Positions 1 to 64,000 of a DNA stretch of 64,000 bases are shown one piece after another. The notes beneath the pieces are model-generated. The model was not told the origin of the DNA. It made no database searches and saw only the letters and a list, made by a program, of their open reading frames with translations. How positions within the stretch are numbered: position 1 is the stretch's first letter; each line of letters opens with the position of its first letter. Source of the DNA: Acidimicrobiia bacterium (GTDB lineage Bacteria; Actinomycetota; Acidimicrobiia; IMCC26256; PALSA-610); the NCBI GenBank assembly GCA_026002935.1, contig BPGH01000001.1, forward strand, positions 1,413,965 through 1,477,964, given 5' to 3'. Made by a program: the position numbers and the translations under genes.

Positions 1-1
1 G

Positions 2-910
2 ATCGAGATGGTCGAGTGGGCCGACGACAAGGGCTGTGCGTTCGTGGCGGTCTCCGAGCACCACGCCTCGCCCGACGGGTACCTGCCGTCGCCGCTCGTG
101 CTCGCGTCGGCGATGGCGGCCCGTACCCGGCACGTCCACTTCGTCGTCGCCGCGACGCTGCTGCCGCTGCACGACCCGGTGCGCCTCGCCGAGGACATGG
201 TGGTGCTCGACCACGTGAGCGGTGGCCGCGTCTCGTACGTGATCGGACTGGGGTACCGGCCCGAGGAGTACGCGATGTTCGGCGTCCCGATGGACGCGCG
301 CGCGGCGGTGATGGAGCGCAAGCTCGCAGCGCTCCTCGAGGCGCTGCGGGGCGAGCCGTTCGAGTACGACGGCCGGCGCGTGCACGTGACGCCGGCGCCG
401 GCGACGCCCGGCGGCCCGCGCGTCGCGTACGGGGGAGGCTCGCCGGCGGCCGCGCGCCGCGCCGCGCGCTTCGGCCTCGACTTCTTCGCCCAGACCGACG
501 GGGACGACCTCGAGCGCGCCTACCGGGAGGAGGCGGCCCGCTGCGGCCGGGAGCCCGGTACCTGCATGCTGCCCGACCCCAGGGAGCCGGTGATCGTGTT
601 CGTCGCCGACGACGTGGACGCCGCGTGGGACGAGCTCGGGCCGCACCTGCTCCACGACGCCATCACCTACGCCGCCTGGAACGAGGGCGACACCCGCATC
701 GCGAGCATCTCGCGCGGCACCACGGTCGAGGAGCTGCGGGCCGAGAACGGCGCGCACCGCGTGATGTCGGTCGCCGACGCGGTCGCCCACGTGCGGCGCA
801 CGGGGCTGTTGCCGCTGCACCCCCTGTGCGGCGGCCTGCCACCGGAGGTGGCGTGGCCCTACCTGCGGCGGGTCGTCACCGACGTGCTGCCGGCGGTCGC
901 CGCGGGCTGA
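2..910 (+). CDS. LLM-class flavin-dependent oxidoreductase (5' partial)
   Basis: Luciferase-like monooxygenase family (bacterial-luciferase TIM barrel using reduced flavin or F420). The frame is open to the left window edge. The visible part opens at the family's early helix/strand (VEWADDKGCAFVAVSEHH), so roughly the first 30-35 residues are probably outside the window; the ATG at position 8 is unlikely to be the true start. The family-typical stretches LAEDMVVLDHVSGGR and GLGYRPEEY follow, and later a conserved GGGSPAAARRAARFG segment. The substrate is not predictable. It converges on the LivHMG gene with only 12 nt between the stop codons. It could be an F420-dependent enzyme, since another F420-type protein lies at 53.7 kb, but the sequence does not decide between FMN and F420. 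Confidence 0.85.
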   Translation: MEMVEWADDKGCAFVAVSEHHASPDGYLPSPLVLASAMAARTRHVHFVVAATLLPLHDPVRLAEDMVVLDHVSGGRVSYVIGLGYRPEEYAMFGVPMDARAAVMERKLAALLEALRGEPFEYDGRRVHVTPAPATPGGPRVAYGGGSPAAARRAARFGLDFFAQTDGDDLERAYREEAARCGREPGTCMLPDPREPVIVFVADDVDAAWDELGPHLLHDAITYAAWNEGDTRIASISRGTTVEELRAENGAHRVMSVADAVAHVRRTGLLPLHPLCGGLPPEVAWPYLRRVVTDVLPAVAAG

Positions 911-922
911 ACGCGGGCCGGG

Positions 923-3694
923 TCACGGGCTGGCGCGGCTGCCGCTGCGGTTGATCGCCGCCGGGTCGGTGCCGAGATACGACGCGACGACGAGCGGGTC
1001 GTCGCGCACCTCGGCGGGGGGGCCGGCGGCGATGACCCGCCCCGCCTCGAGGCAGTAGACGCGGTCGCTGATCCCGAGCACGAGTGGCATGTCGTGCTCG
1101 ATCACGAGCAGGCCCGCGTCGAGCTCCTCGCGGACGCGCAGGATCAGCGGCCCGAACGCCTCCGTCTCGCGCTGCGCGACGCCGGCGGTCGGTTCGTCGA
1201 GGCACAGGACGCGGGCGCCCGAGGCCATGAGGCACGCCAGCTCGACGACGCGCCGGGTGCCGGTCGACAGCTCGTCGACGAACCGGTCGGCGAAGCGGCC
1301 GAGACCGAGGAACGCGATGATCTCGTCGGCCTCGGGGCGCACGCGCCGCTCCCACGGCCGCGCCCCGCGCACGGCGAGCGCGACGGTCTGGCGGACCGTC
1401 AGGTCGGCGAACAACTCCGCGCCCTGCCACGACCGGCCGAGCCCGAGCCGGGCGCGGCGCGCCGGCGGCAAGCGGCCGACGCCGCGCCCGAGGATCTCGA
1501 TCTCGCCGCGCGCGGGGACGAACCCGCAGATCGCGTTCATCAGGGTCGTCTTCCCGGCGCCGTTCGCGCCGATCAGGCCGACCACCTCCGACCGCCCGAC
1601 GACGAGGTCGACGCCGTCGAGCGCGACGCGTCCGCCGAACCGCACGGTGACGCCGGTGGTGCGAATCGCGGCCGTGACGGTGGCGGGGACGGGCTCGCGG
1701 CGCAGCGCGACCGGCGCCGGCACGGCGGAGGGAGCTGCGGTCGGCTCGCCGGCCGCGGGCATGCGGGCCGCGACGGCGGCGACGAGCGCGTCGCGCGCGG
1801 AGTACCAGACCTGGACCAGCCCGCCCGGGAAGTACAGCAGCAGGATCAGCAGGCCGGCGCCGCTCGTGAGCAGGCCGACCTCGACGCTGTCGTCGAACAG
1901 CACCGGGAGACCCACCACCCACGCGGCACCGGCGACGGCGCCGGCCACCGACGAGAGCCCGCCGATCACGACGATCGAGATGACGCGCAGCGACTCGGCG
2001 GCCAGGTAGTCGGTGGGGCGGGTCTCCCGCAGCAGGCCCACCAGCAGCCCGCCCGCGAGCCCGGCGAGCCAGCCGCCGATCCCGAACGCGACGACCTTCA
2101 CCCGCGCGGGCGAGATCCCGAACGACGCGGCCGCGCGCTCGTTGTCGCGCACGGCGACCATCGCCCGCCCGAGCCGGCTGCCCTGCAGCCACGCGACTGC
2201 GCCGACCGCGAGCGCCAGGACGCACAGGCACAGGGCGTAGTAGGCGCCGTTGGAGCCGAGGTCGAGGCCCTCGTCGAACAGGAAGGCGGGGAGGGGCAGC
2301 ACCTGCCGGGGCAGCTCGGCCTCCAGGTCGCCCGCGAGGAACACGTCGCGGTACAGCAGCCACGACGACGTGGCGACTGCGAACGCGAACGACACGACGG
2401 CGAGGAACAGCCCGGGCCGGCGGAGCGCCGGCGCGCCGACGGCGATCGCCGTCGCGGCGGCGACGGAGGCGCCGAGCACGAGCGCGGGCACGAACCCCAA
2501 CCCTTCCCGCACGAGTGCCGCGGTCGACATGCCGCCGACGCCGACGAACGCGAACTGGCCGAGCGAGAGCTGGCCTGCCCAGCCCGTGAGCGCAGTCAGC
2601 GAGAGGGCGATCAGCGCGTACAGGAGCACGCGGGTCCACGCGTGCTGCTGCGACGGGAGGTCGAACACCACGAGCGGCGCGAGCGCGAGCAGGAGCACGA
2701 CCGTCCCGCCGGCTACCGGGATCCCGCGTACCCACCAGACGCGCTCGAGCACGGCCGGGACCGGCCGGACACGCGGGCTGAACGACCATCGGCCGCTGTC
2801 GGCCTCGGCGAGGCCGCGCCCGCGCCGGCGCACGAGCAGCGTCACGAGGACGACGACGAACGCCAGCGCGTCGAGGAGGCCGCGCTGGTCGTTGAAGTTG
2901 TACGACACGACGCTCTCACCGACCCCGACCGCCACGCCGGCGGCCAGAGCGCCCGGCAGTGACGCCATCCCCGCCAGCAGCGCCGCGGTCAGCACCCGCA
3001 GGAGGAGCCCGGGGCCGAGCCCGGTGGCCCCGACCCCCTGCGGGCTCAACGGCGCGAACAACATCGCGCCGAGCGCCGCGAGTGCCCCGGCGAGGACCCA
3101 CACCAGCGTCGACATCTTCTTGATGCCGATCCCGGCCAGGCGCGCGGCGTCGGCGTTGGCCGCCGACGCCCGCACGGCGAGGCCGTACCTGGTGCGGCCG
3201 AGGAACAGCGCGAGCGCGGCGACGAGCACCGGCATCACGACCAGCACGAGCAGTTCCTGGCTGCGGACGACGACCCCGGCCACCTCGAAGCGGTCCGACC
3301 ACGGCGTCGGGTACGGCCGCACCCGGGTCACCTGCGGGAGGACGAGCTGGAAGAAGAGCATGAGCTGCGCCGCGCCGATGAGCGCGACGAGCAGGATCAC
3401 GCGGGGCGCACTGAACAGGCGGCGCACCACGAGCAGCTCGGTCGCCGCGCCGAACGCCGCGCCGACGGCGACGCAGGCGACGAACGAGAGCCAGAAGGGA
3501 GCGTCCCAGTCGATCACGAGCCGGTACAGCAACGCCGCGGCGAACCCGCCCATCTCGCCGACCGCGAAGTTGACCACCCGCGTCGAGCGGAACACGAGGA
3601 TGACGCCGACGGCCATGACGCCGTAGGTGACCCCGGTCACCGCCCCGGAGAAGACGACCTGCCGGGGGAACTCGAGGGCGAGCACGGCGCCCAT
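923..3694 (-). CDS. Branched-chain-type ABC transporter, fused permease-permease-ATPase (LivH-LivM-LivG)
   Basis: One 923-residue protein carries three normally separate subunits of a branched-chain amino-acid/amide-type importer. Residues about 1-295 are a LivH-like permease (start GVTYGVMAVGVILVFRSTRVVNFA). About 320-640 are a LivM-like permease (GWAGQLSLGQFAFVGVGG and the loop RDNERAAASFGI). About 670-923 are a LivG-like ATPase with Walker A GANGAGKTTL, a signature close to ELSTGTRR and Walker B VLCLDEPTAG. The ORF track merges it with an upstream shadow into 1766 aa. I place the start at the ATG 5 nt after the stop of the MFS-LivF gene, where recognisable LivH sequence begins. It is the last gene of the operon LivK, MFS-LivF, LivHMG. 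The substrate is unknown; the neighbourhood suggests a carboxylate or CoA-pathway substrate rather than leucine. Confidence 0.9.
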   Translation of the reverse strand: MGAVLALEFPRQVVFSGAVTGVTYGVMAVGVILVFRSTRVVNFAVGEMGGFAAALLYRLVIDWDAPFWLSFVACVAVGAAFGAATELLVVRRLFSAPRVILLVALIGAAQLMLFFQLVLPQVTRVRPYPTPWSDRFEVAGVVVRSQELLVLVVMPVLVAALALFLGRTRYGLAVRASAANADAARLAGIGIKKMSTLVWVLAGALAALGAMLFAPLSPQGVGATGLGPGLLLRVLTAALLAGMASLPGALAAGVAVGVGESVVSYNFNDQRGLLDALAFVVVLVTLLVRRRGRGLAEADSGRWSFSPRVRPVPAVLERVWWVRGIPVAGGTVVLLLALAPLVVFDLPSQQHAWTRVLLYALIALSLTALTGWAGQLSLGQFAFVGVGGMSTAALVREGLGFVPALVLGASVAAATAIAVGAPALRRPGLFLAVVSFAFAVATSSWLLYRDVFLAGDLEAELPRQVLPLPAFLFDEGLDLGSNGAYYALCLCVLALAVGAVAWLQGSRLGRAMVAVRDNERAAASFGISPARVKVVAFGIGGWLAGLAGGLLVGLLRETRPTDYLAAESLRVISIVVIGGLSSVAGAVAGAAWVVGLPVLFDDSVEVGLLTSGAGLLILLLYFPGGLVQVWYSARDALVAAVAARMPAAGEPTAAPSAVPAPVALRREPVPATVTAAIRTTGVTVRFGGRVALDGVDLVVGRSEVVGLIGANGAGKTTLMNAICGFVPARGEIEILGRGVGRLPPARRARLGLGRSWQGAELFADLTVRQTVALAVRGARPWERRVRPEADEIIAFLGLGRFADRFVDELSTGTRRVVELACLMASGARVLCLDEPTAGVAQRETEAFGPLILRVREELDAGLLVIEHDMPLVLGISDRVYCLEAGRVIAAGPPAEVRDDPLVVASYLGTDPAAINRSGSRASP

Positions 3695-3699
3695 CGCGC

Positions 3700-5898
3700 T
3701 CACCGGCCGAGGAACACCGCCCGGGCGAGGTCGTCGCGGGCGGCGAGCTCCTCGGCGGGCCCCTCGAAGCGGATCGTGCCCTTCTCCATGAACACCGCGC
3801 GGTCGCAGATCGACAGGGCGACGTTCAGCGACTGCTCGACGACGATCATCGTCTGTCCCTGCTCCTTGAGCCGGCGCACGACGTCGAGCACCTGCTGGAC
3901 GACGACCGGCGCGAGCCCCAGCGACAGCTCGTCGATGATCAGCACCTCGGGCTCGTGCACGAGTGTCATCGCGAGGGCGAGCATCTGTTGCTGGCCGCCC
4001 GACAGGTCGGCCGCGGGCACCCGCAGCCGCTCGCGCAGCACCGGGAAGTGCTCCAGCGCCCGGGCCGTCCGCCGTTCCCGTTCGGCCCGGCCGTACAGGA
4101 ACGCCGCGGCGCGCAGGTTCTCCTCGACGGTGAGCGGCGGGAACGTGGCGCCGCCGCCGATGAGCTGCACGATGCCGATCCGCACGCGCAGCTCGGGGTC
4201 GCAGTAGGTGATGGTCCGCCCGTCGAGCCGGACGACGCCGCGGTCGGGGACCCCGAGCCCGCTGATCACGCGCAGGAGGGTCGACTTGCCCGCGCCGTTG
4301 GTGCCGAGCAGCGCGAGGGTCTCCCCCCGGTGGACGTCGAGGTCGACCCCGAACAGCACCTGCACGCGGCCGTACGAGAAGTCGAGGTTGCGCACCTGGA
4401 TCACCGGCACGGACGCGCCCGGGGCGCTGCGGCGCTCCCGCTCGGCCTGCTCCTCGCGCAGCTCCTCGACGACCATCGCCATGTCGCCCCGGATGTGGCG
4501 CGCCCCGAGCGAGATGAGGAGGCCCCCGGCGAGCGACGACGGGAGGACGACGGCGGTCAGCGCGACGCGGGTTCCGTAGGCGTCGGAGAGCAGGCCGGTG
4601 AGGATCGCGCCGAAGAAGGACCCGAACAGGAACACGTACACCCCGATCATCGCGGTGCCGCGGGCGCGCAGGCGGTACGGGATGATCGTCGAGACGACGG
4701 CGGGCAGGATCGTGAACGCGGCCCGGGCGAGCGCGGTCGCCACCGCGAGGAGCGGCACCACGAGCCGGATGTCCGGCATCCACACGGCGCCGACGAGCCC
4801 GACGCCGAACGACGAGATCAGCGCCCCCACGAAGGCCATCGCAGCGGGTGGGCTGCGGCGGAACAGCGCGTCGGCGCGCCGGCCCGACAGCGCGATCGCC
4901 ACGAGCGTCGGGACGGCGACGAAACTGGCCACGATCCCTCGCTCGAACGCGTCGAGCCCGAGCTCCTCCTCGTAGTACAGGCTCAGGAACAGCGGTGCGC
5001 TGAACAGCGCGAGCCCGAGCGTGGCCATGCCGACGAGGAAGTAGTGGAAGCTGCGGATCTTCCTGAGCCGTTCGAACGCGACCGACAGGGAGATCGGCAG
5101 GTCGTCGTCGGCCGGGGCGAGCTCGTGGCCAAGCACCGCCCGCATCTCGTGGCGGCCGCGGCGCGGCTCGGGGATCGTCAGCGCGGCGAGCGCGACCGGG
5201 AGCGCGAGCAGCCCGATGGCCACGAACGCGACGCGCCAGCCCTCCTCCCCGCTCCCGAGCGCGGCGGCCCCGCCCGCGAGGAACGGCGCCACCATAGTGC
5301 CGACCGACTGGCCGGCGCCGAGCACCGCGAACACCTTGGCCCGCGCCTGGATCGGGTACGTGTCGATCAGCAACGGGCCCGTGACGGGCAGCGACGACGA
5401 CTGGCCGAGTCCGGCGCCGAGTCGTGCGAGGAACATCTGCAGCGCGTTCTGGACGAGGCCCGTGAGCGCGACGACGACGGACCACGCGGTCATCGTGACG
5501 CCGACGAGCGTCCTGCGGGGCAGGCGGTCCGACAGCGACGACATGGGGATCGCGCCGAGTACGAACAGCACGCCGGTAGCGCCACCGATCGCGCCGAGGA
5601 CCGCGTCGGAGACGCCGAGCGTGCGCTGGATGTCGGGGGCGAGAACGTTGAACGCCGCGTTGTCGAACAGCTCGATCGCCCCGAGGGTCGTGACGATCGC
5701 GATCGTGCGCCGGCCGCCGCGCCGCAGCGCGTCGCGCAGGGTCAGCTCCTCGGAGGCGACCCCCGGCAGCTCGGCGTCGTCGACCTGCGGCGCGCAGGGG
5801 GGCGCCTGGCGCCGCGCGCGGCGTGCCTCCTCGTCGAGCACGGTCGCGACGAGCGATGCCGCGACGGGAGCGTCGGCCGGCTCGTCCGGCTCGCGCAT
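3700..5898 (-). CDS. MFS transporter fused to a LivF-like ABC ATPase
   Basis: This 732-residue protein has two unrelated transporter modules. Residues about 40-460 form a complete major-facilitator module: 12 hydrophobic segments can be read, with an MFS loop-like SLSDRLPRRTLVG after the second segment. A charged linker follows (EELREEQAERERRSA). Residues about 480-732 are a LivF-type ATPase with Walker A GTNGAGKST, signature LSGGQQQM and Walker B VLIIDELSLGL. It sits between the LivK lipoprotein gene (3 nt away) and LivHMG (5 nt away), so the ATPase half is the only LivF candidate for that importer. The MFS half is intact, so the protein may be bifunctional or the MFS part may act as a membrane anchor. 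No frameshift or internal stop separates the halves. Confidence 0.9.
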   Translation of the reverse strand: MREPDEPADAPVAASLVATVLDEEARRARRQAPPCAPQVDDAELPGVASEELTLRDALRRGGRRTIAIVTTLGAIELFDNAAFNVLAPDIQRTLGVSDAVLGAIGGATGVLFVLGAIPMSSLSDRLPRRTLVGVTMTAWSVVVALTGLVQNALQMFLARLGAGLGQSSSLPVTGPLLIDTYPIQARAKVFAVLGAGQSVGTMVAPFLAGGAAALGSGEEGWRVAFVAIGLLALPVALAALTIPEPRRGRHEMRAVLGHELAPADDDLPISLSVAFERLRKIRSFHYFLVGMATLGLALFSAPLFLSLYYEEELGLDAFERGIVASFVAVPTLVAIALSGRRADALFRRSPPAAMAFVGALISSFGVGLVGAVWMPDIRLVVPLLAVATALARAAFTILPAVVSTIIPYRLRARGTAMIGVYVFLFGSFFGAILTGLLSDAYGTRVALTAVVLPSSLAGGLLISLGARHIRGDMAMVVEELREEQAERERRSAPGASVPVIQVRNLDFSYGRVQVLFGVDLDVHRGETLALLGTNGAGKSTLLRVISGLGVPDRGVVRLDGRTITYCDPELRVRIGIVQLIGGGATFPPLTVEENLRAAAFLYGRAERERRTARALEHFPVLRERLRVPAADLSGGQQQMLALAMTLVHEPEVLIIDELSLGLAPVVVQQVLDVVRRLKEQGQTMIVVEQSLNVALSICDRAVFMEKGTIRFEGPAEELAARDDLARAVFLGR

Positions 5899-5901
5899 GT
5901 G

Positions 5902-7233
5902 CTAGTCGACCCGGATCGGGGTCGCGCCGTCGACGGGGACGAACTCCTCGCGCGCCGCGTCGTAGCGCGAGATGAAGACGTAGTCGCCCGCGTCGTGCTT
6001 GTCGGGTCCGAGCGACCCCTCCGGCCCGGCCGACATCTCCAGCGTCGTGAACGACTCCAGCGCCTCGATCACGGCCGCCTGGGTGAGCTCGCCGGCTGCG
6101 GCAGCCTGCTCGATCGCGTCGACGAGGGTCAGGAGCTGCAGGCAGGTGACGGCGGTGTAGCCGTAGCCGTCGGAACCGCGCTCGAACCGTTCGGCGCCGC
6201 CCGCGACGGCGATCTCGTTGCACTCATCGGCGGCGGGCGTGGGCTCGGGGAACACGGTGTCGATGCCCCACGCGCCGTCGTAGTTGTCCTTGGCGTTGAC
6301 GAAGAAGCGCGCCACCGTGTCGGTCACGTTGTTGCCGATCGTCGCCCATTCGGGCTCGAAGCCGAGGTTGGCCGCGGCCTCGACCGTGGCGGCGCCGGCG
6401 AGCGTGAGCGCGGTGAGGAACACGAAGTCCACTCCGGCGTCCTGCAGGCGCTGGATCGCCACGTCGTGCTGCTCGCACCCGGCGGCCGCGCTCCCCTCGG
6501 GGCAGGGGAGCACCGAGATCGCCGCGACCTCGTGGCCGAGGGCCTCGAGCCCCGGCACCAGGCCCTCCTCCACGGCTTCCTGCTGCTCGGTGCTGTCGAC
6601 GCGGACGATTCCGATCGTCTTGCCGTCGAGCAGGCCCTGCTCGTCCAGCACCTTCGGCCAGGCCCGGTACTCGCGCTGGCGGCTCACCGAGGTGTGCGTC
6701 GCGACCGAGAACAGCCGGCCCTCGCCCTCGTCGTAGAACGAGTCGGGCCAACTGTCCATCGTGATGGTGATCGCGCCCTCGTGGCGTGCCGAGCACTCGA
6801 CGGTCTCGGGCGTGATCGCCGCGGTGATGACGACCGCGAACGGCTGGGCGTCCTCGGTCGCGCGCAGGCACGCCTCCCGGCCCGCGTCGGGGTTGATGGC
6901 GGCGTCCGCGCCGGCGATGACGTGGGGGACGAGTTCGATGCGCCGTCCGGCGACGCCGCCGCCGTCGTTGACGTGCGCGACGACCGCCTCGAGCGTGGCC
7001 TGCGCGTCGCCGATCTCGGGCGCGAGGTTCTGCTCGCTCAGGGCGGACAGGTCCGACGCGATCAGCGAGACGCGGATCGTGTCGTCGGTGACCCCCTGTA
7101 CGGAGCGGGCGTCACCGGCCTCGCCGGAGCCTCCGTCCGCGGCGTCGCGGTCCTCGCTCGACTCGCTCGTGCACGCCCCGAGCACGAGCGCCACGGCGGT
7201 CCCCAGCGCGGCCCAGCGACGCCGACTCCCCAT
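5902..7233 (-). CDS. LivK-like ABC transporter substrate-binding lipoprotein
   Basis: A 443-residue type-1 periplasmic-binding protein (Peripla_BP_6/LivK family) that would deliver ligand to the fused permease downstream. The N-terminus has a basic region, a hydrophobic core and a lipobox LGAC with Cys21, so it is a probable lipoprotein. Typical family features include the early ISLIASDLSALSEQ stretch, a 'NDGGGVAGRRIEL' segment and the hinge-region 'IGIVRVDS'. The ATG start follows a purine-rich GGGGGGAGACCG leader. It is the first gene of a three-gene operon whose promoter region carries the 19-bp box at 7271-7289 and two direct repeats. The nearby hydrolases, oxygenases and CoA-ligases suggest an organic-acid or aromatic/isoprenoid ligand rather than an amino acid; this is inference. 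Confidence 0.9.
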   Translation of the reverse strand: MGSRRRWAALGTAVALVLGACTSESSEDRDAADGGSGEAGDARSVQGVTDDTIRVSLIASDLSALSEQNLAPEIGDAQATLEAVVAHVNDGGGVAGRRIELVPHVIAGADAAINPDAGREACLRATEDAQPFAVVITAAITPETVECSARHEGAITITMDSWPDSFYDEGEGRLFSVATHTSVSRQREYRAWPKVLDEQGLLDGKTIGIVRVDSTEQQEAVEEGLVPGLEALGHEVAAISVLPCPEGSAAAGCEQHDVAIQRLQDAGVDFVFLTALTLAGAATVEAAANLGFEPEWATIGNNVTDTVARFFVNAKDNYDGAWGIDTVFPEPTPAADECNEIAVAGGAERFERGSDGYGYTAVTCLQLLTLVDAIEQAAAAGELTQAAVIEALESFTTLEMSAGPEGSLGPDKHDAGDYVFISRYDAAREEFVPVDGATPIRVD

Positions 7234-7270
7234 CGGTCTCCCCCCGGTCCCGCCGCCCGTTCGGGGCGGC

Positions 7271-7289
7271 GCTGCATAACATATACAGC
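7271..7289 (-). promoter_or_regulatory. 19-bp palindromic box and -10 region of the LivK operon
   Basis: Read toward LivK the box is GCTGTATATGTTATGCAGC, identical over all 19 bases to the box at 28880-28898. It is an imperfect inverted repeat (TGYATA-N3-TATRCA) and contains a -10-like TATGTT. FCD-type GntR regulators commonly bind GTATAC-like palindromes, and such a regulator is encoded 1.4 kb away. Operator function and regulator identity are inference. Confidence 0.6.
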
Positions 7290-7291
7290 CT

Positions 7292-7334
7292 TCGGAAACG
7301 CTTCCACCGGAGACTCGGAAACCCGTTCCTCCGG
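7292..7334. repeat. Two direct repeats upstream of the LivK promoter
   Basis: TCGGAAACGCTTCCACCGG (7292-7310) and TCGGAAACCCGTTCCTCCGG (7315-7334) are imperfect direct repeats with a 23-bp period, about two helical turns. They lie immediately upstream of the TATGTT element of the LivK operon. The placement suits an activator or cooperative operator site, but nothing in the sequence names the protein. Confidence 0.45.
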
Positions 7335-7345
7335 CTCGGCACGCG

Positions 7346-8566
7346 CTACGCAGGGGCGGGTGTGACCGGCCGGTCGCCGTGCACCTCGTCGAGCGACGGG
7401 CCGATGCGCGCGACGAGCGGCGCGAGCGCGGCGCGGTCGACGCCGTAGAGGTCGGCGGCGGTCTCGCCGAGCATCCGGCGCGCCTCGTCGACGGGGACCT
7501 CGCGAAAGCGCTCGCGGATCCAGTAGCGGGTGTAGGGAAACGTGCCCTCCGGGTGGGGCAGGTCGTTGCCCCACAGGAAGTTGCCGACCCCGACGAGGTG
7601 GCGCCGCTCCATGTCCTCGACGCCCGGGGTCGACGCGGCGAGGAAGCAGTTTCGGTCGAAGTACTCCGTGGGCTTCATCGAGATGGCCTCGCGGAACACC
7701 TTGCCCATCTTCTCGGTGTTGTGGCCCCCGACGAACTTCTCGTCCATCTTGGCGAGGATGTCGGGCGCCCACCACGCGCCGTTCTCCGCGATCACGTAGC
7801 GCAGGCCGGGGTGGCGCTCGAACACGCCCGACCAGATGAGCACCCACAGCGGGCGCGCCGCCCACCAGTAGGCCTCGGTCGCGTAGATCGCCATCATCCC
7901 CGGCCCGAGCCCGTAGTCGGCCGGGCCGGCGCCGGAGTGCGTGTGCAGGACCATGCCGAGCTCCTCGCAGACCGCCCACACCGGCTCGTAGCGGGGGTCG
8001 AGGTAGGCCGGCGCGTCGAACCACCGCGTCGGGATGAGCACGCCGCGCAGGCCCATCCCGTGCGCCGCACGGATCTCCGCGACCGCGGCGTCGACGTCGT
8101 GGAGGATGGGCACGACGGCGACCCCGATGCGCCGGTGCGGCGCCTGCGCGCAGAAGTCGGCGAGCCAGCGGTTGTGGGCGCGCGCGCCCGCCATCGCGAG
8201 CTCGGGCTCGGTGCCCGCGCCGCCGTTGAGCCCCGAGCCGAACGGTGACGCAGAGACCCGGCCGGTGCCGAGGACGTCGGCGTCGGGGAACAGCACCTCG
8301 GCGGCGACCCCCTGCTCGTCGAGCACCCGGTTGCGCACGTCGGAGTCGTACGCCGCGGTGAGGCCGCCGTCGCCCCCGGTGATGCGCTCCCACTTCGCGA
8401 CGAACTCCTCGTTCTGGCGCATCGCGCGCGACAGCTCGAGGAGTTGCCTCACCTGCTCCTGGTACTCGTCGAACGCGGGCTTGTACCGCTCCTCGAGGTA
8501 GTCGCGGTACACGGGTGCGGGCGGGCCGGCGTGTCCGTCGGACGAGATGACGAGATAGCGGTCCAC
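7346..8566 (-). CDS. Amidohydrolase family protein (Amidohydro_2-like)
   Basis: A metal-dependent TIM-barrel hydrolase/decarboxylase of the amidohydrolase-2 superfamily, 406 residues. The N-terminal metal-site motif is visible (SSDGHAGPP), followed by family-typical segments such as 'VLIPTRWFDAP' and a later 'YVIAENGAWWAPDIL'. The ORF track extends it to 580 aa, but the family similarity begins at VDRYLVISSDG. I chose the GTG because GGAGG lies 4 nt before it, whereas the ATG 15 nt upstream has no ribosome-binding site. It is transcribed away from GntR and may follow its own promoter in the 8567-8656 gap. A paralogue with a similar leader lies at 20.0-21.3 kb. The reaction is unknown; members include hydrolases and decarboxylases such as ACMSD. 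Confidence 0.88.
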   Translation of the reverse strand: MDRYLVISSDGHAGPPAPVYRDYLEERYKPAFDEYQEQVRQLLELSRAMRQNEEFVAKWERITGGDGGLTAAYDSDVRNRVLDEQGVAAEVLFPDADVLGTGRVSASPFGSGLNGGAGTEPELAMAGARAHNRWLADFCAQAPHRRIGVAVVPILHDVDAAVAEIRAAHGMGLRGVLIPTRWFDAPAYLDPRYEPVWAVCEELGMVLHTHSGAGPADYGLGPGMMAIYATEAYWWAARPLWVLIWSGVFERHPGLRYVIAENGAWWAPDILAKMDEKFVGGHNTEKMGKVFREAISMKPTEYFDRNCFLAASTPGVEDMERRHLVGVGNFLWGNDLPHPEGTFPYTRYWIRERFREVPVDEARRMLGETAADLYGVDRAALAPLVARIGPSLDEVHGDRPVTPAPA

Positions 8567-8648
8567 GGCACCTCCGCGCATTCCAGAACGACGCTCCGAA
8601 ATGCCATCCGAAAACGCGGGCCCTGTCAAGGAGCCGCGGGGCGGACTG

Positions 8649-8662
8649 GATACGTTATGCAA
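8649..8662 (+). promoter_or_regulatory. Promoter/box of the GntR gene (ATACGTTATGCA)
   Basis: GATACGTTATGCAA directly precedes the GntR start. TACGTT (8651-8656) fits a -10 hexamer 6 nt before the ATG at 8663, giving a leaderless transcript. The same core ATAYGTTRTRYA is found at the LivK, acyl-CoA ligase and dehydratase promoters. Autoregulation by the GntR protein is a natural inference. Confidence 0.5.
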
Positions 8663-9346
8663 ATGGCCCGCCTGCTCCCGGCGCCGAGCCTCGGCCTCGC
8701 GCCCCGCACGGCCGCGGAGCGGGCCGCCCGCTACGTCCGGCGGCTCGTCTTCGACGGGCACCTGCGGCCCCACGACCGGGTGCCCCAGGACGACGTCGCG
8801 GCCGCGCTCGGCCTCAGCAGGATCCCCGTGCGAGAGGCGCTCATCGCCCTCGAACGGGAGGGGTGGGTCCGCATCGAGCCGCACCGCGGCGCGTTCGTGA
8901 ACCCGCTCGACGAGGCTGCGGTGCGGGACCACTTCGAGCTCTACGGCCTCACCTTCGGGCTCGCGGCGCGCCGGGCGGTCGAGCGTGGGGTGGCCGACGA
9001 GCTGGCGGCGACGCTGGCGGACCTGAGCGCGGCGGCCGCCGGCACCGACGACCCGGCCGAGTTCGGCCGGCTCGCCCTCGCGTTCCACGAGGCGGTCGTC
9101 GAGGCCGCCGCCTCGCCGCGCATCGGCGTCGTGCTGCGCGCGATGTCGACGATCGTGCCCGGCAACTTCTTCGCGCTCGTGCCCGATTCGGTGCCGATCG
9201 AGCGCGAGGGCCTCGAACGCCTCGTCGGAACGATCCGTGCGGCCGACGCGGACGCGACGGTGGCCGAGTACCTGCGCATGATGCGCCTCCAGGCCGACCA
9301 GGTGGTCGCGCTGTTCCGGGAACGCAACCTCTTCGGGAGCGGGTGA
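8663..9346 (+). CDS. GntR-family transcriptional regulator (FCD subfamily)
   Basis: A 227-residue regulator. Residues about 10-75 form the GntR winged helix-turn-helix (RLVFDGHLRPHDRVPQDDVA, then the recognition helix GLSRIPVREALIALEREG and the wing 'IEPHRGAFV'). The remainder is an all-helical FCD effector domain with the expected FHEAVVEAA helix. No Shine-Dalgarno precedes the start, and a -10 element lies 6 nt upstream of this ATG, so translation is probably leaderless; an in-frame ATG 6 nt upstream is the alternative. It heads an operon with hydrolase, P450 and sulfatase genes, all coupled by stop/start overlaps. FCD regulators typically respond to organic acids or CoA-pathway intermediates and often control their own operon. 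The ATAYGTT boxes here are the candidate sites. Confidence 0.9.
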   Translation: MARLLPAPSLGLAPRTAAERAARYVRRLVFDGHLRPHDRVPQDDVAAALGLSRIPVREALIALEREGWVRIEPHRGAFVNPLDEAAVRDHFELYGLTFGLAARRAVERGVADELAATLADLSAAAAGTDDPAEFGRLALAFHEAVVEAAASPRIGVVLRAMSTIVPGNFFALVPDSVPIEREGLERLVGTIRAADADATVAEYLRMMRLQADQVVALFRERNLFGSG

Positions 9347-10089
9347 TGCACTTCGTCCTCGTGCACGGCGGCGCGACGACCTCGCGGTTCTGGGACCGGC
9401 TCGTGCCGTTGCTCGCGCACCCGGTGCTCGCCGTCGACCTCCCCGGGCGCGCGGGCAAGGAGTGCGACCCGATGGCGCTGACCGTCGACGACTGCGTCGC
9501 GTCGATCGTTGCCGACGTGGAGTCCGCCGGTGTCGACGGCGACGTCGTGTTCGTCGCGCACTCCTCGGGCGGGCTGTTCGTCCCCGGGGCCGCGGCCGCG
9601 CTCGGCGAGCGCGTCCGCCACGTCGTGCTGTCGGCCGCGTCGGTGCCGCCCGAGGGCGGGACCGGGCTGGAGTGCATGCAGCCGAAGCACCGTGCCCGCA
9701 CCGAGCAGGGGATCGCCGCCGCCCGCCGCGACGGCTGGGTGCTCACGACGCCCGGCCCGCCCGAGGACCCCGAGGTGATGCGCCGCGCCTACGGCGGCGA
9801 CCCCCTCGACGACGAGACGCTCGCCTTCGTCGTCGACCCCGCGCGCGCGGTGAAGGACTCGATGAATTTCTACTTCCAGCCCGTCTCGTGGCGGGCGGTC
9901 GCGCACGTCCCGGTGACGTACGTGAAGGGCCTGCGCGACAATCCGATCCCGCCGGCGCTGCAGGACGAGATGATCGCCCGGTTGCCGAATCCCGTGGAGG
10001 TGGTCGAGATGGACGTGGGTCACATCCCCGCGGTCACGCACGCCGCCGAGTTCGCGGCCGTGTGCAACCGGGCGGCGGGTGCGCGATGA
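9346..10089 (+). CDS. Alpha/beta-fold hydrolase
   Basis: A 247-residue alpha/beta hydrolase of the salicylate-esterase/EstC-like type (short N-terminus FVLVHGGATTSRFWDRLVPLL). The nucleophile elbow reads AHSSGG, with Ser73 the probable nucleophile in place of the usual GHSxGG. The oxyanion HGG lies at residues 7-9, and 'VGHIPAVTHAAEF' near the C-terminus supplies the catalytic His. There is no signal peptide, so it is cytoplasmic. Its ATG overlaps the GntR stop (TGATG) and its own stop overlaps the P450 start (ATGA), so it is translationally coupled in the GntR operon. It probably cleaves an ester or lactone in the same catabolic route; the substrate is unknown. Confidence 0.88.
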   Translation: MHFVLVHGGATTSRFWDRLVPLLAHPVLAVDLPGRAGKECDPMALTVDDCVASIVADVESAGVDGDVVFVAHSSGGLFVPGAAAALGERVRHVVLSAASVPPEGGTGLECMQPKHRARTEQGIAAARRDGWVLTTPGPPEDPEVMRRAYGGDPLDDETLAFVVDPARAVKDSMNFYFQPVSWRAVAHVPVTYVKGLRDNPIPPALQDEMIARLPNPVEVVEMDVGHIPAVTHAAEFAAVCNRAAGAR

Positions 10090-11309
10090 CGCGGAGCACC
10101 ACGCCGACGGAGCTCTACTGGGACCCGTTCGACACCGAGATCGACGCGGACCCGTACCCCGTCTGGCGGCGGCTGCGCGACGAGGCGCCCGTGTACCGCA
10201 ACGAGCGCTACGACTTCTGGGCGCTCAGCCGATTCGACGACGTCGAGGCGGCACACAAGGACAACCAGACGTTCAGTTCCGCGCACGGAACGGTGCTCGA
10301 GCTGATGTCGCCCGACGTGGTGCGGGGCGGCAACAGCTCGATCATCTTCATGGACCCGCCCGAGCACACCCAGCTCCGGGCACTCGTGTCGCGCGCGTTC
10401 ACGCCGCGACGGGTCAGCGCGCTCGAGGGCCGCATCCGCGAGCTGTGCCGAGAGCTGTTCGCTGCGGTGGAGGGCCGGGACACGTTCGACTTCGTGCAGG
10501 ACTTCAGCGCGCGCCTGCCGGCGGAGGTCATCGCGTCCCTGCTCGGGGTCCCGGACTCCGACCGGGAGTTCGCGCGCCGCCACATCGACCTGGTGTTCCA
10601 CATCGAGCCCGGCGTCGGGATGATCAACGAGACGTCGCTGCGCGCCCAGATCACGCTGTGGGAGTACCTGGGCGCGCAGCTCGAGGAGCGGCGGAAGGCG
10701 CCCCGCGACGACATGCTGACGGGCCTCGTACAGGCGGAGATCACCGGCGACGACGGCTCGACGCGCAAGCTGACCGACCACGAGGCGACCGCGTTCGCGA
10801 ACCTGCTGATCAGTGCGGGCACCGAGACGGTCGCCCGGCTGCTCGGCAACGCGGCCGTCGTGCTCGCCGCGCACCCCGACCAGCGCGCCGACCTCGTCGC
10901 CGACCGGTCGCTGATCCCCAACGCGATCGAGGAGCTGCTGCGGTTCGAGCCCCCGTCACCCGTGCAGGGCCGCTGGACGACCCGGCCGGTCGAGCTGCAC
11001 GGCACTGCGATCCCGAAGGACGCGAAGGTGCTGCTGCTCACCGGCTCGGCGGGGCGCGACGAGCGGCGGTTCCCCGAGCCCGACCGCTTCGACGTCCGCC
11101 GCCGGATCGACCACCACCTGTCGTTCGGGTACGGGATCCACTTCTGCCTCGGCGCGGCGCTCGCGCGCCTCGAGGGCCGCATCGGGCTCGAGGAGACGCT
11201 CGCGCGGTTCCCGGCCTGGGACGTCGACCTCGCGCACGCGCGCCGGTTGCACACGAGCACCGTGCGCGGCTGGTCGTCGGTGCCGTTCTCGCCCGCACGC
11301 GGGCGATGA
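10086..11309 (+). CDS. Cytochrome P450
   Basis: A soluble bacterial class I P450 of 407 residues, the normal length. The I-helix oxygen-activation motif is present (SAGTETVARLLG), as are the K-helix ExxR (EELLR) and the heme-binding loop FGYGIHFCLGAALAR with the thiolate ligand at about Cys354. It would use ferredoxin and ferredoxin reductase, but neither is encoded in the window. It overlaps the hydrolase upstream and the sulfatase downstream by 4 nt each, so the four genes GntR-hydrolase-P450-sulfatase should be co-transcribed. The general look recalls CYP125/CYP142-type or terpenoid hydroxylases, but the family number cannot be assigned by eye. A hydroxylation of a hydrophobic substrate is likely. 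Confidence 0.95.
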   Translation: MTRSTTPTELYWDPFDTEIDADPYPVWRRLRDEAPVYRNERYDFWALSRFDDVEAAHKDNQTFSSAHGTVLELMSPDVVRGGNSSIIFMDPPEHTQLRALVSRAFTPRRVSALEGRIRELCRELFAAVEGRDTFDFVQDFSARLPAEVIASLLGVPDSDREFARRHIDLVFHIEPGVGMINETSLRAQITLWEYLGAQLEERRKAPRDDMLTGLVQAEITGDDGSTRKLTDHEATAFANLLISAGTETVARLLGNAAVVLAAHPDQRADLVADRSLIPNAIEELLRFEPPSPVQGRWTTRPVELHGTAIPKDAKVLLLTGSAGRDERRFPEPDRFDVRRRIDHHLSFGYGIHFCLGAALARLEGRIGLEETLARFPAWDVDLAHARRLHTSTVRGWSSVPFSPARGR

Positions 11310-13573
11310 CGGCCGGGCGCACGGTCGCCGACGCCGAGCCGTTCCCGCAGCCGCCGCCCGGGCGGCGGCACGGCCCGAACGTGGTGGTCGTCGTACTCGA
11401 CGACCTCGGCTTCGCGCAGCTCGGCTGCTTCGGCTCCGACGTCGCGACGCCCGCGATCGACGCGCTCGCCGCGGACGGGCTGCGCTACAACCGGTTCCAC
11501 GTCACCGCGCTGTGCTCGCCGACCCGCGCGGCGCTGCTCACCGGGCGCAACCACCACCGGGTCGGGATGGGGCTGCTGCCCGAGGTCGCGATCCGGTTCC
11601 CGGGTTACACGGGTCGCCTGCCGCGTTCGGCGGCGACCGTCGCCCGGCACCTGCGCGACGCCGGCTACTCGACGTTCGCGGTGGGCAAGTGGCACCTCGC
11701 GCCGCGCGACGAGTGGAGCGCGTCGGGCCCGTTCGACCGGTGGCCGCTCGGCGTGGGCTTCGAGCGCTACTACGGGTTCCTCGGCGGCGACACCAACCAG
11801 TGGGCGCCCGAGCTGGTGTGCGACAACCACCCCGTCGACCCCCCGGGGCCGCCGGGCGACTACCACCTCACCGAGGACCTCGCCGACCGGGCGATCCGCA
11901 TGATCCAGGACCAGCAGCAGGCGACGCCCGGCAAGCCGTTCTTCCTCTACTTCGCGACGGGCGCGGTGCACGCGCCGCACCACGTCGCGCCCGAGTGGTC
12001 CGGCCGCTACCGCGGCGCGTTCGACGACGGCTGGGACGCGTGGCGGGAGCGCACGTTCGCCCGGCAGGTCGCGTCGGGGATCGTGCCGGCGGGCACGACG
12101 CTCACCCCGAGGCCGCCGTGGGTGCGGGAGTGGTCGTCGCTGCCGGCGGCGGAGCGTCGCCTGTACGCGCGGATGATGGAGGTGTTCGCGGGCTTCCTCA
12201 CCCACACCGACGCGCAGATCGGTCGCATCGTCGGCTTCCTGCGCGACCTCGGCGTGCTCGACGACACGCTGCTGTGCGTCCTGTCCGACAACGGCGCGAG
12301 CGCCGAGGGCGGCCCGACCGGTTCGGTCAACGAGCACCGGTTCGCGCACGGCCTGCCCGAGGACCTCGCCGAGAACCTCGCGGCGATCGACGAGCTCGGC
12401 GGACCCCGCGCCTACAACCACTACGCGTGGGGCTGGGCGTGGGCGGGCAACACGCCGCTGCGCCTGTGGAAGCGCTACACGTGGCTCGGCGGGACGCGCA
12501 CGCCGCTCGTCGTCCACTGGCCGGCCGGCACGGCCGCGCGCGGCGGGATCCGCTCCCAGTTCTGCCACGCCGTCGACCTCGCGCCGACGATCCTCGACGT
12601 CGCCGGGGTCGAGCCGGCGCCGGTCGTCGACGGCGTCGAGCAGATGGGCTTCGACGGCGCCTCGCTGCGCGCGACCTTCGACGACCCGGACGCGCCCGCG
12701 CCGCGTTCGACCCAGTACTTCGAGATGCTCGGCAGCCGCGCGATCTACCACGACGGCTGGAAGGCGACGACCGACCACGTCGGCGGCCAGCTCGCGGTGG
12801 AGCGCGAACACCTCGAGGGGTCCACCGCGTTCGACGAGGACCGCTGGCTGCTGTTCGACCTCGCCAGCGACTTCTCCGAGGCCCACGACGTGTCGGCGCG
12901 ACACCCCGGCCGGCTCGCCGAGCTGGTCGCCGCGTGGGAGCGGGAGGCGGAGCGCAACGACGTGTACCCGCTGGACGACACGTTCATCGGCCGGGCGCGC
13001 GCGATGTTCCGGCCCCGCTACCCGCCGCGGCGGCGCACGGTGTACCGGCCCGGCGGCGGGCCGGTCCAGGAGGACGCGCTGCCCCCGCTCGGCAACGGGT
13101 TCACGGCCGTGGCCACCGTCGAGGTCGGCGACGACGGCGGGGAGGGCGTCGTGTACGCGTTGGGCGACTGGACGAACGGCTTCGCGTGCTACCTGGTCGG
13201 CGGGCGGCCGGTGCACGTGATCAACGGGTTCGGCCACGCGCACCGCCTCGAGGCGCCGGCGCCCCTGCGGGCCGGGCGCCACACGGTCGGGTTCCGGTTC
13301 GAGCGCGAGGGGCTCACCGGCGTGCTCCTCGTCGACGGCGAGGAGGTCGCGCGCCAGGCGCTGCCGCACGGGCTCCCGTTCCGCTGGCAGATCGGGGGCG
13401 CCGGTCTCACCGTCGGGTACGACCGCGGCCTGCCCGTCCACGACGACTACCGGCCCCCGTTCCCGTTCCGCCCGACGCTGCACGAGGTCGCCTTCGAGAT
13501 CCCGTGGATCGCGCCCGACGAACCGGACGGCGCGGCCCGGGCCGCCTACGAGGTCGCGCGCCGCGGCGAGTGA
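11306..13573 (+). CDS. Arylsulfatase-type sulfatase
   Basis: A type I sulfatase of 755 residues, close in length to the long actinobacterial arylsulfatases (AtsA-like). The formylglycine signature CSPTR (Cys70) is intact, so it needs a formylglycine-generating enzyme encoded elsewhere. Metal ligands are visible at LDD (residues 31-33) and later 'LSDNGAS'; 'VGKWHL' supplies the conserved Lys/His pair. No signal peptide is seen, so it is probably cytoplasmic. A C-terminal beta-rich extension (about 570-755) follows the catalytic core. It is the last gene of the GntR operon (4-nt overlap with P450). It would release sulfate from a sulfate ester, suggesting that the operon's substrate or an intermediate is sulfated. 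Confidence 0.93.
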   Translation: MTAGRTVADAEPFPQPPPGRRHGPNVVVVVLDDLGFAQLGCFGSDVATPAIDALAADGLRYNRFHVTALCSPTRAALLTGRNHHRVGMGLLPEVAIRFPGYTGRLPRSAATVARHLRDAGYSTFAVGKWHLAPRDEWSASGPFDRWPLGVGFERYYGFLGGDTNQWAPELVCDNHPVDPPGPPGDYHLTEDLADRAIRMIQDQQQATPGKPFFLYFATGAVHAPHHVAPEWSGRYRGAFDDGWDAWRERTFARQVASGIVPAGTTLTPRPPWVREWSSLPAAERRLYARMMEVFAGFLTHTDAQIGRIVGFLRDLGVLDDTLLCVLSDNGASAEGGPTGSVNEHRFAHGLPEDLAENLAAIDELGGPRAYNHYAWGWAWAGNTPLRLWKRYTWLGGTRTPLVVHWPAGTAARGGIRSQFCHAVDLAPTILDVAGVEPAPVVDGVEQMGFDGASLRATFDDPDAPAPRSTQYFEMLGSRAIYHDGWKATTDHVGGQLAVEREHLEGSTAFDEDRWLLFDLASDFSEAHDVSARHPGRLAELVAAWEREAERNDVYPLDDTFIGRARAMFRPRYPPRRRTVYRPGGGPVQEDALPPLGNGFTAVATVEVGDDGGEGVVYALGDWTNGFACYLVGGRPVHVINGFGHAHRLEAPAPLRAGRHTVGFRFEREGLTGVLLVDGEEVARQALPHGLPFRWQIGGAGLTVGYDRGLPVHDDYRPPFPFRPTLHEVAFEIPWIAPDEPDGAARAAYEVARRGE

Positions 13574-13578
13574 CGACC

Positions 13579-13596
13579 CGGCCCGTACCGGGGCCG
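13579..13596. terminator. Possible bidirectional hairpin between convergent genes
   Basis: CGGCCC-gtaccg-GGGCCG is a 6-bp perfect stem between the sulfatase stop and the convergent Rieske gene. There is no U tract and GC-rich inverted repeats arise easily here, so support is modest. Confidence 0.3.
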
Positions 13597-13627
13597 CCGG
13601 GCGCGGCGCGCCGCGTCGAGGGCGCCG

Positions 13628-14683
13628 TCAGTCGATCGCCTTGGCGGGATCGCTGTAGAACTGCTGCGCCCACTTGCGGTGGGCGAGGATCCCCGTCTCC
13701 TCCTTGGTGAGCACGGGGCGCTCGACGAAGCGCTTGTTCTCCCAGATCGGGATGTCCTGGCTCACGCCCGCGAGGAAGCGGTCGCCGATGTCGCGGGCGG
13801 CGTCGGGGCCGAGCGACCGTGGCGTCACCCAGCTCCAGCGCACGTGCACGTGCTCCTCGTCGATCGGGGTCGTCGACGACAAGAAGGTGAACGCGCCGGG
13901 TGTGCGCAGCACGCCGAGGCCGAGGCCGAACGACTCGCGCACGAACGTGCCACCACCGGCCTCCGTGCGCTTGTACGGCTGGTCGGTCACGAACTGCTCG
14001 GTGTCCCACGGGATGTCGGGCGTGCCGTGCACGTACTGGAAGTGTGCGAAGTCGTGGTTGTTCTCGGCCATCTCCTGGCAGCACGTCGCGATGACGAAGT
14101 CCCGCGTGTAGGGCTCCGACCACTCGGGATCGGAGAACTCGGGCACCTCGGGCACCTCGTAGAACGGTTCACCGCCCTCGAGGTGGTGCCACGCCCACAC
14201 CATCCGGTTGCGCTCGACGGTGGGGAACGCGCGCACCCGGGCCCGGCTCGGCACCTTGGGCGAGTCGGTGTAGGGGATGTCGGTGCAGCGGCCGCTGCCG
14301 CCGTCGTAGCACCAGCCGTGGAAGGGGCAGCGGATGCCCTCGCCGTCGACGCGCCCGCCCACCGCGAGGTTCGCGCCGAGGTGCGCGCAGTACGCGTCGA
14401 CCAGGCGGGCCGCGCCGGACCCGGTGCGGAACAGGGCCAGCTCGCGCCCGAAGTAGTAGACAGGGAGCACCTCGCCGGGGCGCAGCGCGTCGGACGGCGA
14501 GACGATGAACCACCCGTTGGGGATCGGGAACGGGAACCGCCGGCCGCGGGTGCGGCGCACGACCGTGCGGCGGGCGGGGTCGAGCGTGATCTCCTTGTCG
14601 GCCGGCATGGGCAGCCCGGGCGGGACGGGCGCCGACACCGGCGGGGCGGGCGCGGCGGGCCCGCGCGACTCCGTGATCGCCAT
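13628..14683 (-). CDS. Rieske non-heme iron oxygenase, alpha subunit (KshA-like)
   Basis: A 351-residue Rieske oxygenase. The [2Fe-2S] ligands are C99-x-H101 (CAHLGANL) and C119-x2-H122 (CPFHGWCYD). The catalytic iron site reads ENNHDFAHFQYVHG, giving N208/D211/H214/H219. 'PIPNGWFIVSPSD' before the Rieske domain is characteristic of the 3-ketosteroid-9-alpha-hydroxylase (KshA)/cholesterol-desaturase branch. It needs a reductase partner that is not in the window. The ATG is preceded by GGAGG at 5 nt. A perfect 7-bp inverted repeat lies upstream (14716-14738). It is divergent from the MDR gene and convergent with the sulfatase operon. Steroid or terpenoid hydroxylation or desaturation is plausible but not proven. 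Confidence 0.92.
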   Translation of the reverse strand: MAITESRGPAAPAPPVSAPVPPGLPMPADKEITLDPARRTVVRRTRGRRFPFPIPNGWFIVSPSDALRPGEVLPVYYFGRELALFRTGSGAARLVDAYCAHLGANLAVGGRVDGEGIRCPFHGWCYDGGSGRCTDIPYTDSPKVPSRARVRAFPTVERNRMVWAWHHLEGGEPFYEVPEVPEFSDPEWSEPYTRDFVIATCCQEMAENNHDFAHFQYVHGTPDIPWDTEQFVTDQPYKRTEAGGGTFVRESFGLGLGVLRTPGAFTFLSSTTPIDEEHVHVRWSWVTPRSLGPDAARDIGDRFLAGVSQDIPIWENKRFVERPVLTKEETGILAHRKWAQQFYSDPAKAID

Positions 14684-14715
14684 CTCGACCTCCTGGCGTC
14701 CTCGGCCGGCGCGCC

Positions 14716-14738
14716 CCGAACTCCCGAATCAAGTTCGG
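14716..14738. promoter_or_regulatory. Inverted repeat CCGAACT-N9-AGTTCGG
   Basis: Perfect 7-bp arms separated by 9 nt lie about 35 nt upstream of the Rieske start in the divergent Rieske/MDR intergenic region. The size and symmetry suit an operator for a dimeric repressor such as TetR. The GAAC/GTTC half-sites recur at 17936-17948 and 21345-21356 with other spacings. Confidence 0.5.
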
Positions 14739-14893
14739 ATACGCGCTCACAAAATCTAGCCGTCGCTCGGGCGGCCGGCAACGCCCGGCGATTCCCCTGC
14801 CGGGCGCCCGGCGGCCCACCATGGCGGCGCCGGCGGACGCCGGCGCAGGCCGCGAACCGGGGGGCGACGTTGGCGCGCGGGGCGACAGACGTG

Positions 14894-15841
14894 ATGAGGG
14901 CGGCCGTCGTCGACCGCTACGGCCCGCCGGAGGTGGTTCGTGTCGCCGAGGTCGCGCGACCCCGCGTGCGCAGGGGCGAGGTCCTGGTGCGCGTGGCGGC
15001 GGCCGCGGTCAGCGCCGCGGACGCGCGCATCCGCGCGGCGCGGTTCCCGCCCGGCTTCGCGCTCCCGGCGCGGCTCGCGTTCGGGGTCACGCGCCCGCGC
15101 CGGCGCGTCCTCGGCGGCACCTTCGCCGGGTTCGTCGAGACCGCCGGCGCCGGCGTCGGCCACCTCGCGCCCGGCGACGCGGTGTGCGGGATGACGGGCT
15201 CGCGACTCGGGACGCACGCCGAGTACGTCGCCGTGCGCGCCGACCGCGTCGCGCGCGTCCCGGCCGGGGTGGGCGCGGACGACGCCGCCGGCGTGCTCTT
15301 CGGCGGCACGGCGGCGCTGCACTTCCTGCGGGACCGGGCGCCGGTCGCCCCGGGCGCCTCGGTGCTCGTCAACGGCGCCTCCGGCGCGGTCGGCACGAAT
15401 GCCGTTCAGCTCGCGGTGCACTTCGGCGCGACGGTCACCGCCGTGACGAGCGCCCCGAACGCCGGGCTGGTGGAGCGGCTCGGCGCGAGCCACGTGATCG
15501 ACCACACCGTCTCCGACGTCACGGCCACCGACGCGCGCTTCGACGTGGTGCTCGACTGCGTCGGCAACCTGACGATCCGGACGGGGCGGCGGCTGCTCGC
15601 CGATCACGGGGTGCTGGTCCTCGCCGCCGCGGGCCTCGGGGAGACGATCCGTGCGCGCGGCGACGTCGTCGCCGGATCGGCACCCGAGCGGGTCGCCGAC
15701 TACGAGCTCCTCCTCGGGCTGGTGGCAACCGGCACCCTGGCCGTCGTGCACGACCACGCCTCCGGCCTCGACGGCATCGTGGACGCGCACCGCCGGGTCG
15801 ATTCCGGCCGCAAGCGCGGCAACGTGATCGTGCGCCCGTGA
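14894..15841 (+). CDS. Zinc-independent MDR family quinone reductase / alcohol dehydrogenase-like
   Basis: A 315-residue medium-chain dehydrogenase/reductase resembling NADPH:quinone reductase or enoyl reductase. Residues about 1-125 are the GroES-like fold (GPPEVVRVAEV, GTFAGFVE). The Rossmann domain carries the nucleotide motif VNGASGAVGTNAVQLA (about residues 158-173). The catalytic-zinc Cys/His set is absent, consistent with the quinone-reductase branch. The start is the ATG preceded by an in-frame GTG; no strong ribosome-binding site is seen, so leaderless or weak initiation is possible. It is divergently transcribed from the Rieske oxygenase and probably belongs to the same catabolic block, perhaps reducing an enone or quinone intermediate. 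Confidence 0.88.
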   Translation: MRAAVVDRYGPPEVVRVAEVARPRVRRGEVLVRVAAAAVSAADARIRAARFPPGFALPARLAFGVTRPRRRVLGGTFAGFVETAGAGVGHLAPGDAVCGMTGSRLGTHAEYVAVRADRVARVPAGVGADDAAGVLFGGTAALHFLRDRAPVAPGASVLVNGASGAVGTNAVQLAVHFGATVTAVTSAPNAGLVERLGASHVIDHTVSDVTATDARFDVVLDCVGNLTIRTGRRLLADHGVLVLAAAGLGETIRARGDVVAGSAPERVADYELLLGLVATGTLAVVHDHASGLDGIVDAHRRVDSGRKRGNVIVRP

Positions 15842-15880
15842 CCGCGCGACGCCCGGGCGCGGACGGGCGGGGCCGCGCGC

Positions 15881-17455
15881 CTACCCGCTCCCGTCGCCGG
15901 GCGGGAGGCGGTACGCGACGAGGCGGGGCGGGGTGGCGTTGCCGGCCGGGACCACGAGCAGGTCGTCCGCCGCGGTCATCCAGCCGTTGATCCCGCCCGG
16001 CGCCGTGGTGCGCCACACGATCGCGCCGTCGTCGCGGTCGAGCGCGAGCACCGTGCCGTCCAGCAGCGCGGTGAACAGCAGGTCGTTCACGACCGCGACG
16101 CCGCCGAGCGGGTCGCCCGGCACGTCGGCCTCCCAGAGCACGTCGCCGGTGGCGGCGTCGATCGCCGTCACCTCGCCGTCGTTCACGCCCATCGGCGCGC
16201 CGAAGTACGCGGTCTCGTCGGGCCTCAGCTCGACCGGCGAGTCGACCGTCGCGACGTACACGACCCCGTCCGCGGTCGCCGGAGGGGTGAGCACGCCGCC
16301 GTAGGTGCCGGGCGCGACCTCGGTCGGCCCCTCGAGCCGGGTGAGGTCGTCGTTGCGGTGCACGCCGACCTCCGTACGCCAACGCCGCTCGCCGGTGCGC
16401 GGGTCGAGGCCGACGACCACCCCGCCCTTGCCGGTGCCGATCACCGTGTCGCCCCGCTCGGCGTCGCGCACGATCATCGTGTGCACGAGGTCGCGGTCGA
16501 ACAGGTCGTGCGGGTGCACCTGGTGGTACCAGCGCAGCGCGCCGTCCTCGATGCCGAGGGTGAGGACCGAGTTCGTGTACAGGTTGTCCCCGGGTCGGCT
16601 CGATCCGTTGGGGAACTCGGGGGTTCCGGGGAACGGGGCCGGGTTGGCGACGCCCCAGTGGACGACGCCGCGGCCCGGGTCGACCGCCGGCGGGTACCAC
16701 GCCCCGCCGCCCGAGTTGACCCGCGGGTTGCCCCACACGTCCGGCGAGTCCACCGTGTCGAACGTCCAGCGGTCCTGCCCGGTCGCGGCGTCGAGCGCGT
16801 GGAGGATCCCCCGGTCGCCGCCCGCGTAGATGCCGCCGACGCTGACCGGCACGGTGCTCACGAGCACGAGGTCGCCGTACACGAGCGGTTGGATGTCGAC
16901 CCCGCCGGTCGGCGTCGCCGTGATCCGGCGGGTCCACAGCTCCTCGCCGGTCCCGGCGTCGACGGCGCGGATGCCGTCGGAGCCGTGGACGCCGAAGACC
17001 CGGCCGTCGGCGACCGCGACGCCGAACGGCCCGATGCTGAAGCCCGTGCCCGGCGCGGTCCACCGCGTGGCGCCGGTCGCGCGGTCGAACGCGTGGATCG
17101 CCGTGCTGCCGTCCTGCACGTACACGGTGTCGCCGACGATCAGCGGCACCGTCGACAGTGCGCCGCCCACCTCGGCCTCCCACGCCGGTTGGAGCCGGTC
17201 GACGTTCTCCGACGTGATCCGCGACGCCGGCGCTCGGCGCGTGTTGTCGTAGTCGGCGCCGGGCAGCACCCAGTCGCCGGGGTGCGCAACGTACTCGGGC
17301 GGCGCGCCCGGCGGCGCGGCCGTGGTGGTCGTCGCCGGGCGCCCGGTGCCGGGGCCGCCGCCGGTGCCCGCGTCCGTGCCGTCACCGCCCGAGCACGCCG
17401 CGCCGGCCAGCGCGACCACCGTGACGAGCGCAACCGCGCCGGCGCGGCGCCTCAC
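15881..17455 (-). CDS. PQQ-like beta-propeller lipoprotein
   Basis: A 524-residue exported beta-propeller of the PQQ-dependent dehydrogenase/YncE-like class. The N-terminus is a Sec signal ending in a lipobox-like LAGAAC (Cys21), followed by a Thr/Pro-rich linker. At least six blade repeats with the AxxGxxxW tryptophan-docking motif are visible (ATGATRW, GTGEELW, ATGQDRW, RTGERRW, ATGDVLW, DDGAIVW). The start is the GTG overlapping the SnoaL stop (GTGA), with AGGAGG 7 nt upstream. This could be a true quinoprotein dehydrogenase of the cell surface or a scaffold; the PQQ ligands and the disulfide were not confidently identified. It is co-transcribed with the SnoaL-like gene. Confidence 0.85.
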   Translation of the reverse strand: MRRRAGAVALVTVVALAGAACSGGDGTDAGTGGGPGTGRPATTTTAAPPGAPPEYVAHPGDWVLPGADYDNTRRAPASRITSENVDRLQPAWEAEVGGALSTVPLIVGDTVYVQDGSTAIHAFDRATGATRWTAPGTGFSIGPFGVAVADGRVFGVHGSDGIRAVDAGTGEELWTRRITATPTGGVDIQPLVYGDLVLVSTVPVSVGGIYAGGDRGILHALDAATGQDRWTFDTVDSPDVWGNPRVNSGGGAWYPPAVDPGRGVVHWGVANPAPFPGTPEFPNGSSRPGDNLYTNSVLTLGIEDGALRWYHQVHPHDLFDRDLVHTMIVRDAERGDTVIGTGKGGVVVGLDPRTGERRWRTEVGVHRNDDLTRLEGPTEVAPGTYGGVLTPPATADGVVYVATVDSPVELRPDETAYFGAPMGVNDGEVTAIDAATGDVLWEADVPGDPLGGVAVVNDLLFTALLDGTVLALDRDDGAIVWRTTAPGGINGWMTAADDLLVVPAGNATPPRLVAYRLPPGDGSG

Positions 17456-17901
17456 GCCGGTGCCTCCTGCCACATCGTGAGGCGCGTGAGCCGCAGGCGC
17501 GCGATGCGCCACGCGCCCGCGTCGAGGCGGTACTCCTCCTCGTAGTGCCCGGCGCCGCACTGCACCCGCCCGTCGGGGAACTCGAGCCGGTCGTACATCG
17601 CCCAGGTGCCGCGCGCGGTCGTGTCGTCGACGACCTCGATCTCGGGCATGTGCCCGTGGTGCACGGTCGTCACCCCTTCGAGGAAGGACGCGACGACGCG
17701 CACGAACCGGTCGCGCCCGCGGACGCGCCCGTCGGCGGGGTCGAGGCCGGTGCGCGCGAGGTCGTCGCTCACGTCGACCTCCACGTCGGCCACGAAGCAC
17801 TCGGCGAGCCGGTCCCACTCCTTGCGATCGATGTGGCGGAAGTAGCGCGCCTTCACGCCCTTCACCGCCTCGACGATCTCCAGCCGTTGCAGCGAGTCCA
17901 T
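17452..17901 (-). CDS. SnoaL-like / nuclear transport factor 2-like protein
   Basis: A 149-residue NTF2-like cone-fold protein (SnoaL_4 type). The pattern is a first helix (IVEAVKGVKARYFRHIDRKEW), the LAECFVADVEVD strand, and a C-terminal sheet with 'AWRIARLRLTRL'. Such proteins act as small isomerases, dehydratases or hydrolases, often in steroid, polyketide or aromatic pathways. The Tyr/Asp/His constellation of ketosteroid isomerases or scytalone dehydratases could not be assigned by eye. It is the first gene of a two-gene operon with the PQQ-propeller lipoprotein (4-nt overlap) and is divergent from the LivK-like gene at 17988. Confidence 0.82.
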   Translation of the reverse strand: MDSLQRLEIVEAVKGVKARYFRHIDRKEWDRLAECFVADVEVDVSDDLARTGLDPADGRVRGRDRFVRVVASFLEGVTTVHHGHMPEIEVVDDTTARGTWAMYDRLEFPDGRVQCGAGHYEEEYRLDAGAWRIARLRLTRLTMWQEAPA

Positions 17902-17935
17902 CCCGGCATGCTCCCACGTGCGCCACCGCCGGTGT

Positions 17936-17971
17936 GAACGTAGAGTTCGCCCACCGAGCGACGGTTCAGAC
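17936..17971 (+). promoter_or_regulatory. GAAC-N5-GTTC inverted repeat and 13-mer CGACGGTTCAGAC
   Basis: The intergenic region before the LivK-like gene holds GAAC-GTAGA-GTTC (17936-17948) and CGACGGTTCAGAC (17959-17971). The 13-mer occurs identically, in the same orientation and at nearly the same distance (15-16 nt) from the start codon, before the amidohydrolase at 21325. A shared promoter or operator is likely; the regulator is unknown, with the TetR at 19.4 kb a candidate. Confidence 0.5.
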
Positions 17972-17987
17972 CCCGGGAGGTCCTCGA

Positions 17988-19319
17988 TGGCCGAGCAGCA
18001 CCGCTACGCCGAGCGCATGTTCCCGCCGCCGGTCGACCACGGGATCGCCCGGCCCGACCGGGCCGTGTGCACCGTCCCGTTCGGGACGAGCTCCTACCTC
18101 GAGGCCGCCGGCGGCGAGGGGCGGGCGTGGTACGAGGGCGGTGGGGCCGTGGGCGAGAAGGCGGTCGCGGAGATCGTCGTGTACCCGCCGACGCGGGGCC
18201 TGCAGACCCAGGGCGACCCGTTCGAGCCGGTGAAGATCGGGATCCTGATCGACATGGACCTCGGCCAGCTCCTCGCCGACTGGATCGACCCGACGATCCT
18301 CGCACTCGAGGACGCCCTCAACGAGGGGGTGTGGGGCCGCAGTCCCGTCGCGATCGTGACCTGCGACGCGCGCGGCCTGCCGCGGGAGAATTACCGCAAG
18401 GTGATCGCGGGATACGACTGGCTCGTCGAGCAGGGCTGTGTCGTGATCCTCGGCCCGATGATCTCCGACAACTGCCTCACGTTGCAGCCGCACGCGGACG
18501 CCGTCGGCGTCCCCGTGATCGGCTGGACCGGCGCGCACCGGTTCGCGAGCGACTACTGCTACACGGTCGCGAACGGCGACATCCCGACCGAGGGCGTGAT
18601 GTGCGCGAATTGGCTGTGGCAGCGCGGCCTGAAGAAGGTCGGGATGTTCTGGGAGGTCGGCTCCTCGGGCCGCGACTACGCGGACTTCTTCCGCGACGAG
18701 GCGATCCGCCTCGGCCTCACGATCACCCGCGAGGTGAAGCTCGAGCCCAACCCGCGCAACCTGAAGGAGCACCTCGCCGAGATGCGCGACATGGGCACCG
18801 AGGGCATCTACTACGGCGGGTACGGGTACGCGACGTTCCACTTCGCGGAGGCCTTCCGGGCCCTCGACTGGGGACCCGCCGCGCGTGATGGGCACCGCGT
18901 TCATGTTCTACTCGAACTCGAACAAGTGGGCCGAGGGCCTCGAGGGCTGGCACGGCGTCGACCAGCTCGGCGAGGACGGCCAGAACCCGAACTACGAGGC
19001 GATGGTCCGCCGCTTCGAGAAGCGCTTCGGTCGCAAGACCCGCAACGTCGTCGTCGCGCTCGCGTACGACACGGCCCGCGCCGCGATCCACGGCATCGCG
19101 AACGCGAAGATCCCGATCCCGCGCGAGGTGCGCGACGGGCTCGACCGGATCCGCTGGATGCCCGCGACGAACGGCGGGCCGTCGTGCTACATCCAGTTCG
19201 GCCCCGGCGACCACAAGGGCTACAAGGGCGACTTCCTCACGATCCGCGAGCTGCGCGGCGGCGAGCTGCGCTTCGACGGGTACTACCGCCCCGAATGGCC
19301 CTCCAACCGCGCCGTGTGA
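17988..19319 (+). pseudogene. LivK-like substrate-binding protein without signal peptide (frameshifted)
   Basis: A type-1 periplasmic-binding-fold protein of about 443 residues in two frames. The first frame runs from MAEQHRYAERMF through a clear receptor fold (EPVKIGILIDMDLGQLLADW, then 'VVILGPMISDNC'). It leaves frame at a run of four G at 18870-18873. The second frame continues with MGTAFMFYSNSNKWAEGL to the stop. Removing one G restores a continuous protein (LDWDPPRVMGTAF). The ATG follows a GGGAGGTCCTCG ribosome-binding site. No signal peptide or lipobox is present and no permease or ATPase adjoins it, so it may be a cytoplasmic ligand sensor of the AmiC type rather than a transporter component. 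A true pseudogene and a sequencing error are both possible. Confidence 0.75.
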
Positions 19320-19329
19320 CGGCGAGGGG

Positions 19330-19368
19330 CCCGGTGCCCCGCCGGCCCGGCCCGGGTGGGGTGCCGGG
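19330..19368. terminator. Strong hairpin between convergent genes
   Basis: CCCGGTGCCCC (19330-19340) pairs over all 11 positions, with two G-U, to GGGGTGCCGGG (19358-19368). It lies between the stop of the LivK-like gene and the stop of the convergent TetR gene, the expected place for a bidirectional terminator. Confidence 0.6.
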
Positions 19369-19382
19369 ACGGGGCGGACGGC

Positions 19383-20042
19383 TCAGCGGCCGAACGCGGC
19401 GTCGACGATCTCGTGGAGCTCGGCGCGCGTCATGCGCTCCTCCCGCCCGTCGCCGACCACCAGCGGGTCGGTCGCCTGGTAGGCCGACACGATCCCGCTG
19501 AACAGCCGCGCGAGCACCTCCGGGTCGCCGTCGCGCAGCTCTCCCGCGTCCTGGCCGGCGCGGAACAGCTTCGCCTGCAGCGTCATGGCCTCCGTGAAGT
19601 TGTCGCTCACCGCCTGGTCGATGCGGGACTCGAGCGCGCCGAGCGTGACCCCCGTCGCCCGCAGGAAGAGCCGCCCGAAGTTGGCGTGCTCGCGGAAGAA
19701 GTCGACCTGGTGGTCGACGAGCCGGTGCAGGGTGGCACGCGGCGAGGAACCGTCGCCGACGACCGCGCGCATCCCCTCCATGAACTCCGCGCCGCGCCGC
19801 AGGTAGATCTGCACGAACAGGTCGTCCTTGTCGGCGAAGAACGAGTACACGCCGCCGACCGAGAACTCGGCGGCGGCCGCGATCTCCTTCACGGTCGCGT
19901 CGTGGAAGCCCTTGCGCGCGAACACCTCCTCCGCGGCGTCGAGGATCTGGGCGCGACCGAGCTCCTCGCGCAGCCGCCGCCGCGCCTCACGCGGCCCGGG
20001 TGCCCCCGCCGGCGCCGGCCGGCGCGGCCGCTCCCCGCTCAC
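19383..20042 (-). CDS. TetR/AcrR-family transcriptional regulator
   Basis: A 219-residue TetR-type repressor. The N-terminal helix-turn-helix reads ILDAAEEVFARKGFHDATVKE with the recognition segment 'FSVGGVYSFFADKDDLF'; the rest is an all-helical ligand domain. The start is the GTG overlapping the amidohydrolase stop (GTGA), so it is translated with that gene. The 13-mer and the GAAC/GTTC repeats upstream of the amidohydrolase and of the LivK-like gene are candidate operators. The ORF track fuses it to upstream shadow sequence (786 aa). Loss of the repressor would probably derepress its own operon; the ligand is unknown. Confidence 0.88.
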   Translation of the reverse strand: MSGERPRRPAPAGAPGPREARRRLREELGRAQILDAAEEVFARKGFHDATVKEIAAAAEFSVGGVYSFFADKDDLFVQIYLRRGAEFMEGMRAVVGDGSSPRATLHRLVDHQVDFFREHANFGRLFLRATGVTLGALESRIDQAVSDNFTEAMTLQAKLFRAGQDAGELRDGDPEVLARLFSGIVSAYQATDPLVVGDGREERMTRAELHEIVDAAFGR

Positions 20043-21325
20043 GCGGTCGCCCGCTGCGCGAGCTCCCCGAGGCTGGGGCGCTCCGCACCCGCGTAGCGGC
20101 CCTTGTCCATCGAGCGGATCGACACGTCGTGCCCGGCGACCTCCGCGCGCAGCGCGCCGACGGTGCAACGCTCCCGCGGCCGGTGCGCGAACGGGTCGAA
20201 GCGGTACCAGCGCATCGCGTTCTCGTGGGTGATCTTGTTCAGGTCCTCGTCGGGCACCCCGTAGCGGGCCGCGACCCGGTGGAGCTCCTCGGGCGCGTGG
20301 GGCCACGACGAGTCGGAGTGCGGGTAGTCCTGCTCCCAGCAGATGTTGTCGATGCCGATCTCGTGGCGCAGCGACAGGCCGATCGGGTCCGCGATGAAGC
20401 AGGTGAGGATGTGCTCGCGGAACACGTCGGACGGGCGCCGGTCGCCGAAGTCCTGCCCGGTCCACAGGTGGTGCATGTCGTAGGTGCGGTCGAGCCGGTC
20501 GAGGAAGTACGGGATCCACCCGGTGCCGCCCTCCGACAGCGCGACCTTCAGCGCCGGGAACTCCTTGAACACCCGCGACCACACGAGGTCGGCGGCCGCC
20601 GCGCAGATGTTCATCGGCTGGAGCGTGATCATGACGTCCATCGGGGCGTTGGGCGCCGTGACCGCGAGCTGCCCCGACGACCCGAGGTGGATGTTGAGGA
20701 TCGTGCCCTCGTCGACGAGTGCCCGCCACAACGGGTCCCAGTGGTCGTCGTGGAAGCTGGGAAGACCGAGCGTCGCGGGGTTCTCGGTGAAGGTCAGCGA
20801 GTGGCAGCCCTTCGCGGCGACGCGCCGCACCTCCTGCGCGCACAGCTCGGGGTCCCACAGCACCGGCAGCGCCATCGGGATGAACCGCCCCGGGTAGGAG
20901 CCGCACCACTCGTCGATGTGCCAGTCGTTGTAGGCCTGCACGACGGCGAGCGCGAGGTCCTTGTCCTTCGTGTTGAGGAACAGGCGGCCCGAGAAGGACG
21001 GGAACGACGGGAAGTTCATCGTCGCGAGCACGCCGCCCGCGCTCATGTCCTTCACGCGCTCGTGCACGTCGTAGCAGCCGGGCCGCATCTCGTCGAAGGC
21101 CGTCGGGTTGACGCCGTACTCCTCCTTCGGGCGCCCGGCGACCGCGTTGAGCCCGATGTTGGGGATCTGCGCGCCCTCGAACGTCCACACGTCGTTGCCC
21201 TCGTCGGTGCGCACGACCCTGGGGGCGCGATCCGCGTAGCGCGCCGGGAGGCGGCCGTCGAAGAGGTGCGGCGGCTCGACCACGTGGTCGTCGACGCTGA
21301 TGAAGATCATGTCCTCGACGTTCAT
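20039..21325 (-). CDS. Amidohydrolase family protein (Amidohydro_2-like)
   Basis: A 428-residue TIM-barrel metal hydrolase/decarboxylase, paralogous in family to the gene at 7.3-8.6 kb. The N-terminal metal motif is DDHVVEPP. A central 'VALSEGGTGWIPYFLDRLDR' and the C-terminal 'CWEQDYPHSDSSWP' hold the other expected acidic/His residues. The ATG lies 5 nt after GGAGG; the ORF track's GTG start 6 nt upstream is less well placed. It is followed by an overlapping TetR gene. This subgroup is common in actinomycete catabolic clusters, usually without a known reaction. Confidence 0.88.
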   Translation of the reverse strand: MNVEDMIFISVDDHVVEPPHLFDGRLPARYADRAPRVVRTDEGNDVWTFEGAQIPNIGLNAVAGRPKEEYGVNPTAFDEMRPGCYDVHERVKDMSAGGVLATMNFPSFPSFSGRLFLNTKDKDLALAVVQAYNDWHIDEWCGSYPGRFIPMALPVLWDPELCAQEVRRVAAKGCHSLTFTENPATLGLPSFHDDHWDPLWRALVDEGTILNIHLGSSGQLAVTAPNAPMDVMITLQPMNICAAAADLVWSRVFKEFPALKVALSEGGTGWIPYFLDRLDRTYDMHHLWTGQDFGDRRPSDVFREHILTCFIADPIGLSLRHEIGIDNICWEQDYPHSDSSWPHAPEELHRVAARYGVPDEDLNKITHENAMRWYRFDPFAHRPRERCTVGALRAEVAGHDVSIRSMDKGRYAGAERPSLGELAQRATA

Positions 21326-21340
21326 CGCCACCTCCGGCGT

Positions 21341-21356
21341 GTCTGAACCGTCGTTC
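21341..21356 (-). promoter_or_regulatory. Shared 13-mer and GAAC-N4-GTTC repeat before amidohydrolase
   Basis: Toward the gene the sequence reads CGACGGTTCAGAC (complement of 21341-21353), identical to 17959-17971 and placed 15 nt before the start. GAAC-CGTC-GTTC (21345-21356) overlaps it. The first amidohydrolase (8566) shares TTCGGAGCG further upstream in its leader, pointing to related promoters. Confidence 0.5.
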
Positions 21357-21489
21357 TGCGCTCCGAACGCTACTTCGACCCGGTGGGGCAGCGCACCCCT
21401 CGGGCCCCCGGACGCGCCGCCCGCCTAGGGTCTGCGGAACCACGGGCCGCCCGCGACGACGCGGGCGGCACTCCGCACGGAGGTGCGAC

Positions 21490-22581
21490 ATGGCCGACCG
21501 GACCGATCCGTGGCGCCGGATCGCCGCCGTGGCCGCCGCGCTCGGCGCGCTCGCCGCGTGCTCGGGGGACGACGGCGCGGCCGGCGACCCCGAGCCCGGC
21601 ACCTCGACGGCCGCGCCCGCGACCACCACGACGGTGCCCGCCACCGAGGTCGGGGCCGCGCCGTCGGGGGGCTGCGGCGGCGCGACGGCGCCGCCCCCGG
21701 GCGAATCGACCGTGACCACCACCTCGGGCGGCGTCGAGCGCACCTACGTGCGCCACGTGCCGCCCGCCCACGACGGCACGACGCCGGTGCCGGTCGTGGT
21801 CGACTTCCACGGCTACGCGGAGGGCGCGGCCGTGCACGTGCTGATGAGCGGCCTCGGGCCCTACGGGGACGAGCAGGGCTTCGTCACGATCACGCCGCAG
21901 GGGCTCGGCGCGGTGCCGCGCTGGGACGTGCAGACCGGGTCCGCCGACCTCGCCTTCTTCGGGGACCTGCTCGCGGAGATCGGGCGCACGCTGTGCGTCG
22001 ACACGAACCGCGTGTACGTGACCGGCCTGTCGAACGGCGCCTTCATGACCTCCGCGGTCGCGTGCGCGTACGCGGACCGCGTCGCCGCGGTCGCACCGGT
22101 CGCGGGGATCCGCGCGATCGAGGGGTGCGACCCGGCGCGCGCGGTGCCGGTGGTCGCGTTCCACGGCACGGCCGACGGCTTCGTGACCTACGACGGCTCG
22201 CTCGGCGAGGCGGCGCTCGACCTGCCCGCGCCCGACGGCTCCGGGCGGACGCTGCGCGATCTCGTCGAGGCGGGTGAGGTGCCGCCGCGCGAGGCGCAGG
22301 GCCCGTCGGTGCCCGAGACCACCGCGGCGTGGGCGGAGCGCAACGGCTGCGCGGCGGGTGAACCGGCCGAGGAGCAGGTCGCGAGCGACGTCACCCGCCT
22401 CGCGTGGGACTGCCCGCCGGGTGCCGAGGTCGTGCTGTACCGCGTCGAGGGCGGCGGCCACTCGTGGCCGGGCAGCGAGTTCTCGCGCAGCATCGAGGCC
22501 GTGATCGGGCCGACGACCTCCTCGATCAGCGCGAACGAGGAGATGTGGGCGTTCTTCGAGGAGCACCCGCTGCGCCCGTGA
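21490..22581 (+). CDS. PHB-depolymerase/LpqC-like alpha/beta hydrolase lipoprotein
   Basis: A 363-residue secreted hydrolase of the polyhydroxybutyrate-depolymerase/feruloyl-esterase-like (LpqC) family. It has a Sec signal with lipobox LAAC (Cys24) and a Thr/Pro-rich linker to about residue 75. The catalytic domain follows, with oxyanion 'VVVDFHGYAEGA', nucleophile elbow GLSNGAF (Ser181), and a terminal GGGHSWPG carrying the catalytic His. Ten or so residues after the start are basic (DPWRRIAAV). Ahead of the ATG is CGGAGGTGCGAC, a good ribosome-binding site. It is divergent from the amidohydrolase and convergent with a small membrane protein. It may release ester-linked substrates outside the cell for uptake. 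Confidence 0.88.
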   Translation: MADRTDPWRRIAAVAAALGALAACSGDDGAAGDPEPGTSTAAPATTTTVPATEVGAAPSGGCGGATAPPPGESTVTTTSGGVERTYVRHVPPAHDGTTPVPVVVDFHGYAEGAAVHVLMSGLGPYGDEQGFVTITPQGLGAVPRWDVQTGSADLAFFGDLLAEIGRTLCVDTNRVYVTGLSNGAFMTSAVACAYADRVAAVAPVAGIRAIEGCDPARAVPVVAFHGTADGFVTYDGSLGEAALDLPAPDGSGRTLRDLVEAGEVPPREAQGPSVPETTAAWAERNGCAAGEPAEEQVASDVTRLAWDCPPGAEVVLYRVEGGGHSWPGSEFSRSIEAVIGPTTSSISANEEMWAFFEEHPLRP

Positions 22582-22618
22582 CGGCCGCGCCGGACCGGGA
22601 CGGGAACGGGGCGGCCGT
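22581..22618. terminator. Bidirectional hairpin between convergent genes
   Basis: ACGGCCGC (22581-22588) and GCGGCCGT (22611-22618) form a perfect 8-bp stem that reaches both stop codons of the convergent hydrolase and small membrane protein genes. Confidence 0.5.
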
Positions 22619-22914
22619 CAGCACCCCCCGGGCCGGGCCACGCGCCGCCGTCCGTAGCCGGACGCGCCGGACAGCGCGCCCAGGTCCATGAGGAACCCGG
22701 CGGTGACGACGAACCAGCCCAGGCCGGTCACGCCGGCGAGCGGCGCGTACGCGACGACCCAGAAGAACGTCGTGTAGGGGAGGAACACGAAGCCGAGCAA
22801 CGGCAGCCACCAGTCGTCGAACGCGCGCCCGAGCCGGTCGGTGAAGATCCAGGTGAGCACGACCGCGATCCGCGGGAACGCGGTCCCCAGGAGCACGACG
22901 AGGCAGCCGCACAT
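22618..22914 (-). CDS. Small hypothetical membrane protein
   Basis: A 98-residue protein with about three hydrophobic segments (CGCLVVLLGTAFPRIAVVLTW; WLPLLGFVFLPYTTFFWVVAY; GLGWFVVTAGFLMDLGAL) and an Arg-rich C-terminus. The 'FTDRLGRAFDDWWLPLLGFVFLPYTT' stretch is typical of a conserved small actinobacterial membrane protein family without known function. The start ATG lies 11 nt after GGAGG, a long spacing. It stands alone, convergent with the hydrolase and divergent from the CoA-transferase pair. No function can be assigned. Confidence 0.7.
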   Translation of the reverse strand: MCGCLVVLLGTAFPRIAVVLTWIFTDRLGRAFDDWWLPLLGFVFLPYTTFFWVVAYAPLAGVTGLGWFVVTAGFLMDLGALSGASGYGRRRVARPGGC

Positions 22915-22959
22915 GCGGGCCGCATCCTCCCACGGGCCGGACCGGACCGCTGCATGACG

Positions 22960-22973
22960 TGACACGCGTGTCA
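22960..22973. promoter_or_regulatory. Perfect 14-bp palindrome TGACACGCGTGTCA
   Basis: A perfect palindrome centred 17 nt upstream of the first CoA-transferase start, in the divergent promoter region with the small membrane protein. A dimeric regulator site is the likely reading; TetR-type proteins commonly use such uninterrupted palindromes. No identical second copy was noticed in the window. Confidence 0.5.
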
Positions 22974-22983
22974 GCAGTGGGCG

Positions 22984-24171
22984 ATGATGCGCGCCATGGC
23001 CGGACCGTTGGAAGGCGTGCGCGTCCTCGACCTGTCCTGGGGGATCGCGGGGGCGCTCGGTGTGCAGCTCCTGGCCGAGCAGGGGGCCGACGTCATCAAG
23101 GTCGAGCCGCCCGGCGGTTGCCCGTTCCGCGACTACCAGGGGTACGCGGTGTGGGACCGCTCGAAGCGCTCGGTGACCGTGGACCTGAAGCACCCCGGGG
23201 GCCTCGACGCGTTCCGCCGCCTCGCCGACACGGCCGACGTGCTGGTCGAGACGTTCCGCCCCGGGGTCACCGACCGGCTCGGCATCGGCTTCGAGGCGCT
23301 CCACGCCCGCAACCCGCGGCTCGTCTACGCGTCGTGCCCCGCCTACCCGGAAGGGCACCGCCTCGCGCACCGGCCGGGCTACGACGCGCTCGTGCAGGCG
23401 AGCAGCGGCCAGCAGTGGGAGCAGCCCGGCTGGCGCTTCGGGCCGATCTTCCTCCACCTCCCGCTGCCGAGCATGGCCGCGATGTTCCTGCTGCCGTCGG
23501 GGATCCTCGCCGCGCTCGTCGCCCGCGAGCGCACGGGCCGGGGCCAGCACGTCCGCACGTCGCTGTTCCAGGGGGCGCTCCTGTTCACCACGCAGATCTG
23601 GACGTGGGCGCCGAACGCGACGTCCGCGTTCTTCGGGGGGATGGTCAAGTCGTACCCGCCCGGGGTGCACCAGGAGCTGATCTACGAGGTCGCCGGCGGC
23701 CGGTGGGTGCACACCTCGATCATGAGCGGGCTGGCGCCGGTCAAGGGCCAGGACGAGATCCTCGGCCTGCCGTTCGAGGCGAGCGACCCGTCGCGGTTCC
23801 CGCTGCTGTCGCCCGAGGAGCGGGCCCGGATCACGCCGATGCGGCGTGCCGCGTACAAGGCGGCCGAGCGCGACCGCCTCATCGAGGAGTTCCGCGCGAA
23901 CAACCACGCGATCGAGGCGATCGTCCCGATGGAGGAGGCGCTCGGCGCGACCGGCTCGCCCAACCCGCAGCTCGTCGCGAACGGGATGATCGCGACGGTC
24001 GAGGACCCCGAGCGCGGCACGACCACGCAGGTCGGCGTGCCGCTGCACTTCGGGCGGACGCCGGCGGCACTGCGCGGACCGCGGCCACGGCTGGGCGAGC
24101 ACAACGCGCAGGTGTGGGGTGAGGTCGGCTGCACCCCCGAGCAGATCGCCGAGTTCACGGAGGTGCGCTGA
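22984..24171 (+). CDS. CaiB/BaiF CoA-transferase family protein, nucleophile missing
   Basis: A 395-residue class III CoA-transferase-fold protein with the family N-terminus (LEGVRVLDLSWGIAGALGVQLLAEQGADVIKVEPPGG) and 'VETFRPGVTDRLGIG'. In formyl-CoA transferase the nucleophile is Asp169, located before the segment GILAAL. Here the aligned position reads LPSMAAM before GILAAL, so Ser163 replaces the Asp. The partner gene immediately downstream keeps the Asp and starts in the stop codon of this gene (TGATG). A heteromeric enzyme with one non-catalytic subunit, as known for some class III enzymes (for example BbsEF), is therefore likely. No ribosome-binding site is seen; ATGs at 22987 and 22996 are alternative starts. 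Confidence 0.85.
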   Translation: MMRAMAGPLEGVRVLDLSWGIAGALGVQLLAEQGADVIKVEPPGGCPFRDYQGYAVWDRSKRSVTVDLKHPGGLDAFRRLADTADVLVETFRPGVTDRLGIGFEALHARNPRLVYASCPAYPEGHRLAHRPGYDALVQASSGQQWEQPGWRFGPIFLHLPLPSMAAMFLLPSGILAALVARERTGRGQHVRTSLFQGALLFTTQIWTWAPNATSAFFGGMVKSYPPGVHQELIYEVAGGRWVHTSIMSGLAPVKGQDEILGLPFEASDPSRFPLLSPEERARITPMRRAAYKAAERDRLIEEFRANNHAIEAIVPMEEALGATGSPNPQLVANGMIATVEDPERGTTTQVGVPLHFGRTPAALRGPRPRLGEHNAQVWGEVGCTPEQIAEFTEVR

Positions 24172-25376
24172 TGCGGGCGCTCGAGGGCGTCGTGCTGATC
24201 GACTTCGGCCAGTACCTCGCCGGGCCGTTCGGGCCGATGATCCTGGGCGACCTCGGCGCCGACGTCATCAAGGTCGAGCCGATCGCCGGCGACGGCATGC
24301 GCATGGTGAACCAGCCGTTCTGCGGCGCGACCCGGGGCAAGCGCGACATCGCGCTCGACCTGAAGAGCGAGGCCGGGAAGCGGATCGCGCTCGAGCTCGT
24401 GGCACGCGCCGACATCGTCCACCACAACATGACCAAGGGCGTCGCCGACCGGCTCGGCATCGGCTACGAGCACTGCAAGGCCGTCAAGCCCGACATCGTG
24501 TACTGCAACACGTACGCGTACGGGCTCGACGGGCCCCAGTCGCACTTCGGCGGCCTCGACCCGCTGTTCCAGGCCGCTGCAGGGATCGAGTACGAGGCCG
24601 GTCCGGTCCACGCGGGCAACACGCCCCTGTACCTGCGCTTCGGGATGACCGACACGGCGAACGCGATGCTGTCGATCGTCGGCTGCCTCGCGGCCCTGTA
24701 CCACCAGCGGCGCACGGGCGAGGGCCAGGAGCTGTGGACGTCGCTGCTCGACGCCGCGGCGCTCCTGTCGTCGGACGCGATGCTCGTCGGTGGCGAGGCG
24801 TCGCCGCGGCCGCGCCTCGACGCCGACCAGTGCGGCATCGACGCCTGCTACCGCCTCTACCGGACGCAGGACGACTGGATCCAGATCTGCGCGGTGAAGC
24901 CGGAGCACTGGCGCGGCCTGTGTGCGGCGCTCGGCCTCCCCGAGCTGGCCGACGACGAGCGCTTCGCGACCCCCGCGGCGCGGGCCGAGCACCGCCAGCA
25001 GCTCGAGGCGCTGCTCGCGCCGGCGTTCGCGACCCGCACGTCGATCGTCTGGACGCGCCTGCTCGACGAGCACGGTGTCCCCAACGAGATCCCGATCGAG
25101 ACCAAGGCGGGCGAGCGCGTGCTGTTCGACGCCGACAACGAGCGGCTCGGCCTCGTCGTCGAGTACGAGCAGCCCGTCCTCGGCCGGATGCGCCAGTTCG
25201 GGAACCTGGTCGACTTCTCCGAGACGCCCGGCGAGATCCGCGGCCCGACGCCGCGTGTCGGTGAGCACACCCGCGAGATCCTGGCGTGGCTCGGCTACTC
25301 CGACGACGAGATGGCGAAGCTGAAGGAGGACGCCGTCGTCTACTGGCCCGACGAGCACTACCGCTGGACGGTCTGA
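24171..25376 (+). CDS. CaiB/BaiF family CoA-transferase (catalytic partner)
   Basis: A 401-residue class III CoA-transferase with the full N-terminal motif (GVVLIDFGQYLAGPFGPMILGDLGADVIKVEP), 'VHHNMTKGVADRLGIGYE', and the nucleophile region GMTDTANAML, in which Asp161 aligns with Asp169 of formyl-CoA transferase. It would transfer CoA from a donor such as succinyl-CoA to a carboxylic acid substrate. It is coupled to the upstream paralogue by a 1-nt overlap and converges on the acyl-CoA ligase at 25404. Together with that ligase it offers two independent ways of making CoA thioesters in this block. Confidence 0.9.
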   Translation: MRALEGVVLIDFGQYLAGPFGPMILGDLGADVIKVEPIAGDGMRMVNQPFCGATRGKRDIALDLKSEAGKRIALELVARADIVHHNMTKGVADRLGIGYEHCKAVKPDIVYCNTYAYGLDGPQSHFGGLDPLFQAAAGIEYEAGPVHAGNTPLYLRFGMTDTANAMLSIVGCLAALYHQRRTGEGQELWTSLLDAAALLSSDAMLVGGEASPRPRLDADQCGIDACYRLYRTQDDWIQICAVKPEHWRGLCAALGLPELADDERFATPAARAEHRQQLEALLAPAFATRTSIVWTRLLDEHGVPNEIPIETKAGERVLFDADNERLGLVVEYEQPVLGRMRQFGNLVDFSETPGEIRGPTPRVGEHTREILAWLGYSDDEMAKLKEDAVVYWPDEHYRWTV

Positions 25377-25397
25377 CCCGCCGGACGCGCGCGGGTC
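25375..25397. terminator. Hairpin between convergent CoA-transferase and CoA-ligase genes
   Basis: GACCCGC (25375-25381) and GCGGGTC (25391-25397) form a perfect 7-bp stem with a 9-nt loop in the 27-nt gap between convergent stops. Confidence 0.45.
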
Positions 25398-25403
25398 GGC
25401 CGC

Positions 25404-26981
25404 TCAGGTGGTGACGCGGGCGCGCAGCTCGTACTTCACGACCTTGCCCGCCGCGTTCACCGGCAGGGCGTCGACGATCTCGACGCGGCGCGGCACCTTG
25501 TAATTCGCCATGTTCTCGCGGCACCAGGCGATCAGCCCGTCGGCGTCGAGCTGCTTGCCGGGCCGCAGCACGACGAACGCGCAGCCCACCTCGCCCATCC
25601 GGCGGTCGGGGATCCCGACGACCGCGACCTGGCTCACCGCCGGGTGCGCGGAGATGATGTTCTCGATCTCCGCGGGGTACGCATTGAAGCCGCCGACGAT
25701 GAACATGTCCTTCTTGCGGTCGGTGATGCGCAGGTTGCCGGCGTCGTCCATCACCCCGATGTCGCCCGTGTGCAGCCACCCCTGCGCGTCGATCGCCTCG
25801 GCGGTCGCCTCGGGGTCGTCGAGGTAGCCGCGCATCACGTTGTAGCCGCGCACGACGACCTCCCCGGGCTCGCCGCGGGGAACCTCCTTGCCCTCGTCGT
25901 CGACGACGAGCACCTCGACGCCGGGGATCGCCCGCCCCGCCGTGGTCGCGATGATCTCGGGGTCGTCGTCGTGGCGGCACATCGTCGCGATGCCGGTCGC
26001 CTCGGTGAGCCCGTAGCCGGTGACGATGGTGTCGAAGCGCAGCTCGGAGCGGATGCGGCGGATCAGCTCGACGGGCACGCTGGCCGCGCCCGTGACGCCC
26101 AGGCGCAGCGTCGACAGGTCGAACTCCGACGCGCGCGGGTGGTCGAGGATCGACTGGTAGACGGTCGGCGGCCCCGGCAGCATCGTGATGCGCTCCTCGA
26201 CGACGCGCCGCATGACGGCGTCGACGTCGAACACGCCGTGGGGGACGATCGTCGCGCCCTTGATCAGGCTCGCGAGGATGCCGGCCTTGAGGCCGAAGCC
26301 GTGGAAGAACGGGTTGACGCACAGATAGCGGTCGCCCCGGCGCAGCCCGACCACGGTCGACCAGGCGTCGTAGGCCCGCACGCTCGCCCCGTGGGTGAGC
26401 ATCGCGCCCTTCGGCAGGCCGGTGGTGCCCGAGGTGAACATCACGTCGGAGAGGTCGTCGCCGCCGAGCGCGCCGACCCGGGCGTCGACCTCCGCCGCGG
26501 GCACGTCGCCGGCCCGGGCGAGGAACTCGTCCCAGCCGAGCGCGCCGGCGGGCACCGTGCCGCGCAGCACGACCGTCGTCCCGAGGGACGGGACCGGGTC
26601 CGCGCCGGCGAGCAGCGCGACGTAGTCGGTGTCGAGGAAGTCGGTGACGGTGAACAGCAGCCGGGCGCCGGCCCTGTCGAGCACGTAGGCGGCCTCCCGT
26701 CCCTTGAAGCGGGTGTTGAGCGGCACGATCACGGCGCCCGCGCAGTACACGCCGAGCGCGGCGACGACCCATTCCGTCGTGTTCGGGGCCCAGATGGCGA
26801 CGCGGTCGCCCTTCTCGACACCCGTCGCGACCAGCGCGCCCGCGACCTGTCGGGCGGCGTCGCGCAGCTCGCCGAAGCCGAGCCGCGAGCGCTCGTCGAC
26901 CAGCGCCTCGACGCCGGTGAACTCGCGGGCGGCCCGGTCGAGGACCCCGGGGATCGTGGTGGGCAGCGTCGCGTCGGTCAC
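25404..26981 (-). CDS. Acyl-CoA synthetase (AMP-forming, FadD-like)
   Basis: A 525-residue ANL-superfamily ligase that activates a carboxylic acid to its CoA ester via an acyl-adenylate. Motifs in order: P-loop-like FTSGTTGLPKGAMLTH, 'GYGLTEATGIATM', the hinge region 'GWLHTGDIGVMDDAGNLRITDRKKDMFIVGG', and the C-terminal catalytic Lys in NAAGKVVKYEL. It has the length and layout of actinobacterial FadD3/FadD17-like enzymes. The start is a GTG with no ribosome-binding site; a -10-like TACGTT lies 8 nt before it, so it is probably leaderless. The promoter carries the ATACGTTGTATAC box shared with GntR, LivK and the dehydratase operon. It is divergent from an enoyl-CoA hydratase gene. Confidence 0.93.
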   Translation of the reverse strand: MTDATLPTTIPGVLDRAAREFTGVEALVDERSRLGFGELRDAARQVAGALVATGVEKGDRVAIWAPNTTEWVVAALGVYCAGAVIVPLNTRFKGREAAYVLDRAGARLLFTVTDFLDTDYVALLAGADPVPSLGTTVVLRGTVPAGALGWDEFLARAGDVPAAEVDARVGALGGDDLSDVMFTSGTTGLPKGAMLTHGASVRAYDAWSTVVGLRRGDRYLCVNPFFHGFGLKAGILASLIKGATIVPHGVFDVDAVMRRVVEERITMLPGPPTVYQSILDHPRASEFDLSTLRLGVTGAASVPVELIRRIRSELRFDTIVTGYGLTEATGIATMCRHDDDPEIIATTAGRAIPGVEVLVVDDEGKEVPRGEPGEVVVRGYNVMRGYLDDPEATAEAIDAQGWLHTGDIGVMDDAGNLRITDRKKDMFIVGGFNAYPAEIENIISAHPAVSQVAVVGIPDRRMGEVGCAFVVLRPGKQLDADGLIAWCRENMANYKVPRRVEIVDALPVNAAGKVVKYELRARVTT

Positions 26982-26983
26982 GT

Positions 26984-26997
26984 GTATACAACGTATT
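26984..26997 (-). promoter_or_regulatory. Promoter/box of the acyl-CoA ligase (AATACGTTGTATAC)
   Basis: Toward the ligase the sequence reads AATACGTTGTATAC and includes GTATAC, the classic core of FCD-type GntR sites. TACGTT (26990-26995) serves as the -10 for a leaderless GTG at 26981. It matches the core ATAYGTTRTRYA seen at 7271, 8649 and 28880. Confidence 0.5.
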
Positions 26998-27038
26998 GGC
27001 ACCGGACGGCGGGCCGCACGCCCGGAACGGGAGTGACG

Positions 27039-27818
27039 ATGGAGACACGGGTCCGACTCGACCTCGACGGGCCGATCGCGACGATCACGAACGCCAACCC
27101 CGCCAAGGCGAACGCCTTCGACGACGCGATGGACCAGCGGCTGTTCGAGATCCTCGCCGAGATCGGCGAGAACCGCGACGTGCGGGCCGTGATCTGGCGC
27201 GGCGAGGGCAAGTCGTTCTCGTCGGGCCGGGACGTCGGCGCGATCGGCGGCGCCGGCGCGGGGATGACCCACCACGAGCTGATGACCCGGGGTCACCGGG
27301 GCATCCAGCGGATCCTCGACCTCGACGTGCCGATCCTCGTGGCGATGCAGGGCTGGGCGATCGGTGCGTCGTTCCAGCGGGCGCTGCTGTGCGACATCCG
27401 GGTCGCGAGCGACGACGCGCGCTTCATGCTGCCCGAGGTCGGGCACGGGGTGATCCCCGACACCGGCGGGGTCGCCCGGCTGTTCCAGATCTGCGGCCAC
27501 GGCGTCGCCGCCGACATGGTGCTCACCGGGCGCGTCATGACCGCCGCCGAGGCGCTCGGCCACGGCGTCGTCTCGCGGGTCGTCGCGCGCGACGAGCTCG
27601 ACGCAACCGTGCGCGAGATGGCGGAGCGGATCGCGGCCGCGCCGTTCGTCACCGTGAAGATGGCCCGCCGGGTGCTGCGCCACCTGAGCGAGCCCGAGGT
27701 GCGCTCCTCGATGGCCGAGGAGCTGATCGCCCAGACGTTCGTCAACAAGTCCGACGACTTCGCCGAGTTCCGCGCCGCCCGGGCGGAGGACCGCCCGGCC
27801 CGATACACCGGGAGCTGA
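27039..27818 (+). CDS. Enoyl-CoA hydratase/isomerase (crotonase) family protein
   Basis: A 259-residue crotonase. The oxyanion-hole segments are present (GKSFSSGRDVGAIGG and AMQGWAIGASFQRALLCDI). Compared with rat enoyl-CoA hydratase, the catalytic Glu164 is kept (MLPEVGHG), while the Glu144 position is Gln (FQRALLCD). This suggests an isomerase or altered hydratase rather than a standard hydratase. The ATG follows GGGAG at 5 nt. It begins a rightward unit with the DECR-like SDR 7 nt downstream and is divergent from the ligase, whose box could affect both. Confidence 0.88.
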   Translation: METRVRLDLDGPIATITNANPAKANAFDDAMDQRLFEILAEIGENRDVRAVIWRGEGKSFSSGRDVGAIGGAGAGMTHHELMTRGHRGIQRILDLDVPILVAMQGWAIGASFQRALLCDIRVASDDARFMLPEVGHGVIPDTGGVARLFQICGHGVAADMVLTGRVMTAAEALGHGVVSRVVARDELDATVREMAERIAAAPFVTVKMARRVLRHLSEPEVRSSMAEELIAQTFVNKSDDFAEFRAARAEDRPARYTGS

Positions 27819-27825
27819 CGTCACG

Positions 27826-28704
27826 ATGCGCACCACGGGACTGCCCGAGCCGCCGCCGCTCGGTGCCCATGCACTGCCCGCCGGCACCTACGAGGGGTCG
27901 ACCGTGTTCGTCACCGGCGGCGGCACCGGCCTCGGCCGGGCGATCGCCGTCGAGTTCGCGCGCCTCGGCGCGGCGGTCTTCGTCGCGAGCCGCAAGGCCG
28001 AGCACCTCGCGGCGGGCGAGGAGGCGATCCGGGCGCTCGGCGCCCGCGTGGCGAGCGCACCGTGCGACATCCGCGATCCCGAGCAGGTCGCGGCCGCGTT
28101 CGACGCGTGCGAGCGGGAGCTCGCGCTGCCCGACGTGCTCGTCAACAACGCGGCCGCCAACTTCCCGGTTCCCGCCGAGGACATGTCGCCGAACGCCTGG
28201 CGCACGGTCGTCGACATCACCCTCAACGGCACGTTCTTCTGCGCGCGCGAGTTCGCCCGCCGCCACCTGCGCGCGGGCACGCCCGGCTCGATCGTCAACG
28301 TCGGCGCGTCGTACGCCTGGACCGGCGGGCCCGGCTTCGCGCACTCCGCCGCGGCGAAGGCCGGGGTGAAGAACATGGTCGAGACGCTCGCGGTCGAGTG
28401 GGCCCCCTACGGCATCCAGGTCAACGGGCTCGTGCCCGGCCTGTTCCCGCACGACGACATGACCGAGGACATCAAGGGCAACCTGGCGCGCACCTCCGAC
28501 AAGGACGTGTGCCAGCCGGCGCTGCGCGTCGGCCGGCTGCGCGAGCTCGGCTGGGCGGCGACGTTCCTCGCGTCGCCCTACGCGCGGTTCGTGTCGGGGC
28601 ACACGCTCGTCGTCGACGGCGCCAACTGGCAGCGCCGGACGCTCACGAACCCCCCGGTCGTCACCGTGCGCGAGCAGATGGGGCGCGGCCCCTTCGAGGG
28701 CTGA
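27826..28704 (+). CDS. SDR oxidoreductase, 2,4-dienoyl-CoA reductase-like
   Basis: A 292-residue short-chain dehydrogenase. The Rossmann motif is VTGGGTGLGRAIA; the cofactor-binding 'ASRKAEHL' favours NADP(H). The segment NNAAANFPVPAEDMS followed by 'WRTVVDITLNGTFFCAREF' is typical of 2,4-dienoyl-CoA reductases (DECR). The usual YxxxK Tyr is missing: the region reads SYAWTGGPGFAHSAAAKAG, matching the DECR layout, in which an earlier Tyr and the Lys act. It would reduce a conjugated dienoyl-CoA during oxidation of an unsaturated or ring-derived acyl-CoA. It follows the crotonase closely and probably shares its transcript. Confidence 0.88.
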   Translation: MRTTGLPEPPPLGAHALPAGTYEGSTVFVTGGGTGLGRAIAVEFARLGAAVFVASRKAEHLAAGEEAIRALGARVASAPCDIRDPEQVAAAFDACERELALPDVLVNNAAANFPVPAEDMSPNAWRTVVDITLNGTFFCAREFARRHLRAGTPGSIVNVGASYAWTGGPGFAHSAAAKAGVKNMVETLAVEWAPYGIQVNGLVPGLFPHDDMTEDIKGNLARTSDKDVCQPALRVGRLRELGWAATFLASPYARFVSGHTLVVDGANWQRRTLTNPPVVTVREQMGRGPFEG

Positions 28705-28725
28705 CGCCCGAACCGGTCGACGGCC

Positions 28726-28853
28726 CGCGTCCGGCGCGCGTCCGGCGCGCCGTCCCGGCGCCCGGCGCCGCCGCCCGCTCGTCCGGTCCGTCCGAGGGCG
28801 CGCCGGTCGCGGGACCGATCCGCTCGGTCGGCGCGCGTCCGTCGCGCGTCCGC
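28726..28853. repeat. Two pairs of 11-bp tandem repeats (CGCGTCCG core)
   Basis: CGCGTCCGGCG is repeated head-to-tail at 28726-28736 and 28737-28747. CGCGCGTCCGT/CGCGCGTCCGC lies at 28832-28842 and 28843-28853. They occupy the roughly 190-nt non-coding gap upstream of the dehydratase operon. The 11-bp period is near one helical turn; function unknown, and GC-rich slippage is a simple explanation. Confidence 0.5.
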
Positions 28854-28879
28854 TCGCCGCGGCGCGGCCGGTCCGCGGT

Positions 28880-28898
28880 GCTGTATATGTTATGCAGC
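28880..28898 (+). promoter_or_regulatory. 19-bp palindromic box and leaderless promoter of the dehydratase operon
   Basis: GCTGTATATGTTATGCAGC is identical to the LivK-operon box (7271-7289, opposite strand). TATGTT (28886-28891) lies 7 nt before the GTG start, as in leaderless actinobacterial promoters. The same site would place uptake and catabolism under one regulator. Confidence 0.6.
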
Positions 28899-30149
28899 GT
28901 GGCCGAGGCCGGACGGATCACCGACGAGGGCGTCGCGCGCCTGCGCGCGCGCATCGGGATCCCGGAACCGCACCCCCAGCCGCCGTACTACACGCTGCCG
29001 ACGGTCGACACGTTCCGCAACGTCGCCCACGCCTACGGCGACGACAACCCGCTGTGGTGCGACCCCGCGTACGGCCCGCGCACGCGCTGGGGCGCGCCGA
29101 TCGCGCCGCCCCCGCTCGTCGGCGGCGACACCCTGATCGGGGAGGACGAGGTGCCCGAGGTCGCGCCCGAGCACCGCGACCTGATGAAGGGCGACCCGCT
29201 GCGCGGCGTGCACGCGTTCTACGCCGCGAGCGCCCGCGAGTGGTGGGCGCCGCTGTACCCGCTGCGGCGCACGTTCCGGCGCAACGCGCTCGTCGCCGTG
29301 CTCGAGAAGGAGGGCGAGTTCGCCGGGCGGACGGTCCACGAGTGGACGGCGCAGGTGTTCCGCGACGAGACGGGGACGATCCTGTCGGGCCAGTACCGGC
29401 TCATGGTGCGCACCGAGCGCGAGAAGGCCCGGGAGCGCAAGAAGTACGACTCGGTCGAGCTGCGTCCCTACACCGACGAGGAGATCGCGCAGATCGAGGC
29501 CCAGTACGAGCGCGAGCGGGCGCGGGGCGGCGAGCCGCGCTGGTGGGAGGACGTGGAGGAGGGTGACGAGGTCGGCCCGATGGTCAAGGGGCCGCTCACG
29601 GTCACCGACATGATCTGCTGGCACGCGGGCATGGGGATGGGCCTGTACGGCGTCAAGCCCCTGCGGCTCGGCTACCGGAACCGCAAACGGATCCCGCGGT
29701 TCTTCCACCGCGACGAGCTCAACGTGCCCGACGTGATGCAGCGCGTCCACTGGGACCCGGAGTTCGCCCGCCGCGCCGGCAACCCGACCACCTACGACTA
29801 CGGACGGATGCGCGAGACGTGGCTGATCCACCTGTGCACCGACTGGATGGGTGACGACGCGTGGCTCTGGAAGCTCGACTGCGAGTTCCGTCGCTTCAAC
29901 TACGTCGGCGACACGCAGTGGCTGCGGGGCCGCGTCACCCGCAGGTACCTCGCGGCCGGCGCGCGGCCCGCGGTCGACCTGGAGCTGGAGGCCCGCAACC
30001 AGCGGGACGAGGTGACGACGCCGGGCCGCGCCACGATCCTGCTGCCCAGCCGCGAGCACGGCCCCGTACGGCTGCCCGACCCGCCCGGTGGCGCGACCGA
30101 CCTGCAGGGCGCGCTCGCGGCGATCTCCGCGGAGTTCTCCCGGCGATGA
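28899..30149 (+). CDS. MaoC/FAS1-type double-hotdog acyl-CoA dehydratase
   Basis: A 416-residue protein with two hotdog modules. The N-terminal half (about 1-170) is a FAS1-like dehydratase domain with DTFRNVAHAYGDDNPLWCDPAYG; the C-terminal half (about 200-400) is MaoC-like. Such proteins hydrate enoyl-CoA esters, including bulky steroid side-chain or ring-derived ones (ChsH-type). The GTG start follows a -10 element with no ribosome-binding site; an upstream in-frame ATG at 28887 lies inside the box and is less likely. It is the first of seven overlapping genes ending with the ligase at 35785. Confidence 0.85.
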   Translation: MAEAGRITDEGVARLRARIGIPEPHPQPPYYTLPTVDTFRNVAHAYGDDNPLWCDPAYGPRTRWGAPIAPPPLVGGDTLIGEDEVPEVAPEHRDLMKGDPLRGVHAFYAASAREWWAPLYPLRRTFRRNALVAVLEKEGEFAGRTVHEWTAQVFRDETGTILSGQYRLMVRTEREKARERKKYDSVELRPYTDEEIAQIEAQYERERARGGEPRWWEDVEEGDEVGPMVKGPLTVTDMICWHAGMGMGLYGVKPLRLGYRNRKRIPRFFHRDELNVPDVMQRVHWDPEFARRAGNPTTYDYGRMRETWLIHLCTDWMGDDAWLWKLDCEFRRFNYVGDTQWLRGRVTRRYLAAGARPAVDLELEARNQRDEVTTPGRATILLPSREHGPVRLPDPPGGATDLQGALAAISAEFSRR

Positions 30150-30967
30150 CGGCGCCGCCGCCCGGCTACCCCGCGGTCGACGGGCTCGCCGTCGGGCTCG
30201 AGGGCGGGGTGCTGCGCCTGCGCCTCGACCGGCCCGCCAAGCGCAACGCCGTCTCCGAGGCGATGATGATCGGGCTCGTCGACGCCCTCGAGGCGGCCGC
30301 CACCGACGAGGCCGTGCGCGTCGTGCTCCTCGAGGGGGCGGGCGAGCACTTCTGTGCCGGGGCCGACGTCGTCGCCCGCAACGCCGACCCGGACGCGCGG
30401 CCGCGCACCGGCAGCATCCAGCGCCGGCTCCCGGTGCAGGCCCACCGGCTCCTCCCGCTCGTGTGCGGCGTGCAGGTGCCCGTCGTGTGCAAGGTGCGGG
30501 GATGGGCCGCGGGCATCGGCTTCCAGCTCGCGCTCGCGGCCGACTTCACGGTCGCGGCGCGCGACGCACGCTTCTGGGAGCCGTTCGCGCGTCGGGGCTT
30601 CACCCCCGACAGCGGCGCGACGTGGCTGTTGCCGCGTCGCGTCGGCGACGTGCGCGCCCGCGAGCTGCTGCTGCTCGGACGCGAGCTGTCGGGCGAGGAG
30701 GCCGTCGAATGGGGCGCGATCCACGCCGCGGTCGACGCCGCGGAGCTCGACGGCGCGGTCGACGCGCTCGTCGCGCAGCTCGCGCAGGGCCCCACCGTCG
30801 CGCTCGGGCTCACCAAGTGGCTGCTCCACCACGGTGCCGGGGTGCCGCTCGACCAGCACCTCGCGCACGAGGCGTTCGCGTTGGAGCTGTCGTCGCGCAC
30901 CGCCGACTTCCGCGAGGGCATGGCGGCGTTCGTCGAGAGGCGCGCGCCGCGCTTCGAGGGCCGATGA
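30146..30967 (+). CDS. Enoyl-CoA hydratase/isomerase family protein (non-canonical active site)
   Basis: A 273-residue crotonase with the oxyanion-hole segments EHFCAGADVVARN and VRGWAAGIGFQLALAAD. Both catalytic Glu positions of rat enoyl-CoA hydratase are changed: Glu144 to Gln (FQLALAAD) and Glu164 to Phe (EPFARRG). It may therefore be a hydrolase, isomerase or other crotonase reaction rather than a hydratase. The ATG overlaps the preceding stop (ATGA) and its own stop overlaps the acyl-CoA dehydrogenase start. The ligand is presumably an acyl-CoA formed by the operon ligase. Confidence 0.88.
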   Translation: MTAPPPGYPAVDGLAVGLEGGVLRLRLDRPAKRNAVSEAMMIGLVDALEAAATDEAVRVVLLEGAGEHFCAGADVVARNADPDARPRTGSIQRRLPVQAHRLLPLVCGVQVPVVCKVRGWAAGIGFQLALAADFTVAARDARFWEPFARRGFTPDSGATWLLPRRVGDVRARELLLLGRELSGEEAVEWGAIHAAVDAAELDGAVDALVAQLAQGPTVALGLTKWLLHHGAGVPLDQHLAHEAFALELSSRTADFREGMAAFVERRAPRFEGR

Positions 30968-32220
30968 CCCGCCCCGCGGACCCGGCCCGCCTCGCGGTCG
31001 ACCGCTCCACCCCCCTCGACGAGGTGGTCGCCGCGGTGCGGGCGTGGCTGGAGGAGCACCTGCCCCGCCCGTGGCTCGAGGCGGGCCGCGCCGGCGGGCC
31101 CGCCGCGGTGCGGGAGGTCCGCCCCCGCGCCGCCTACGAGGAGTGGTACCCGGTCTTCGCCGCCTCGGGCCTCGTCGTTCCGACCTGGCCCGTCGCCTAC
31201 GGCGGCCTCGACCTCCCGGTCGCGGCCGCGCGCGCGATCGAGCGGGAGCTCGCGCCGTTCCACCTCGGGCGCCTCAACCCGCTCGGGCTCAACCTCGCGG
31301 CGCCGGCGCTGTTCGCGCACGGCACCGAGGAGCAACGCCTGCGCTTCCTGCCACCGATCGTGCGCAACGAGGAGGTGTGGTGCCAGCTCTTCAGCGAGCC
31401 GGGGGCGGGTTCGGACCTCGCGTCGCTCGCGACGCGTGCGGAGCGCGACGGCGACCGCTGGCTCGTCACCGGTCAGAAGGTGTGGTCGACGTGGGCGCAC
31501 GTCGCCGACTTCGCGGTGCTCCTCGCGCGGACGGATCCCGACGTCCCCAAGCGGGAGGGGATCACCTACTTCCTGCTCGACCTCCACCAGCCCGGCGTCG
31601 AGGTGCGACCGCTGCGCCACCTCACGGGCGACGTCGACTTCAACGAGGTGTTCCTGGACCGCGCGGTGGTCCCCGACACCCACCGGGTCGGCGGGGTGGG
31701 GGAGGGGTGGAGGGTCGCGAACGCGACGCTCTCGGGCGAGCGCCAGATGGTGTCGGGCGCGGGGTCGGGCGGCGTCGACCGCATCGGCGGTCGCGGCGTC
31801 GAGCACGTCATCGAGCTCGCCCGGCACACCGGTGCGAACACCGACCCGGCGATCCGCCAGGAGCTCGCCCGCTGCTACGCGGAGGAGCGCATCCGCGACT
31901 GGACCAACCAGCGCGTCCGGGCCGGGGTGCGCGCCGGGCGGGCGCCCGGGCCCGAGAGCTCGGTCGGCAAGGTGCACCAGGGCGAGCTGAACCAGCGCGT
32001 GCAGCTCCTCGCGGTGCGCGTGCTCGGCGCCGCCGGCGCCGCGTGGCCCGGACCCGGCCTGCGCCCGGAGGTGCGGGGCATGCTGCGCAGCCGTGCGAAC
32101 ACCATCGAGGGCGGCACCTCGGAGGTGAACCGGAACATCATCGGCGAACGCGTCCTCGGGCTGCCCCGCGAGCCCGACCCCTACCGTGGCGTGCCCTGGC
32201 GCGAGGTCCCCCGGAGCTGA
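30964..32220 (+). CDS. Acyl-CoA dehydrogenase
   Basis: A 418-residue FAD-dependent acyl-CoA dehydrogenase. The N-terminal helical domain, the central flavin-contacting WCQLFSEPGAGSDLASLAT, and a C-terminal helical domain with 'RANTIEGGTSEVNRNIIGERVLGLPREP' are all intact. It resembles the actinobacterial FadE enzymes that act on steroid- or isoprenoid-type acyl-CoAs. It introduces a 2,3-double bond, passing electrons to an ETF not encoded here. It overlaps its neighbours by 4 nt and 1 nt and is expressed with the crotonases and ligase. Only one dehydrogenase is present, while several FadE enzymes act as heteromers, so it may be homomeric. Confidence 0.93.
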   Translation: MTRPADPARLAVDRSTPLDEVVAAVRAWLEEHLPRPWLEAGRAGGPAAVREVRPRAAYEEWYPVFAASGLVVPTWPVAYGGLDLPVAAARAIERELAPFHLGRLNPLGLNLAAPALFAHGTEEQRLRFLPPIVRNEEVWCQLFSEPGAGSDLASLATRAERDGDRWLVTGQKVWSTWAHVADFAVLLARTDPDVPKREGITYFLLDLHQPGVEVRPLRHLTGDVDFNEVFLDRAVVPDTHRVGGVGEGWRVANATLSGERQMVSGAGSGGVDRIGGRGVEHVIELARHTGANTDPAIRQELARCYAEERIRDWTNQRVRAGVRAGRAPGPESSVGKVHQGELNQRVQLLAVRVLGAAGAAWPGPGLRPEVRGMLRSRANTIEGGTSEVNRNIIGERVLGLPREPDPYRGVPWREVPRS

Positions 32221-32906
32221 TGGCGGGCGCGACCTACGAGACGCTGCAGGTGGGCCGGGACGGCCCGGTCGGCTGGCTCGTCTTCGACCGCCCGGAGGCG
32301 GCCAACGCGATGGACGCCACCATGATGGGCGAGCTCGAGCGCGCCTGGCGGGAGCTCGACGCCGACCCCGAGGTTCGGGTCGTCGTCAACACCGGCGCGG
32401 GGCGCGCGTTCCAGACCGGCCTCGACGTCGTCCAGCTCAGCCGCGACCGGGACGCGCTGCGAGAGCAGGCGCGCCGCACCCGCGACTTCACGCTGCGCCT
32501 CACGGCCTGGCACAACGAGGTGTGGAAGCCGGTGATCGCGGCGGTCAACGGCGTGTGCGCGGGCGGCGGGCTGCACTTCGTCGCCGACGCCGACGTCGTC
32601 ATCGCCGCGAGCGACGCGACCTTCCTCGACCCGCACGTGTCGGTCGGGCAGGCGAGCGTCTACGAGACGATCGCGCTCGCGAAGAAGTCGCCGATGGAGC
32701 CGGTGCTGCGCATGGCGCTCGCCGGCGCCCACGAACGGATGGACGCGGCGCGCGCGTACCAGCTCGGCATCGTCAGCCAGGTCGTCGACCCGCCCGAGCG
32801 GCTGCGCGCCGAGGCGCAGGCACTGGGCGAGAAGATCGCCCGGCACCCGCCGGAGCGGCTCGCGGCGACCAAACGGGCGCTGTGGCAGGTGTTGGAGACC
32901 CCGTGA
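32220..32906 (+). CDS. Enoyl-CoA hydratase/isomerase family protein, C-terminally short
   Basis: A 228-residue crotonase with GRAFQTGLDVVQLS and NGVCAGGGLHFVADADVV. Both rat-enzyme catalytic Glu positions are His (GGGLHF and FLDPHVSVG). It is a close paralogue of the next gene, but stops at 'WQVLETP' where the neighbour continues for about 40 residues, so the C-terminal helix region is missing. No single-base change obviously restores it. The start overlaps the acyl-CoA dehydrogenase stop by 1 nt. It may need the paralogue as an oligomer partner. Confidence 0.85.
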   Translation: MAGATYETLQVGRDGPVGWLVFDRPEAANAMDATMMGELERAWRELDADPEVRVVVNTGAGRAFQTGLDVVQLSRDRDALREQARRTRDFTLRLTAWHNEVWKPVIAAVNGVCAGGGLHFVADADVVIAASDATFLDPHVSVGQASVYETIALAKKSPMEPVLRMALAGAHERMDAARAYQLGIVSQVVDPPERLRAEAQALGEKIARHPPERLAATKRALWQVLETP

Positions 32907-32916
32907 CGGAGGAGCG

Positions 32917-33726
32917 GTGAGCTACCCGCGACTGGAGACCCTGAAGCTGGAGCGGCGCGGGCCGGTCGGCTGGCTGATCAACAACCGGCCCGACCAGCTC
33001 AACGCGATGAACGCGCTGATGCGCGAGGAGTTCGAGGTGGCCTGGAAGGCCCTCGACGACGACCCCGAGGTCCGCGTGATCGTCCACACCGGGGAGGGCC
33101 GTGCGTTCCAGACCGGCGTCGACGTGCAGGAGCTGGCGACCGACGGGATCGGGATGGAGCGCTACCGCGAGTCGGTCGAGTCGTGGGACCTGCACTTCAC
33201 GTCGTGGCACAACGACGTGTGGAAGCCGGTCATCACGGCCGTCAACGGACTGTGTGCGGGGGGCGGGTTCCACTGGGTCGCCGACGCCGACATCGTGATC
33301 GCCGCGAGCGACGCGCAGTTCTTCGACCCCCACGTATCGGTGGGGCAGGTGGTGGCGATCGAGGCGATCGGGCTCATGAAGAAGATGCCGGTGGAGGCGG
33401 TCATGCGAATGGCGTTCGTCGGGCGCCACGAGCGGATGTCGGCCGCGCGTGCCTACGAGCTCGGCATGGTGAGCCAGGTCGTCGACCCGCCGGAGCGGCT
33501 CCGCGAGGAGGCGCAGGCGCTCGCCGAGAAGATCGCCCGCAACAGCCCCGCGGCGATGGCCGCGACCAAGCGGGCGCTGTGGGGCGCGCTGGAGACGGGG
33601 CTCACCGAGGCGTGCCGGCGGGGGGCACGCGAGCTGACGGGCATGTGGGGGCACCCCGACCAGGAGGAGGGGCCGCGCGCGTTCGCGGAGAAGCGGGAGG
33701 CGAGATGGCTGCCGCCGAGCCGGTGA
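32917..33726 (+). CDS. Enoyl-CoA hydratase/isomerase family protein (His/His active site)
   Basis: A 269-residue crotonase, full length for the family, and tandem paralogue of the preceding gene (shared blocks such as ADADIVIAASDA and DPHVSVGQ). The two catalytic Glu positions are both His (GGGFHW, FFDPHVSVG), a subgroup feature seen in both copies. The GTG start follows GGAGG at 4 nt. Its last 22 nt overlap the start of the NIPSNAP-like gene. A hydration may still occur by other residues, or the enzyme may catalyse C-C cleavage like other divergent crotonases; this is inference. Confidence 0.88.
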   Translation: MSYPRLETLKLERRGPVGWLINNRPDQLNAMNALMREEFEVAWKALDDDPEVRVIVHTGEGRAFQTGVDVQELATDGIGMERYRESVESWDLHFTSWHNDVWKPVITAVNGLCAGGGFHWVADADIVIAASDAQFFDPHVSVGQVVAIEAIGLMKKMPVEAVMRMAFVGRHERMSAARAYELGMVSQVVDPPERLREEAQALAEKIARNSPAAMAATKRALWGALETGLTEACRRGARELTGMWGHPDQEEGPRAFAEKREARWLPPSR

Positions 33727-34388
33727 CCGTCGGCACGGCCGTCGTCGCCTACGTGGAGCCCCACGCCGGCCTCGCGCGCGAGTTCAACGAATGGTACGAG
33801 CGCGACCACTTCTACGCGGCGGCGATGGCCGGCCCCGGCATGTACGCCGGCGCGCGTTGGGTCGCCACCCGCGCCCACAAGCGGGCCCGGCCCGCGGGCA
33901 CGCTCTTCGGTGACCCGGGCCGCGGCTCCTACCTCGCGACCTACTGGGTGCTGCCCGGCATGCAGGCCGAGTGGGAGGAGTGGTCGGCGCGCACCTACGC
34001 GGCGCTGCCGCCCGAACGGCTCTTCGCGGGCCGTGACCACCTCCACACGGCCGTGTACCGCCACGCGTGGGACCGCCGCACCGCCGACGCGCCGGTGCCC
34101 GCGACCGCCCTCGACCACCCCTTCGGCGGCGTCGCCGTCGTGGCCGCGACCGACCCGGCGCTGGTGGCCGACTGGGCCGGCTCGGTGCTCTCCGAGCAGG
34201 TCCCGCTCGTGGTCGGGTTCGAGCGCCAGCGCGTCGTCATGGCGAGCGCGGTCGCACCGGACCACGTGCTCGCGATCGCGTTCTGCCGCGGCGACGCGCT
34301 CGCCGTCGCGCTGCCACCCGACGCCGGGTTCGCGAGCGCGTTCGTCCGCACCGTCCCCGGCACCGACCGCTACGTCGACGACCTGTGA
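33705..34388 (+). CDS. NIPSNAP/EthD-like dimeric alpha-beta barrel protein
   Basis: A 227-residue protein with a ferredoxin-like dimeric barrel pattern: 'LAREFNEWYERDHFYAAAMAGPGMYAGARWV' near the N-terminus resembles NIPSNAP/EthD-type domains. A second half is related in pattern ('FGGVAVVAATDPALVADW'), suggesting two barrel repeats. Such domains are associated with oxygenase or CoA-ester pathways but often lack a known reaction. The ATG lies 4 nt after GGGAGG, inside the 3' end of the preceding gene. It is co-transcribed with the crotonases and the following ligase. Confidence 0.7.
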   Translation: MAAAEPVTVGTAVVAYVEPHAGLAREFNEWYERDHFYAAAMAGPGMYAGARWVATRAHKRARPAGTLFGDPGRGSYLATYWVLPGMQAEWEEWSARTYAALPPERLFAGRDHLHTAVYRHAWDRRTADAPVPATALDHPFGGVAVVAATDPALVADWAGSVLSEQVPLVVGFERQRVVMASAVAPDHVLAIAFCRGDALAVALPPDAGFASAFVRTVPGTDRYVDDL

Positions 34389-35785
34389 CCCTCGCGACCC
34401 TCCTCGACGGCGACGACGCCGACGTGTGCGCGTACCTCGACGGCGCGGCGACGACCCGCGGCGAGCTGCGGGCGCTCGCGGCGCGCCTCGCGGGCGAGCT
34501 GCGCGGTGCCGGCGTGGAGGGCCGGGCCGTCGGGGTGCGGCTCCCCAACGCGCCGGAGGCGATCGCGGCCTGGTTCGGCGTGTGGCGGGCGGGAGCGGCG
34601 TTCGTGCCGCTCAACCCCCGTGCGCCCGACGCCGAGGTCGAGCGGCTGGTCGCCGAGACCGGCGTCGTCGCGGTCGTGGGTCCCGGCGACCCGTACACGG
34701 TGCGTGCGGTCGCGCCGCAACGGCCGCGCGCCGTCGAGCCCGGCCAGGCGATCATCCAGTTCACGTCGGGCACGACCGGCCGCCCGAAGGCGGTGCCGTT
34801 GCGCCACGACACCGTCGCCGAGCTGCTCGACACGGTGATCGGCACCCTGCGCGGCGGCCGGCGGGACCGCAAGGCCGCCATGCCCAACATCGTGCCGGTC
34901 TCGCTGTCGCTGTGGGCGGGCATCTACCAGGTGCTGTTCGCCTTCCGGCTCGGCGTCCCCGTCGTGCTCATGCGCTCGTTCGAGCCGCGCGAGTTCGCGC
35001 GGCTGTGCGCGCGGTACGGCATCCGCTCCTCGGTGCTGCCGCCGGCAGCGCTCGTCATGCTGATGGAGGACCCCGGGATCACGACGCTCGAACCGCTGCG
35101 TTACGTGCGCAGCGTGTCCGCGCCGCTGTCGCCCGCGCACGCCCGGCGGTTCCACGAGCGGTTCGGGATCGCGGTGCTCAACGGCTACGGCCAGACGGAG
35201 CTCGGCGGCGAGGCGATCGGCTGGTCGGCCGACGACTGGAAGCGTTTCGGCACCGAGAAGCTCGGTTCGGTGGGACGGCCGCACGCGGCGTTCTCGGCCC
35301 GGGTCAACGCGCAGGGCGAGCTCGAGATCCGCTCGACGCAGGCGCTGCCGCCCGCCGACGCCGCGATGGAGGGTCGCGTCACCCCCGACGGGTGGCTGCG
35401 CACCGGCGACCTCGCGCGCATCGACGAGGACGGCTTCGTGTGGATCGAGGGCCGGGTCAGCGACATGATCAACCGCGGCGGCCTGAAGGTGTTCCCGGAC
35501 GAGGTCGAGGAGCAGCTCCGGGCCTTCCCGGGGGTCCACGACGTCGGTGTCGCCGGCGTGCCCGACGACCGGTTGGGGCAGGTGCCCTGGGCGTTCGTCG
35601 TGCCCGCGGAGGGTGCGACCGTGGACGGGGAGGCGTTGCGGCGCTGGGCGCGCGAGCGGATGGCGCCGTACAAGGTGCCCGCGGGCGTGACGCTGGTCGA
35701 CGCGCTGCCCCGCAACGAGATCGGCAAGCTGCTGCGCGCCGAGCTGGCCGCCCGGGGCCCCTCCCGCCCGGGCGAAGACGATTAG
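34385..35785 (+). CDS. AMP-dependent acyl-CoA synthetase
   Basis: A 466-residue ANL-family ligase, shorter than average because the N-terminal subdomain is compact. Motifs: QFTSGTTGRPKAVPLRHD, 'LNGYGQTELGG', 'GWLRTGDLARIDEDGFVWIEGRVSDMINRGG' and the catalytic Lys in NEIGKLLRAEL. It is the second acyl-CoA ligase of the block, presumably for a different acid. Its GTG overlaps the NIPSNAP-like stop (GTGA). It is the last gene of the seven-gene operon started at 28899; a MarR gene follows 33 nt downstream with its own promoter. Confidence 0.9.
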   Translation: MTLATLLDGDDADVCAYLDGAATTRGELRALAARLAGELRGAGVEGRAVGVRLPNAPEAIAAWFGVWRAGAAFVPLNPRAPDAEVERLVAETGVVAVVGPGDPYTVRAVAPQRPRAVEPGQAIIQFTSGTTGRPKAVPLRHDTVAELLDTVIGTLRGGRRDRKAAMPNIVPVSLSLWAGIYQVLFAFRLGVPVVLMRSFEPREFARLCARYGIRSSVLPPAALVMLMEDPGITTLEPLRYVRSVSAPLSPAHARRFHERFGIAVLNGYGQTELGGEAIGWSADDWKRFGTEKLGSVGRPHAAFSARVNAQGELEIRSTQALPPADAAMEGRVTPDGWLRTGDLARIDEDGFVWIEGRVSDMINRGGLKVFPDEVEEQLRAFPGVHDVGVAGVPDDRLGQVPWAFVVPAEGATVDGEALRRWARERMAPYKVPAGVTLVDALPRNEIGKLLRAELAARGPSRPGEDD

Positions 35786-35812
35786 TTCACCACACTAAAT
35801 ATCTGCTATCGT
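35782..35812 (+). promoter_or_regulatory. MarR promoter with TTAGT-N7-ACTAA operator
   Basis: TTAGT (35782-35786) and ACTAA (35794-35798) form a MarR-type inverted repeat. TTCACC (35786-35791) and TATCGT (35807-35812) could be -35 and -10 elements 15 nt apart. TATCGT ends 6 nt before the GTG of marR, so the transcript is probably leaderless and the operator overlaps the -35 region. The repeat starts within the stop codon of the ligase gene. Confidence 0.55.
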
Positions 35813-35818
35813 GGTGTC

Positions 35819-36262
35819 GTGGCCGCCTCGCCCGACGCCGTCGAGCTCGCCAACCGGCTCCGGCCGGCCGTCTACCGTCTCGCCCGGCTGCTGCGCCAGC
35901 AGGACGACACCGGCCTCGCGCCCGCGCTCGTCTCGGCGCTCGGCGTCGTCGAGCGCGACGGGCCGATCACGCTCGGTGACCTCGCCAAGCAGGAGCAGCT
36001 GAGCCCCCCGTCCATCACCAAGGTGGTGGTCGCCCTCGAGGAGCAGGGCCTCGTCGAACGCACCCGCGACGACGCCGACCGGCGGGTCTCGCGCGTGCGG
36101 GTCACCGCGAAGGGCCGCCGCCAGCTCGAGGCGAGCCGCAGCCGGCGCACCGCCTGGCTGGCGACGCAGATCGACGCGCTCGCGCCCTCCGAGCGCCGCC
36201 TCCTGCACGACGCGCTCGGCGTCATGGAGGCGCTCAGCCGCGGCGGGAGGGTCCCGGCGTGA
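35819..36262 (+). CDS. MarR-family transcriptional regulator
   Basis: A 147-residue winged-helix regulator with the MarR core: 'LGDLAKQEQLSPPSITKVVVALEEQGLVER' (HTH) and wing 'RDDADRRVSRVRVTAKG'. It starts at a leaderless GTG behind a MarR-type operator, so autoregulation is expected. It overlaps the MFS exporter gene by 4 nt (GTGA), a common arrangement in which the repressor is released by a compound that the transporter exports. It may also affect read-through from the ligase operon. The ligand is unknown. Confidence 0.92.
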   Translation: MAASPDAVELANRLRPAVYRLARLLRQQDDTGLAPALVSALGVVERDGPITLGDLAKQEQLSPPSITKVVVALEEQGLVERTRDDADRRVSRVRVTAKGRRQLEASRSRRTAWLATQIDALAPSERRLLHDALGVMEALSRGGRVPA

Positions 36263-37521
36263 CCGAGCGCGCCCGCGCCCTGACCCGGGAGACCTTCCGG
36301 TCGCTGGGCGTGCGCAACTTCCGGCTCTTCTTCCTCGGCCAGCTCGTCTCGCAGGTCGGCAACTGGCTGACGCTGATCGGCCAGACGCTGCTCGTCCTGC
36401 ACCTCACCGACAGCGGCGTCGCGGTCGGCCTGCTCACCGCGTTCCAGTTCGTGCCCGTCCTGCTGATCGGCGCGTGGGCCGGCCTCGTCGCGGACCGCTC
36501 CGACAAGCGGCGGCTGCTCCTCGGCGTCCAGGTCTTCGCGATGGTGCAGTCGTTCGTGCTCGCCGCGCTCGCGTTCACCGACTCGCCCCCGGTCGCCGCG
36601 ATCTACGCCGTGGCGGCGTTCGGGGGCGTCGCGATGGCCTTCGACAACCCGGCCCGCCGGTCGCTCGTCGTCGAGCTCGTGGAGGCCGACGACGTCCCGA
36701 ACGCCGTCAGCCTCAACAGCGCGCTCATGACGAGCGCGCGGGTCGTCGGCCCGGCGCTCGCCGGCCTGCTCATCACGACGGTGGGGTTCGGCTGGTGCTT
36801 CGCGCTCGACGGGCTGTCGTACGTCGCGGTGATCGCCGCGCTCGTCCGGATGGACCCGCGCCGGATCCGCCGGGGGCCGGTCACCGACCGCGGGAAGGGA
36901 CAGGTGCGCGAAGGGCTGCGCTACGTGCGGCGCGTCCCCGAACTGTGGATCCCGCTCGCGATGATGGCGATCGTCGGCACGCTCGCGTTCAACTTCCAGG
37001 TGGTCATGCCGCTGTTCGTGACCCGTGACCTCGGCGGCGACGCGAGCACCTTCACGTGGTTCTTCTCGGTCGTCAGCGTCGGGTCGCTCGTCGGCGCGCT
37101 CGCGACGGCGCGGCGGCGCTCCACCGGCGTGCGCGACGTCGTGGTGACGAGCGGCGCGTTCGGGGCCTCGATGCTGGTGCTGGCGGTCACGCCGCACCTG
37201 GCGCTGGCGTTCCCGGTCGGGGTCGTGATCGGCGTGGCCAGCATCGGGTTCATGGTCTCGTCGACCGCGATCGTGCAGCTCCGGGCCGACCCGGTGATGC
37301 GCGGCCGGGTGCTGGCGCTCCAGGCGATCGTCTTCCTCGGCAGCACGCCGATCGGAGGCCCGATCCTCGGGTGGGTCAGCGAGGCGTTCGGCGCCCGGGT
37401 CGGGGTCGCGGTCGGCGGCGCCGCGGCGCTCGCCGCGGCGGCGTTCGGGGCGGTGGCGGCCCGGCGCTCGCGGGCGGCCGAGCGCTCCGGCCCGGTGCCG
37501 GTCCTGGAGCCGGTCGCCTGA
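36259..37521 (+). CDS. MFS transporter (efflux-type, MFS_3)
   Basis: A 420-residue major-facilitator protein with about 12 membrane segments; N-terminus LGVRNFRLFFLGQLVSQVGNW and the conserved GAWAGLVADRSDKRRLL loop between helices 2 and 3 mark the MFS_3/EntS-like exporter branch. It is coupled to MarR (4-nt overlap), suggesting that expression rises when MarR binds its ligand. It may export a toxic intermediate or a xenobiotic. A strong hairpin follows the stop. Confidence 0.9.
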   Translation: MTERARALTRETFRSLGVRNFRLFFLGQLVSQVGNWLTLIGQTLLVLHLTDSGVAVGLLTAFQFVPVLLIGAWAGLVADRSDKRRLLLGVQVFAMVQSFVLAALAFTDSPPVAAIYAVAAFGGVAMAFDNPARRSLVVELVEADDVPNAVSLNSALMTSARVVGPALAGLLITTVGFGWCFALDGLSYVAVIAALVRMDPRRIRRGPVTDRGKGQVREGLRYVRRVPELWIPLAMMAIVGTLAFNFQVVMPLFVTRDLGGDASTFTWFFSVVSVGSLVGALATARRRSTGVRDVVVTSGAFGASMLVLAVTPHLALAFPVGVVIGVASIGFMVSSTAIVQLRADPVMRGRVLALQAIVFLGSTPIGGPILGWVSEAFGARVGVAVGGAAALAAAAFGAVAARRSRAAERSGPVPVLEPVA

Positions 37522-37549
37522 CGCACGCCGGGCCGCGCCCGGCGGTGCG
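37522..37549. terminator. Strong hairpin between MFS and GNAT genes
   Basis: CGCAC-GCCGGGC / GCCCGGC-G-GTGCG: 12 bp of stem with one bulged G and a 3-nt loop, directly after the MFS stop and before the convergent GNAT stop. Likely bidirectional terminator. Confidence 0.65.
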
Positions 37550-37551
37550 GC

Positions 37552-38077
37552 TCAGCGCACGTAGGCGAGGAACGGTTCGCCGACCCACTCCGGCGGCAGC
37601 GGACCGCCGCCGCGGTCCCACACGGAGGCCGGCACGTCGCGCTCGGGGCGGCGCGCGAACCCGAGCCGCTCGTAGAGCCGGTGCGCCGCCTCCATCCAGC
37701 GGCTCGTGTAGATGCACATCGGGCGGCCCCCGGCGCGCTCGATGCACGCGCGCACGAGCGCCCGCCCCGCCCCGCGGTTGCGCGCGGCGGGGGTCGACCG
37801 CGAGGAGCCGGAACTGCGCCTCGCCGGGACGGGTGAATTCCGACCAGCGCGAGGACGCGTCGCCGACGAACGACACCGACCCGATCACGAGGTCGCCCGC
37901 GACCGCGACGAGCACCTCGGAGTGGCGGGCCCGCCCCTCGACGTCGAGGATCTCCTCGTCGTAGCCGCGCCAGAGGTGGTCGACCGGGAGGCGGCGGTAC
38001 GCCTCGATCGTCAGCGCGCCGATCTCGTCGTACTCGTCGGGGCGGGCCGTGCGGACCGTCACGGGTGCGCCGCTCAC
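37552..38077 (-). pseudogene. GNAT-family N-acetyltransferase (frameshifted)
   Basis: A GNAT acetyltransferase of about 174 residues split by one frameshift. The first part has VTVRTARPDEYDEIGALTIE and 'QFRLLAVDP'. After a run of five C (plus-strand G 37789-37793) the second frame carries the acetyl-CoA loop end and 'CIERAGGRPMCIYTSRWM'. Deleting one C restores VDPAARNRGAGRALVR, the standard pyrophosphate-binding motif A. The GTG start overlaps the ABC ATPase stop (GTGA). It belongs to the amino-acid transporter operon. Sequence error or recent inactivation are both possible. Confidence 0.75.
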
Positions 38078-38817
38078 AGCCGCCCCGCCTCGATGATGCT
38101 GCGCAGGAACGACCGTGTGCGCTCCCGCTGCGGGTCGCTGAAGATCGCGGCGGGCGGGCCCTCCTCCTCGATGCGCCCCTGCCACAGGAAGCAGATCTTC
38201 GACGCGACGTCGCGCGCGAAGCCCATCTCGTGGGTGGCGAGCAGCATCGTCATCCCCTCGGCCGCGAGCTGCTCCACGAGCGACAGCACCTCCGACACGA
38301 GCTCCGGGTCGAGGGCGCTCGTCACCTCGTCCAGCAGCAGCAACCTCGGCTGCATCGCGAGCGCCCGCACGATCGCCACCCGCTGTTGCTGGCCGCCCGA
38401 CAGCCGGTCGGGGTACTCGTCGCGCTTCTCGTACAACCCGATGCGCGCGAGCAGCTCGTGGGCGCGGGCGCGGGCCTCCGCGGCGCCGAGCCCGAGGACC
38501 TTGCGCGGGGCGAGCATCACGTTCTCGGTCACCGTCATGTGCGGGAACAGGTTGTAGCTCTGGAACACGAGCCCGACGTCCTGGCGCAGCGCGTCGACGT
38601 CCACGCCCCGGCCGGAGACGCGCTCGCCCCCGAGCCGGATCTCGCCCGACTGGATGGGCTCGAGCGCGTTGACGCACCGCAGCAGCGTCGACTTCCCGCA
38701 TCCCGACGGGCCGATCAGGCACACGACCTGGTGCTCCTCGACGTCGAGGTCGATGCCCCGCAGCACCTCGACGTCGCCGAACGACTTGTGGACCCCGCGC
38801 AGCTCGAGGAACGCCAC
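38074..38817 (-). CDS. Polar amino-acid ABC transporter ATP-binding protein
   Basis: A 247-residue ATPase of the GlnQ/ArtP/TcyN type. Walker [14 protein letters not shown]-loop 'VFQSYNLFPHMTV', signature LSGGQQQR, Walker B LLLLDEVTSALDP and H-loop 'ATHEMGFARD' are all intact. The GTG starts 1 nt after the permease stop. It energises uptake through the permease at 38819 with the lipoprotein at 39959. Confidence 0.93.
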   Translation of the reverse strand: MAFLELRGVHKSFGDVEVLRGIDLDVEEHQVVCLIGPSGCGKSTLLRCVNALEPIQSGEIRLGGERVSGRGVDVDALRQDVGLVFQSYNLFPHMTVTENVMLAPRKVLGLGAAEARARAHELLARIGLYEKRDEYPDRLSGGQQQRVAIVRALAMQPRLLLLDEVTSALDPELVSEVLSLVEQLAAEGMTMLLATHEMGFARDVASKICFLWQGRIEEEGPPAAIFSDPQRERTRSFLRSIIEAGRL

Positions 38818-38818
38818 C

Positions 38819-39946
38819 TCAGCCCGCCCTCGTGCGCTGCTGGTCGCGGTGGATCAGGTGGTCGACCAGCCGGGTGAACGGGATCGTGATCACGAGGAAG
38901 AACAGCGCGGCGCCGGTGACGGGGGACAGGTCGAAGTACTTGTTCTTCTGCAGGTTCGCGACGTTGAGGATGTCGAGCAGCCCGACGACCGAGACGAGCG
39001 CCGTGTCCTTCTGGAGCGCGACGAAGTCGTTGAGCAGGGGCGGCAGCACGCGCCGCACCGCCTGCGGGACGACGACGTGCCGCAGGGTCTGCCATTGCGA
39101 CAGGCCGAGGCTGCGCGCGGCGGCCGTCTGGCTCGGGTGCACGCTGTCGAGGCCCGCCCGGTACACCTCGGCGACGTACGCGCCGTAGACGAGCACGAGA
39201 GCCAGCACCGCCAGCCAGAAGCGCTGGGTGTCGGGGTCCCAGGACGCGAACGGCGGCACCTCCGCGAGTGCGAATCCGAGCACGACGAGGTAGATCACGA
39301 TGATCGACGGGATGCCGCGGAACACGTCCGTGTAGGCGATGGCGAGCGTGCGCGCCGGGCCGAAGGACCGGCCCGGGAGCTGCCGGACGATCGCCACGAA
39401 CAGTGCCCACACGAGCACGATCGCCTGCGCGGCGAGGAACAGGCGCACGTTCAGCCAGAAGCCCCGGGCCAGCGCCGACGGGCCGACCCACATCTTCGAC
39501 CAGTCGAACAGCACGTCGCGGACGCGGCCGTCGTTCGCGCTCAGGAACCAGGCGAGGAACGCGACGATCGCCGCCATCACGCCGAGACCGGCGACGACCC
39601 ACAGGCGCGCCCGCACGTCCTCCATCGCGATGCGCGCGGCGGGGACGTCGCCGGCCGCGAGGTGGCGGCGCGCGCGCCGGGTCGCCGCCACCGCCCCGAT
39701 CGCGTAGGCGGGGACGGCGAGGGCCGCGAGCGCGATCGCGAGCTCGCCGACGCGGGTGACGGCCAGGCCGGTCCCGGTGATGCCGAGCGTGCCGTCGAAG
39801 CGGCGCAGGGCCGCCCACAGCGCCACCGTCACCGCGACCGCGGCGACGAGCCCCGCCGCCGCCGGCACGACCGACGCGCGGAACGGGCGCACCGCCCGGC
39901 GCGGGCGGGCGCCGGGCGGTGCGGCGTCGAGCAGCGGGCTCGTCAT
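38819..39946 (-). CDS. Polar amino-acid ABC transporter permease
   Basis: A 375-residue permease of the HisM/GlnP family with an N-terminal extension of about 165 residues holding extra hydrophobic segments (LVAAVAVTVALWAAL; LAIALAALAVPAYAIGAVA; LWVVAGLGVMAAIVAFLAW). The core starts near 'RGFWLNVRLFLAAQAIVLVWALF'. The EAA loop reads YVAEVYRAGLDSVHPSQTAAARSLG. One permease gene suggests a homodimeric channel. It lies 12 nt after the binding-protein gene and 1 nt before the ATPase. Confidence 0.9.
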   Translation of the reverse strand: MTSPLLDAAPPGARPRRAVRPFRASVVPAAAGLVAAVAVTVALWAALRRFDGTLGITGTGLAVTRVGELAIALAALAVPAYAIGAVAATRRARRHLAAGDVPAARIAMEDVRARLWVVAGLGVMAAIVAFLAWFLSANDGRVRDVLFDWSKMWVGPSALARGFWLNVRLFLAAQAIVLVWALFVAIVRQLPGRSFGPARTLAIAYTDVFRGIPSIIVIYLVVLGFALAEVPPFASWDPDTQRFWLAVLALVLVYGAYVAEVYRAGLDSVHPSQTAAARSLGLSQWQTLRHVVVPQAVRRVLPPLLNDFVALQKDTALVSVVGLLDILNVANLQKNKYFDLSPVTGAALFFLVITIPFTRLVDHLIHRDQQRTRAG

Positions 39947-39958
39947 CTCCCGCCGGGC

Positions 39959-40873
39959 CTACTCCACCTCGATGACCGGGATGCCGCCCGGGTCGGCGGT
40001 GAGGTTCTCGGTGGCCAGCCGGTCGAGCTCGCCGGAGTCCTTCAGCTCCTGGATCACGGCGTTCACCGCACCGACGTCGTCGGAGTCCTGCGGCAGGATC
40101 GCGCTGTACTGGTCGGGGCCGCCCGGCTGCTCGAACTGGGCGACGACCTCCAGGCTCCCGTCGGACCGGGCCGCCTGCCCGAGGCTGATCGCGGTGTCGA
40201 TGAGCACCGCGTCGACCTGGCCGGCCTCGAGTGCGGTGAAGGCGTCGGGGAGCTGCTGGTAGACGCTCGGCTCCTGTTCGACGCCGATCGTCTCGAGCAG
40301 GTCGAGGGCGGTCGTACCCGTCTGCACGCCCCAACGCGCGGCCTTCGCCTCCTCGAGCGTCGTCATCGAGCCGCCCGCCTTCATCAGCACGCCCTGGTTC
40401 GACTCGAAGTACGGCATCGAGAACGTCACGACCTCCGCGCGCTCGCAGGTGATCGAGATCTGCGACAGGGCGATGTCGTAGTCGCTCACGGTGCCCGCGA
40501 CGATCGCGTCGAAGCTCTCGTTGCGCACCTCGAGGTTCGCGAGACCGAACTCCTCGCGCATCGCGTCCGCGATCGCGTACTCGAACCCGCCGTTCAGCGC
40601 GCTCGGGTCGTCGTCGCTGCCCTCCCAGAAGCCCGGCCCCGGCAGCGACGTCACGACCGTCAGCGTGTCGTCGGCGACCGGGGTGAAGTCGGCCGGGTCG
40701 CCGACCTCGGTCGCGTACGCGTCGGCGGGGCCGGTGCACTCGGCCGGCTCGCCGCCGCCGGCCTCGGTCGTCGCCGTCGTTTCGCCGCTCGCGGCGTCGT
40801 CGTCGTCGTCCCCGCACGCGGCGAGCCCGAGCCCGAGCGCGAGCGCCGCGAGGACCGCAGTCCACTTCCGCAC
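39959..40873 (-). CDS. Amino-acid ABC transporter substrate-binding lipoprotein
   Basis: A 304-residue SBP_bac_3 family protein. The signal peptide ends with lipobox LAAC (Cys20), followed by an Asp-rich and Thr/Glu-rich linker. Family segments include GGFEYAIADAMREEFG, 'SDYDIALSQISITCERA' and 'FSMPYFESNQGVLMK'. The GTG follows GGGGGAGGACGATC, a strong ribosome-binding site. Heads the amino-acid transporter operon (binding protein, permease, ATPase, GNAT). Confidence 0.92.
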   Translation of the reverse strand: MRKWTAVLAALALGLGLAACGDDDDDAASGETTATTEAGGGEPAECTGPADAYATEVGDPADFTPVADDTLTVVTSLPGPGFWEGSDDDPSALNGGFEYAIADAMREEFGLANLEVRNESFDAIVAGTVSDYDIALSQISITCERAEVVTFSMPYFESNQGVLMKAGGSMTTLEEAKAARWGVQTGTTALDLLETIGVEQEPSVYQQLPDAFTALEAGQVDAVLIDTAISLGQAARSDGSLEVVAQFEQPGGPDQYSAILPQDSDDVGAVNAVIQELKDSGELDRLATENLTADPGGIPVIEVE

Positions 40874-40963
40874 GATCGTCCTCCCCCGTCTGTGGTGACG
40901 GGCGCCGACACTATTTGCTCGGCCGATCGGCGTCCCGTACCCGGCGCCGCGCCCGGCGGGCCG

Positions 40964-42190
40964 CTACCCCGTGGCGGTCGTCACGTCGTAGCCCTCGGCG
41001 CGCAGGGCGCCGACGATCTCGTCCGCGTGGTGGCGGTCACGGGTCTCGATCGACACCTCGAGCAGGGTCCGCTTGAGGGCGACGCCGGGGAGGTCGCGCC
41101 GGTGGGTGACGTCGACGATGTTGGCCCGCCGGTCGCCGATCACCTTGGCGACGCTCGCGAGCACGCCGGGCCGGTCGGGGATGTCGACCGTGAGGCGGAC
41201 GAGGCGTCCGGAGCGGGCGAGCGCCCGCAGCAGCACCGACGCGAGCACCCGCAGGTCGATGTTCCCCCCCGAGCAGACGACCGCGACGCGCCGCCCGCGG
41301 AAACGGTCGGGACGGTCGCACAGCGCGGCGAGGCCGGCCGCACCGGCACCCTCGACGACCTGTTTCTCGACCTCGACGAGCAGCGCGACCGCCTCCTCGA
41401 TGCGCTGCTCGCCGACCACGACCACGTCGTCGACGAGCTCGCGGGCGATCGCGAGGGGGATCGCGCCGGGCTCGGCGACGGCGATGCCCTCCGCGATCGT
41501 CGGGCCACCCGCGGACGCGGGGCCGCGCCCGAGCGCGTGCGCGAGGCCCGTGTAGCCCTCGACCTCGACGCCGACGACCTCGACGCCGGGACGCCGGGCC
41601 TTCACCGCGACCGCGACCCCGGCGAGGAGGCCGCCGCCGCCGACCGGCACGACGATCGTGTCGGCCTCGGGGGCCTGGGCGAGGACCTCGAGCCCCACCG
41701 TGCCCTGGCCCGCGACGATCGCGGGGTCGTCGAACGCAGGGACGAACGACGCGCCGGTCTCCCCGGCGATTCGGCGGGCGGCGGCGCCGGCCTCGTCGAA
41801 CGTGGCGCCCTCGATCACGACGCGCGCCCCGTGGTGCTCGGTGCGCGAGATCTTCGTGAACGGCGTGTCCTCGGGCATCACGATCGTCGCCGGGATGCCG
41901 AGGCGCGACGCGTGGTACGCGAGGCCCTGCGCGTGGTTGCCGGCCGACGCGGCCACGACACCGCGGGCCCGGGCCTCGGGCGGCAGGCGCGCGAGGAAGT
42001 TGCACGCGCCGCGCTCCTTGAACGACGACGTGAACTGCAGGTGCTCGCACTTCAGCCACACCTGCGCGCCGGTGATCCCCGACAGGGTGCGCGAGAAGGT
42101 GGTCGGGGTCTGGACGACCGCGCCCCGGATGGCCGCGGCCGCCGCCTCGACGTCCTCGACGGTGACCGGCAGGCCCACGCCCCGCATCAT
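40964..42190 (-). CDS. Threonine ammonia-lyase, catabolic-type with ACT domain
   Basis: A 408-residue PLP enzyme converting threonine to 2-oxobutanoate and ammonia. The PLP Lys is in SSFKERGA (Lys58), with the glycine-rich phosphate loop VGGGGLLAG and 'VCSGGNID'. Residues about 330-408 form one ACT-like regulatory domain (TVDIPDRPGVLASVAKVIGD). A single ACT domain suits the biodegradative/TdcB-with-ACT actinobacterial form. Two adjacent ATGs are possible starts with no strong ribosome-binding site. It stands behind the amino-acid transporter genes on the same strand but 90 nt further down, and may use the imported amino acid. Confidence 0.9.
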   Translation of the reverse strand: MMRGVGLPVTVEDVEAAAAAIRGAVVQTPTTFSRTLSGITGAQVWLKCEHLQFTSSFKERGACNFLARLPPEARARGVVAASAGNHAQGLAYHASRLGIPATIVMPEDTPFTKISRTEHHGARVVIEGATFDEAGAAARRIAGETGASFVPAFDDPAIVAGQGTVGLEVLAQAPEADTIVVPVGGGGLLAGVAVAVKARRPGVEVVGVEVEGYTGLAHALGRGPASAGGPTIAEGIAVAEPGAIPLAIARELVDDVVVVGEQRIEEAVALLVEVEKQVVEGAGAAGLAALCDRPDRFRGRRVAVVCSGGNIDLRVLASVLLRALARSGRLVRLTVDIPDRPGVLASVAKVIGDRRANIVDVTHRRDLPGVALKRTLLEVSIETRDRHHADEIVGALRAEGYDVTTATG

Positions 42191-42375
42191 GCCCCGGCGC
42201 GCCCCCGGCCCCGCCCATCGTGAGGTCCCGCGGCCCGCCCCGCCGGGGCGATGCAGAGGCACCGCCGGCGCCGTCACGCTCTGGGACGGGCCGTTCTCGT
42301 CCCCGGCCTGCCGCACATGGGGGCAGGATCGGCGCGTGGTCCCCGACCTCCTGCGGCGCGACGGAGCTCGGCGCG

Positions 42376-43429
42376 TCACTCCGCCGTGTCGTCCAGTACG
42401 ACGGTCCAGATCCGCTTCAGCGGGAGTTCGGCCTGGATCTCGTCGGAGAGTCGGTCGTAGACGGACGTGACCGCGTTGATCACGTCGTCGGCGGTCCAGA
42501 CGCGGATCCGGAAGAACTGATTCCTCGTCTCTGTCTCGGCAGCCTTCGTGAGCCCCGCCCATGCGACGAGGAGCCCCTGATCGGCGTTCACGGTCGTGAG
42601 GACCCCGTGGAGCTCGCGCACGATCTTGACGTCCACCGGGGTGTCGCCCGACTTGACCTGAACACAGATCCGTGGTGCCTCCAACCCGAGCGGTCCGGCA
42701 CCCGCGAGGACGTCGATCCCTCCGTCTGCTCCCGCCGGTGATCGAAAGGTGACGTATCCCTGCGCGCGTAGCACGCCCTCGACGAGGCGCGCGAGGTCGT
42801 GACCTGTGAAGTGTTCGGAGATGTAGGCCCGGATCCGATCCGTGGCGAGCTGCGCGATGTCTACCGGCGCCGTCTCCTCGTCGACCTCGGCCTCGGTTTC
42901 GCCGGATCCCGGGGCCGACGCGATCACCGCACCCGGGTCCTTCCCGGATGACGCGATCACCTCGAGACGCTTGGCCGCGCCGTTGCGCTTGATCTCGCAG
43001 ATGGTCATGAACGCGCCCAGCGAGTACAGGAGGTCCTGGCCGACCGCCGAACGGGGGGACGTCCGTGCGGAGCCAGGTGACGGGCCTCGTGTGACGGGCG
43101 TCCGGCGGATTCGTCGGCACGTACTCGTAACCGCCCGTCACGCGCCCGACGGCGATCGCGGGTGTCGACTTGAGCGGCAGTACGACCAGGTCGCCGGGCT
43201 CGATCCGCGACACGAAGGCCCACAGTTGTGCCGCGTGGTGCGTGAGCTTGCGGTCCGGGGAGCCCGGCATCGCGGCCCTCAGCGCCCCGAGCACCTCGGC
43301 TCGGCTCTGGCACGACGAGAGGTCGGGGACCTCGGTCCAGCCGGCGACGGCCCTGCCCTTGTCGAGCGCGTACAGCTCCCGCTCCCCGTGCCGCCCGGCC
43401 CGGACCAGCCATGCCCGCGTTGGACGCAT
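42376..43429 (-). pseudogene. Mrr-type restriction endonuclease-like protein (frameshifted)
   Basis: The second frame encodes a PD-(D/E)xK nuclease of Mrr type: 'LVEGVLRAQGYVTFRSPAGADGGIDVLAG' with the catalytic QVKSG motif. The first frame holds an N-terminal domain (MRPTRAWLVRAGRHGERELYAL, 'KLTHHAAQLWAFVSRIEPGDLVVLPLKS'). The frames meet at a run of six C (plus-strand G run near 43052); removing one C gives DVPRSAVGQDLLYSLGAFM and a protein of about 350 residues. Base composition looks less GC-rich than the neighbours, suggesting acquisition. No methylase lies nearby, so it may act as a stand-alone type IV-like nuclease against modified DNA. Assembly error remains possible. Confidence 0.7.
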
Positions 43430-43539
43430 TTTCGGTTCCCCGCTCACCGGCCTCAGTAAATCCGATCGGCAGGGGCCGGCGTGGGAACCCGGCCGTGAGC
43501 GTCCGAGGGCGCGAACGCGCGGGCCGGGGGCGGTCGCGC

Positions 43540-43567
43540 TTGCACGGCGGATAATGACCGTTATGAT
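43540..43567 (+). promoter_or_regulatory. TetR promoter with overlapping palindrome
   Basis: TTGCAC (43540-43545) and TATGAT (43562-43567) with a 16-nt spacer make a good sigma-70-type promoter; the transcript would start at or near the tetR start codon (leaderless). ATAATGACCGTTAT (43551-43564) is an imperfect palindrome overlapping the -10 element, as expected for an autorepressor site. Confidence 0.55.
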
Positions 43568-43575
43568 GGCAGGTG

Positions 43576-44196
43576 ATGGCCGTCGCCGAGCAGACGAGCG
43601 AGCAGTCCAGCGAGCAGGCGAGCACGCGTGACCGGCTCGTGGCCGCGGCGCTGCAGGTGTTCGTCGAGCAGGGCTACGAGGGGGCCCGGGTGCACGACAT
43701 CGCCCGGGCGGCGGGGCTCACCACCGGGGCGATCTACGCCAATTACCGCGACAAGGCGGCGCTGCTGTTCGACGCCATGACCTCGCGGGCGGGCGCCGAG
43801 GTCGACGCGCTGCTCGCCCGTGCCGCCGGGCTCGACGCCCGGGAGCTGCTCGAGGTGCTCGGCGGCGCGCTGCTCCACCGGGAGACGCAGAAGCCGCCGC
43901 TGCTCGTCGACGCGGTCGTCGCCGCCCGGCGCGACCCGGAGCTCGCGGCGCTGCTGCGCGAGCGCTTCGCGCAACGCGAGCAGCACCTCGCCGACCTCGT
44001 CGAGCGCGCGAAGGCCGACGGCGGCATCGACGCCGGCGTCGACACCGCGGCGCTCACACGCTTCTGCGTCACGCTCGCCCTGGGCGCGCTCGTCGTGCGC
44101 ACGCTCGGCATGGCGCCGCCCGACCAGGGGGGATGGCAGGCGCTGATCCATCGCCTGCTCGAATCGATCGCACCCGAGGAGGGATCCCGACCATGA
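43576..44196 (+). CDS. TetR/AcrR-family transcriptional regulator
   Basis: A 206-residue TetR protein. The DNA-binding region reads TRDRLVAAALQVFVEQGYEGARVHDIARAAGLTTGAIYANYRDKAALL, the textbook fold, followed by the helical ligand domain. It heads a five-gene operon (di-iron protein, acyl-CoA ligase, SDR, hydratase), overlapping the di-iron gene by 4 nt. An in-frame GTG 3 nt upstream is an alternative start. It probably represses this operon through the palindrome in its promoter, responding to an acyl-CoA or related ligand. Confidence 0.9.
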   Translation: MAVAEQTSEQSSEQASTRDRLVAAALQVFVEQGYEGARVHDIARAAGLTTGAIYANYRDKAALLFDAMTSRAGAEVDALLARAAGLDARELLEVLGGALLHRETQKPPLLVDAVVAARRDPELAALLRERFAQREQHLADLVERAKADGGIDAGVDTAALTRFCVTLALGALVVRTLGMAPPDQGGWQALIHRLLESIAPEEGSRP

Positions 44197-45263
44197 CCTC
44201 GACCGCCGACAAGCTCGAGACCATCCACTCCGTCAGCGCGAACCTCGAGGCGATCTTCACGTGGGACTACGAGCGCAGCCGCGAGCCGCTCGTGAAGCTC
44301 TACGAGAAGGCCAAGACGTCGCAGTGGAACGCCAGCACCGACCTCGACTGGTCGATCGACGTCGACCCCGAGCGGGTCGGCCAGGAGCTCGGCGGCGGCG
44401 GCACGCTGCGCTTCCAGGCCCTCGCCGAGGCCGAGGGGTCGCCGGTGCGCCACTTCGGCGACAAGGAGTGGACGCAGGTCGCGGTCGAGCTGCAGAACTC
44501 GCTGCTGTCGCAGTTCATGCACGGTGAGCAGGGTGCCCTGCTGTGCACCGCCCGCATCGTCGAGACGGTCCCGTGGATCGACGCCAAGTACTACGCGGCC
44601 ACCCAGGTGATGGACGAGGCCCGCCACGTCGAGGTGTTCGCCCGCTACCTCGACGAGAAGCTCGGGCGGCAGTACCGGATCAACGACAACCTCAAGGGCA
44701 TCCTGGACGAGATCCTGCGCGACCCCCGCTGGGACATCGCGTACCTGGGCATGCAGATCATGGTCGAGGGCCTCGCGCTCGCGGCCTTCGGGATGATGCA
44801 CCAGGTGACGACCGAGCCGCTGCTGAAGAAGATGCTCCGCTACGTGATGAGCGACGAGGCGCGCCACGTCGCCTTCGGCGTGCTCTCGCTGCAGGAGTAC
44901 TACAAGGAGCTGAGCGACGCCGAGCTGCGCGAGCGCCAGGAGTTCGCGTTCGAGGTCGCGCAGCGTCTCCAGCGCCGCTTCGCGCACAGCGAGATGTGGG
45001 AGCGCATGGGCGTCGACCCGCAGGCGATCTACCGGGTGATGGACGAGGTCAACCCGCCGGCCCAGCAGGCGTTCCAGACGCTGCTGTTCTCGAAGATCGT
45101 GCCGAACTGCAAGAAGCTCGGGCTGCTCGACGCGTCGGGCGGCTGGCTGCGCGACCGCTTCGCCGAGATCGGCGTCATCCAGTTCGAGGACTGGGTCGAC
45201 ACGGGCGAGGAGTACGCGATGCTGGACGAGGTCGCGAAGGACCGCGAGACTGCCTCTGCGTGA
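44193..45263 (+). CDS. Ferritin-like di-iron domain protein (putative oxygenase)
   Basis: A 356-residue four-helix-bundle protein. The carboxylate/His di-iron set is complete: E112 (HGEQGA), E142-x2-H145 (DEARHVEVF), E192 (MVEGLALA) and E222-x2-H225 (DEARHVAFG). This pattern is shared by RNR-R2-like, AurF-like and related oxygenases or desaturases. The short size and the lack of a known radical-Tyr site leave the reaction open. The ATG follows GAGGAGG and overlaps the TetR stop. Adjacent genes make and process acyl-CoAs, so a fatty-acid or acyl-CoA oxidation is the best guess. Confidence 0.82.
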   Translation: MTSTADKLETIHSVSANLEAIFTWDYERSREPLVKLYEKAKTSQWNASTDLDWSIDVDPERVGQELGGGGTLRFQALAEAEGSPVRHFGDKEWTQVAVELQNSLLSQFMHGEQGALLCTARIVETVPWIDAKYYAATQVMDEARHVEVFARYLDEKLGRQYRINDNLKGILDEILRDPRWDIAYLGMQIMVEGLALAAFGMMHQVTTEPLLKKMLRYVMSDEARHVAFGVLSLQEYYKELSDAELRERQEFAFEVAQRLQRRFAHSEMWERMGVDPQAIYRVMDEVNPPAQQAFQTLLFSKIVPNCKKLGLLDASGGWLRDRFAEIGVIQFEDWVDTGEEYAMLDEVAKDRETASA

Positions 45264-46835
45264 GCGACGCGAGCGGCCCGAGCGGCGCGGCCGACCGGGA
45301 GGCGCTGCTCGCGGCCGCCGACGCGGGCGTCGTCACGTCCTTCTGGGCGGCCCGGTATCCCGATCGGGTCGCGCTCGTCTCCGACCACGGTGACCGCACG
45401 CTCGCGCAGCTCGATGCGGCCGCCAACCGGCTCGTGCGGGCGCTGCGCGCCCGCGGCGTCGCCGAGGGCGACGGCGTCGCGCTGCTGTGCGCCAACCGCC
45501 CGGAGTTCGTCGAGACGGTCGCGGCGGCGCAACGCGCCGGGCTGCGGCTCACGCCCGTCAACTGGCACCTGACCGGCGACGAGGCCGGCTACGTGGTCGA
45601 CGACTGCGAGGCGACGGCGTTCGTGGCCGACGCCCGATTCGCGGCGGTCGCGCGGGCGGCGGCGCGCGCCGCGCCCCGGCTCCGGGCGTGCGTCGCCGTC
45701 GGCGGCGACGTCGACGGGGTTCGAGCCGTGGGGCGACGTGCTCGCCGGCGAGGACGGCGCCCCGATCGAGCGGCCGGCGCTCGGCGGGACGATGCTGTAC
45801 ACGTCGGGCACGACGGGGCGGCCCAAGGGCGTGCGCCGCCGGGCCAACGGCCGCGCGAGCGTGCTCCTCGCGCAGGCGACCGGGTACGACGGTGCCCGGC
45901 ACGTGCACCTCTGCACGGGCCCCCTGTACCACGCCGCGCCGCTCGCGTTCTCGCTCGCGGCGCCGGCCGCGCTCGGCGTGCCCGTCGTGCTCATGGACGG
46001 CTGGGACGCGCGGCGCACGCTCGAGCTCGTCGAGCGCCACCGGGTCACGCACACGCACATGGTCCCGACCATGTTCCACCGGCTGCTCGCGCTGCCCGAC
46101 GAGGTGCGGGCCCGCCACGACCTGTCGTCGCTCGAGTACGTGCTCCACGGCGCGGCGCCGTGCCCGGTCGAGGTCAAGCGCCGCATGATCGAGTGGCTCG
46201 GGCCCATCGTGCACGAGTACTACGCGGCGACCGAGGGCGCGGGCACGGCGGTCGGCGCGCACGAGTGGCTGCGCAAGCCGGGGACCGTCGGCCGGGTGCA
46301 GCCGCCCGACCACGTCCTGGTCCTCGACGACTCGGGGGCACCGGTCCCCGCCGGCACGGTCGGCACCGTCTACCTCAAGGCGCCCGCCGACCGCTTCGAG
46401 TACCACAACGCCCCCGACAAGACGCGCGGCGCCTACCGGGGCGACTACTTCACGCTCGGCGACGTCGGCTACGTGGACGAGGACGGGTACCTGTTCCTCA
46501 CCGACCGCAGCGCGCACCTGGTCGTCACCGGCGGCGTGAACGTCTACCCGGCCGAGGTGGAGGCCGTGCTGCTCGGCCACCCGGCCGTCGGCGACGCGGG
46601 CGTCGTCGGCGTCCCCGACGACGAGTGGGGCGAGGTGGTGGTCGCCGCGGTCGAGGTCCGGGAGGGGGTCGGGGCCTCGGAGGCGCTCGCCGCCGAGCTG
46701 ATCGCCTGGTGCCGGGACCGCATCGCGCACTTCAAGTGCCCCCGCCGGGTGGTGTTCGTCGCCGCGCTGCCCCGCCACGACAACGGCAAGCTCTCCAAGG
46801 CGCACCTGCGCGACCTGCTGCGAGCGGGCGGCTGA
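45260..46835 (+). pseudogene. AMP-dependent acyl-CoA synthetase (frameshifted)
   Basis: An ANL-family ligase of about 524 residues interrupted by one frameshift. The N-terminal part is readable from SGAADREALLAAADAGVVTSFW to 'ACVAVGGDVDG'. At a run of four G (45716-45719) the frame changes; removing one G gives DVDGFEPWGDVLAGEDGAP and then the full set: LYTSGTTGRPKGV, 'HEYYAATEGAG', 'YFTLGDVGYVDEDGYLFLTDR' and the Lys in HDNGKLSKAHL. The GTG start overlaps the di-iron stop. Every catalytic motif survives, so a sequencing error is likely. It would activate the acid handled by the neighbouring genes. Confidence 0.8.
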
Positions 46836-46860
46836 CCCCGGCCCGGCGCGGCCGCACCGA

Positions 46861-46888
46861 GTGGTGCGCGCGGGGGCCCGCGCACTAC
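46861..46888 (+). terminator. Hairpin between acyl-CoA ligase and SDR genes
   Basis: GTGGTGCGCG (46861-46870) pairs with CGCGCACTAC (46879-46888) with one mismatch over 10 bp. It lies in the 89-nt gap after the ligase. It could attenuate or terminate, or serve as a leader hairpin for the SDR; no U tract follows. Confidence 0.35.
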
Positions 46889-46924
46889 AAACGGCGGCCG
46901 GAAGCCGACGAGCGAGGGGTGCCG

Positions 46925-47824
46925 ATGGGGATCTGTGACGGCCGGGTCGTGATCGTGACCGGCGCGGGGCGCGGGATCGGGCGCGAGCACGCGCTCGCCT
47001 TCGCGGCGGAGGGCGCGAAGGTGGTCGTGAACGACCTCGGCGGCGACATGCACGGCGAGGGCGGCTCGCTCAGCCCCGCGATGGAGGTCGTCGAGGAGAT
47101 CAAGGCGATGGGCGGCGAGGCGGTCGCCGACGGCGAGAACGTCGCCGACTTCGCCGGCGCCGGCCGGATGGTGCAGCGCGCGATCGACACGTTCGGGCGT
47201 CTCGACACGCTCGTCAACAACGCCGGGATCCTCCGGGACCGCATGCTCACCAACATGGAGGAGTCGGAGTGGGACGCGGTGATCAACGTGCACCTCAAGG
47301 GCACGTTCGCACCGACCCGCCACGCCGCCGCGTACTGGCGTGAGCAGTCGAAGGCCGGCAAGCCGGTGCAGGGCCGCATCGTCAACACCTCGTCGCCGTC
47401 GGGTCTGTTCGGCAACGCGGGCCAGACCAACTACGGCGCGGCGAAGGCGGGCATCGCGGCCTTCACGATCATCTGCGGCCTCGAGCTCTCCCGCTACGGC
47501 GTGTGCGCCAACGCGATCGCGCCGGTCGCCCGCACCCGGATGACCGAGAACCTCGGGATGGGCGAGAAGCCGCCGCCGGGGTCGTGGGACCCGCTCGACC
47601 CCGCCAACATCTCGCCGGTCGTCGTGTGGCTCGGCTCGAACGAGAACACCGACGTGAACGGCCGTGTGTTCCTCGTCGACGGCGACCGCGTGTCGGTGGC
47701 GGAGGGCTGGCGGCGCGGCCCGACGGCGCGCAACGACCACCAGCGCTGGGAGCCCGCGCAGCTCACGAAGGTCGTGCCCGACCTGGTCGCGCAGGCACAA
47801 CCGAACTCGACGATGCTCTCGTAG
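46925..47824 (+). CDS. SDR oxidoreductase, MFE-2/17-beta-HSD4-type 3-hydroxyacyl-CoA dehydrogenase
   Basis: A 299-residue SDR with VTGAGRGIGREHALAFAAEGAKVV and the catalytic Tyr-Lys motif NYGAAKAG. The N-terminal 'MGICDGRVVIVTGAGRGIG' and 'VVVNDLGGD' are typical of the dehydrogenase domain of peroxisomal multifunctional enzyme 2 (17-beta-HSD4) and its actinobacterial homologues such as Hsd4A. It would oxidise an (R)-3-hydroxyacyl-CoA. The next gene encodes the matching hydratase-2 domain, so the pair equals a split MFE-2. A GAGGGG ribosome-binding site precedes the ATG. Confidence 0.9.
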   Translation: MGICDGRVVIVTGAGRGIGREHALAFAAEGAKVVVNDLGGDMHGEGGSLSPAMEVVEEIKAMGGEAVADGENVADFAGAGRMVQRAIDTFGRLDTLVNNAGILRDRMLTNMEESEWDAVINVHLKGTFAPTRHAAAYWREQSKAGKPVQGRIVNTSSPSGLFGNAGQTNYGAAKAGIAAFTIICGLELSRYGVCANAIAPVARTRMTENLGMGEKPPPGSWDPLDPANISPVVVWLGSNENTDVNGRVFLVDGDRVSVAEGWRRGPTARNDHQRWEPAQLTKVVPDLVAQAQPNSTMLS

Positions 47825-47842
47825 CGGAAGGGGTCAGCAGCC

Positions 47843-48709
47843 ATGCCCATGAACCTGGACGCGGTCGGCGCCGTCTCGCAGCCCGGCCGCCACTCGTGGA
47901 CCTCGAAGGACGCGCTCCTCTACGCGCTCGGCGTCGGTTGCGGGCAGATCGACCCGACCGGCTTCGAGCTCGAGTTCACGACCGAGAACTCGACCGGGAT
48001 CGACCAGAAGGTGCTGCCCACCATGCCGGTGGTCATCGCCATGGGCGGCGGTCCCGGGCTGCCGAGCTGGGGCGACTTCGACTTCCGGATGCTGCTGCAC
48101 GGCGAACAGGGTGTCACCGTGCACGGACCGATCCCGCCCGACGGCGAGGTCGAGAGCGTCGCGAAGATCGTCGGGATCTACGACAAGGGCAAGGCGGCCG
48201 TCGTGCGCATCGAGAACACGTCGACCTACGTCGACACCGGCAAGCCGGCGTTCACGACGCGCTTCGCGGCGTTCATCCGCGGTGAGGGCGGCTTCGGCGA
48301 GTCGCGCGGCCCGGAGATCCCCGACCCGCCGAAGGCGCCGGAGCGCGACCCCGACCACGAGACGACCTACGCGACGCGGCCCGACCAGGCGTTGCTCTAC
48401 CGGCTGAGCGGCGACCGCAACCCGCTGCACTCCGACCCGGAGATCGCGAAGTTCGCCGGCTTCGAGCGGCCGATCCTCCACGGCCTGTGCACGTACGGCT
48501 TCACCGGCCGGGCGCTGCTCCACACGCTGTGCGGGTCCGACGTCGAGCGGTTCAAGAGCATGGACGCGCGCTTCTCGAAGCCGGTGCTGCCGGGCGACAC
48601 GCTCACCGTGCGGATGTGGGTGACCGAACCGGGCCAGGCGATCTTCGAGACCGTCAACCAGGACGGCACGGTCGTCATCACCGGCGGGCAGTTCGTCTAC
48701 ACGCCGTAG
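47843..48709 (+). CDS. MaoC-family (R)-specific enoyl-CoA hydratase 2
   Basis: A 288-residue double-hotdog hydratase. The catalytic hydratase-2 motif is YRLSGDRNPLHSDPEIAKFAG with Asp and His, followed by 'PILHGLCTYG'. The N-terminal half is a degenerate hotdog ('DALLYALGVGCG'). This layout matches eukaryotic hydratase 2 and actinobacterial MaoC/Hsd4B-type enzymes of fatty-acid and sterol side-chain degradation. It follows the SDR by 18 nt. Its 3' end overlaps the convergent ROK kinase gene by 13 nt. Confidence 0.9.
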   Translation: MPMNLDAVGAVSQPGRHSWTSKDALLYALGVGCGQIDPTGFELEFTTENSTGIDQKVLPTMPVVIAMGGGPGLPSWGDFDFRMLLHGEQGVTVHGPIPPDGEVESVAKIVGIYDKGKAAVVRIENTSTYVDTGKPAFTTRFAAFIRGEGGFGESRGPEIPDPPKAPERDPDHETTYATRPDQALLYRLSGDRNPLHSDPEIAKFAGFERPILHGLCTYGFTGRALLHTLCGSDVERFKSMDARFSKPVLPGDTLTVRMWVTEPGQAIFETVNQDGTVVITGGQFVYTP

Positions 48710-49572
48710 CCGCCGAGGCCGCGCCACGCGACCGCGGCCGCGCCCACCAGCGGTCCGTCCCCGCCCAGGCCGGCGGGGACGATCCGCGTCGGGGCGGAGA
48801 ACGCGAGGCGGCAGCGGGCGGTGATCTCGCGCTGCGCGGCGGCGAAGAACGGCTCGCCGTAGCCGAGCGCGACGGAGCCGGCGACGACCGCGAGGCGCAG
48901 GTCGAGGAGGTTCGCGACGGACGCGACCGCACGGCCGACGAGCGTGCCGGCGCGCTCGACCACCTCGGGCGGCGCGTCCTTCGCGGGCCGGCCCGTGATC
49001 CGTTCGATCGCCGTGCCCGACGCCTCCGCCTCGACGCAGCCCCGGGCGCCGCACCCGCACTCGCGGCCGTCCGGCTCGACGACGACGTGGCCGACGTGGC
49101 CGGCGTTGCCGTCCTCCCCGTCGAGCAGCCGCCCGTCGCAGACGATTCCGCCGCCGATCCCCGTCGACACGACCATCGCGAGGTAGTCGCGCACGCCGCG
49201 AGCCGCGCCGCGCCAGCCCTCACCGAGCGCGAGCGCCTTCGCGTCGTTGTCGACGAACACCGCCAGCCCGGTGTGGGCGGCGAGCCGGTCCCGCAAGGGG
49301 AAGCCGCGCCACGCGGGGATGTTGAGCGGTGAGACGTGCGCGCCGCCGCGGTCCATCGGCCCGCCGCAGCCGACGCCGACCGCGGCGGGTGCGCCGTCGG
49401 CGTCGGGTCCGAGCCGGTCGAGGAGCGCGGCGAGCGTGGCGAACAGCGCCTCGGCGTCGGTACCGCGCGGCGTGGGCACCGTGTGGGCCCGCACCAGCGT
49501 GCCGTCGCCGGTCACGACCCCCGCCGCGAGCTTCGTGCCGCCGACGTCGACGGCGAGCACGCAGCGGCTCAC
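48697..49572 (-). CDS. ROK-family sugar kinase (glucokinase-like)
   Basis: A 291-residue ROK protein. The ATP-binding motif AVDVGGTKLAAGVV starts it, then 'VFVDNDAKALALGE' with the catalytic Asp and the zinc-binding CGCGARGCVEAEAS. The length fits a glucokinase rather than a transcriptional repressor, as no N-terminal HTH is present. The GTG at 49572 starts the ROK fold directly; an upstream ORF extension is shadow. It is divergent from aconitase and overlaps the hydratase end. Confidence 0.88.
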   Translation of the reverse strand: MSRCVLAVDVGGTKLAAGVVTGDGTLVRAHTVPTPRGTDAEALFATLAALLDRLGPDADGAPAAVGVGCGGPMDRGGAHVSPLNIPAWRGFPLRDRLAAHTGLAVFVDNDAKALALGEGWRGAARGVRDYLAMVVSTGIGGGIVCDGRLLDGEDGNAGHVGHVVVEPDGRECGCGARGCVEAEASGTAIERITGRPAKDAPPEVVERAGTLVGRAVASVANLLDLRLAVVAGSVALGYGEPFFAAAQREITARCRLAFSAPTRIVPAGLGGDGPLVGAAAVAWRGLGGYGV

Positions 49573-49694
49573 CGGTCCGGACCCGCCGCGTCCGACCGGG
49601 CGCCGGTCGCGCCGGCCGCGCACGTGATCGCGGCGGCGTCGTCCACGGGGGCCGGAGCGTAGCGTGCCGGGCCGGCGGCGGTAGGTTTCCGGTC

Positions 49695-52452
49695 GTGACG
49701 CTCGACTCCTTCCGCTCCGCCGCGTCGCTCACCGTCGGCGACGACCGCTACCGCATCCACCGGCTCGACGCGGTGATCGACGACCCGCTGCGCCTCCCGT
49801 ACTCGCTGCGGATCCTGCTCGAGAACCTGCTGCGCCGCGAGGACGGTCGCGTTCGTGACGGCCGACGACATCCGGGCGCTCGCCGTCCTGCGACCGCGCG
49901 AGCGAGCACACCGGCACGGCGCGAGCTCGCGTTCATGCCGGCGCGCGTGCTGCTGCAGGACTTCACCGGCGTCCCCGCGTCGTCGACCTCGCCGCGATGC
50001 GCGACGGCGATCGTCGCGCTCGGCGGGCGACCCGGACCGGGTCAACCCGCTGATGCCCGTCGACCTCGTGATCGACCACTCCGTCCAGGTCGACGTGTAC
50101 GGCGCGGCCGACGCGTTCGCTCGCAACGCCGAGCTGGAGTACGAGCGCAACCGCGAGCGCTACACGTTCCTGCGGTGGGGCGCAGGCCGCCTTCGACAAC
50201 TTCCGGGTCGTGCCCGCCGCAACCGGCGATCGTGCCACCAGGTGAACCTCGAGTACCTGGCCACGGGTCGTGTGCCGCGACGCGCAATGGACGGCGGGGC
50301 CTACCCCGACACGCTCGTCGGCACCGACTCGCACACGACGATGGTCAACGGCCTGGGCGTGCTCGGCTGGGGGGTGGGCGGCATCGAGGCCGAGGCGGCG
50401 ATGCTCGGCCAGCCGCTGTTCGATGCTGCTGCCGACCGTCGTCGGCGTCGAAGCTCACGGGTCGGCTCCCCGCGCGGCGCGACCGCGACCGACCTCGTGC
50501 TCACCGTCACCGAGATGCTGCGCCGGCACGGCGTCGTCGGCAGTTCGTCGAGTTCTTCGGCGCCCGGGCTGGAGCACGCTGACCTCGCCGGACCGGGCGA
50601 CGATCGGCAACATGTGCGCCCGAGTACGGCGCCACGTGGCCGATCTTCCCCGTCGACGCGAGACGCTCGCTACCTGCGCGCGACCGGGCGGACCCGAGCA
50701 CGTGGCGCGCTCGTCGAGCGTACGCGAAGCGCGCAGGGCTTGTTCCGGACCCGGCCGCCCGCCCCGTACGCGAGGCTCGTGCTCGACCGTCGCAGGTGCA
50801 GCCTCGCTCGCGGGCCCGGTCGGACCGGGTCGCGCGGCCGCGCCCGCAGGTCGCGTGCCTTCGCGTCCGGGCGAGAGGCCGCGCCGCGGCGGCGCTCCCG
50901 CCGATCCGCAGAACGGGTCCAGGCGGCTCGGTCGCGCGCGGCCGGACCCGCGGCGCCGCGGAGGTCGCGGGCGGGTCGCCCGCGGCCCGCACCGGCCGAG
51001 CCGCGGTGGGCACGGCCGCTGGCGACGGCCGAGCTGGCCACGGGGCGTGGTGATCGCGGCGATCACGCAGCTGCACGAACACGTCGAACCCGTGCGTGAT
51101 GGTCGCCGCGGGCTGCTCGCCAGCAAGGCCGTCGAGCGCGGCCTGACCGTGCCAGCCGTGGGTGAAGACCAGCCTCGCGCCCGGGCTCGCGCGTCGTGAC
51201 CGACTACCTGCGAAGCGGTGCGGGCTCTGCTCGACGCTGGGCAGCTCGGCTTCTCACGTCGTCGGCTACGGCTGCACGACCTGCATCGGCAACAGCGGCC
51301 CGCTGCCCGGAGATCTGCGGCCGGCGATCGACGAGGGGTCGCTGTCGGTCGTCTCGGTGCTGCGCGGCAACCGCAACTTCGAGGGGCGGATCCACCCGCG
51401 ACGTGCGGCGAACTACCTCGCCTCGCCGCCGCTGGTCGTCGCGTACGCGCTCGCGGGCACCATGGACACGTCGACCTCGTGAACGAGCCGCTCGGCACCG
51501 GCGCCGACGGCGAGCCGGTGTACCTGCGCGACCTGTGGCCGTCGCAGGAGGAGGTCGGGAAGGTCGTCGCGAGCGTGATCGACGACCGAGATGTTCCGCA
51601 CCCGCTACGCGGCGATGTCTTCGACGGCGACGAGCGCTGGCGGGCGCTGCCCGCGCCGACGGGCGACCGGTACGCGTGGGACCCCGCGTCGACCTACATC
51701 CGCAAGCCGCCGTTCCTCGAGGGCATCGGCCGCGAGCGGCGCCGGTCGCCGACGTGGAGGGCGCCCGGGTGCTCGCCGTGCTCGGCGACAGCGTGACCAC
51801 CGACCACATCTCGCCGGCCGGGGCGATCCGTCGCGACAGCCCGGCGGCCCGCTGGCTGATCGAACACGGGGTCGAGCCGCGCGACTTCAACTCCTACGGC
51901 GCGCGCCGCGGCAACCACGAGGTGATGATGCGCGGGACGTTCGCGAACGTGCGCCTGCGCAACCGCCTCGCGCCCGGCACCGAGGGCGGCGTCACGCTGC
52001 ACCTCCCCGACGGCGAGCAGATGACGATCTACGACGCCGCGATGCGGTACGCCGACGAGGGGGTGCCGCTCGTCGTGCTCGCGGGCAAGGAGTACGGGTC
52101 GGGCAGCTCGCGCGACTGGGCGGCGAAGGGCTCCCGGCTGCTCGGCATCCGGGCCGTGATCGCCGAGTCGTTCGAGCGGATCCACCGCTCGAACCTCGTC
52201 GGGATGGGGGTGCTGCCGCTGCAGCTCCCCGACGGTCGGTCGGTCGCGTCGCTCGGCCTGACCGGGCACGAGGTGTTCTCGATCCACGGGCTCGCCGCGC
52301 TCGCCGCCGACGGGCCGCTGCCGCGCGAGGTCGTCGTGCGCGCCGGCGACGTCGAGTTCCGGGCGGTCGCCCGCATCGACACGCCGTTCGAGCGCGACGT
52401 GTTCCTCGGCGGCGGCATCCTGCCGTACACGCTGCGCCGCCTCGCGTCCTGA
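49695..52452 (+). pseudogene. acnA: Aconitate hydratase (AcnA type), many frameshifts
   Basis: The gene spans 2758 nt (about 919 codons), the expected length for AcnA. Recognisable blocks occur in changing frames: [26 protein letters not shown], '[12 protein letters not shown]', [20 protein letters not shown], the [4Fe-4S] site '[14 protein letters not shown]', 'NFEGRIHPR', and from about 51.77 kb an intact C-terminal domain ([14 protein letters not shown], '[14 protein letters not shown]'). Frame changes occur repeatedly between about 49.84 and 51.79 kb and involve single-base gains and losses outside long runs. Because every catalytic block remains and the enzyme is central to the TCA cycle, poor consensus quality is more likely than decay, unless a second aconitase exists. 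Confidence 0.85.
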
Positions 52453-52470
52453 CGGGCGGGGTGCGGCGGT

Positions 52471-53547
52471 TCAGTCGAGCGCCGCGAGCTCGACCGGCGC
52501 GCCGGTCGCGGCCGAGCGGTACGCGGCCTCGACGAGCGCGTGCGCCGCGAGCGCGTCCGCGAATCCCGGCGAGGCCGGCCGGCCCTGCGCGATCGCGCCG
52601 AGCCAGCCGCGCGCGGCGGGGTAGAGGTAGACCACGAAGTCGCGGCGGGGGAGCCCCATCGCGTCGAAGTGGCGTTCGCGCAGGGCCGCCACGTCGGCGC
52701 GGTCGGCCGGCTCGTCGGGGCGCTGGACCGACAGGCCGTCCTCGGGGGCGCCGACGAGGAAGTCGCTCGTCGCCTCGACCGACGCGTGCTCGCAGAACAC
52801 CTCGAAGCGGCGCTCCTCCCGGCCGCGCACGCCGTTGAAGACGGTCGTGAGCGCGCCGACCACCCCCGACGCGTGCTCGACCGTGCACACGGCGACGTCC
52901 TCGACGTCGTAGCCGAACCGGCGCCGGGTCTGCGCGTACACGCGGGTGACCGGCCCGAACACCCACGTGACGAGGTCGGCGCTGTGGATCGAGTGCTCGA
53001 GGAGCGCGCCGCCGCCCGCCTGCGCGCGGTCGGAACGCCAGGAGCTGTGGCCGGGCACGACGTCGCCGGTCGGCCAGAACTGGTCGTCGCGCAGGCTGTA
53101 CGCCATCGGCGCCCCGAGATCGCCGCGACCGAGCAGGTCGCGCAGCTCGAGCCAGATCGGGTGCCAGCGCGAGTGGAAGCCGACCTGGGTGACGGGCGCG
53201 GCCGCGGCGGCGAGCGCGCAGAGGTCGCGCACGGTCGGGAAGTCGGTCGCGAGGGGCTTCTCGCACAGGACGTGCTTGCCGGCGGCGAGCGCCCCGCGCA
53301 CGAGTCCGGGGTGCGTGGTGGTCGGGGAGGCGATCAGCACCGCGTCGACCTCGGGGTCGGCGATCACGGCGGCCGGGTCGGTGGTGGTGCGCTCGAACGG
53401 GCAGATGCGCGCGATCTCGGCGGCGGCCTCCGCCGACGGGTCGGCGGCGACGACGGGGCGGGCCGAGCCGTCCTGCGCGAGGAGGCGCAGCGCGTACGCG
53501 TGGCCCATGCCGATGCGCCCGCAGCCGATCTGCCCGACGCCGATCAC
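52471..53547 (-). CDS. Gfo/Idh/MocA family oxidoreductase
   Basis: A 358-residue NAD(P)-dependent sugar/inositol-type dehydrogenase. The Rossmann motif GVGQIGCGRIGMGHA and the EKP motif (CEKPLA) are intact; the C-terminal domain has the expected HSIHSADLVTWVFG with the catalytic His. The GTG is the first in-frame start at the Rossmann strand. It may act with the ROK kinase in sugar metabolism, though the genes are 3 kb apart and on separate transcripts. Confidence 0.9.
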   Translation of the reverse strand: MIGVGQIGCGRIGMGHAYALRLLAQDGSARPVVAADPSAEAAAEIARICPFERTTTDPAAVIADPEVDAVLIASPTTTHPGLVRGALAAGKHVLCEKPLATDFPTVRDLCALAAAAAPVTQVGFHSRWHPIWLELRDLLGRGDLGAPMAYSLRDDQFWPTGDVVPGHSSWRSDRAQAGGGALLEHSIHSADLVTWVFGPVTRVYAQTRRRFGYDVEDVAVCTVEHASGVVGALTTVFNGVRGREERRFEVFCEHASVEATSDFLVGAPEDGLSVQRPDEPADRADVAALRERHFDAMGLPRRDFVVYLYPAARGWLGAIAQGRPASPGFADALAAHALVEAAYRSAATGAPVELAALD

Positions 53548-53584
53548 CGGCGCATGCTGCCACGGCCGCGGCCGTGCGCGGGCG

Positions 53585-53750
53585 CGGTGCGCATCGTCGT
53601 GGCCCGGTCCCTCGTGGTGCGGCGTGGCGCGCCCCGGTGCGGAGGTTGCGCTGCGGTGCGGTGGGCTGGTGCGCCGTGCGGCTCGGCGCGGTGCAGTGCG
53701 GTCCGGTCGGGTCCCGTGTGGCGCGGTCCGGTGCGGCTCGGGTCAGCCGC
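53585..53750. repeat. G-rich low-complexity stretch with GGTGCGG-like repeats
   Basis: About 160 nt between the Gfo/Idh/MocA and Ddn-like genes holds many degenerate copies of GTGCGG/GCGGT with strong G over C skew on the + strand. It encodes no recognisable gene. The 3' end touches the C-terminus of the Ddn-like gene. Confidence 0.5.
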
Positions 53751-54312
53751 CGGTGCGGTCGCCGGGGCCGGGCGGCCCGACGGCGGGCCCCCCGACCGGA
53801 CCGCGCTCGAGGAGGAGCACCGGGATCGTCCGGTCGGTGATGCGCCGCTCGTAGGCGGCGTAGCCGGCGTAGACCCGCTTGGCCGTGGCCATCACCCGGG
53901 CGTGCTCCGCGGCGGTCGCCGCCCGCGCCCGGACCCGCACGGTGCGGCCGCGGTAGCGAACCTCGGCGTCCGGGTGCGCGCGCAGGTTCGCGTACCAGGC
54001 GGGCGCACGCGGCCCGCCGAAGTTGGTGCCGACGAGTGCGAGCGCGTCGCCGTCGGGGATCGCGGCGAGCGGTGTGGTGCGGGCCCGGCCGGTGCGCGCG
54101 CCGGTGGTGGTCACGAGCACGGTCGGCAGCCCGGCGGCGACCTCGGCGACCGTGCGCCCGCCGGCGACGCGGGCGAGCGCGCGGTCGACGCGGGGCGCGA
54201 TCGCCGAGAACAGCCGGGCCCCGACGCGGCTGGACGCGAACCGCCGCACCGCACGCTGCGCAAGGTTCGGCCTCCGGTGCCGGTACCCCAGCTCGTCCGC
54301 GAGCGACGCCAT
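53743..54312 (-). CDS. Nitroreductase/quinone reductase of the deazaflavin-dependent (Ddn) family
   Basis: A 189-residue split-barrel protein of the F420H2-dependent quinone/nitro reductase family (Ddn-like, PF04075). Diagnostic stretches: VLVTTTGARTGRARTTPLAA and GGPRAPAWYANLRAHPDAEV. The last 15-20 residues are Gly/Pro rich and run into a G-rich repeat, so the true C-terminus may be short of any fold. It lies alone upstream of the tRNA. The presence of this family suggests F420 biosynthesis in the organism. Confidence 0.85.
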   Translation of the reverse strand: MASLADELGYRHRRPNLAQRAVRRFASSRVGARLFSAIAPRVDRALARVAGGRTVAEVAAGLPTVLVTTTGARTGRARTTPLAAIPDGDALALVGTNFGGPRAPAWYANLRAHPDAEVRYRGRTVRVRARAATAAEHARVMATAKRVYAGYAAYERRITDRTIPVLLLERGPVGGPAVGPPGPGDRTGG

Positions 54313-54446
54313 CGGCGCGCGAGCGTAGGGGTCAGCCGTCCGCAGCCGGTCTACCGGCGGGGGTCACCGTCGGGCGGCACGTCCGGCACGCGCGCCGGCC
54401 GGGGCCTCCGTGCCCCCGGCCCGTGCGGATCGCCCGCGCCACCGGG

Positions 54447-54519
54447 CGCCCCCGGCAGGATTCGAACCTGCGACACGCGGTTTAGGAAACCGCTGCTCTC
54501 TCCCCTGAGCTACGAGGGC
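54447..54519 (-). tRNA. tRNA-Arg (anticodon CCT)
   Basis: Folds as a full 73-nt cloverleaf: acceptor GCCCTCG/CGGGGGC (one G-U), D stem GCTC/GAGC, anticodon stem GCGGT/ACCGC with loop TTCCTAA (anticodon CCT), 5-nt variable loop and T stem GCAGG/CCTGC with TTCGAAT. The discriminator is G and CCA is not encoded. Confidence 0.95.
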
Positions 54520-54819
54520 GGGACTCCCGCGGAACGTTCCGCGGGATGCACCGCATACTGTGCCAGCTCGCGGCCCGGTGCGGCTGCAGTGGCCTCCCCG
54601 TTGCCGCGCAGTGACGCCCGGTGGTTCGGACGCCGGTGACGGACGTCGACCTTCTCGGGCCCACGGTCACCGATCTCGATCGGGCCGCGCCGCCGGCGTA
54701 CCCTGCCCCTCGCCCCCAGCGGTCACGGCCGCACGCACGAGGTGCCGTCGCGCGGCCCCGCGCGTCGGGCCGGGCGCCCCGCTGCGGGCACGCGCGGGAC
54801 GGGCGCGCACCTCGCCTCG
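54520..54819. other. Non-coding gap upstream of tRNA-Arg
   Basis: A 300-nt stretch with no credible gene. The ORFs listed across it are shadows with proline/arginine-rich translation and no family signals. It must hold the tRNA promoter; no clear consensus was seen. No tRNA-end repeat suggesting an integrated element was found. Confidence 0.5.
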
Positions 54820-55407
54820 TCAGCCGACCCGCGTCGCCGCGAGGTACCCGGCGCCACGCGGCGAGAGCCGGTAGCCGACCTCCAGGCTGTGGGTGAGCCC
54901 GAGCTCCTTCAGCTTGCGCACCGCCGCCTTGAACGGCGCACGCTCCCAGCCGAGCGTGCCGGCCAGGTCGGCGGCGCGGGTCCCGGGGTGCCGCTCGATC
55001 GCCGCCAGCACCGCCGCGGTCCACGGCCCGCGCGGGCTCGCCCGGTCCAGCCGTTCGAGCCGGCGGGCGATCGCGGCGACGTCGCCGGCGGTCAACGCGT
55101 CGTCGGCCGCGAGCACGGCGCGCGGGTCGGGCTCGTCGACGCGGTGGAACCGCACCCGGTACACGGTGTCGCCCGCACCGGCGCGCAGGTCGGCGGCGAG
55201 CGCCCCGGCGCTCGGGTAGCCGGCGCGGCGCGCGTCGGCCCGGCCGATCGCCTCGACCCGCACGAGGTCGACCGCGTCGACCTCGACCAGCCCGGCGGGC
55301 GTGCGGTAGCGGCGGCCGGCGACGACCTGGGGGCGCTTCCAGCGCCGGAACGTCACGGTGATCGTCCCGTCGGCCAGGCCCGACCAGAACCGCCGCGCGA
55401 ACAGCAC
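54820..55407 (-). CDS. Hypothetical protein with PUA/ASCH-like N-terminus and winged-helix C-terminus
   Basis: A 195-residue protein. The first half (MLFARRFWSGLADGTITVTFRRWKRPQVVAGRRYRTPAG) resembles an ASCH/PUA-like domain; the second half reads as a winged helix (AAVLAAIERHPGTRAADLAGTLGWERAPFKAAVRKLKELGL). Such proteins are widespread in actinobacteria without assigned function, possibly nucleic-acid binding. GTG start, single gene, 97 nt downstream of the siderophore operon end. Confidence 0.75.
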   Translation of the reverse strand: MLFARRFWSGLADGTITVTFRRWKRPQVVAGRRYRTPAGLVEVDAVDLVRVEAIGRADARRAGYPSAGALAADLRAGAGDTVYRVRFHRVDEPDPRAVLAADDALTAGDVAAIARRLERLDRASPRGPWTAAVLAAIERHPGTRAADLAGTLGWERAPFKAAVRKLKELGLTHSLEVGYRLSPRGAGYLAATRVG

Positions 55408-55504
55408 CCGGGCAGCGTACGGCCCGCCGGTGCGCGCCGCGTCGGACCGCGGCCGCCGCAGCCGCGCCGACGGCCCACCCGGGGTCGCACCCGCGCGGCC
55501 CCGC

Positions 55505-56500
55505 TCACACCACGTCGGCGCGTGCGGCCCCGATCGTCGCGGCCATCCCGGCCACCGCGGCGGCGAACCCCTGGGGGCTGAGCACCGTCTCGGCGTTCCA
55601 CGGACCGACCTGGCCCGCCGCGACCGCCGGCAGGCGGGTCCAGGTCGGGAACCGGGTCAGCTCGTCGGGCTGCAGGCTCGACGGTCGGCGGTCGTGCAGG
55701 ATCACGTCGGCGGGGTACCGGCCGGCCTGCTCCCAGCTCAGCATCTCGAAATAGTCGTCGGGGCCGCCGGCCTCCACGATGTCGAGACCGAGCCGGCGGT
55801 ACTCGAGCAGGTCGGGGAAATCGTCGGCCTTCGCGACCCACAGACCGTCCTCGTTCGCGTAGGTGAACATCGCGACGAGCCCGGGCTTCGCGTCGATTGC
55901 CGCGCGCAACGACTCGGTTGCGGACTCCAGTTCCTCGCGGGCCGCGACGAGCGCCGGTGCGTCCAGGTCGGCGCCGAGCGCACCGGCGAGGCGTTCGTAC
56001 CCGAGGATGATCTCGGGGGCCGGCGCGCCGTAGCCGCGCACTGCGACGTACGGCGCGATCTCCTCGACCCGCGGGAGCTGCTCGTCGGTGAGCGGCCACG
56101 GGTCGAGGCCCGACGGCCCGCCCTGCAGTACGACCAGGTCGGGCGCGAGCGCGGCGAGCGCTTCGAGGTCGACCTCCTCCTCACCCAGGTGCTCGACCGC
56201 GGCGACGTCGATCGAACCCGCCGCCGCGACCGCTTCGCCGTCGGCGTCGAACAGGGTCCCGAACACGCCGACCGACTCGACGCCGAGGTCCCAGAGCGCG
56301 GCCGCGGTGCCGACGTACGCCGCGATGCGCGCCGGGCGTTCGGGCAACGACACGCTGCGCCCCAGGTCGTCGGTGAAGGTCCAGCGGCCGCCGCCCGCCG
56401 GGGAGGCGTCGCGGGCGCCGTCGTCTCCACCGCAACCGGACGCGACCCACAGCGCGGCTGCGCCCATCCCGATCAGGTACTCGCGGCGGGTCAGGGTCAT
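55505..56500 (-). CDS. Iron-siderophore ABC substrate-binding protein, Tat-type lipoprotein
   Basis: A 331-residue FecB/FepB-class (Peripla_BP_2) binding protein. The N-terminus TRREYLIGMGAAALW matches a twin-arginine signal, followed by lipobox ASGC (Cys23), so it is probably a Tat-exported lipoprotein. Family segments: 'GRSVSLPERPARIAAY', 'EEVDLEALAALAPDLVVLQ' and 'SWEQAGRYPADVILHD'. It is the last gene of the IdeR-controlled minus-strand operon and one of three binding proteins there. Confidence 0.9.
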   Translation of the reverse strand: MTLTRREYLIGMGAAALWVASGCGGDDGARDASPAGGGRWTFTDDLGRSVSLPERPARIAAYVGTAAALWDLGVESVGVFGTLFDADGEAVAAAGSIDVAAVEHLGEEEVDLEALAALAPDLVVLQGGPSGLDPWPLTDEQLPRVEEIAPYVAVRGYGAPAPEIILGYERLAGALGADLDAPALVAAREELESATESLRAAIDAKPGLVAMFTYANEDGLWVAKADDFPDLLEYRRLGLDIVEAGGPDDYFEMLSWEQAGRYPADVILHDRRPSSLQPDELTRFPTWTRLPAVAAGQVGPWNAETVLSPQGFAAAVAGMAATIGAARADVV

Positions 56501-56516
56501 CGGTGCACGCTCCTCT

Positions 56517-57497
56517 TCACGTGGCGGCCGCCTCGAGGGCGGGCCGCAGGCGGTCCAGTGAGTAGGGGATCGAGAGGGGGCTCGGCGTGTTGAGCCCGGA
56601 GATCGACGCGAGGTCGAGGAGCGCGACCGCCCCCGACCGCACCGCCGGCAGGTCCGCGAAGCCCGGGATCGTGTCGGGGTCGGCGCCGTTGGTCAGCAGC
56701 ACGAGCAGGTCGGAGTCGAGCTCACCGATCCGCTCGAGGCTCAGCTCGACGCGGCCCGACGCCCCGCCGGCCAGCGCGAGCAGCTCGGGGTCGATCTCCA
56801 TGCCGAGCGAGGCGAACAGCTCGCTCGCGCCGTCGTCGGGATCCGCGACCACGTAGATCGCGTCGCCCGGGACATAGTTCGCGAGCGCGTATGTCCGGCC
56901 CTCCAGGCCCGGCAGCTCGCGCCGCAGCGCCTCGACGCGCCGGTCCGCCTCGTCCACCAGGCGCCGGGCGCCCGCCTCGTCGCGCAGGACCTGGCCCGCG
57001 ACCGACGCGATGTCCTGCCAGCGGTCCACTTGCTCGTCGCCGAGCAGTGGGATCGTCGGTGCGATCTGCGACAGGCGCTCGTAGTCCTGCTCGCCCTGCG
57101 CGAACCAGGTGATGACGATCAGGTCAGGGTCGAGCGCCGCGACCGCTTCGAACGGGATCGTCGAGTCGGTGACGGCGATCCCCTCGACCTCGGCGGGGAT
57201 CCGGTCCTGCCACGGCCACCGACCGTCCGGCGCGCTCGGGTCGAGCGCGGCGCCCACCAGCGGCGCGTCGAGCGCGACGAGGACGTCGGTCCACTGGTTG
57301 TCGAGCGACACGATCCGCCGGGGTGGTGCCTCGACCGTGGTCGTCCCGTAGCGGTGCTCGACGGTCACCGGCCCGGCGGCCGCGCCACCACCGGTCGTGG
57401 ATGGCGTGGGGTCCGCGTCGCCGTCGCCACCGCCGCACGCGCCGAGTGCGGCCAGTGCGACGACGACGGCGGCGGTTGCCGCAATCCGACGCATCAT
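56517..57497 (-). CDS. Iron-siderophore ABC substrate-binding lipoprotein
   Basis: A 326-residue Peripla_BP_2 protein. Sec signal with lipobox LGAC (Cys21) and a Gly/Thr-rich linker; fold markers 'TVEAPPRRIVSLDNQWTDVLVALD', 'VAALDPDLIVITWF' and 'ADPDDGASELFASLGMEI'. Two ATGs are adjacent; the first overlaps the stop of the alpha/beta hydrolase gene. The sequence differs clearly from the two other binding proteins in this operon, suggesting separate ligands. Confidence 0.9.
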   Translation of the reverse strand: MMRRIAATAAVVVALAALGACGGGDGDADPTPSTTGGGAAAGPVTVEHRYGTTTVEAPPRRIVSLDNQWTDVLVALDAPLVGAALDPSAPDGRWPWQDRIPAEVEGIAVTDSTIPFEAVAALDPDLIVITWFAQGEQDYERLSQIAPTIPLLGDEQVDRWQDIASVAGQVLRDEAGARRLVDEADRRVEALRRELPGLEGRTYALANYVPGDAIYVVADPDDGASELFASLGMEIDPELLALAGGASGRVELSLERIGELDSDLLVLLTNGADPDTIPGFADLPAVRSGAVALLDLASISGLNTPSPLSIPYSLDRLRPALEAAAT

Positions 57498-58348
57498 GAC
57501 GGGTTCGCCTCCTCCTCGATCAGGTCGATGATCCGCAGCACCTCGTCGGCGACGAGTTGCGGTTCGGTGAGCGGCACGAGATGGCCCGAGCGGGTCGCCG
57601 AGACGTGCCGTCCCTGCGGGAACGACGCAGCGCGGGCGCGGTGCGCCGCCACCAGCGCGTCGCGCCGCCCGCGCCCCGGGCGCGACGAACGCATGCCCGA
57701 CACGACCGTGACCGGCACGTCGGGACACGGCGGGGGCGACGCCGCGAGCACGCGCAGTTCGGCGATCGACGGCGCGAGCTCGGCGCGGTAGGCGCGTGCG
57801 TGCGCGGCGGATCCCTCGACGAGACGGACGCGTGCCGCGGCCTCGGTCGGCAGTGCCCGCGCCGACGCCCACACCGCCATCCGCAACGCACCGATTCGAG
57901 CGAGCGCGGGGAGCGCCGCAAGGAACCACCGCGTCTGCAGCGCCGCCACGCGCGAGAAGAACCGGTCGCAGCCCTCGTCCGTCGCGTCGACGAGCACCAG
58001 TCCGCCGACACGCTCGGCAGCCGCAGCCGCCGCGCACCGCACGATCGGCCCGCCCCAGCTGTGCCCGACCAACACGAACGGCCCGTCGCCGAGGTGGTCG
58101 AGCAGATCCACGAGGTCGCCGGCGAGCCGCGCGAGCGTGCGCGGCCGGGGGTCGGGTGAGGACCCGCCCAGGCCGGCGCGGTCGTAGACGACGGCGGTCG
58201 CCCGGACTGCGACCCGCGGCACGACGGCGCCCCACCACGCCCCGCACGCGCCCATGCCCGACTCGAACACGACCGTCGGGCGGCGCGCCCCGTGCCGCTC
58301 CACGTGCAGCGCCCGCCCGTCGCGTGTCGTCACGGTGGTCACGGTCAC
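57494..58348 (-). CDS. Alpha/beta hydrolase in the siderophore operon
   Basis: A 284-residue alpha/beta hydrolase with the nucleophile elbow VGHSWGG (Ser97), oxyanion 'ESGMGACGAWW' and C-terminal 'HVSATRSGHLVPLTEP' for the catalytic His. There is no signal peptide. It lies between two binding-protein genes and overlaps both (4 nt each). Its place suggests that it opens an imported ferric siderophore, as esterases of the Fes/IroE type do, though by sequence it is an ordinary hydrolase. The start is the GTG at the GTGA overlap; two further GTGs follow in frame. Confidence 0.87.
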   Translation of the reverse strand: MTVTTVTTRDGRALHVERHGARRPTVVFESGMGACGAWWGAVVPRVAVRATAVVYDRAGLGGSSPDPRPRTLARLAGDLVDLLDHLGDGPFVLVGHSWGGPIVRCAAAAAAERVGGLVLVDATDEGCDRFFSRVAALQTRWFLAALPALARIGALRMAVWASARALPTEAAARVRLVEGSAAHARAYRAELAPSIAELRVLAASPPPCPDVPVTVVSGMRSSRPGRGRRDALVAAHRARAASFPQGRHVSATRSGHLVPLTEPQLVADEVLRIIDLIEEEANPS

Positions 58349-59370
58349 GGTGCGACGTCCGTGCGGGCGCGCGCCACGTCGGCCGCGAGCCGGTCGAGCA
58401 GACGCGCGAAGTTCCGGTAGCCGTACGCGGGGGCGGCGTCCCACGGCGCGAGCTGCCCGGCCTCCACGGCGGGGAGGCGACGCGCGCTCGGGGGGAGGAA
58501 CGCGAGGATGTCGTCGATCGTGCCGCCGCGCGAGTCCGCGAGGATCAGGTCGGCCGGATACTTGCCGGCCGCTTCCCAGCTCAGGGTCTCCCAGAAGCCG
58601 CCGCTCGTCGGGTGGTCCTCGGGAATCGCGAGGTCGAGGCCCAGTGACCGGTAGTAGCTGAGGTCGGGCCAGCCCGGCGGCCACGCGACGTACAGCTCGT
58701 TCGGGCTGCCGGAGGCGGCGACGGCCTGGAGGCCGGGCTTGGCCGCGAGCGTCGACCCGAGCCGCGCCGAGGCCGCCTCGAACTCCGCGCGCGCGGTGGC
58801 GATCCGGTCGGCATCGGCACCGAGAGACGCCGCGAGCTCGGCGATCCTCGCGAGCGGCTCCGTCACCGGCCGGTCGTCGAGCCGGATGCCGACGATCGGC
58901 GCGATCGCCTCCAGCTCGTCGAGCGTCGCGTCCTCGACGCCCCAGTAGCGATCGTCGTCCCACATCGCGGTGACGATCACGTCGGGGTGGAGCGCCGCGA
59001 GCTTCTCGACGCCGATGTGGCCGTGGACCTCGCCGAGGGAAGTGAAGTCGTCGGGGTCGGCGATGCCGAGGGAGGGGTCGGTGCTGCCGTCGGCACGTCG
59101 CAGCGGACCGAAGACGCCGTCGGCCACGACGCCGAGTTCCCAGAGGGCGCCCGCGACGACGCTCTGGGCGACGACGACGACGGGTGTGCGGTCGAGTTCG
59201 ACCGTGCCGCCCCGTCCGTCGGGGAACGACCAGCCCGCAGCGGGTCGGTCGTCGGTCGCCCCGCCGGTCGCGTCGGATCCGCCCGCCCCGCCGCAGGCGG
59301 CGGCCGGGATGACCGTCGCGAGCGCGAGCACGAGAACGGTCCGCACTCGCGGGGCACTGGACTGCGGCAT
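58345..59370 (-). CDS. Iron-siderophore ABC substrate-binding lipoprotein
   Basis: A 341-residue Peripla_BP_2 protein. Lipobox-like PAAAC (Cys26) ends the signal. Family segments: 'GRGGTVELDRTPVVVVAQSVVAGALWELG', 'GVEKLAALHPDVIVTAMWDD' and 'SWEAAGKYPADLILAD', close in layout to the protein at 55505 and less so to the one at 56517. It is the first gene of the minus-strand operon; its promoter shares the 59371-59479 region with the permease operon and its IdeR-like box. Confidence 0.9.
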   Translation of the reverse strand: MPQSSAPRVRTVLVLALATVIPAAACGGAGGSDATGGATDDRPAAGWSFPDGRGGTVELDRTPVVVVAQSVVAGALWELGVVADGVFGPLRRADGSTDPSLGIADPDDFTSLGEVHGHIGVEKLAALHPDVIVTAMWDDDRYWGVEDATLDELEAIAPIVGIRLDDRPVTEPLARIAELAASLGADADRIATARAEFEAASARLGSTLAAKPGLQAVAASGSPNELYVAWPPGWPDLSYYRSLGLDLAIPEDHPTSGGFWETLSWEAAGKYPADLILADSRGGTIDDILAFLPPSARRLPAVEAGQLAPWDAAPAYGYRNFARLLDRLAADVARARTDVAP

Positions 59371-59427
59371 GTTCGACTCCGGTCGGGGTGTCGGGCAACC
59401 GGGCTGGGATCGGCCCGCGCCGTCGGA

Positions 59428-59448
59428 CTAAGGTGAGGCCCTCCTTAG
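59428..59448. promoter_or_regulatory. IdeR/DtxR-type iron box in a divergent promoter
   Basis: The 19-mer TAAGGTGAGGCCCTCCTTA (59429-59447) matches the IdeR consensus TTAGGTTAGGCTAACCTAA at 13 of 19 positions and has arms CTAAGG/CCTTAG. It lies between the divergent siderophore-binding and permease operons, so both should be repressed by IdeR with iron. Confidence 0.75.
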
Positions 59449-59479
59449 TAGATCCCTGCGATCCGCGCCTCCGCAAGTC

Positions 59480-60541
59480 GTGACCGACGTCCTCGCCCCA
59501 GCCCATCCGCCGCCCACCGGCGCGCCCACGCGCACCCGCAAGGGCACGCGTTCACGCGCGCTCGGTGCCGTCGGGCTCGGCCTCGCGCTCACCGGCGCGC
59601 TCGCGTGCTCGATCGCGATCGGCGCGAAGGCGATCCCGCTCGGCGTCGTGCGCGACGCGCTCGTCGCGTACGACCACGCGCTCGACGACCACGTGATCGT
59701 GCGCGAGCTGCGCGTCCCGCGCACCGCGCTCGGGCTCGCCGTCGGCGCCGCGCTCGGCCTGGCGGGCGCGGTCATGCAGGGCGTCACCCGCAACCCGCTC
59801 GCCGACCCCGGCCTGCTCGGCGTCAGCGCGGGCGCCGCGCTCGGCGTCGTGACGGCCCTGTCGGTCTTCTCGGTCACCGCCCCGCTCGGCTTCGTGTGGT
59901 TCGCGTTCGCGGGCGCGGCGCTCGCCGGTGCCGTCGTGTACGGGCTGGGTGCGCTCGGGCGCGGTGGCGCGACGCCCGTCAAGCTCGCGATCGCGGGCGC
60001 GGCCGTGTCGGCCCTGCTGGGCTCGGTCACGGCGGCATTCCTGCTCCTCGACACCGCGACCCTCGACCAGTACCGGTTCTGGGCGGTCGGGTCGGTCGCC
60101 GGTCGTGACCCCGCCGTGCTCGTGCAGCTCTCCCCGTTCCTGGTCGCCGGCGCGGCGCTCGCCCTCGCGTCGGCGCGCGGGCTCGACGGCCTCGCGCTCG
60201 GCGACGACGTCGCGCGTGCGCTCGGCCAGCGTGTCGCGCTCGTGCGCGCGGTGGCGGCGGCGTCGGTCGTGCTGCTGTGCGGCGCGGCCACCGCGGCGGC
60301 CGGACCGATCCTGTTCGTCGGGCTCACCGTCCCGCACGCCGCCCGGGCGCTCACCGGGCCCGCGCACCGATGGCTGCTGCCGTACTCGGCGGTGATGGGC
60401 GCGATCCTGCTGCTGCTCGCCGACGTCGTCGGGCGCGTGGTGGTGCGGCCCGGTGAGCTCGAGGTGGGCATCGTCATCGCGTTCCTCAGCGCGCCCGTGT
60501 TCATCGCGTTCGTCCGCCGGCGCCGGATCGCGGAGCTGTGA
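59480..60541 (+). CDS. FecCD-family iron-siderophore ABC permease
   Basis: A 353-residue BtuC/FecC-type permease with about 10 membrane segments. Family motifs: VRELRVPRTALGLAVGAALGLAGAVMQGVTRNPLADPGLLGVS and the C-terminal 'GPILFVGLTVPHAARAL'. GTG start about 30 nt downstream of the IdeR box. It pairs with the permease starting at 60546 and with the ATPase at 61646. Confidence 0.93.
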   Translation: MTDVLAPAHPPPTGAPTRTRKGTRSRALGAVGLGLALTGALACSIAIGAKAIPLGVVRDALVAYDHALDDHVIVRELRVPRTALGLAVGAALGLAGAVMQGVTRNPLADPGLLGVSAGAALGVVTALSVFSVTAPLGFVWFAFAGAALAGAVVYGLGALGRGGATPVKLAIAGAAVSALLGSVTAAFLLLDTATLDQYRFWAVGSVAGRDPAVLVQLSPFLVAGAALALASARGLDGLALGDDVARALGQRVALVRAVAAASVVLLCGAATAAAGPILFVGLTVPHAARALTGPAHRWLLPYSAVMGAILLLLADVVGRVVVRPGELEVGIVIAFLSAPVFIAFVRRRRIAEL

Positions 60542-60545
60542 GCCG

Positions 60546-61649
60546 GTGAGCACCGCGACCCTCGACGCGCCCGCGGCCGGGCTGCGCGCCCGGGGCCGCG
60601 CCCTGGTGCACCGGCCGCCCGTCGCCGTGCGGGTCGGGCCCTGCTCGACCCGGCTCGACGTGCGCGCGGCGGTGGTTTCGACGGTCCTCGCCGCCGTCAC
60701 CGTGTTCGGGCTCGCGTGGAGCGTGAGCGTCGGCGACTACCCGATCCCGCTCGGCGACGTGTTCCGCCAGCTCGCCGGCCTCGGCGGCGACACCGCCACC
60801 GCGTTCGTCGTCGAGACGCTGCGGCTGCCGCGCGCGCTCACGGGCGTGCTCGTCGGCGCGGCGTTCGGCGTCTCGGGCCAGATCTTCCAGCGCATGGTCC
60901 GCAACCCGCTCGCCAGCCCCGACATCCTCGGCGTGTCGTCGGGCGCGGCGGCCGCGGCCGTGTTCGCCGTGGTCGTCGTGAGCGCCTCCAGCGCGACCGT
61001 GACCCGCTTCGCGCTCGCCGGGTCGCTGCTCACCGTCGTCGTGATCTACCTGCTCGCCATCCGCCAGGGCCTCTCCAGCTACCGCCTCGTGCTCGTCGGC
61101 ATCGGCATCACCGCGATGCTCGACGCGGTCGTCGCATACCTGCTCACCCGCGCCGAGATCTACGACGCGCAGCGGGCGACGCTGTGGCTGACCGGCAGCC
61201 TGAACGGCCGGAGCTGGGAGTACGTGCGGCCGCTCTGCCTCGCGCTCGCGGTCCTCGTGCCGGTGGCGATCGCTGCGTCCCGGTCGCTGCGCGCGCTCGA
61301 GCTCGGTGACGACTGCGCCCGCGCCCTCGGCGTCGGCGTCGCGCGCGCCAAGCTCGCGCTGAGCCTCGCCGGCGCGGGGCTCGCCGCCGTGGCGACCGCC
61401 GCCGCCGGCCCCGTCGGCTTCGTCGCGCTCGTCGCACCGCAGATCGCCCGCCGCCTCGTCGGCACCCGGGCGCCCGGGCTCGTCCCCGCCGGGCTGGTCG
61501 GCGCGGCGATCGTGGTGTACGCCGACCTCGCGGCCCGGCGGCTGTTCGCACCCACCGAGCTGCCGGTCGGCGTCCTCACGGCGATGATCGGCGCGCCGTA
61601 CCTGCTGTGGCTGCTCGCGCGGGCCAACCGGATCGGGGTCGGCGGGTGA
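60546..61649 (+). CDS. FecCD-family iron-siderophore ABC permease
   Basis: A 367-residue second permease. It carries the same motif set ([44 protein letters not shown], then '[17 protein letters not shown]'). The first 70 or so residues are an extra hydrophilic segment before the first helix. The GTG is the one 4 nt after the stop of the first permease. Heterodimeric permease pairs of this kind are typical for siderophore importers. Confidence 0.92.
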
Positions 61650-62497
61650 GCGCGCGCGACGCGGGCGGCCGCCACCCGGCGCGGCTCGTCGGTGAACGGT
61701 TGCGGCTCGCCTACGACGACCGAGTGGTGGTCGAGGACCTGTCGGTCGCGATCCCGACCGGCCGCCTGTCGGTGATCGTCGGGCCCAACGCCTGCGGCAA
61801 GTCGACCCTCCTGCGCGCGCTCGCCCGCCTGCTCGCGCCCCGCCACGGCGCCGTGCTGCTCGACGGCGACGAGATCCGCCGCCTGCCGACCCGCGAGGTC
61901 GCGCGGCGGCTCGGGATGCTGCCGCAGCAGCCCGTCGCACCCGACGGCATCGTCGTCGCCGACCTCGTCGCGCGCGGCCGGCACCCCCACCAGCGGTGGT
62001 TCCGGCAGTGGTCGACCGCCGACGCGCGTGCGGTCGAACGCGCGCTCGTGGTGACCGGCACCGCGGACCTCGCCGACCGGCCCGTCGACGAGCTGTCGGG
62101 CGGGCAGCGTCAGCGCGTCTGGATCGCGATGGCCCTCGCGCAGGACACGCCGATCCTGCTGCTCGACGAGCCGACGACCTTCCTCGACCTCGCCCACCAG
62201 GTGGACGTGCTCGACCTGCTGCGCGAGCTGAACGTGCGCGACGGCCGGACGATCGTCTGCGTGCTGCACGACCTCAACCTCGCGTGCCGCTACGCGGACC
62301 ACCTGGTCGCGATGCGCGCCGGTGCGGTCGTCGCCGAGGGAAGGCCGGGCGACGTCGTCACCGAGGCCACGGTGGAGCACGTCTTCGGCCTCGCGGCGAA
62401 GGTGGTCACCGACCCGGTCGCCGGCACGCCGATGGTCGTCCCGATCGGGCGCGGGCCCGGCGCCGGCGCGCCCGGCGCGCAGGAGGGGGGATCGTGA
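61646..62497 (+). CDS. Iron-siderophore ABC transporter ATPase
   Basis: A 283-residue FepC/FecE-type ATPase. Walker [11 protein letters not shown]-loop '[12 protein letters not shown]', signature LSGGQRQR, Walker [17 protein letters not shown] and '[13 protein letters not shown]' are intact. The C-terminal 15 residues ([12 protein letters not shown]-type) come from the 56-bp duplication. The GTG overlaps the permease stop; its stop overlaps a 19-codon ORF. Confidence 0.94.
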
Positions 62498-62560
62498 CCG
62501 CAGCGCAGCACCCCGGCGCCGGCGCGCCGGGCGCGCAGGAGGAGCGAACGTGACCGCAGC
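62456..62560 (+). repeat. 56-bp tandem duplication carrying a ribosome-binding site and start codon
   Basis: The segment at 62456-62504 recurs at 62512-62560 with about 4 mismatches in 49 nt, an offset of 56. Each copy has an AGGAGG-type ribosome-binding site and GTGACCGCAGC. The result is two successive starts, one opening a 19-codon ORF and the other the siderophore-interacting protein. Confidence 0.8.
62494..62553 (+). CDS. 19-residue mini-ORF created by duplication
   Basis: [19 protein letters not shown] starts at a GTG 6 nt or so after AGGAGG and overlaps the ATPase stop (GTGA). It ends at a TGA overlapping the next gene's GTG (GTGA). The peptide has no known domain and looks like the C-terminus of the ATPase read through the duplication. 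It may only pass ribosomes from the ATPase gene to the SIP gene (translational coupling). Not in the ORF track because of its size. Confidence 0.4.
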
Positions 62561-63701
62561 ACCCCACTCCGGGGACGCCGCCGCGACCGGGCCGCAGGCC
62601 GACCCGGTCGCCGAGCTGATGGCCGCCGCGGGCCCGGCGATCCTCGAGGAGCTCGACGAGGCGTACCCGGCGTCGCTGCTGCTCGTCGGGCGGATCCTCG
62701 GCGGGCGCACCGGCGCGACCGACGCGCGCATCGTCGGCCTCGACCGCAACGGCGTCGAGCTCCTGCTGCGCGACGGCGGCCACGACCACCCCGTGCGCGT
62801 CGAGTTCGCCGAGCCCGTCACCGACGCCGACCTGATCACCCGCGCGCTGTTCGACCTCGTCCGCCGGGCGCGGGCGGAGTCGGGCGAGGAGGGCGAGACC
62901 GAGGCCGAGCGGATCGACCGCGAGCGCGAACGGCTGCGCACGTTCTTCACGACCGTCGCCTCCGTCGAGGACGTGCACCCGCACCTGCGCCGGATCACCC
63001 TGCGCGGCGGCGACCTCGCGACCTTCGAGCCGGTCGGCCCCGACACGTTCGTGTACTTCCTGCTGCCGCCGCCCGGCCGGCGCGAGCTGACCGTCGACCG
63101 GACGTTCACCTGGGAGCTCCACGCCCGCATGCCCGAGGACGAGCGTCCGGTCGGCGCGTACTACACGGTGCGGCGGTGGCGGCCCGACGTGCAGGAGGCC
63201 GACGTGCTCGTCGTGCTGCACGGCGACGACGGGCACGCGTCCCGGTGGGCGGCGCGGGCCGCGCCCGGCGACCCGGTCGCGATCTGGGGCCCGCGCACCG
63301 CCTACCACCCGCCGCCGGGCACCGCGCACCTCCTCGTCGTCGCGGACGACACCGCGCTGCCGGCGGCCGCGTCGGTGCTCGAACAGCTCCCGCCGGGCAC
63401 GACCGCGACGGTCCTCGCCGAGGTGGCGGGCGAGGACGAGCACCAGGAGCTCCCCGGCGGCGAGGGGATCGACGTGACCTGGCTCCACCGCGACGGCGCG
63501 GCGCCCGGCACGACGACCCTGCTCCCCGACGCGGTGCGGGCCCTGCCGCCGCTGCCGGCGCGCACCTACGTGTGGGGCGGCGGCGAGAGCCGCGCCATGA
63601 CCGCGATCCGCCGCCACGTGCGGTCCGAGCGCGGCCTGCCCCGCGACGCGGTGTCGCTCCTCGCCTACTGGCGCCGGACCGAGGACGGGGCCGCCCGCTG
63701 A
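62550..63701 (+). CDS. Siderophore-interacting protein (FAD-binding reductase) with DUF2470-like N-terminus
   Basis: A 383-residue protein in two parts. Residues about 20-120 resemble DUF2470 (HPVRVEFAEPVTDADLITRALFDLVRRAR), a heme/FMN-linked domain. Residues about 135-383 are a SIP-type FAD domain: 'RTFFTTVASVEDVHPHLRRITLRG', 'FVYFLLPPPG', the FAD loop 'GAYYTVRRWRP', NAD-side 'HLLVVADDTALPAAASVLEQLP' and 'YVWGGGESRAMTAIRRHVR'. SIPs reduce ferric siderophores to release iron. It ends the permease operon, with the stop inside a 16-bp repeat. Confidence 0.92.
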   Translation: MTAAPHSGDAAATGPQADPVAELMAAAGPAILEELDEAYPASLLLVGRILGGRTGATDARIVGLDRNGVELLLRDGGHDHPVRVEFAEPVTDADLITRALFDLVRRARAESGEEGETEAERIDRERERLRTFFTTVASVEDVHPHLRRITLRGGDLATFEPVGPDTFVYFLLPPPGRRELTVDRTFTWELHARMPEDERPVGAYYTVRRWRPDVQEADVLVVLHGDDGHASRWAARAAPGDPVAIWGPRTAYHPPPGTAHLLVVADDTALPAAASVLEQLPPGTTATVLAEVAGEDEHQELPGGEGIDVTWLHRDGAAPGTTTLLPDAVRALPPLPARTYVWGGGESRAMTAIRRHVRSERGLPRDAVSLLAYWRRTEDGAAR

Positions 63702-63715
63702 CGGGGCCGCCCGCT
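63684..63715 (+). repeat. 16-bp tandem repeat at the end of the SIP gene
   Basis: GACGGGGCCGCCCGCT is repeated twice head-to-tail (63684-63699, 63700-63715), with the SIP stop codon formed at the junction (TGA at 63699-63701). A third, partial copy follows (GACGGCGCCG). Slippage could easily change the last residues of the protein. Confidence 0.7.
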
Positions 63716-63892
63716 GACGGCGCCGTCGGGTGACAACCGGCGCGGCGTACGCGAGGATCACGCCGGGTCGCGCGCGGCCGCGGCCCGCGGGTTCGTCGGC
63801 GGGGCGGGTGGTCCGCGAGGCGACATCGTGTGCGAGTTCGGGGGGAGCGGCGCGCGGGGCGGGACGTGCGCGACCGGGGTCGGCCCGCGCCC

Positions 63893-64000
63893 GTGAGCCC
63901 GCGCCGGGAACCCCGCTGGGGCAACCGGGCGCTCGCCCGGGCCGAACGGCTCCGCGCCCGCCGCATCGCGTGGTACGTCCGGTCGGCCCCGCCCGCCCCC
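63893..64000 (+). CDS. Possible start of a hypothetical protein (3' partial)
   Basis: A GTG opens a frame of 36 codons running to the window edge: MSPRREPRWGNRALARAERLRARR. It is highly basic and could be the N-terminus of a membrane or DNA-binding protein. There is no clear ribosome-binding site, and the window ends before any domain appears. Codon usage fits, but the evidence is thin. Confidence 0.3.
   Translation, partial: MSPRREPRWGNRALARAERLRARRIAWYVRSAPPAP

Follow-up and report, generated by a model that had tools for sequence, protein, structure and literature searches.

A predicted GntR/FCD regulon for uptake, oxygenation and CoA-ester degradation in an Acidimicrobiia genome, with a sulfatase as a local addition

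The four-gene operon and the neighbouring oxygenases

Within the 64,000-nucleotide stretch analysed here (the window), four genes on the plus strand form an operon with overlapping ends: a GntR/FCD transcriptional regulator (8663..9346; Pfam GntR 4e-15, FCD 5e-8; an in-frame ATG is also present at 8657), an alpha/beta-hydrolase of the esterase/lactonase type (9346..10089; Abhydrolase_6 3e-25; nucleophile elbow HSSGG), a cytochrome P450 of the soluble bacterial type (10086..11309; p450 2e-28) and a type I sulfatase (11306..13573; Sulfatase 4e-65; PDB 1HDH 1.6e-72). The first overlap is of 1 nt, base 9346 being common to the TGA stop of GntR and the ATG of the hydrolase; the hydrolase/P450 and P450/sulfatase overlaps are ATGA junctions of 4 nt each (10086-10089 and 11306-11309). 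An earlier, sequence-only reading had described these genes as a coupled set, and its genes, coordinates and overlaps were all reproduced; the catalytic motifs are intact. Translational coupling was ruled out as special evidence: overlaps of exactly 1 or 4 nt occur in 13 of the 36 co-directional neighbour pairs of the window (36%), and another run of three is found at 28899-32220. The hydrolase has weak PDB relatives, among them SABP2, polyneuridine-aldehyde esterase and pyrethroid hydrolase. The P450 carries the heme-Cys loop FGYGIHFCLG, the ExxR motif (ELLR) and the I-helix AGxxT motif (AGTET); no NCBIfam model scores over its cut-off against it.

The sulfatase combines a core of the S1_4 type, like that of the Pseudomonas aeruginosa arylsulfatase PaAS, with an extra C-terminal beta-sandwich domain. 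Its formylglycine site, CSPTRAALLTG at position 70, is intact and accompanied by the active-site residues of the DD, GKWH, HAPH and DNGA motifs and K389. C70, P72 and R74 of the C-x-P-x-R signature are invariant across 21 homologues, as are D32, D33, K128, H130, H222, D328, N329 and K389, which include metal- and sulfate-binding residues. The model adopts the alkaline phosphatase-like fold of PaAS (PDB 1HDH; TM 0.85, E 1.5e-41, 31% identity in the fold alignment), with which it shares the complete active site, formylglycine motif included. Unlike PaAS, it has about 200 additional C-terminal residues, which form the beta-sandwich, and it sits in a P450 operon of an 85%-complete assembly that yielded no maturase: neither a formylglycine-generating enzyme (no match to PF03781 or TIGR03942) nor an anaerobic sulfatase maturase was found in it, and the sulfatase might therefore be inactive. 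PF03781 is present in 38 of 58 genomes of the order. Since no signal peptide is evident in the sulfatase or in the hydrolase, both probably act inside the cell.

Convergent with the operon lies a Rieske oxygenase with a KshA_C domain (13628..14683, minus strand; KshA_C 2e-28, Rieske 2e-19; PDB KshA 5e-38). It has the Rieske and KshA_C domains of the 3-ketosteroid 9alpha-hydroxylase KshA, the similarity being weak; no KstD, Hsa ring-cleavage or other steroid-ring genes occur among the annotated genes in the part of the window genes scanned, and a FadD3-family ligase model scores over its cut-off in the window.

Divergent from GntR is a PF04909 protein (7346..8566, minus strand; PtmU3 6.9e-34), which we predict to be an amidohydrolase-related dinuclear oxygenase (ARO). 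AROs are recognised by six metal ligands in the pattern DxH, H, E, DxxH, corresponding to D25, H27, H211, E265, D337 and H340 of AibH2 (PMC7782822). The equivalent residues D10, H12, H210, E261, D335 and H338 are all present and invariant in 11 sequences, and the nearest folds are those of PtmU3, DitZ, TruffO, SfbO and AibH2; a literature search on DitZ yielded nothing usable. The protein thus has both the six ligands and the fold of the PtmU3, AibH2 and SfbO oxygenases (PMC7782822, PMC10811679), on which grounds an ordinary hydrolase or decarboxylase was set aside, and this "amidohydrolase" is probably a C-H hydroxylase, a dinuclear monooxygenase resembling PtmU3. In contrast to AibG-type ARO units, no small Rieske ferredoxin was recognised beside the gene, the nearest Rieske protein being the full, 351-aa KshA-type oxygenase with its KshA_C domain; the ferredoxin partner is an aid to the discovery of AROs and not part of their definition (PMC10811679). 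A second predicted ARO of the PF04909 family (20039..21325, minus strand) has identical six metal ligands and orthologues of 73-83% in L108, L115 and L209. A putative frameshift stands at 18880 in the assembly.

A predicted operator in front of three units

The palindrome TGCATA-N3-TATGCA is kept upstream of GntR orthologues and, together with the GntR helix-turn-helix and the FCD domain, marks the protein as a GntR/FCD regulator with a predicted autoregulatory palindrome. The predicted operator at this locus, TGGATACGTTATGCA (8647..8661), abuts the GntR start and differs by one mismatch from TGCATANNNTATGCA. A second site (7273..7287), which has GCTGTATATGTTATGCAGCG in common with the third, lies upstream of an ABC transporter operon running from 7233 towards 923 on the minus strand; by domain annotation, it encodes a periplasmic binding protein (Peripla_BP_6) of a branched-chain-type importer (5902..7233), an MFS permease fused to an ABC ATPase (3700..5898) and BPD_transp_2 permease domains fused to an ABC ATPase (923..3694). 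The third site (28882..28896) precedes a plus-strand operon, the third unit of the predicted regulon (28899..35785): a MaoC-like gene (28899), assigned to this class by eye with no Pfam model matching, a PaaG-like enoyl-CoA hydratase (ECH; 30146), an acyl-CoA dehydrogenase (ACAD; 30964), two further ECH genes (32220 and 32917), a gene of unknown function (33705) and an AMP-dependent ligase (34385).

These three matches in the window compare with 0.05 expected, and genome-wide (3.45 Mb, at most one mismatch) they are the only ones, all falling inside 21.6 kb; a reversed control pattern gave no match. In other genomes (2.57 Mb of loci scanned), sites of at least 20 bits lie nearly all beside GntR, P450, ARO, CoA-transferase or ECH genes. 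Equivalent sites precede the corresponding genes in other genera: in G044 they stand before a P450-ECH-SDR-GntR operon, before MaoC and before ACAD-ligase-ECH-ECH genes, the orthologues of the third unit (L325). No operator was found upstream of the Rieske gene. A second candidate motif, CGTATANNNTATACG, matched no better than chance and was discarded. The palindromes, the operator shared by the ABC transporter and beta-oxidation operons, and the divergent PF04909 gene were absent from the sequence-only reading.

AlkR (PMC12042122) and Atu1419 (PMC7797058), repressors of the VanR/FCD type, are likewise FCD regulators in which one protein controls several catabolic targets through a short palindrome over the -10 region. 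Their operators, ATTGTCAGACAAT and ATGTATACAT, differ from TGCATA-N3-TATGCA. The targets differ as well, being predicted here to include the P450, the ABC importer and acyl-CoA genes.

The conserved island and the proposed regulon

The order GntR-hydrolase-P450-sulfatase, for which the sequence-only reading had proposed a synteny search, occurs in none of the 57 other genomes of the order and at none of the 80 nearest GTDB P450 loci, and conserved four-gene synteny was accordingly ruled out. GntR orthologues are present in 12 of those 57 genomes. The pairings that are kept are those of P450 with GntR (L108 and L206), joined in one genome by the hydrolase, and of P450 with the Rieske oxygenase and the divergent PF04909 gene (L107, L108 and L115); a hydrolase-P450 linkage is found in L207. 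That the Rieske oxygenase belongs to the set, as had been suggested from its convergent position, is borne out by an orthologue travelling with the other two genes in three distant genomes. The sulfatase is thus a local addition; what is conserved, in little-studied actinobacteria, is a GntR-regulated island that combines an uptake system with several oxygenases and with degradation enzymes of the fatty-acid type. Taken singly, P450 and CoA-ester genes are frequent in the compared genomes, which counts against reading them as a regulon.

We consider it fairly probable that the island is an inducible regulon for the uptake, oxygenation and CoA-dependent degradation of a hydrophobic, probably carboxylated compound, terpenoid- or steroid-like, to which sulfatase and hydrolase were added in this lineage. 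The GntR/FCD protein would repress its own operon, the branched-chain-type importer and the CoA-ester degradation operon through the palindromes, predicted from sequence, over or near their promoters. The substrate or a CoA-ester ligand would release GntR, whereupon the importer may take up the compound. Judging from their families and conserved linkage, the P450, the PtmU3-like monooxygenase and the KshA-like Rieske enzyme would then hydroxylate it; breakdown of its CoA ester would fall to ligases, CoA-transferases, hydratases and dehydrogenases. The alpha/beta-hydrolase and a resident PaAS-type sulfatase may have joined the GntR-P450 operon in this lineage, probably for conjugated substrates, and would strip off ester and sulfate groups, probably intracellularly, either ahead of the oxidations or between them. 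As linkage of these two genes to the island is not conserved, their role could also be unrelated to it.

The sulfatase-P450 association and alternative readings

The sequence-only reading had envisaged a pathway devoted to a hydrophobic molecule that carries sulfate, in which the sulfatase desulfates the inducing substrate before the P450, the Rieske enzyme and other oxygenases oxidise it. We regard this as possible but doubtful. The operon is coupled under a single predicted GntR operator, four of the nine sulfatase loci in this genome lie within 2.5 kb of a P450 (0.8 expected, p about 0.003), a further operon has the order AMH-P450-ADH-sulfatase-ACAD (L223), and other P450s have repeatedly come to stand beside sister S1_4 sulfatases, supported branches of the tree forcing at least seven separate label changes, which rules out the adjacency as an ancestral trait. 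Against the proposal, the association is kept by the orthologues of neither partner. The 20 closest sulfatase orthologues (56-67%) all lack an adjacent P450, hydrolase or GntR gene, a context unrelated to P450 that the earlier reading had itself named as telling against it, and no sulfatase lies within 7 kb of any of the 31 nearest P450 relatives. The regulon, moreover, is conserved without the sulfatase. What survives of the proposal is the oxidation of a hydrophobic molecule under local regulation; a sulfated substrate finds no support in synteny. The open literature searched held nothing usable on a sulfatase-P450 pathway and no described pathway with this gene order, in agreement with the earlier reading.

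PaAS is thought to serve sulfur scavenging in P. aeruginosa, and the sulfatase might do the same here, standing in the GntR operon by chance only. PaAS is its closest solved relative and its orthologues occur in changing contexts; its tight coupling behind a P450 under a catabolic regulator, and the lack of any sulfate-starvation gene among the annotated neighbours, nonetheless make this unlikely. We likewise give little credence to a bolder version of the sulfated route, an undescribed inducible pathway in which three unrelated oxygenase classes under one GntR regulon would mineralise a terpenoid- or steroid-like molecule bearing sulfate, its cytoplasmic sulfatase having been recruited to the regulon in this lineage and being activated independently of the formylglycine-generating enzymes known so far. 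A biosynthetic cluster in which P450, hydrolase and sulfatase tailor a natural product is very improbable: macrolide hydroxylases are among the PDB relatives of the P450 and PtmU3 is itself a biosynthetic enzyme, but synthase and export genes are absent among the annotated genes, the neighbouring genes serve uptake, ligation to CoA and beta-oxidation, and degradative genes make up the conserved partners.

For the inducible degradation regulon that we favour, the operator points to the transporter, oxygenases and CoA enzymes that should act together. Acidimicrobiia are widespread and mostly uncultured; this genome alone encodes about 21 P450s and 13 sulfatases, and a conserved operator offers a concrete means of grouping such genes into pathways.

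Operon structure and gene-order conservation

The operon comprises plus-strand genes for a GntR/FCD regulator (8663-9346, with a second in-frame ATG at 8657; Pfam GntR and FCD), an alpha/beta-hydrolase (9346-10089; Abhydrolase_6, HSSGG motif), a P450 (10086-11309; p450, with AGTET, ExxR and FGYGIHFCLG motifs) and a sulfatase (11306-13573; Sulfatase). A PF04909 "amidohydrolase" gene (7346-8566, minus strand) is divergent from the regulator, and a Rieske oxygenase gene, of KshA type (13628-14683, minus strand), converges on the sulfatase end, a convergence already noted in the sequence-only reading. Coordinates, Pfam domains and catalytic motifs likewise bear out the four genes, their overlaps of 1, 4 and 4 nt at the GntR/hydrolase, hydrolase/P450 and P450/sulfatase junctions, and the intact formylglycine site of the sulfatase, which carries CSPTRAALLTG and the remaining active-site residues of the Pseudomonas aeruginosa arylsulfatase PaAS (1HDH). 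The operon is thus real; the full translational coupling singled out by that reading is ordinary, and the overlaps carry no evidential weight since exact 1- or 4-nt overlaps occur in 13 of the 36 co-directional neighbor pairs called across the window.

Each protein was searched in 58 genomes of the order, the P450 was scanned against GTDB species genomes, and neighborhoods were fetched. Since the named P450 relatives in GTDB are mostly Acidimicrobiia, we assign the window's genome to an acidimicrobial actinobacterium. The dedicated four-gene route that had been proposed found no counterpart in gene order: neither search returned a second GntR-hydrolase-P450-sulfatase arrangement. None of the 20 closest sulfatases (56-67% identity) adjoins a P450, hydrolase or GntR gene, the single P450 inside 4.5 kb lying 3.4 kb off on the opposite strand, and all 31 nearest P450 relatives lack a sulfatase inside 7 kb. 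Only pieces recur, namely a GntR gene immediately preceding the P450 (loci L108 and L206), the hydrolase-P450 pair (L207, on the contig of L110), and the P450 accompanied by orthologs of both the Rieske and PF04909 genes (L107, L108 and L115). The four genes are not a conserved system. The gene kinds around P450 orthologs match those of the window, and several such loci carry close orthologs of its binding protein, second PF04909 protein (20039-21325), CoA-transferases, ligase, hydratases, SDR and MaoC-like protein.

A GntR operator and its probable regulon

A palindrome, TGCATA-N3-TATGCA, is common to the upstream regions of GntR orthologs, where it abuts the start codon. The window holds three sites, each with one mismatch, against an expectation of 0.05 (up to two mismatches); the rest of the genome has no match at one mismatch or fewer, and a reversed control pattern has none anywhere in it. 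They lie before the GntR operon (8647), upstream of transporter genes running from 7233 to 923 (binding protein, MFS-ATPase fusion, permease-ATPase fusion; 7273) and upstream of a unit at 28899-35785 encoding MaoC-like, enoyl-CoA hydratase (ECH), acyl-CoA dehydrogenase (ACAD), ECH, ECH, unknown and ligase proteins (28882). Because the motif was derived from GntR orthologs, the latter two sites, which have 20 identical bases in common, constitute independent evidence.

When 2.57 Mb of loci were scanned with a weight matrix, sites fell beside GntR, P450, PF04909, CoA-transferase and ECH genes; 0.96 Mb of simulated sequence gave none. In a relative from a different genus (G044), sites precede a P450-ECH-SDR-GntR operon, orthologs of the 28899-35785 unit (MaoC, ACAD, ligase, ECH, ECH) and a Peripla_BP_6 gene not recognizable as an ortholog of the window's binding protein. 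Chance matches to the pattern also occur when stringency is low and in some other genomes, so genome-wide counts there say little. Short palindromes over the -10 region are likewise the binding sites of AlkR (PMC12042122) and Atu1419 (PMC7797058), which are characterized FCD-type repressors of catabolic genes. That the island belongs to a GntR catabolic regulon is well supported; we found no description of this regulon.

The transporter genes at 923-5898 are unusual fusions of an MFS permease, or of branched-chain-type permease domains, with an ABC ATPase. Elsewhere, at 18002-19319, a frameshift near 18880 interrupts a Peripla_BP_6 binding-protein gene whose product is about 446 aa long in relatives; this is either an assembly indel or a pseudogene.

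Predicted oxygenases and a possible catabolic route

The 7346-8566 protein matches PtmU3 (6.9e-34) and DitZ (7.8e-19), and its AlphaFold model (pLDDT 79) has PtmU3 as top match, with DitZ, TruffO, SfbO and AibH2 among the best. Six residues of AibH2 bind two metals in the pattern DxH, H, E, DxxH (PMC7782822); their equivalents, D10, H12, H210, E261, D335 and H338, do not vary across an alignment of 11 sequences, one of them the window's second PF04909 protein. On these grounds the 7346-8566 protein probably belongs with the dinuclear C-H monooxygenases termed AROs (PMC10811679), and the island would therefore contain three unrelated oxygenase types.

The sequence itself shows an operon whose enzymes are intact, an operator conserved at three units, and conserved linkage among P450, Rieske oxygenase and predicted ARO. 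In the route we propose, GntR would repress until the substrate or its CoA ester releases it; the ABC importer would take the compound up, the oxygenases would hydroxylate it, and it would undergo CoA activation and beta-oxidation-type cleavage; the two added hydrolases, the sulfatase and the alpha/beta-hydrolase, may strip sulfate and ester groups in the cytoplasm. The KshA_C Rieske oxygenase, the PtmU3-like AROs and a ligase that scores over the FadD3 family cut-off in a family model search point to alicyclic acids, e.g. terpenoids or steroids, as candidate substrates; no steroid-ring-specific genes were recognized among the genes annotated.

Sulfatase maturation and pairing with P450s

The sulfatase has no evident signal peptide as read from its sequence. 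Residues ~600-730, outside the PaAS-like core, are predicted to form a beta-sandwich that matched no Pfam model and is present in aligned homologs. The assembly (3.45 Mb, 4 contigs, 85% complete), which encodes at least seven CxPxR sulfatases, yielded neither a formylglycine-generating enzyme (PF03781) nor an anaerobic maturase; incompleteness is the simplest reason. PF03781 was also not found in two almost complete relatives (G035 and G042) encoding CSPTR sulfatases, and for the three genomes together either incompleteness or an unknown maturase may account for this.

In a sister sulfatase clade (45-52% identity), several genomes have a different P450, ~30% identical to that of the window, directly upstream in the arrangement CoA-transferase-P450-sulfatase. 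On a tree of 83 sulfatases, a label marking the 12 rows with a same-strand P450 no more than 2.5 kb away takes 8 changes, at least 7 of them forced by supported branches, and 4 of 9 sulfatase loci in the window's own genome have a P450 within 2.5 kb, against 0.8 expected (p ~0.003). Given these changes, this excess and the absence of the pair from the closest orthologs, sulfatase-P450 pairing recurs and that in the window is recent and lineage-specific; both enzyme families are concentrated in catabolic islands, which could account for some of the excess. The CoA-transferase-P450-sulfatase cassette is conserved in one family of the order (L230, L231, L235, L266 and L268). One of the four P450-associated sulfatase loci in the window's own genome is a second sulfatase operon (L223, 7087-14079; contig C1, ~2.822-2.829 Mb), in which PF04909, P450, Zn alcohol dehydrogenase, sulfatase and ACAD genes follow one another and the P450 differs from that of the window.
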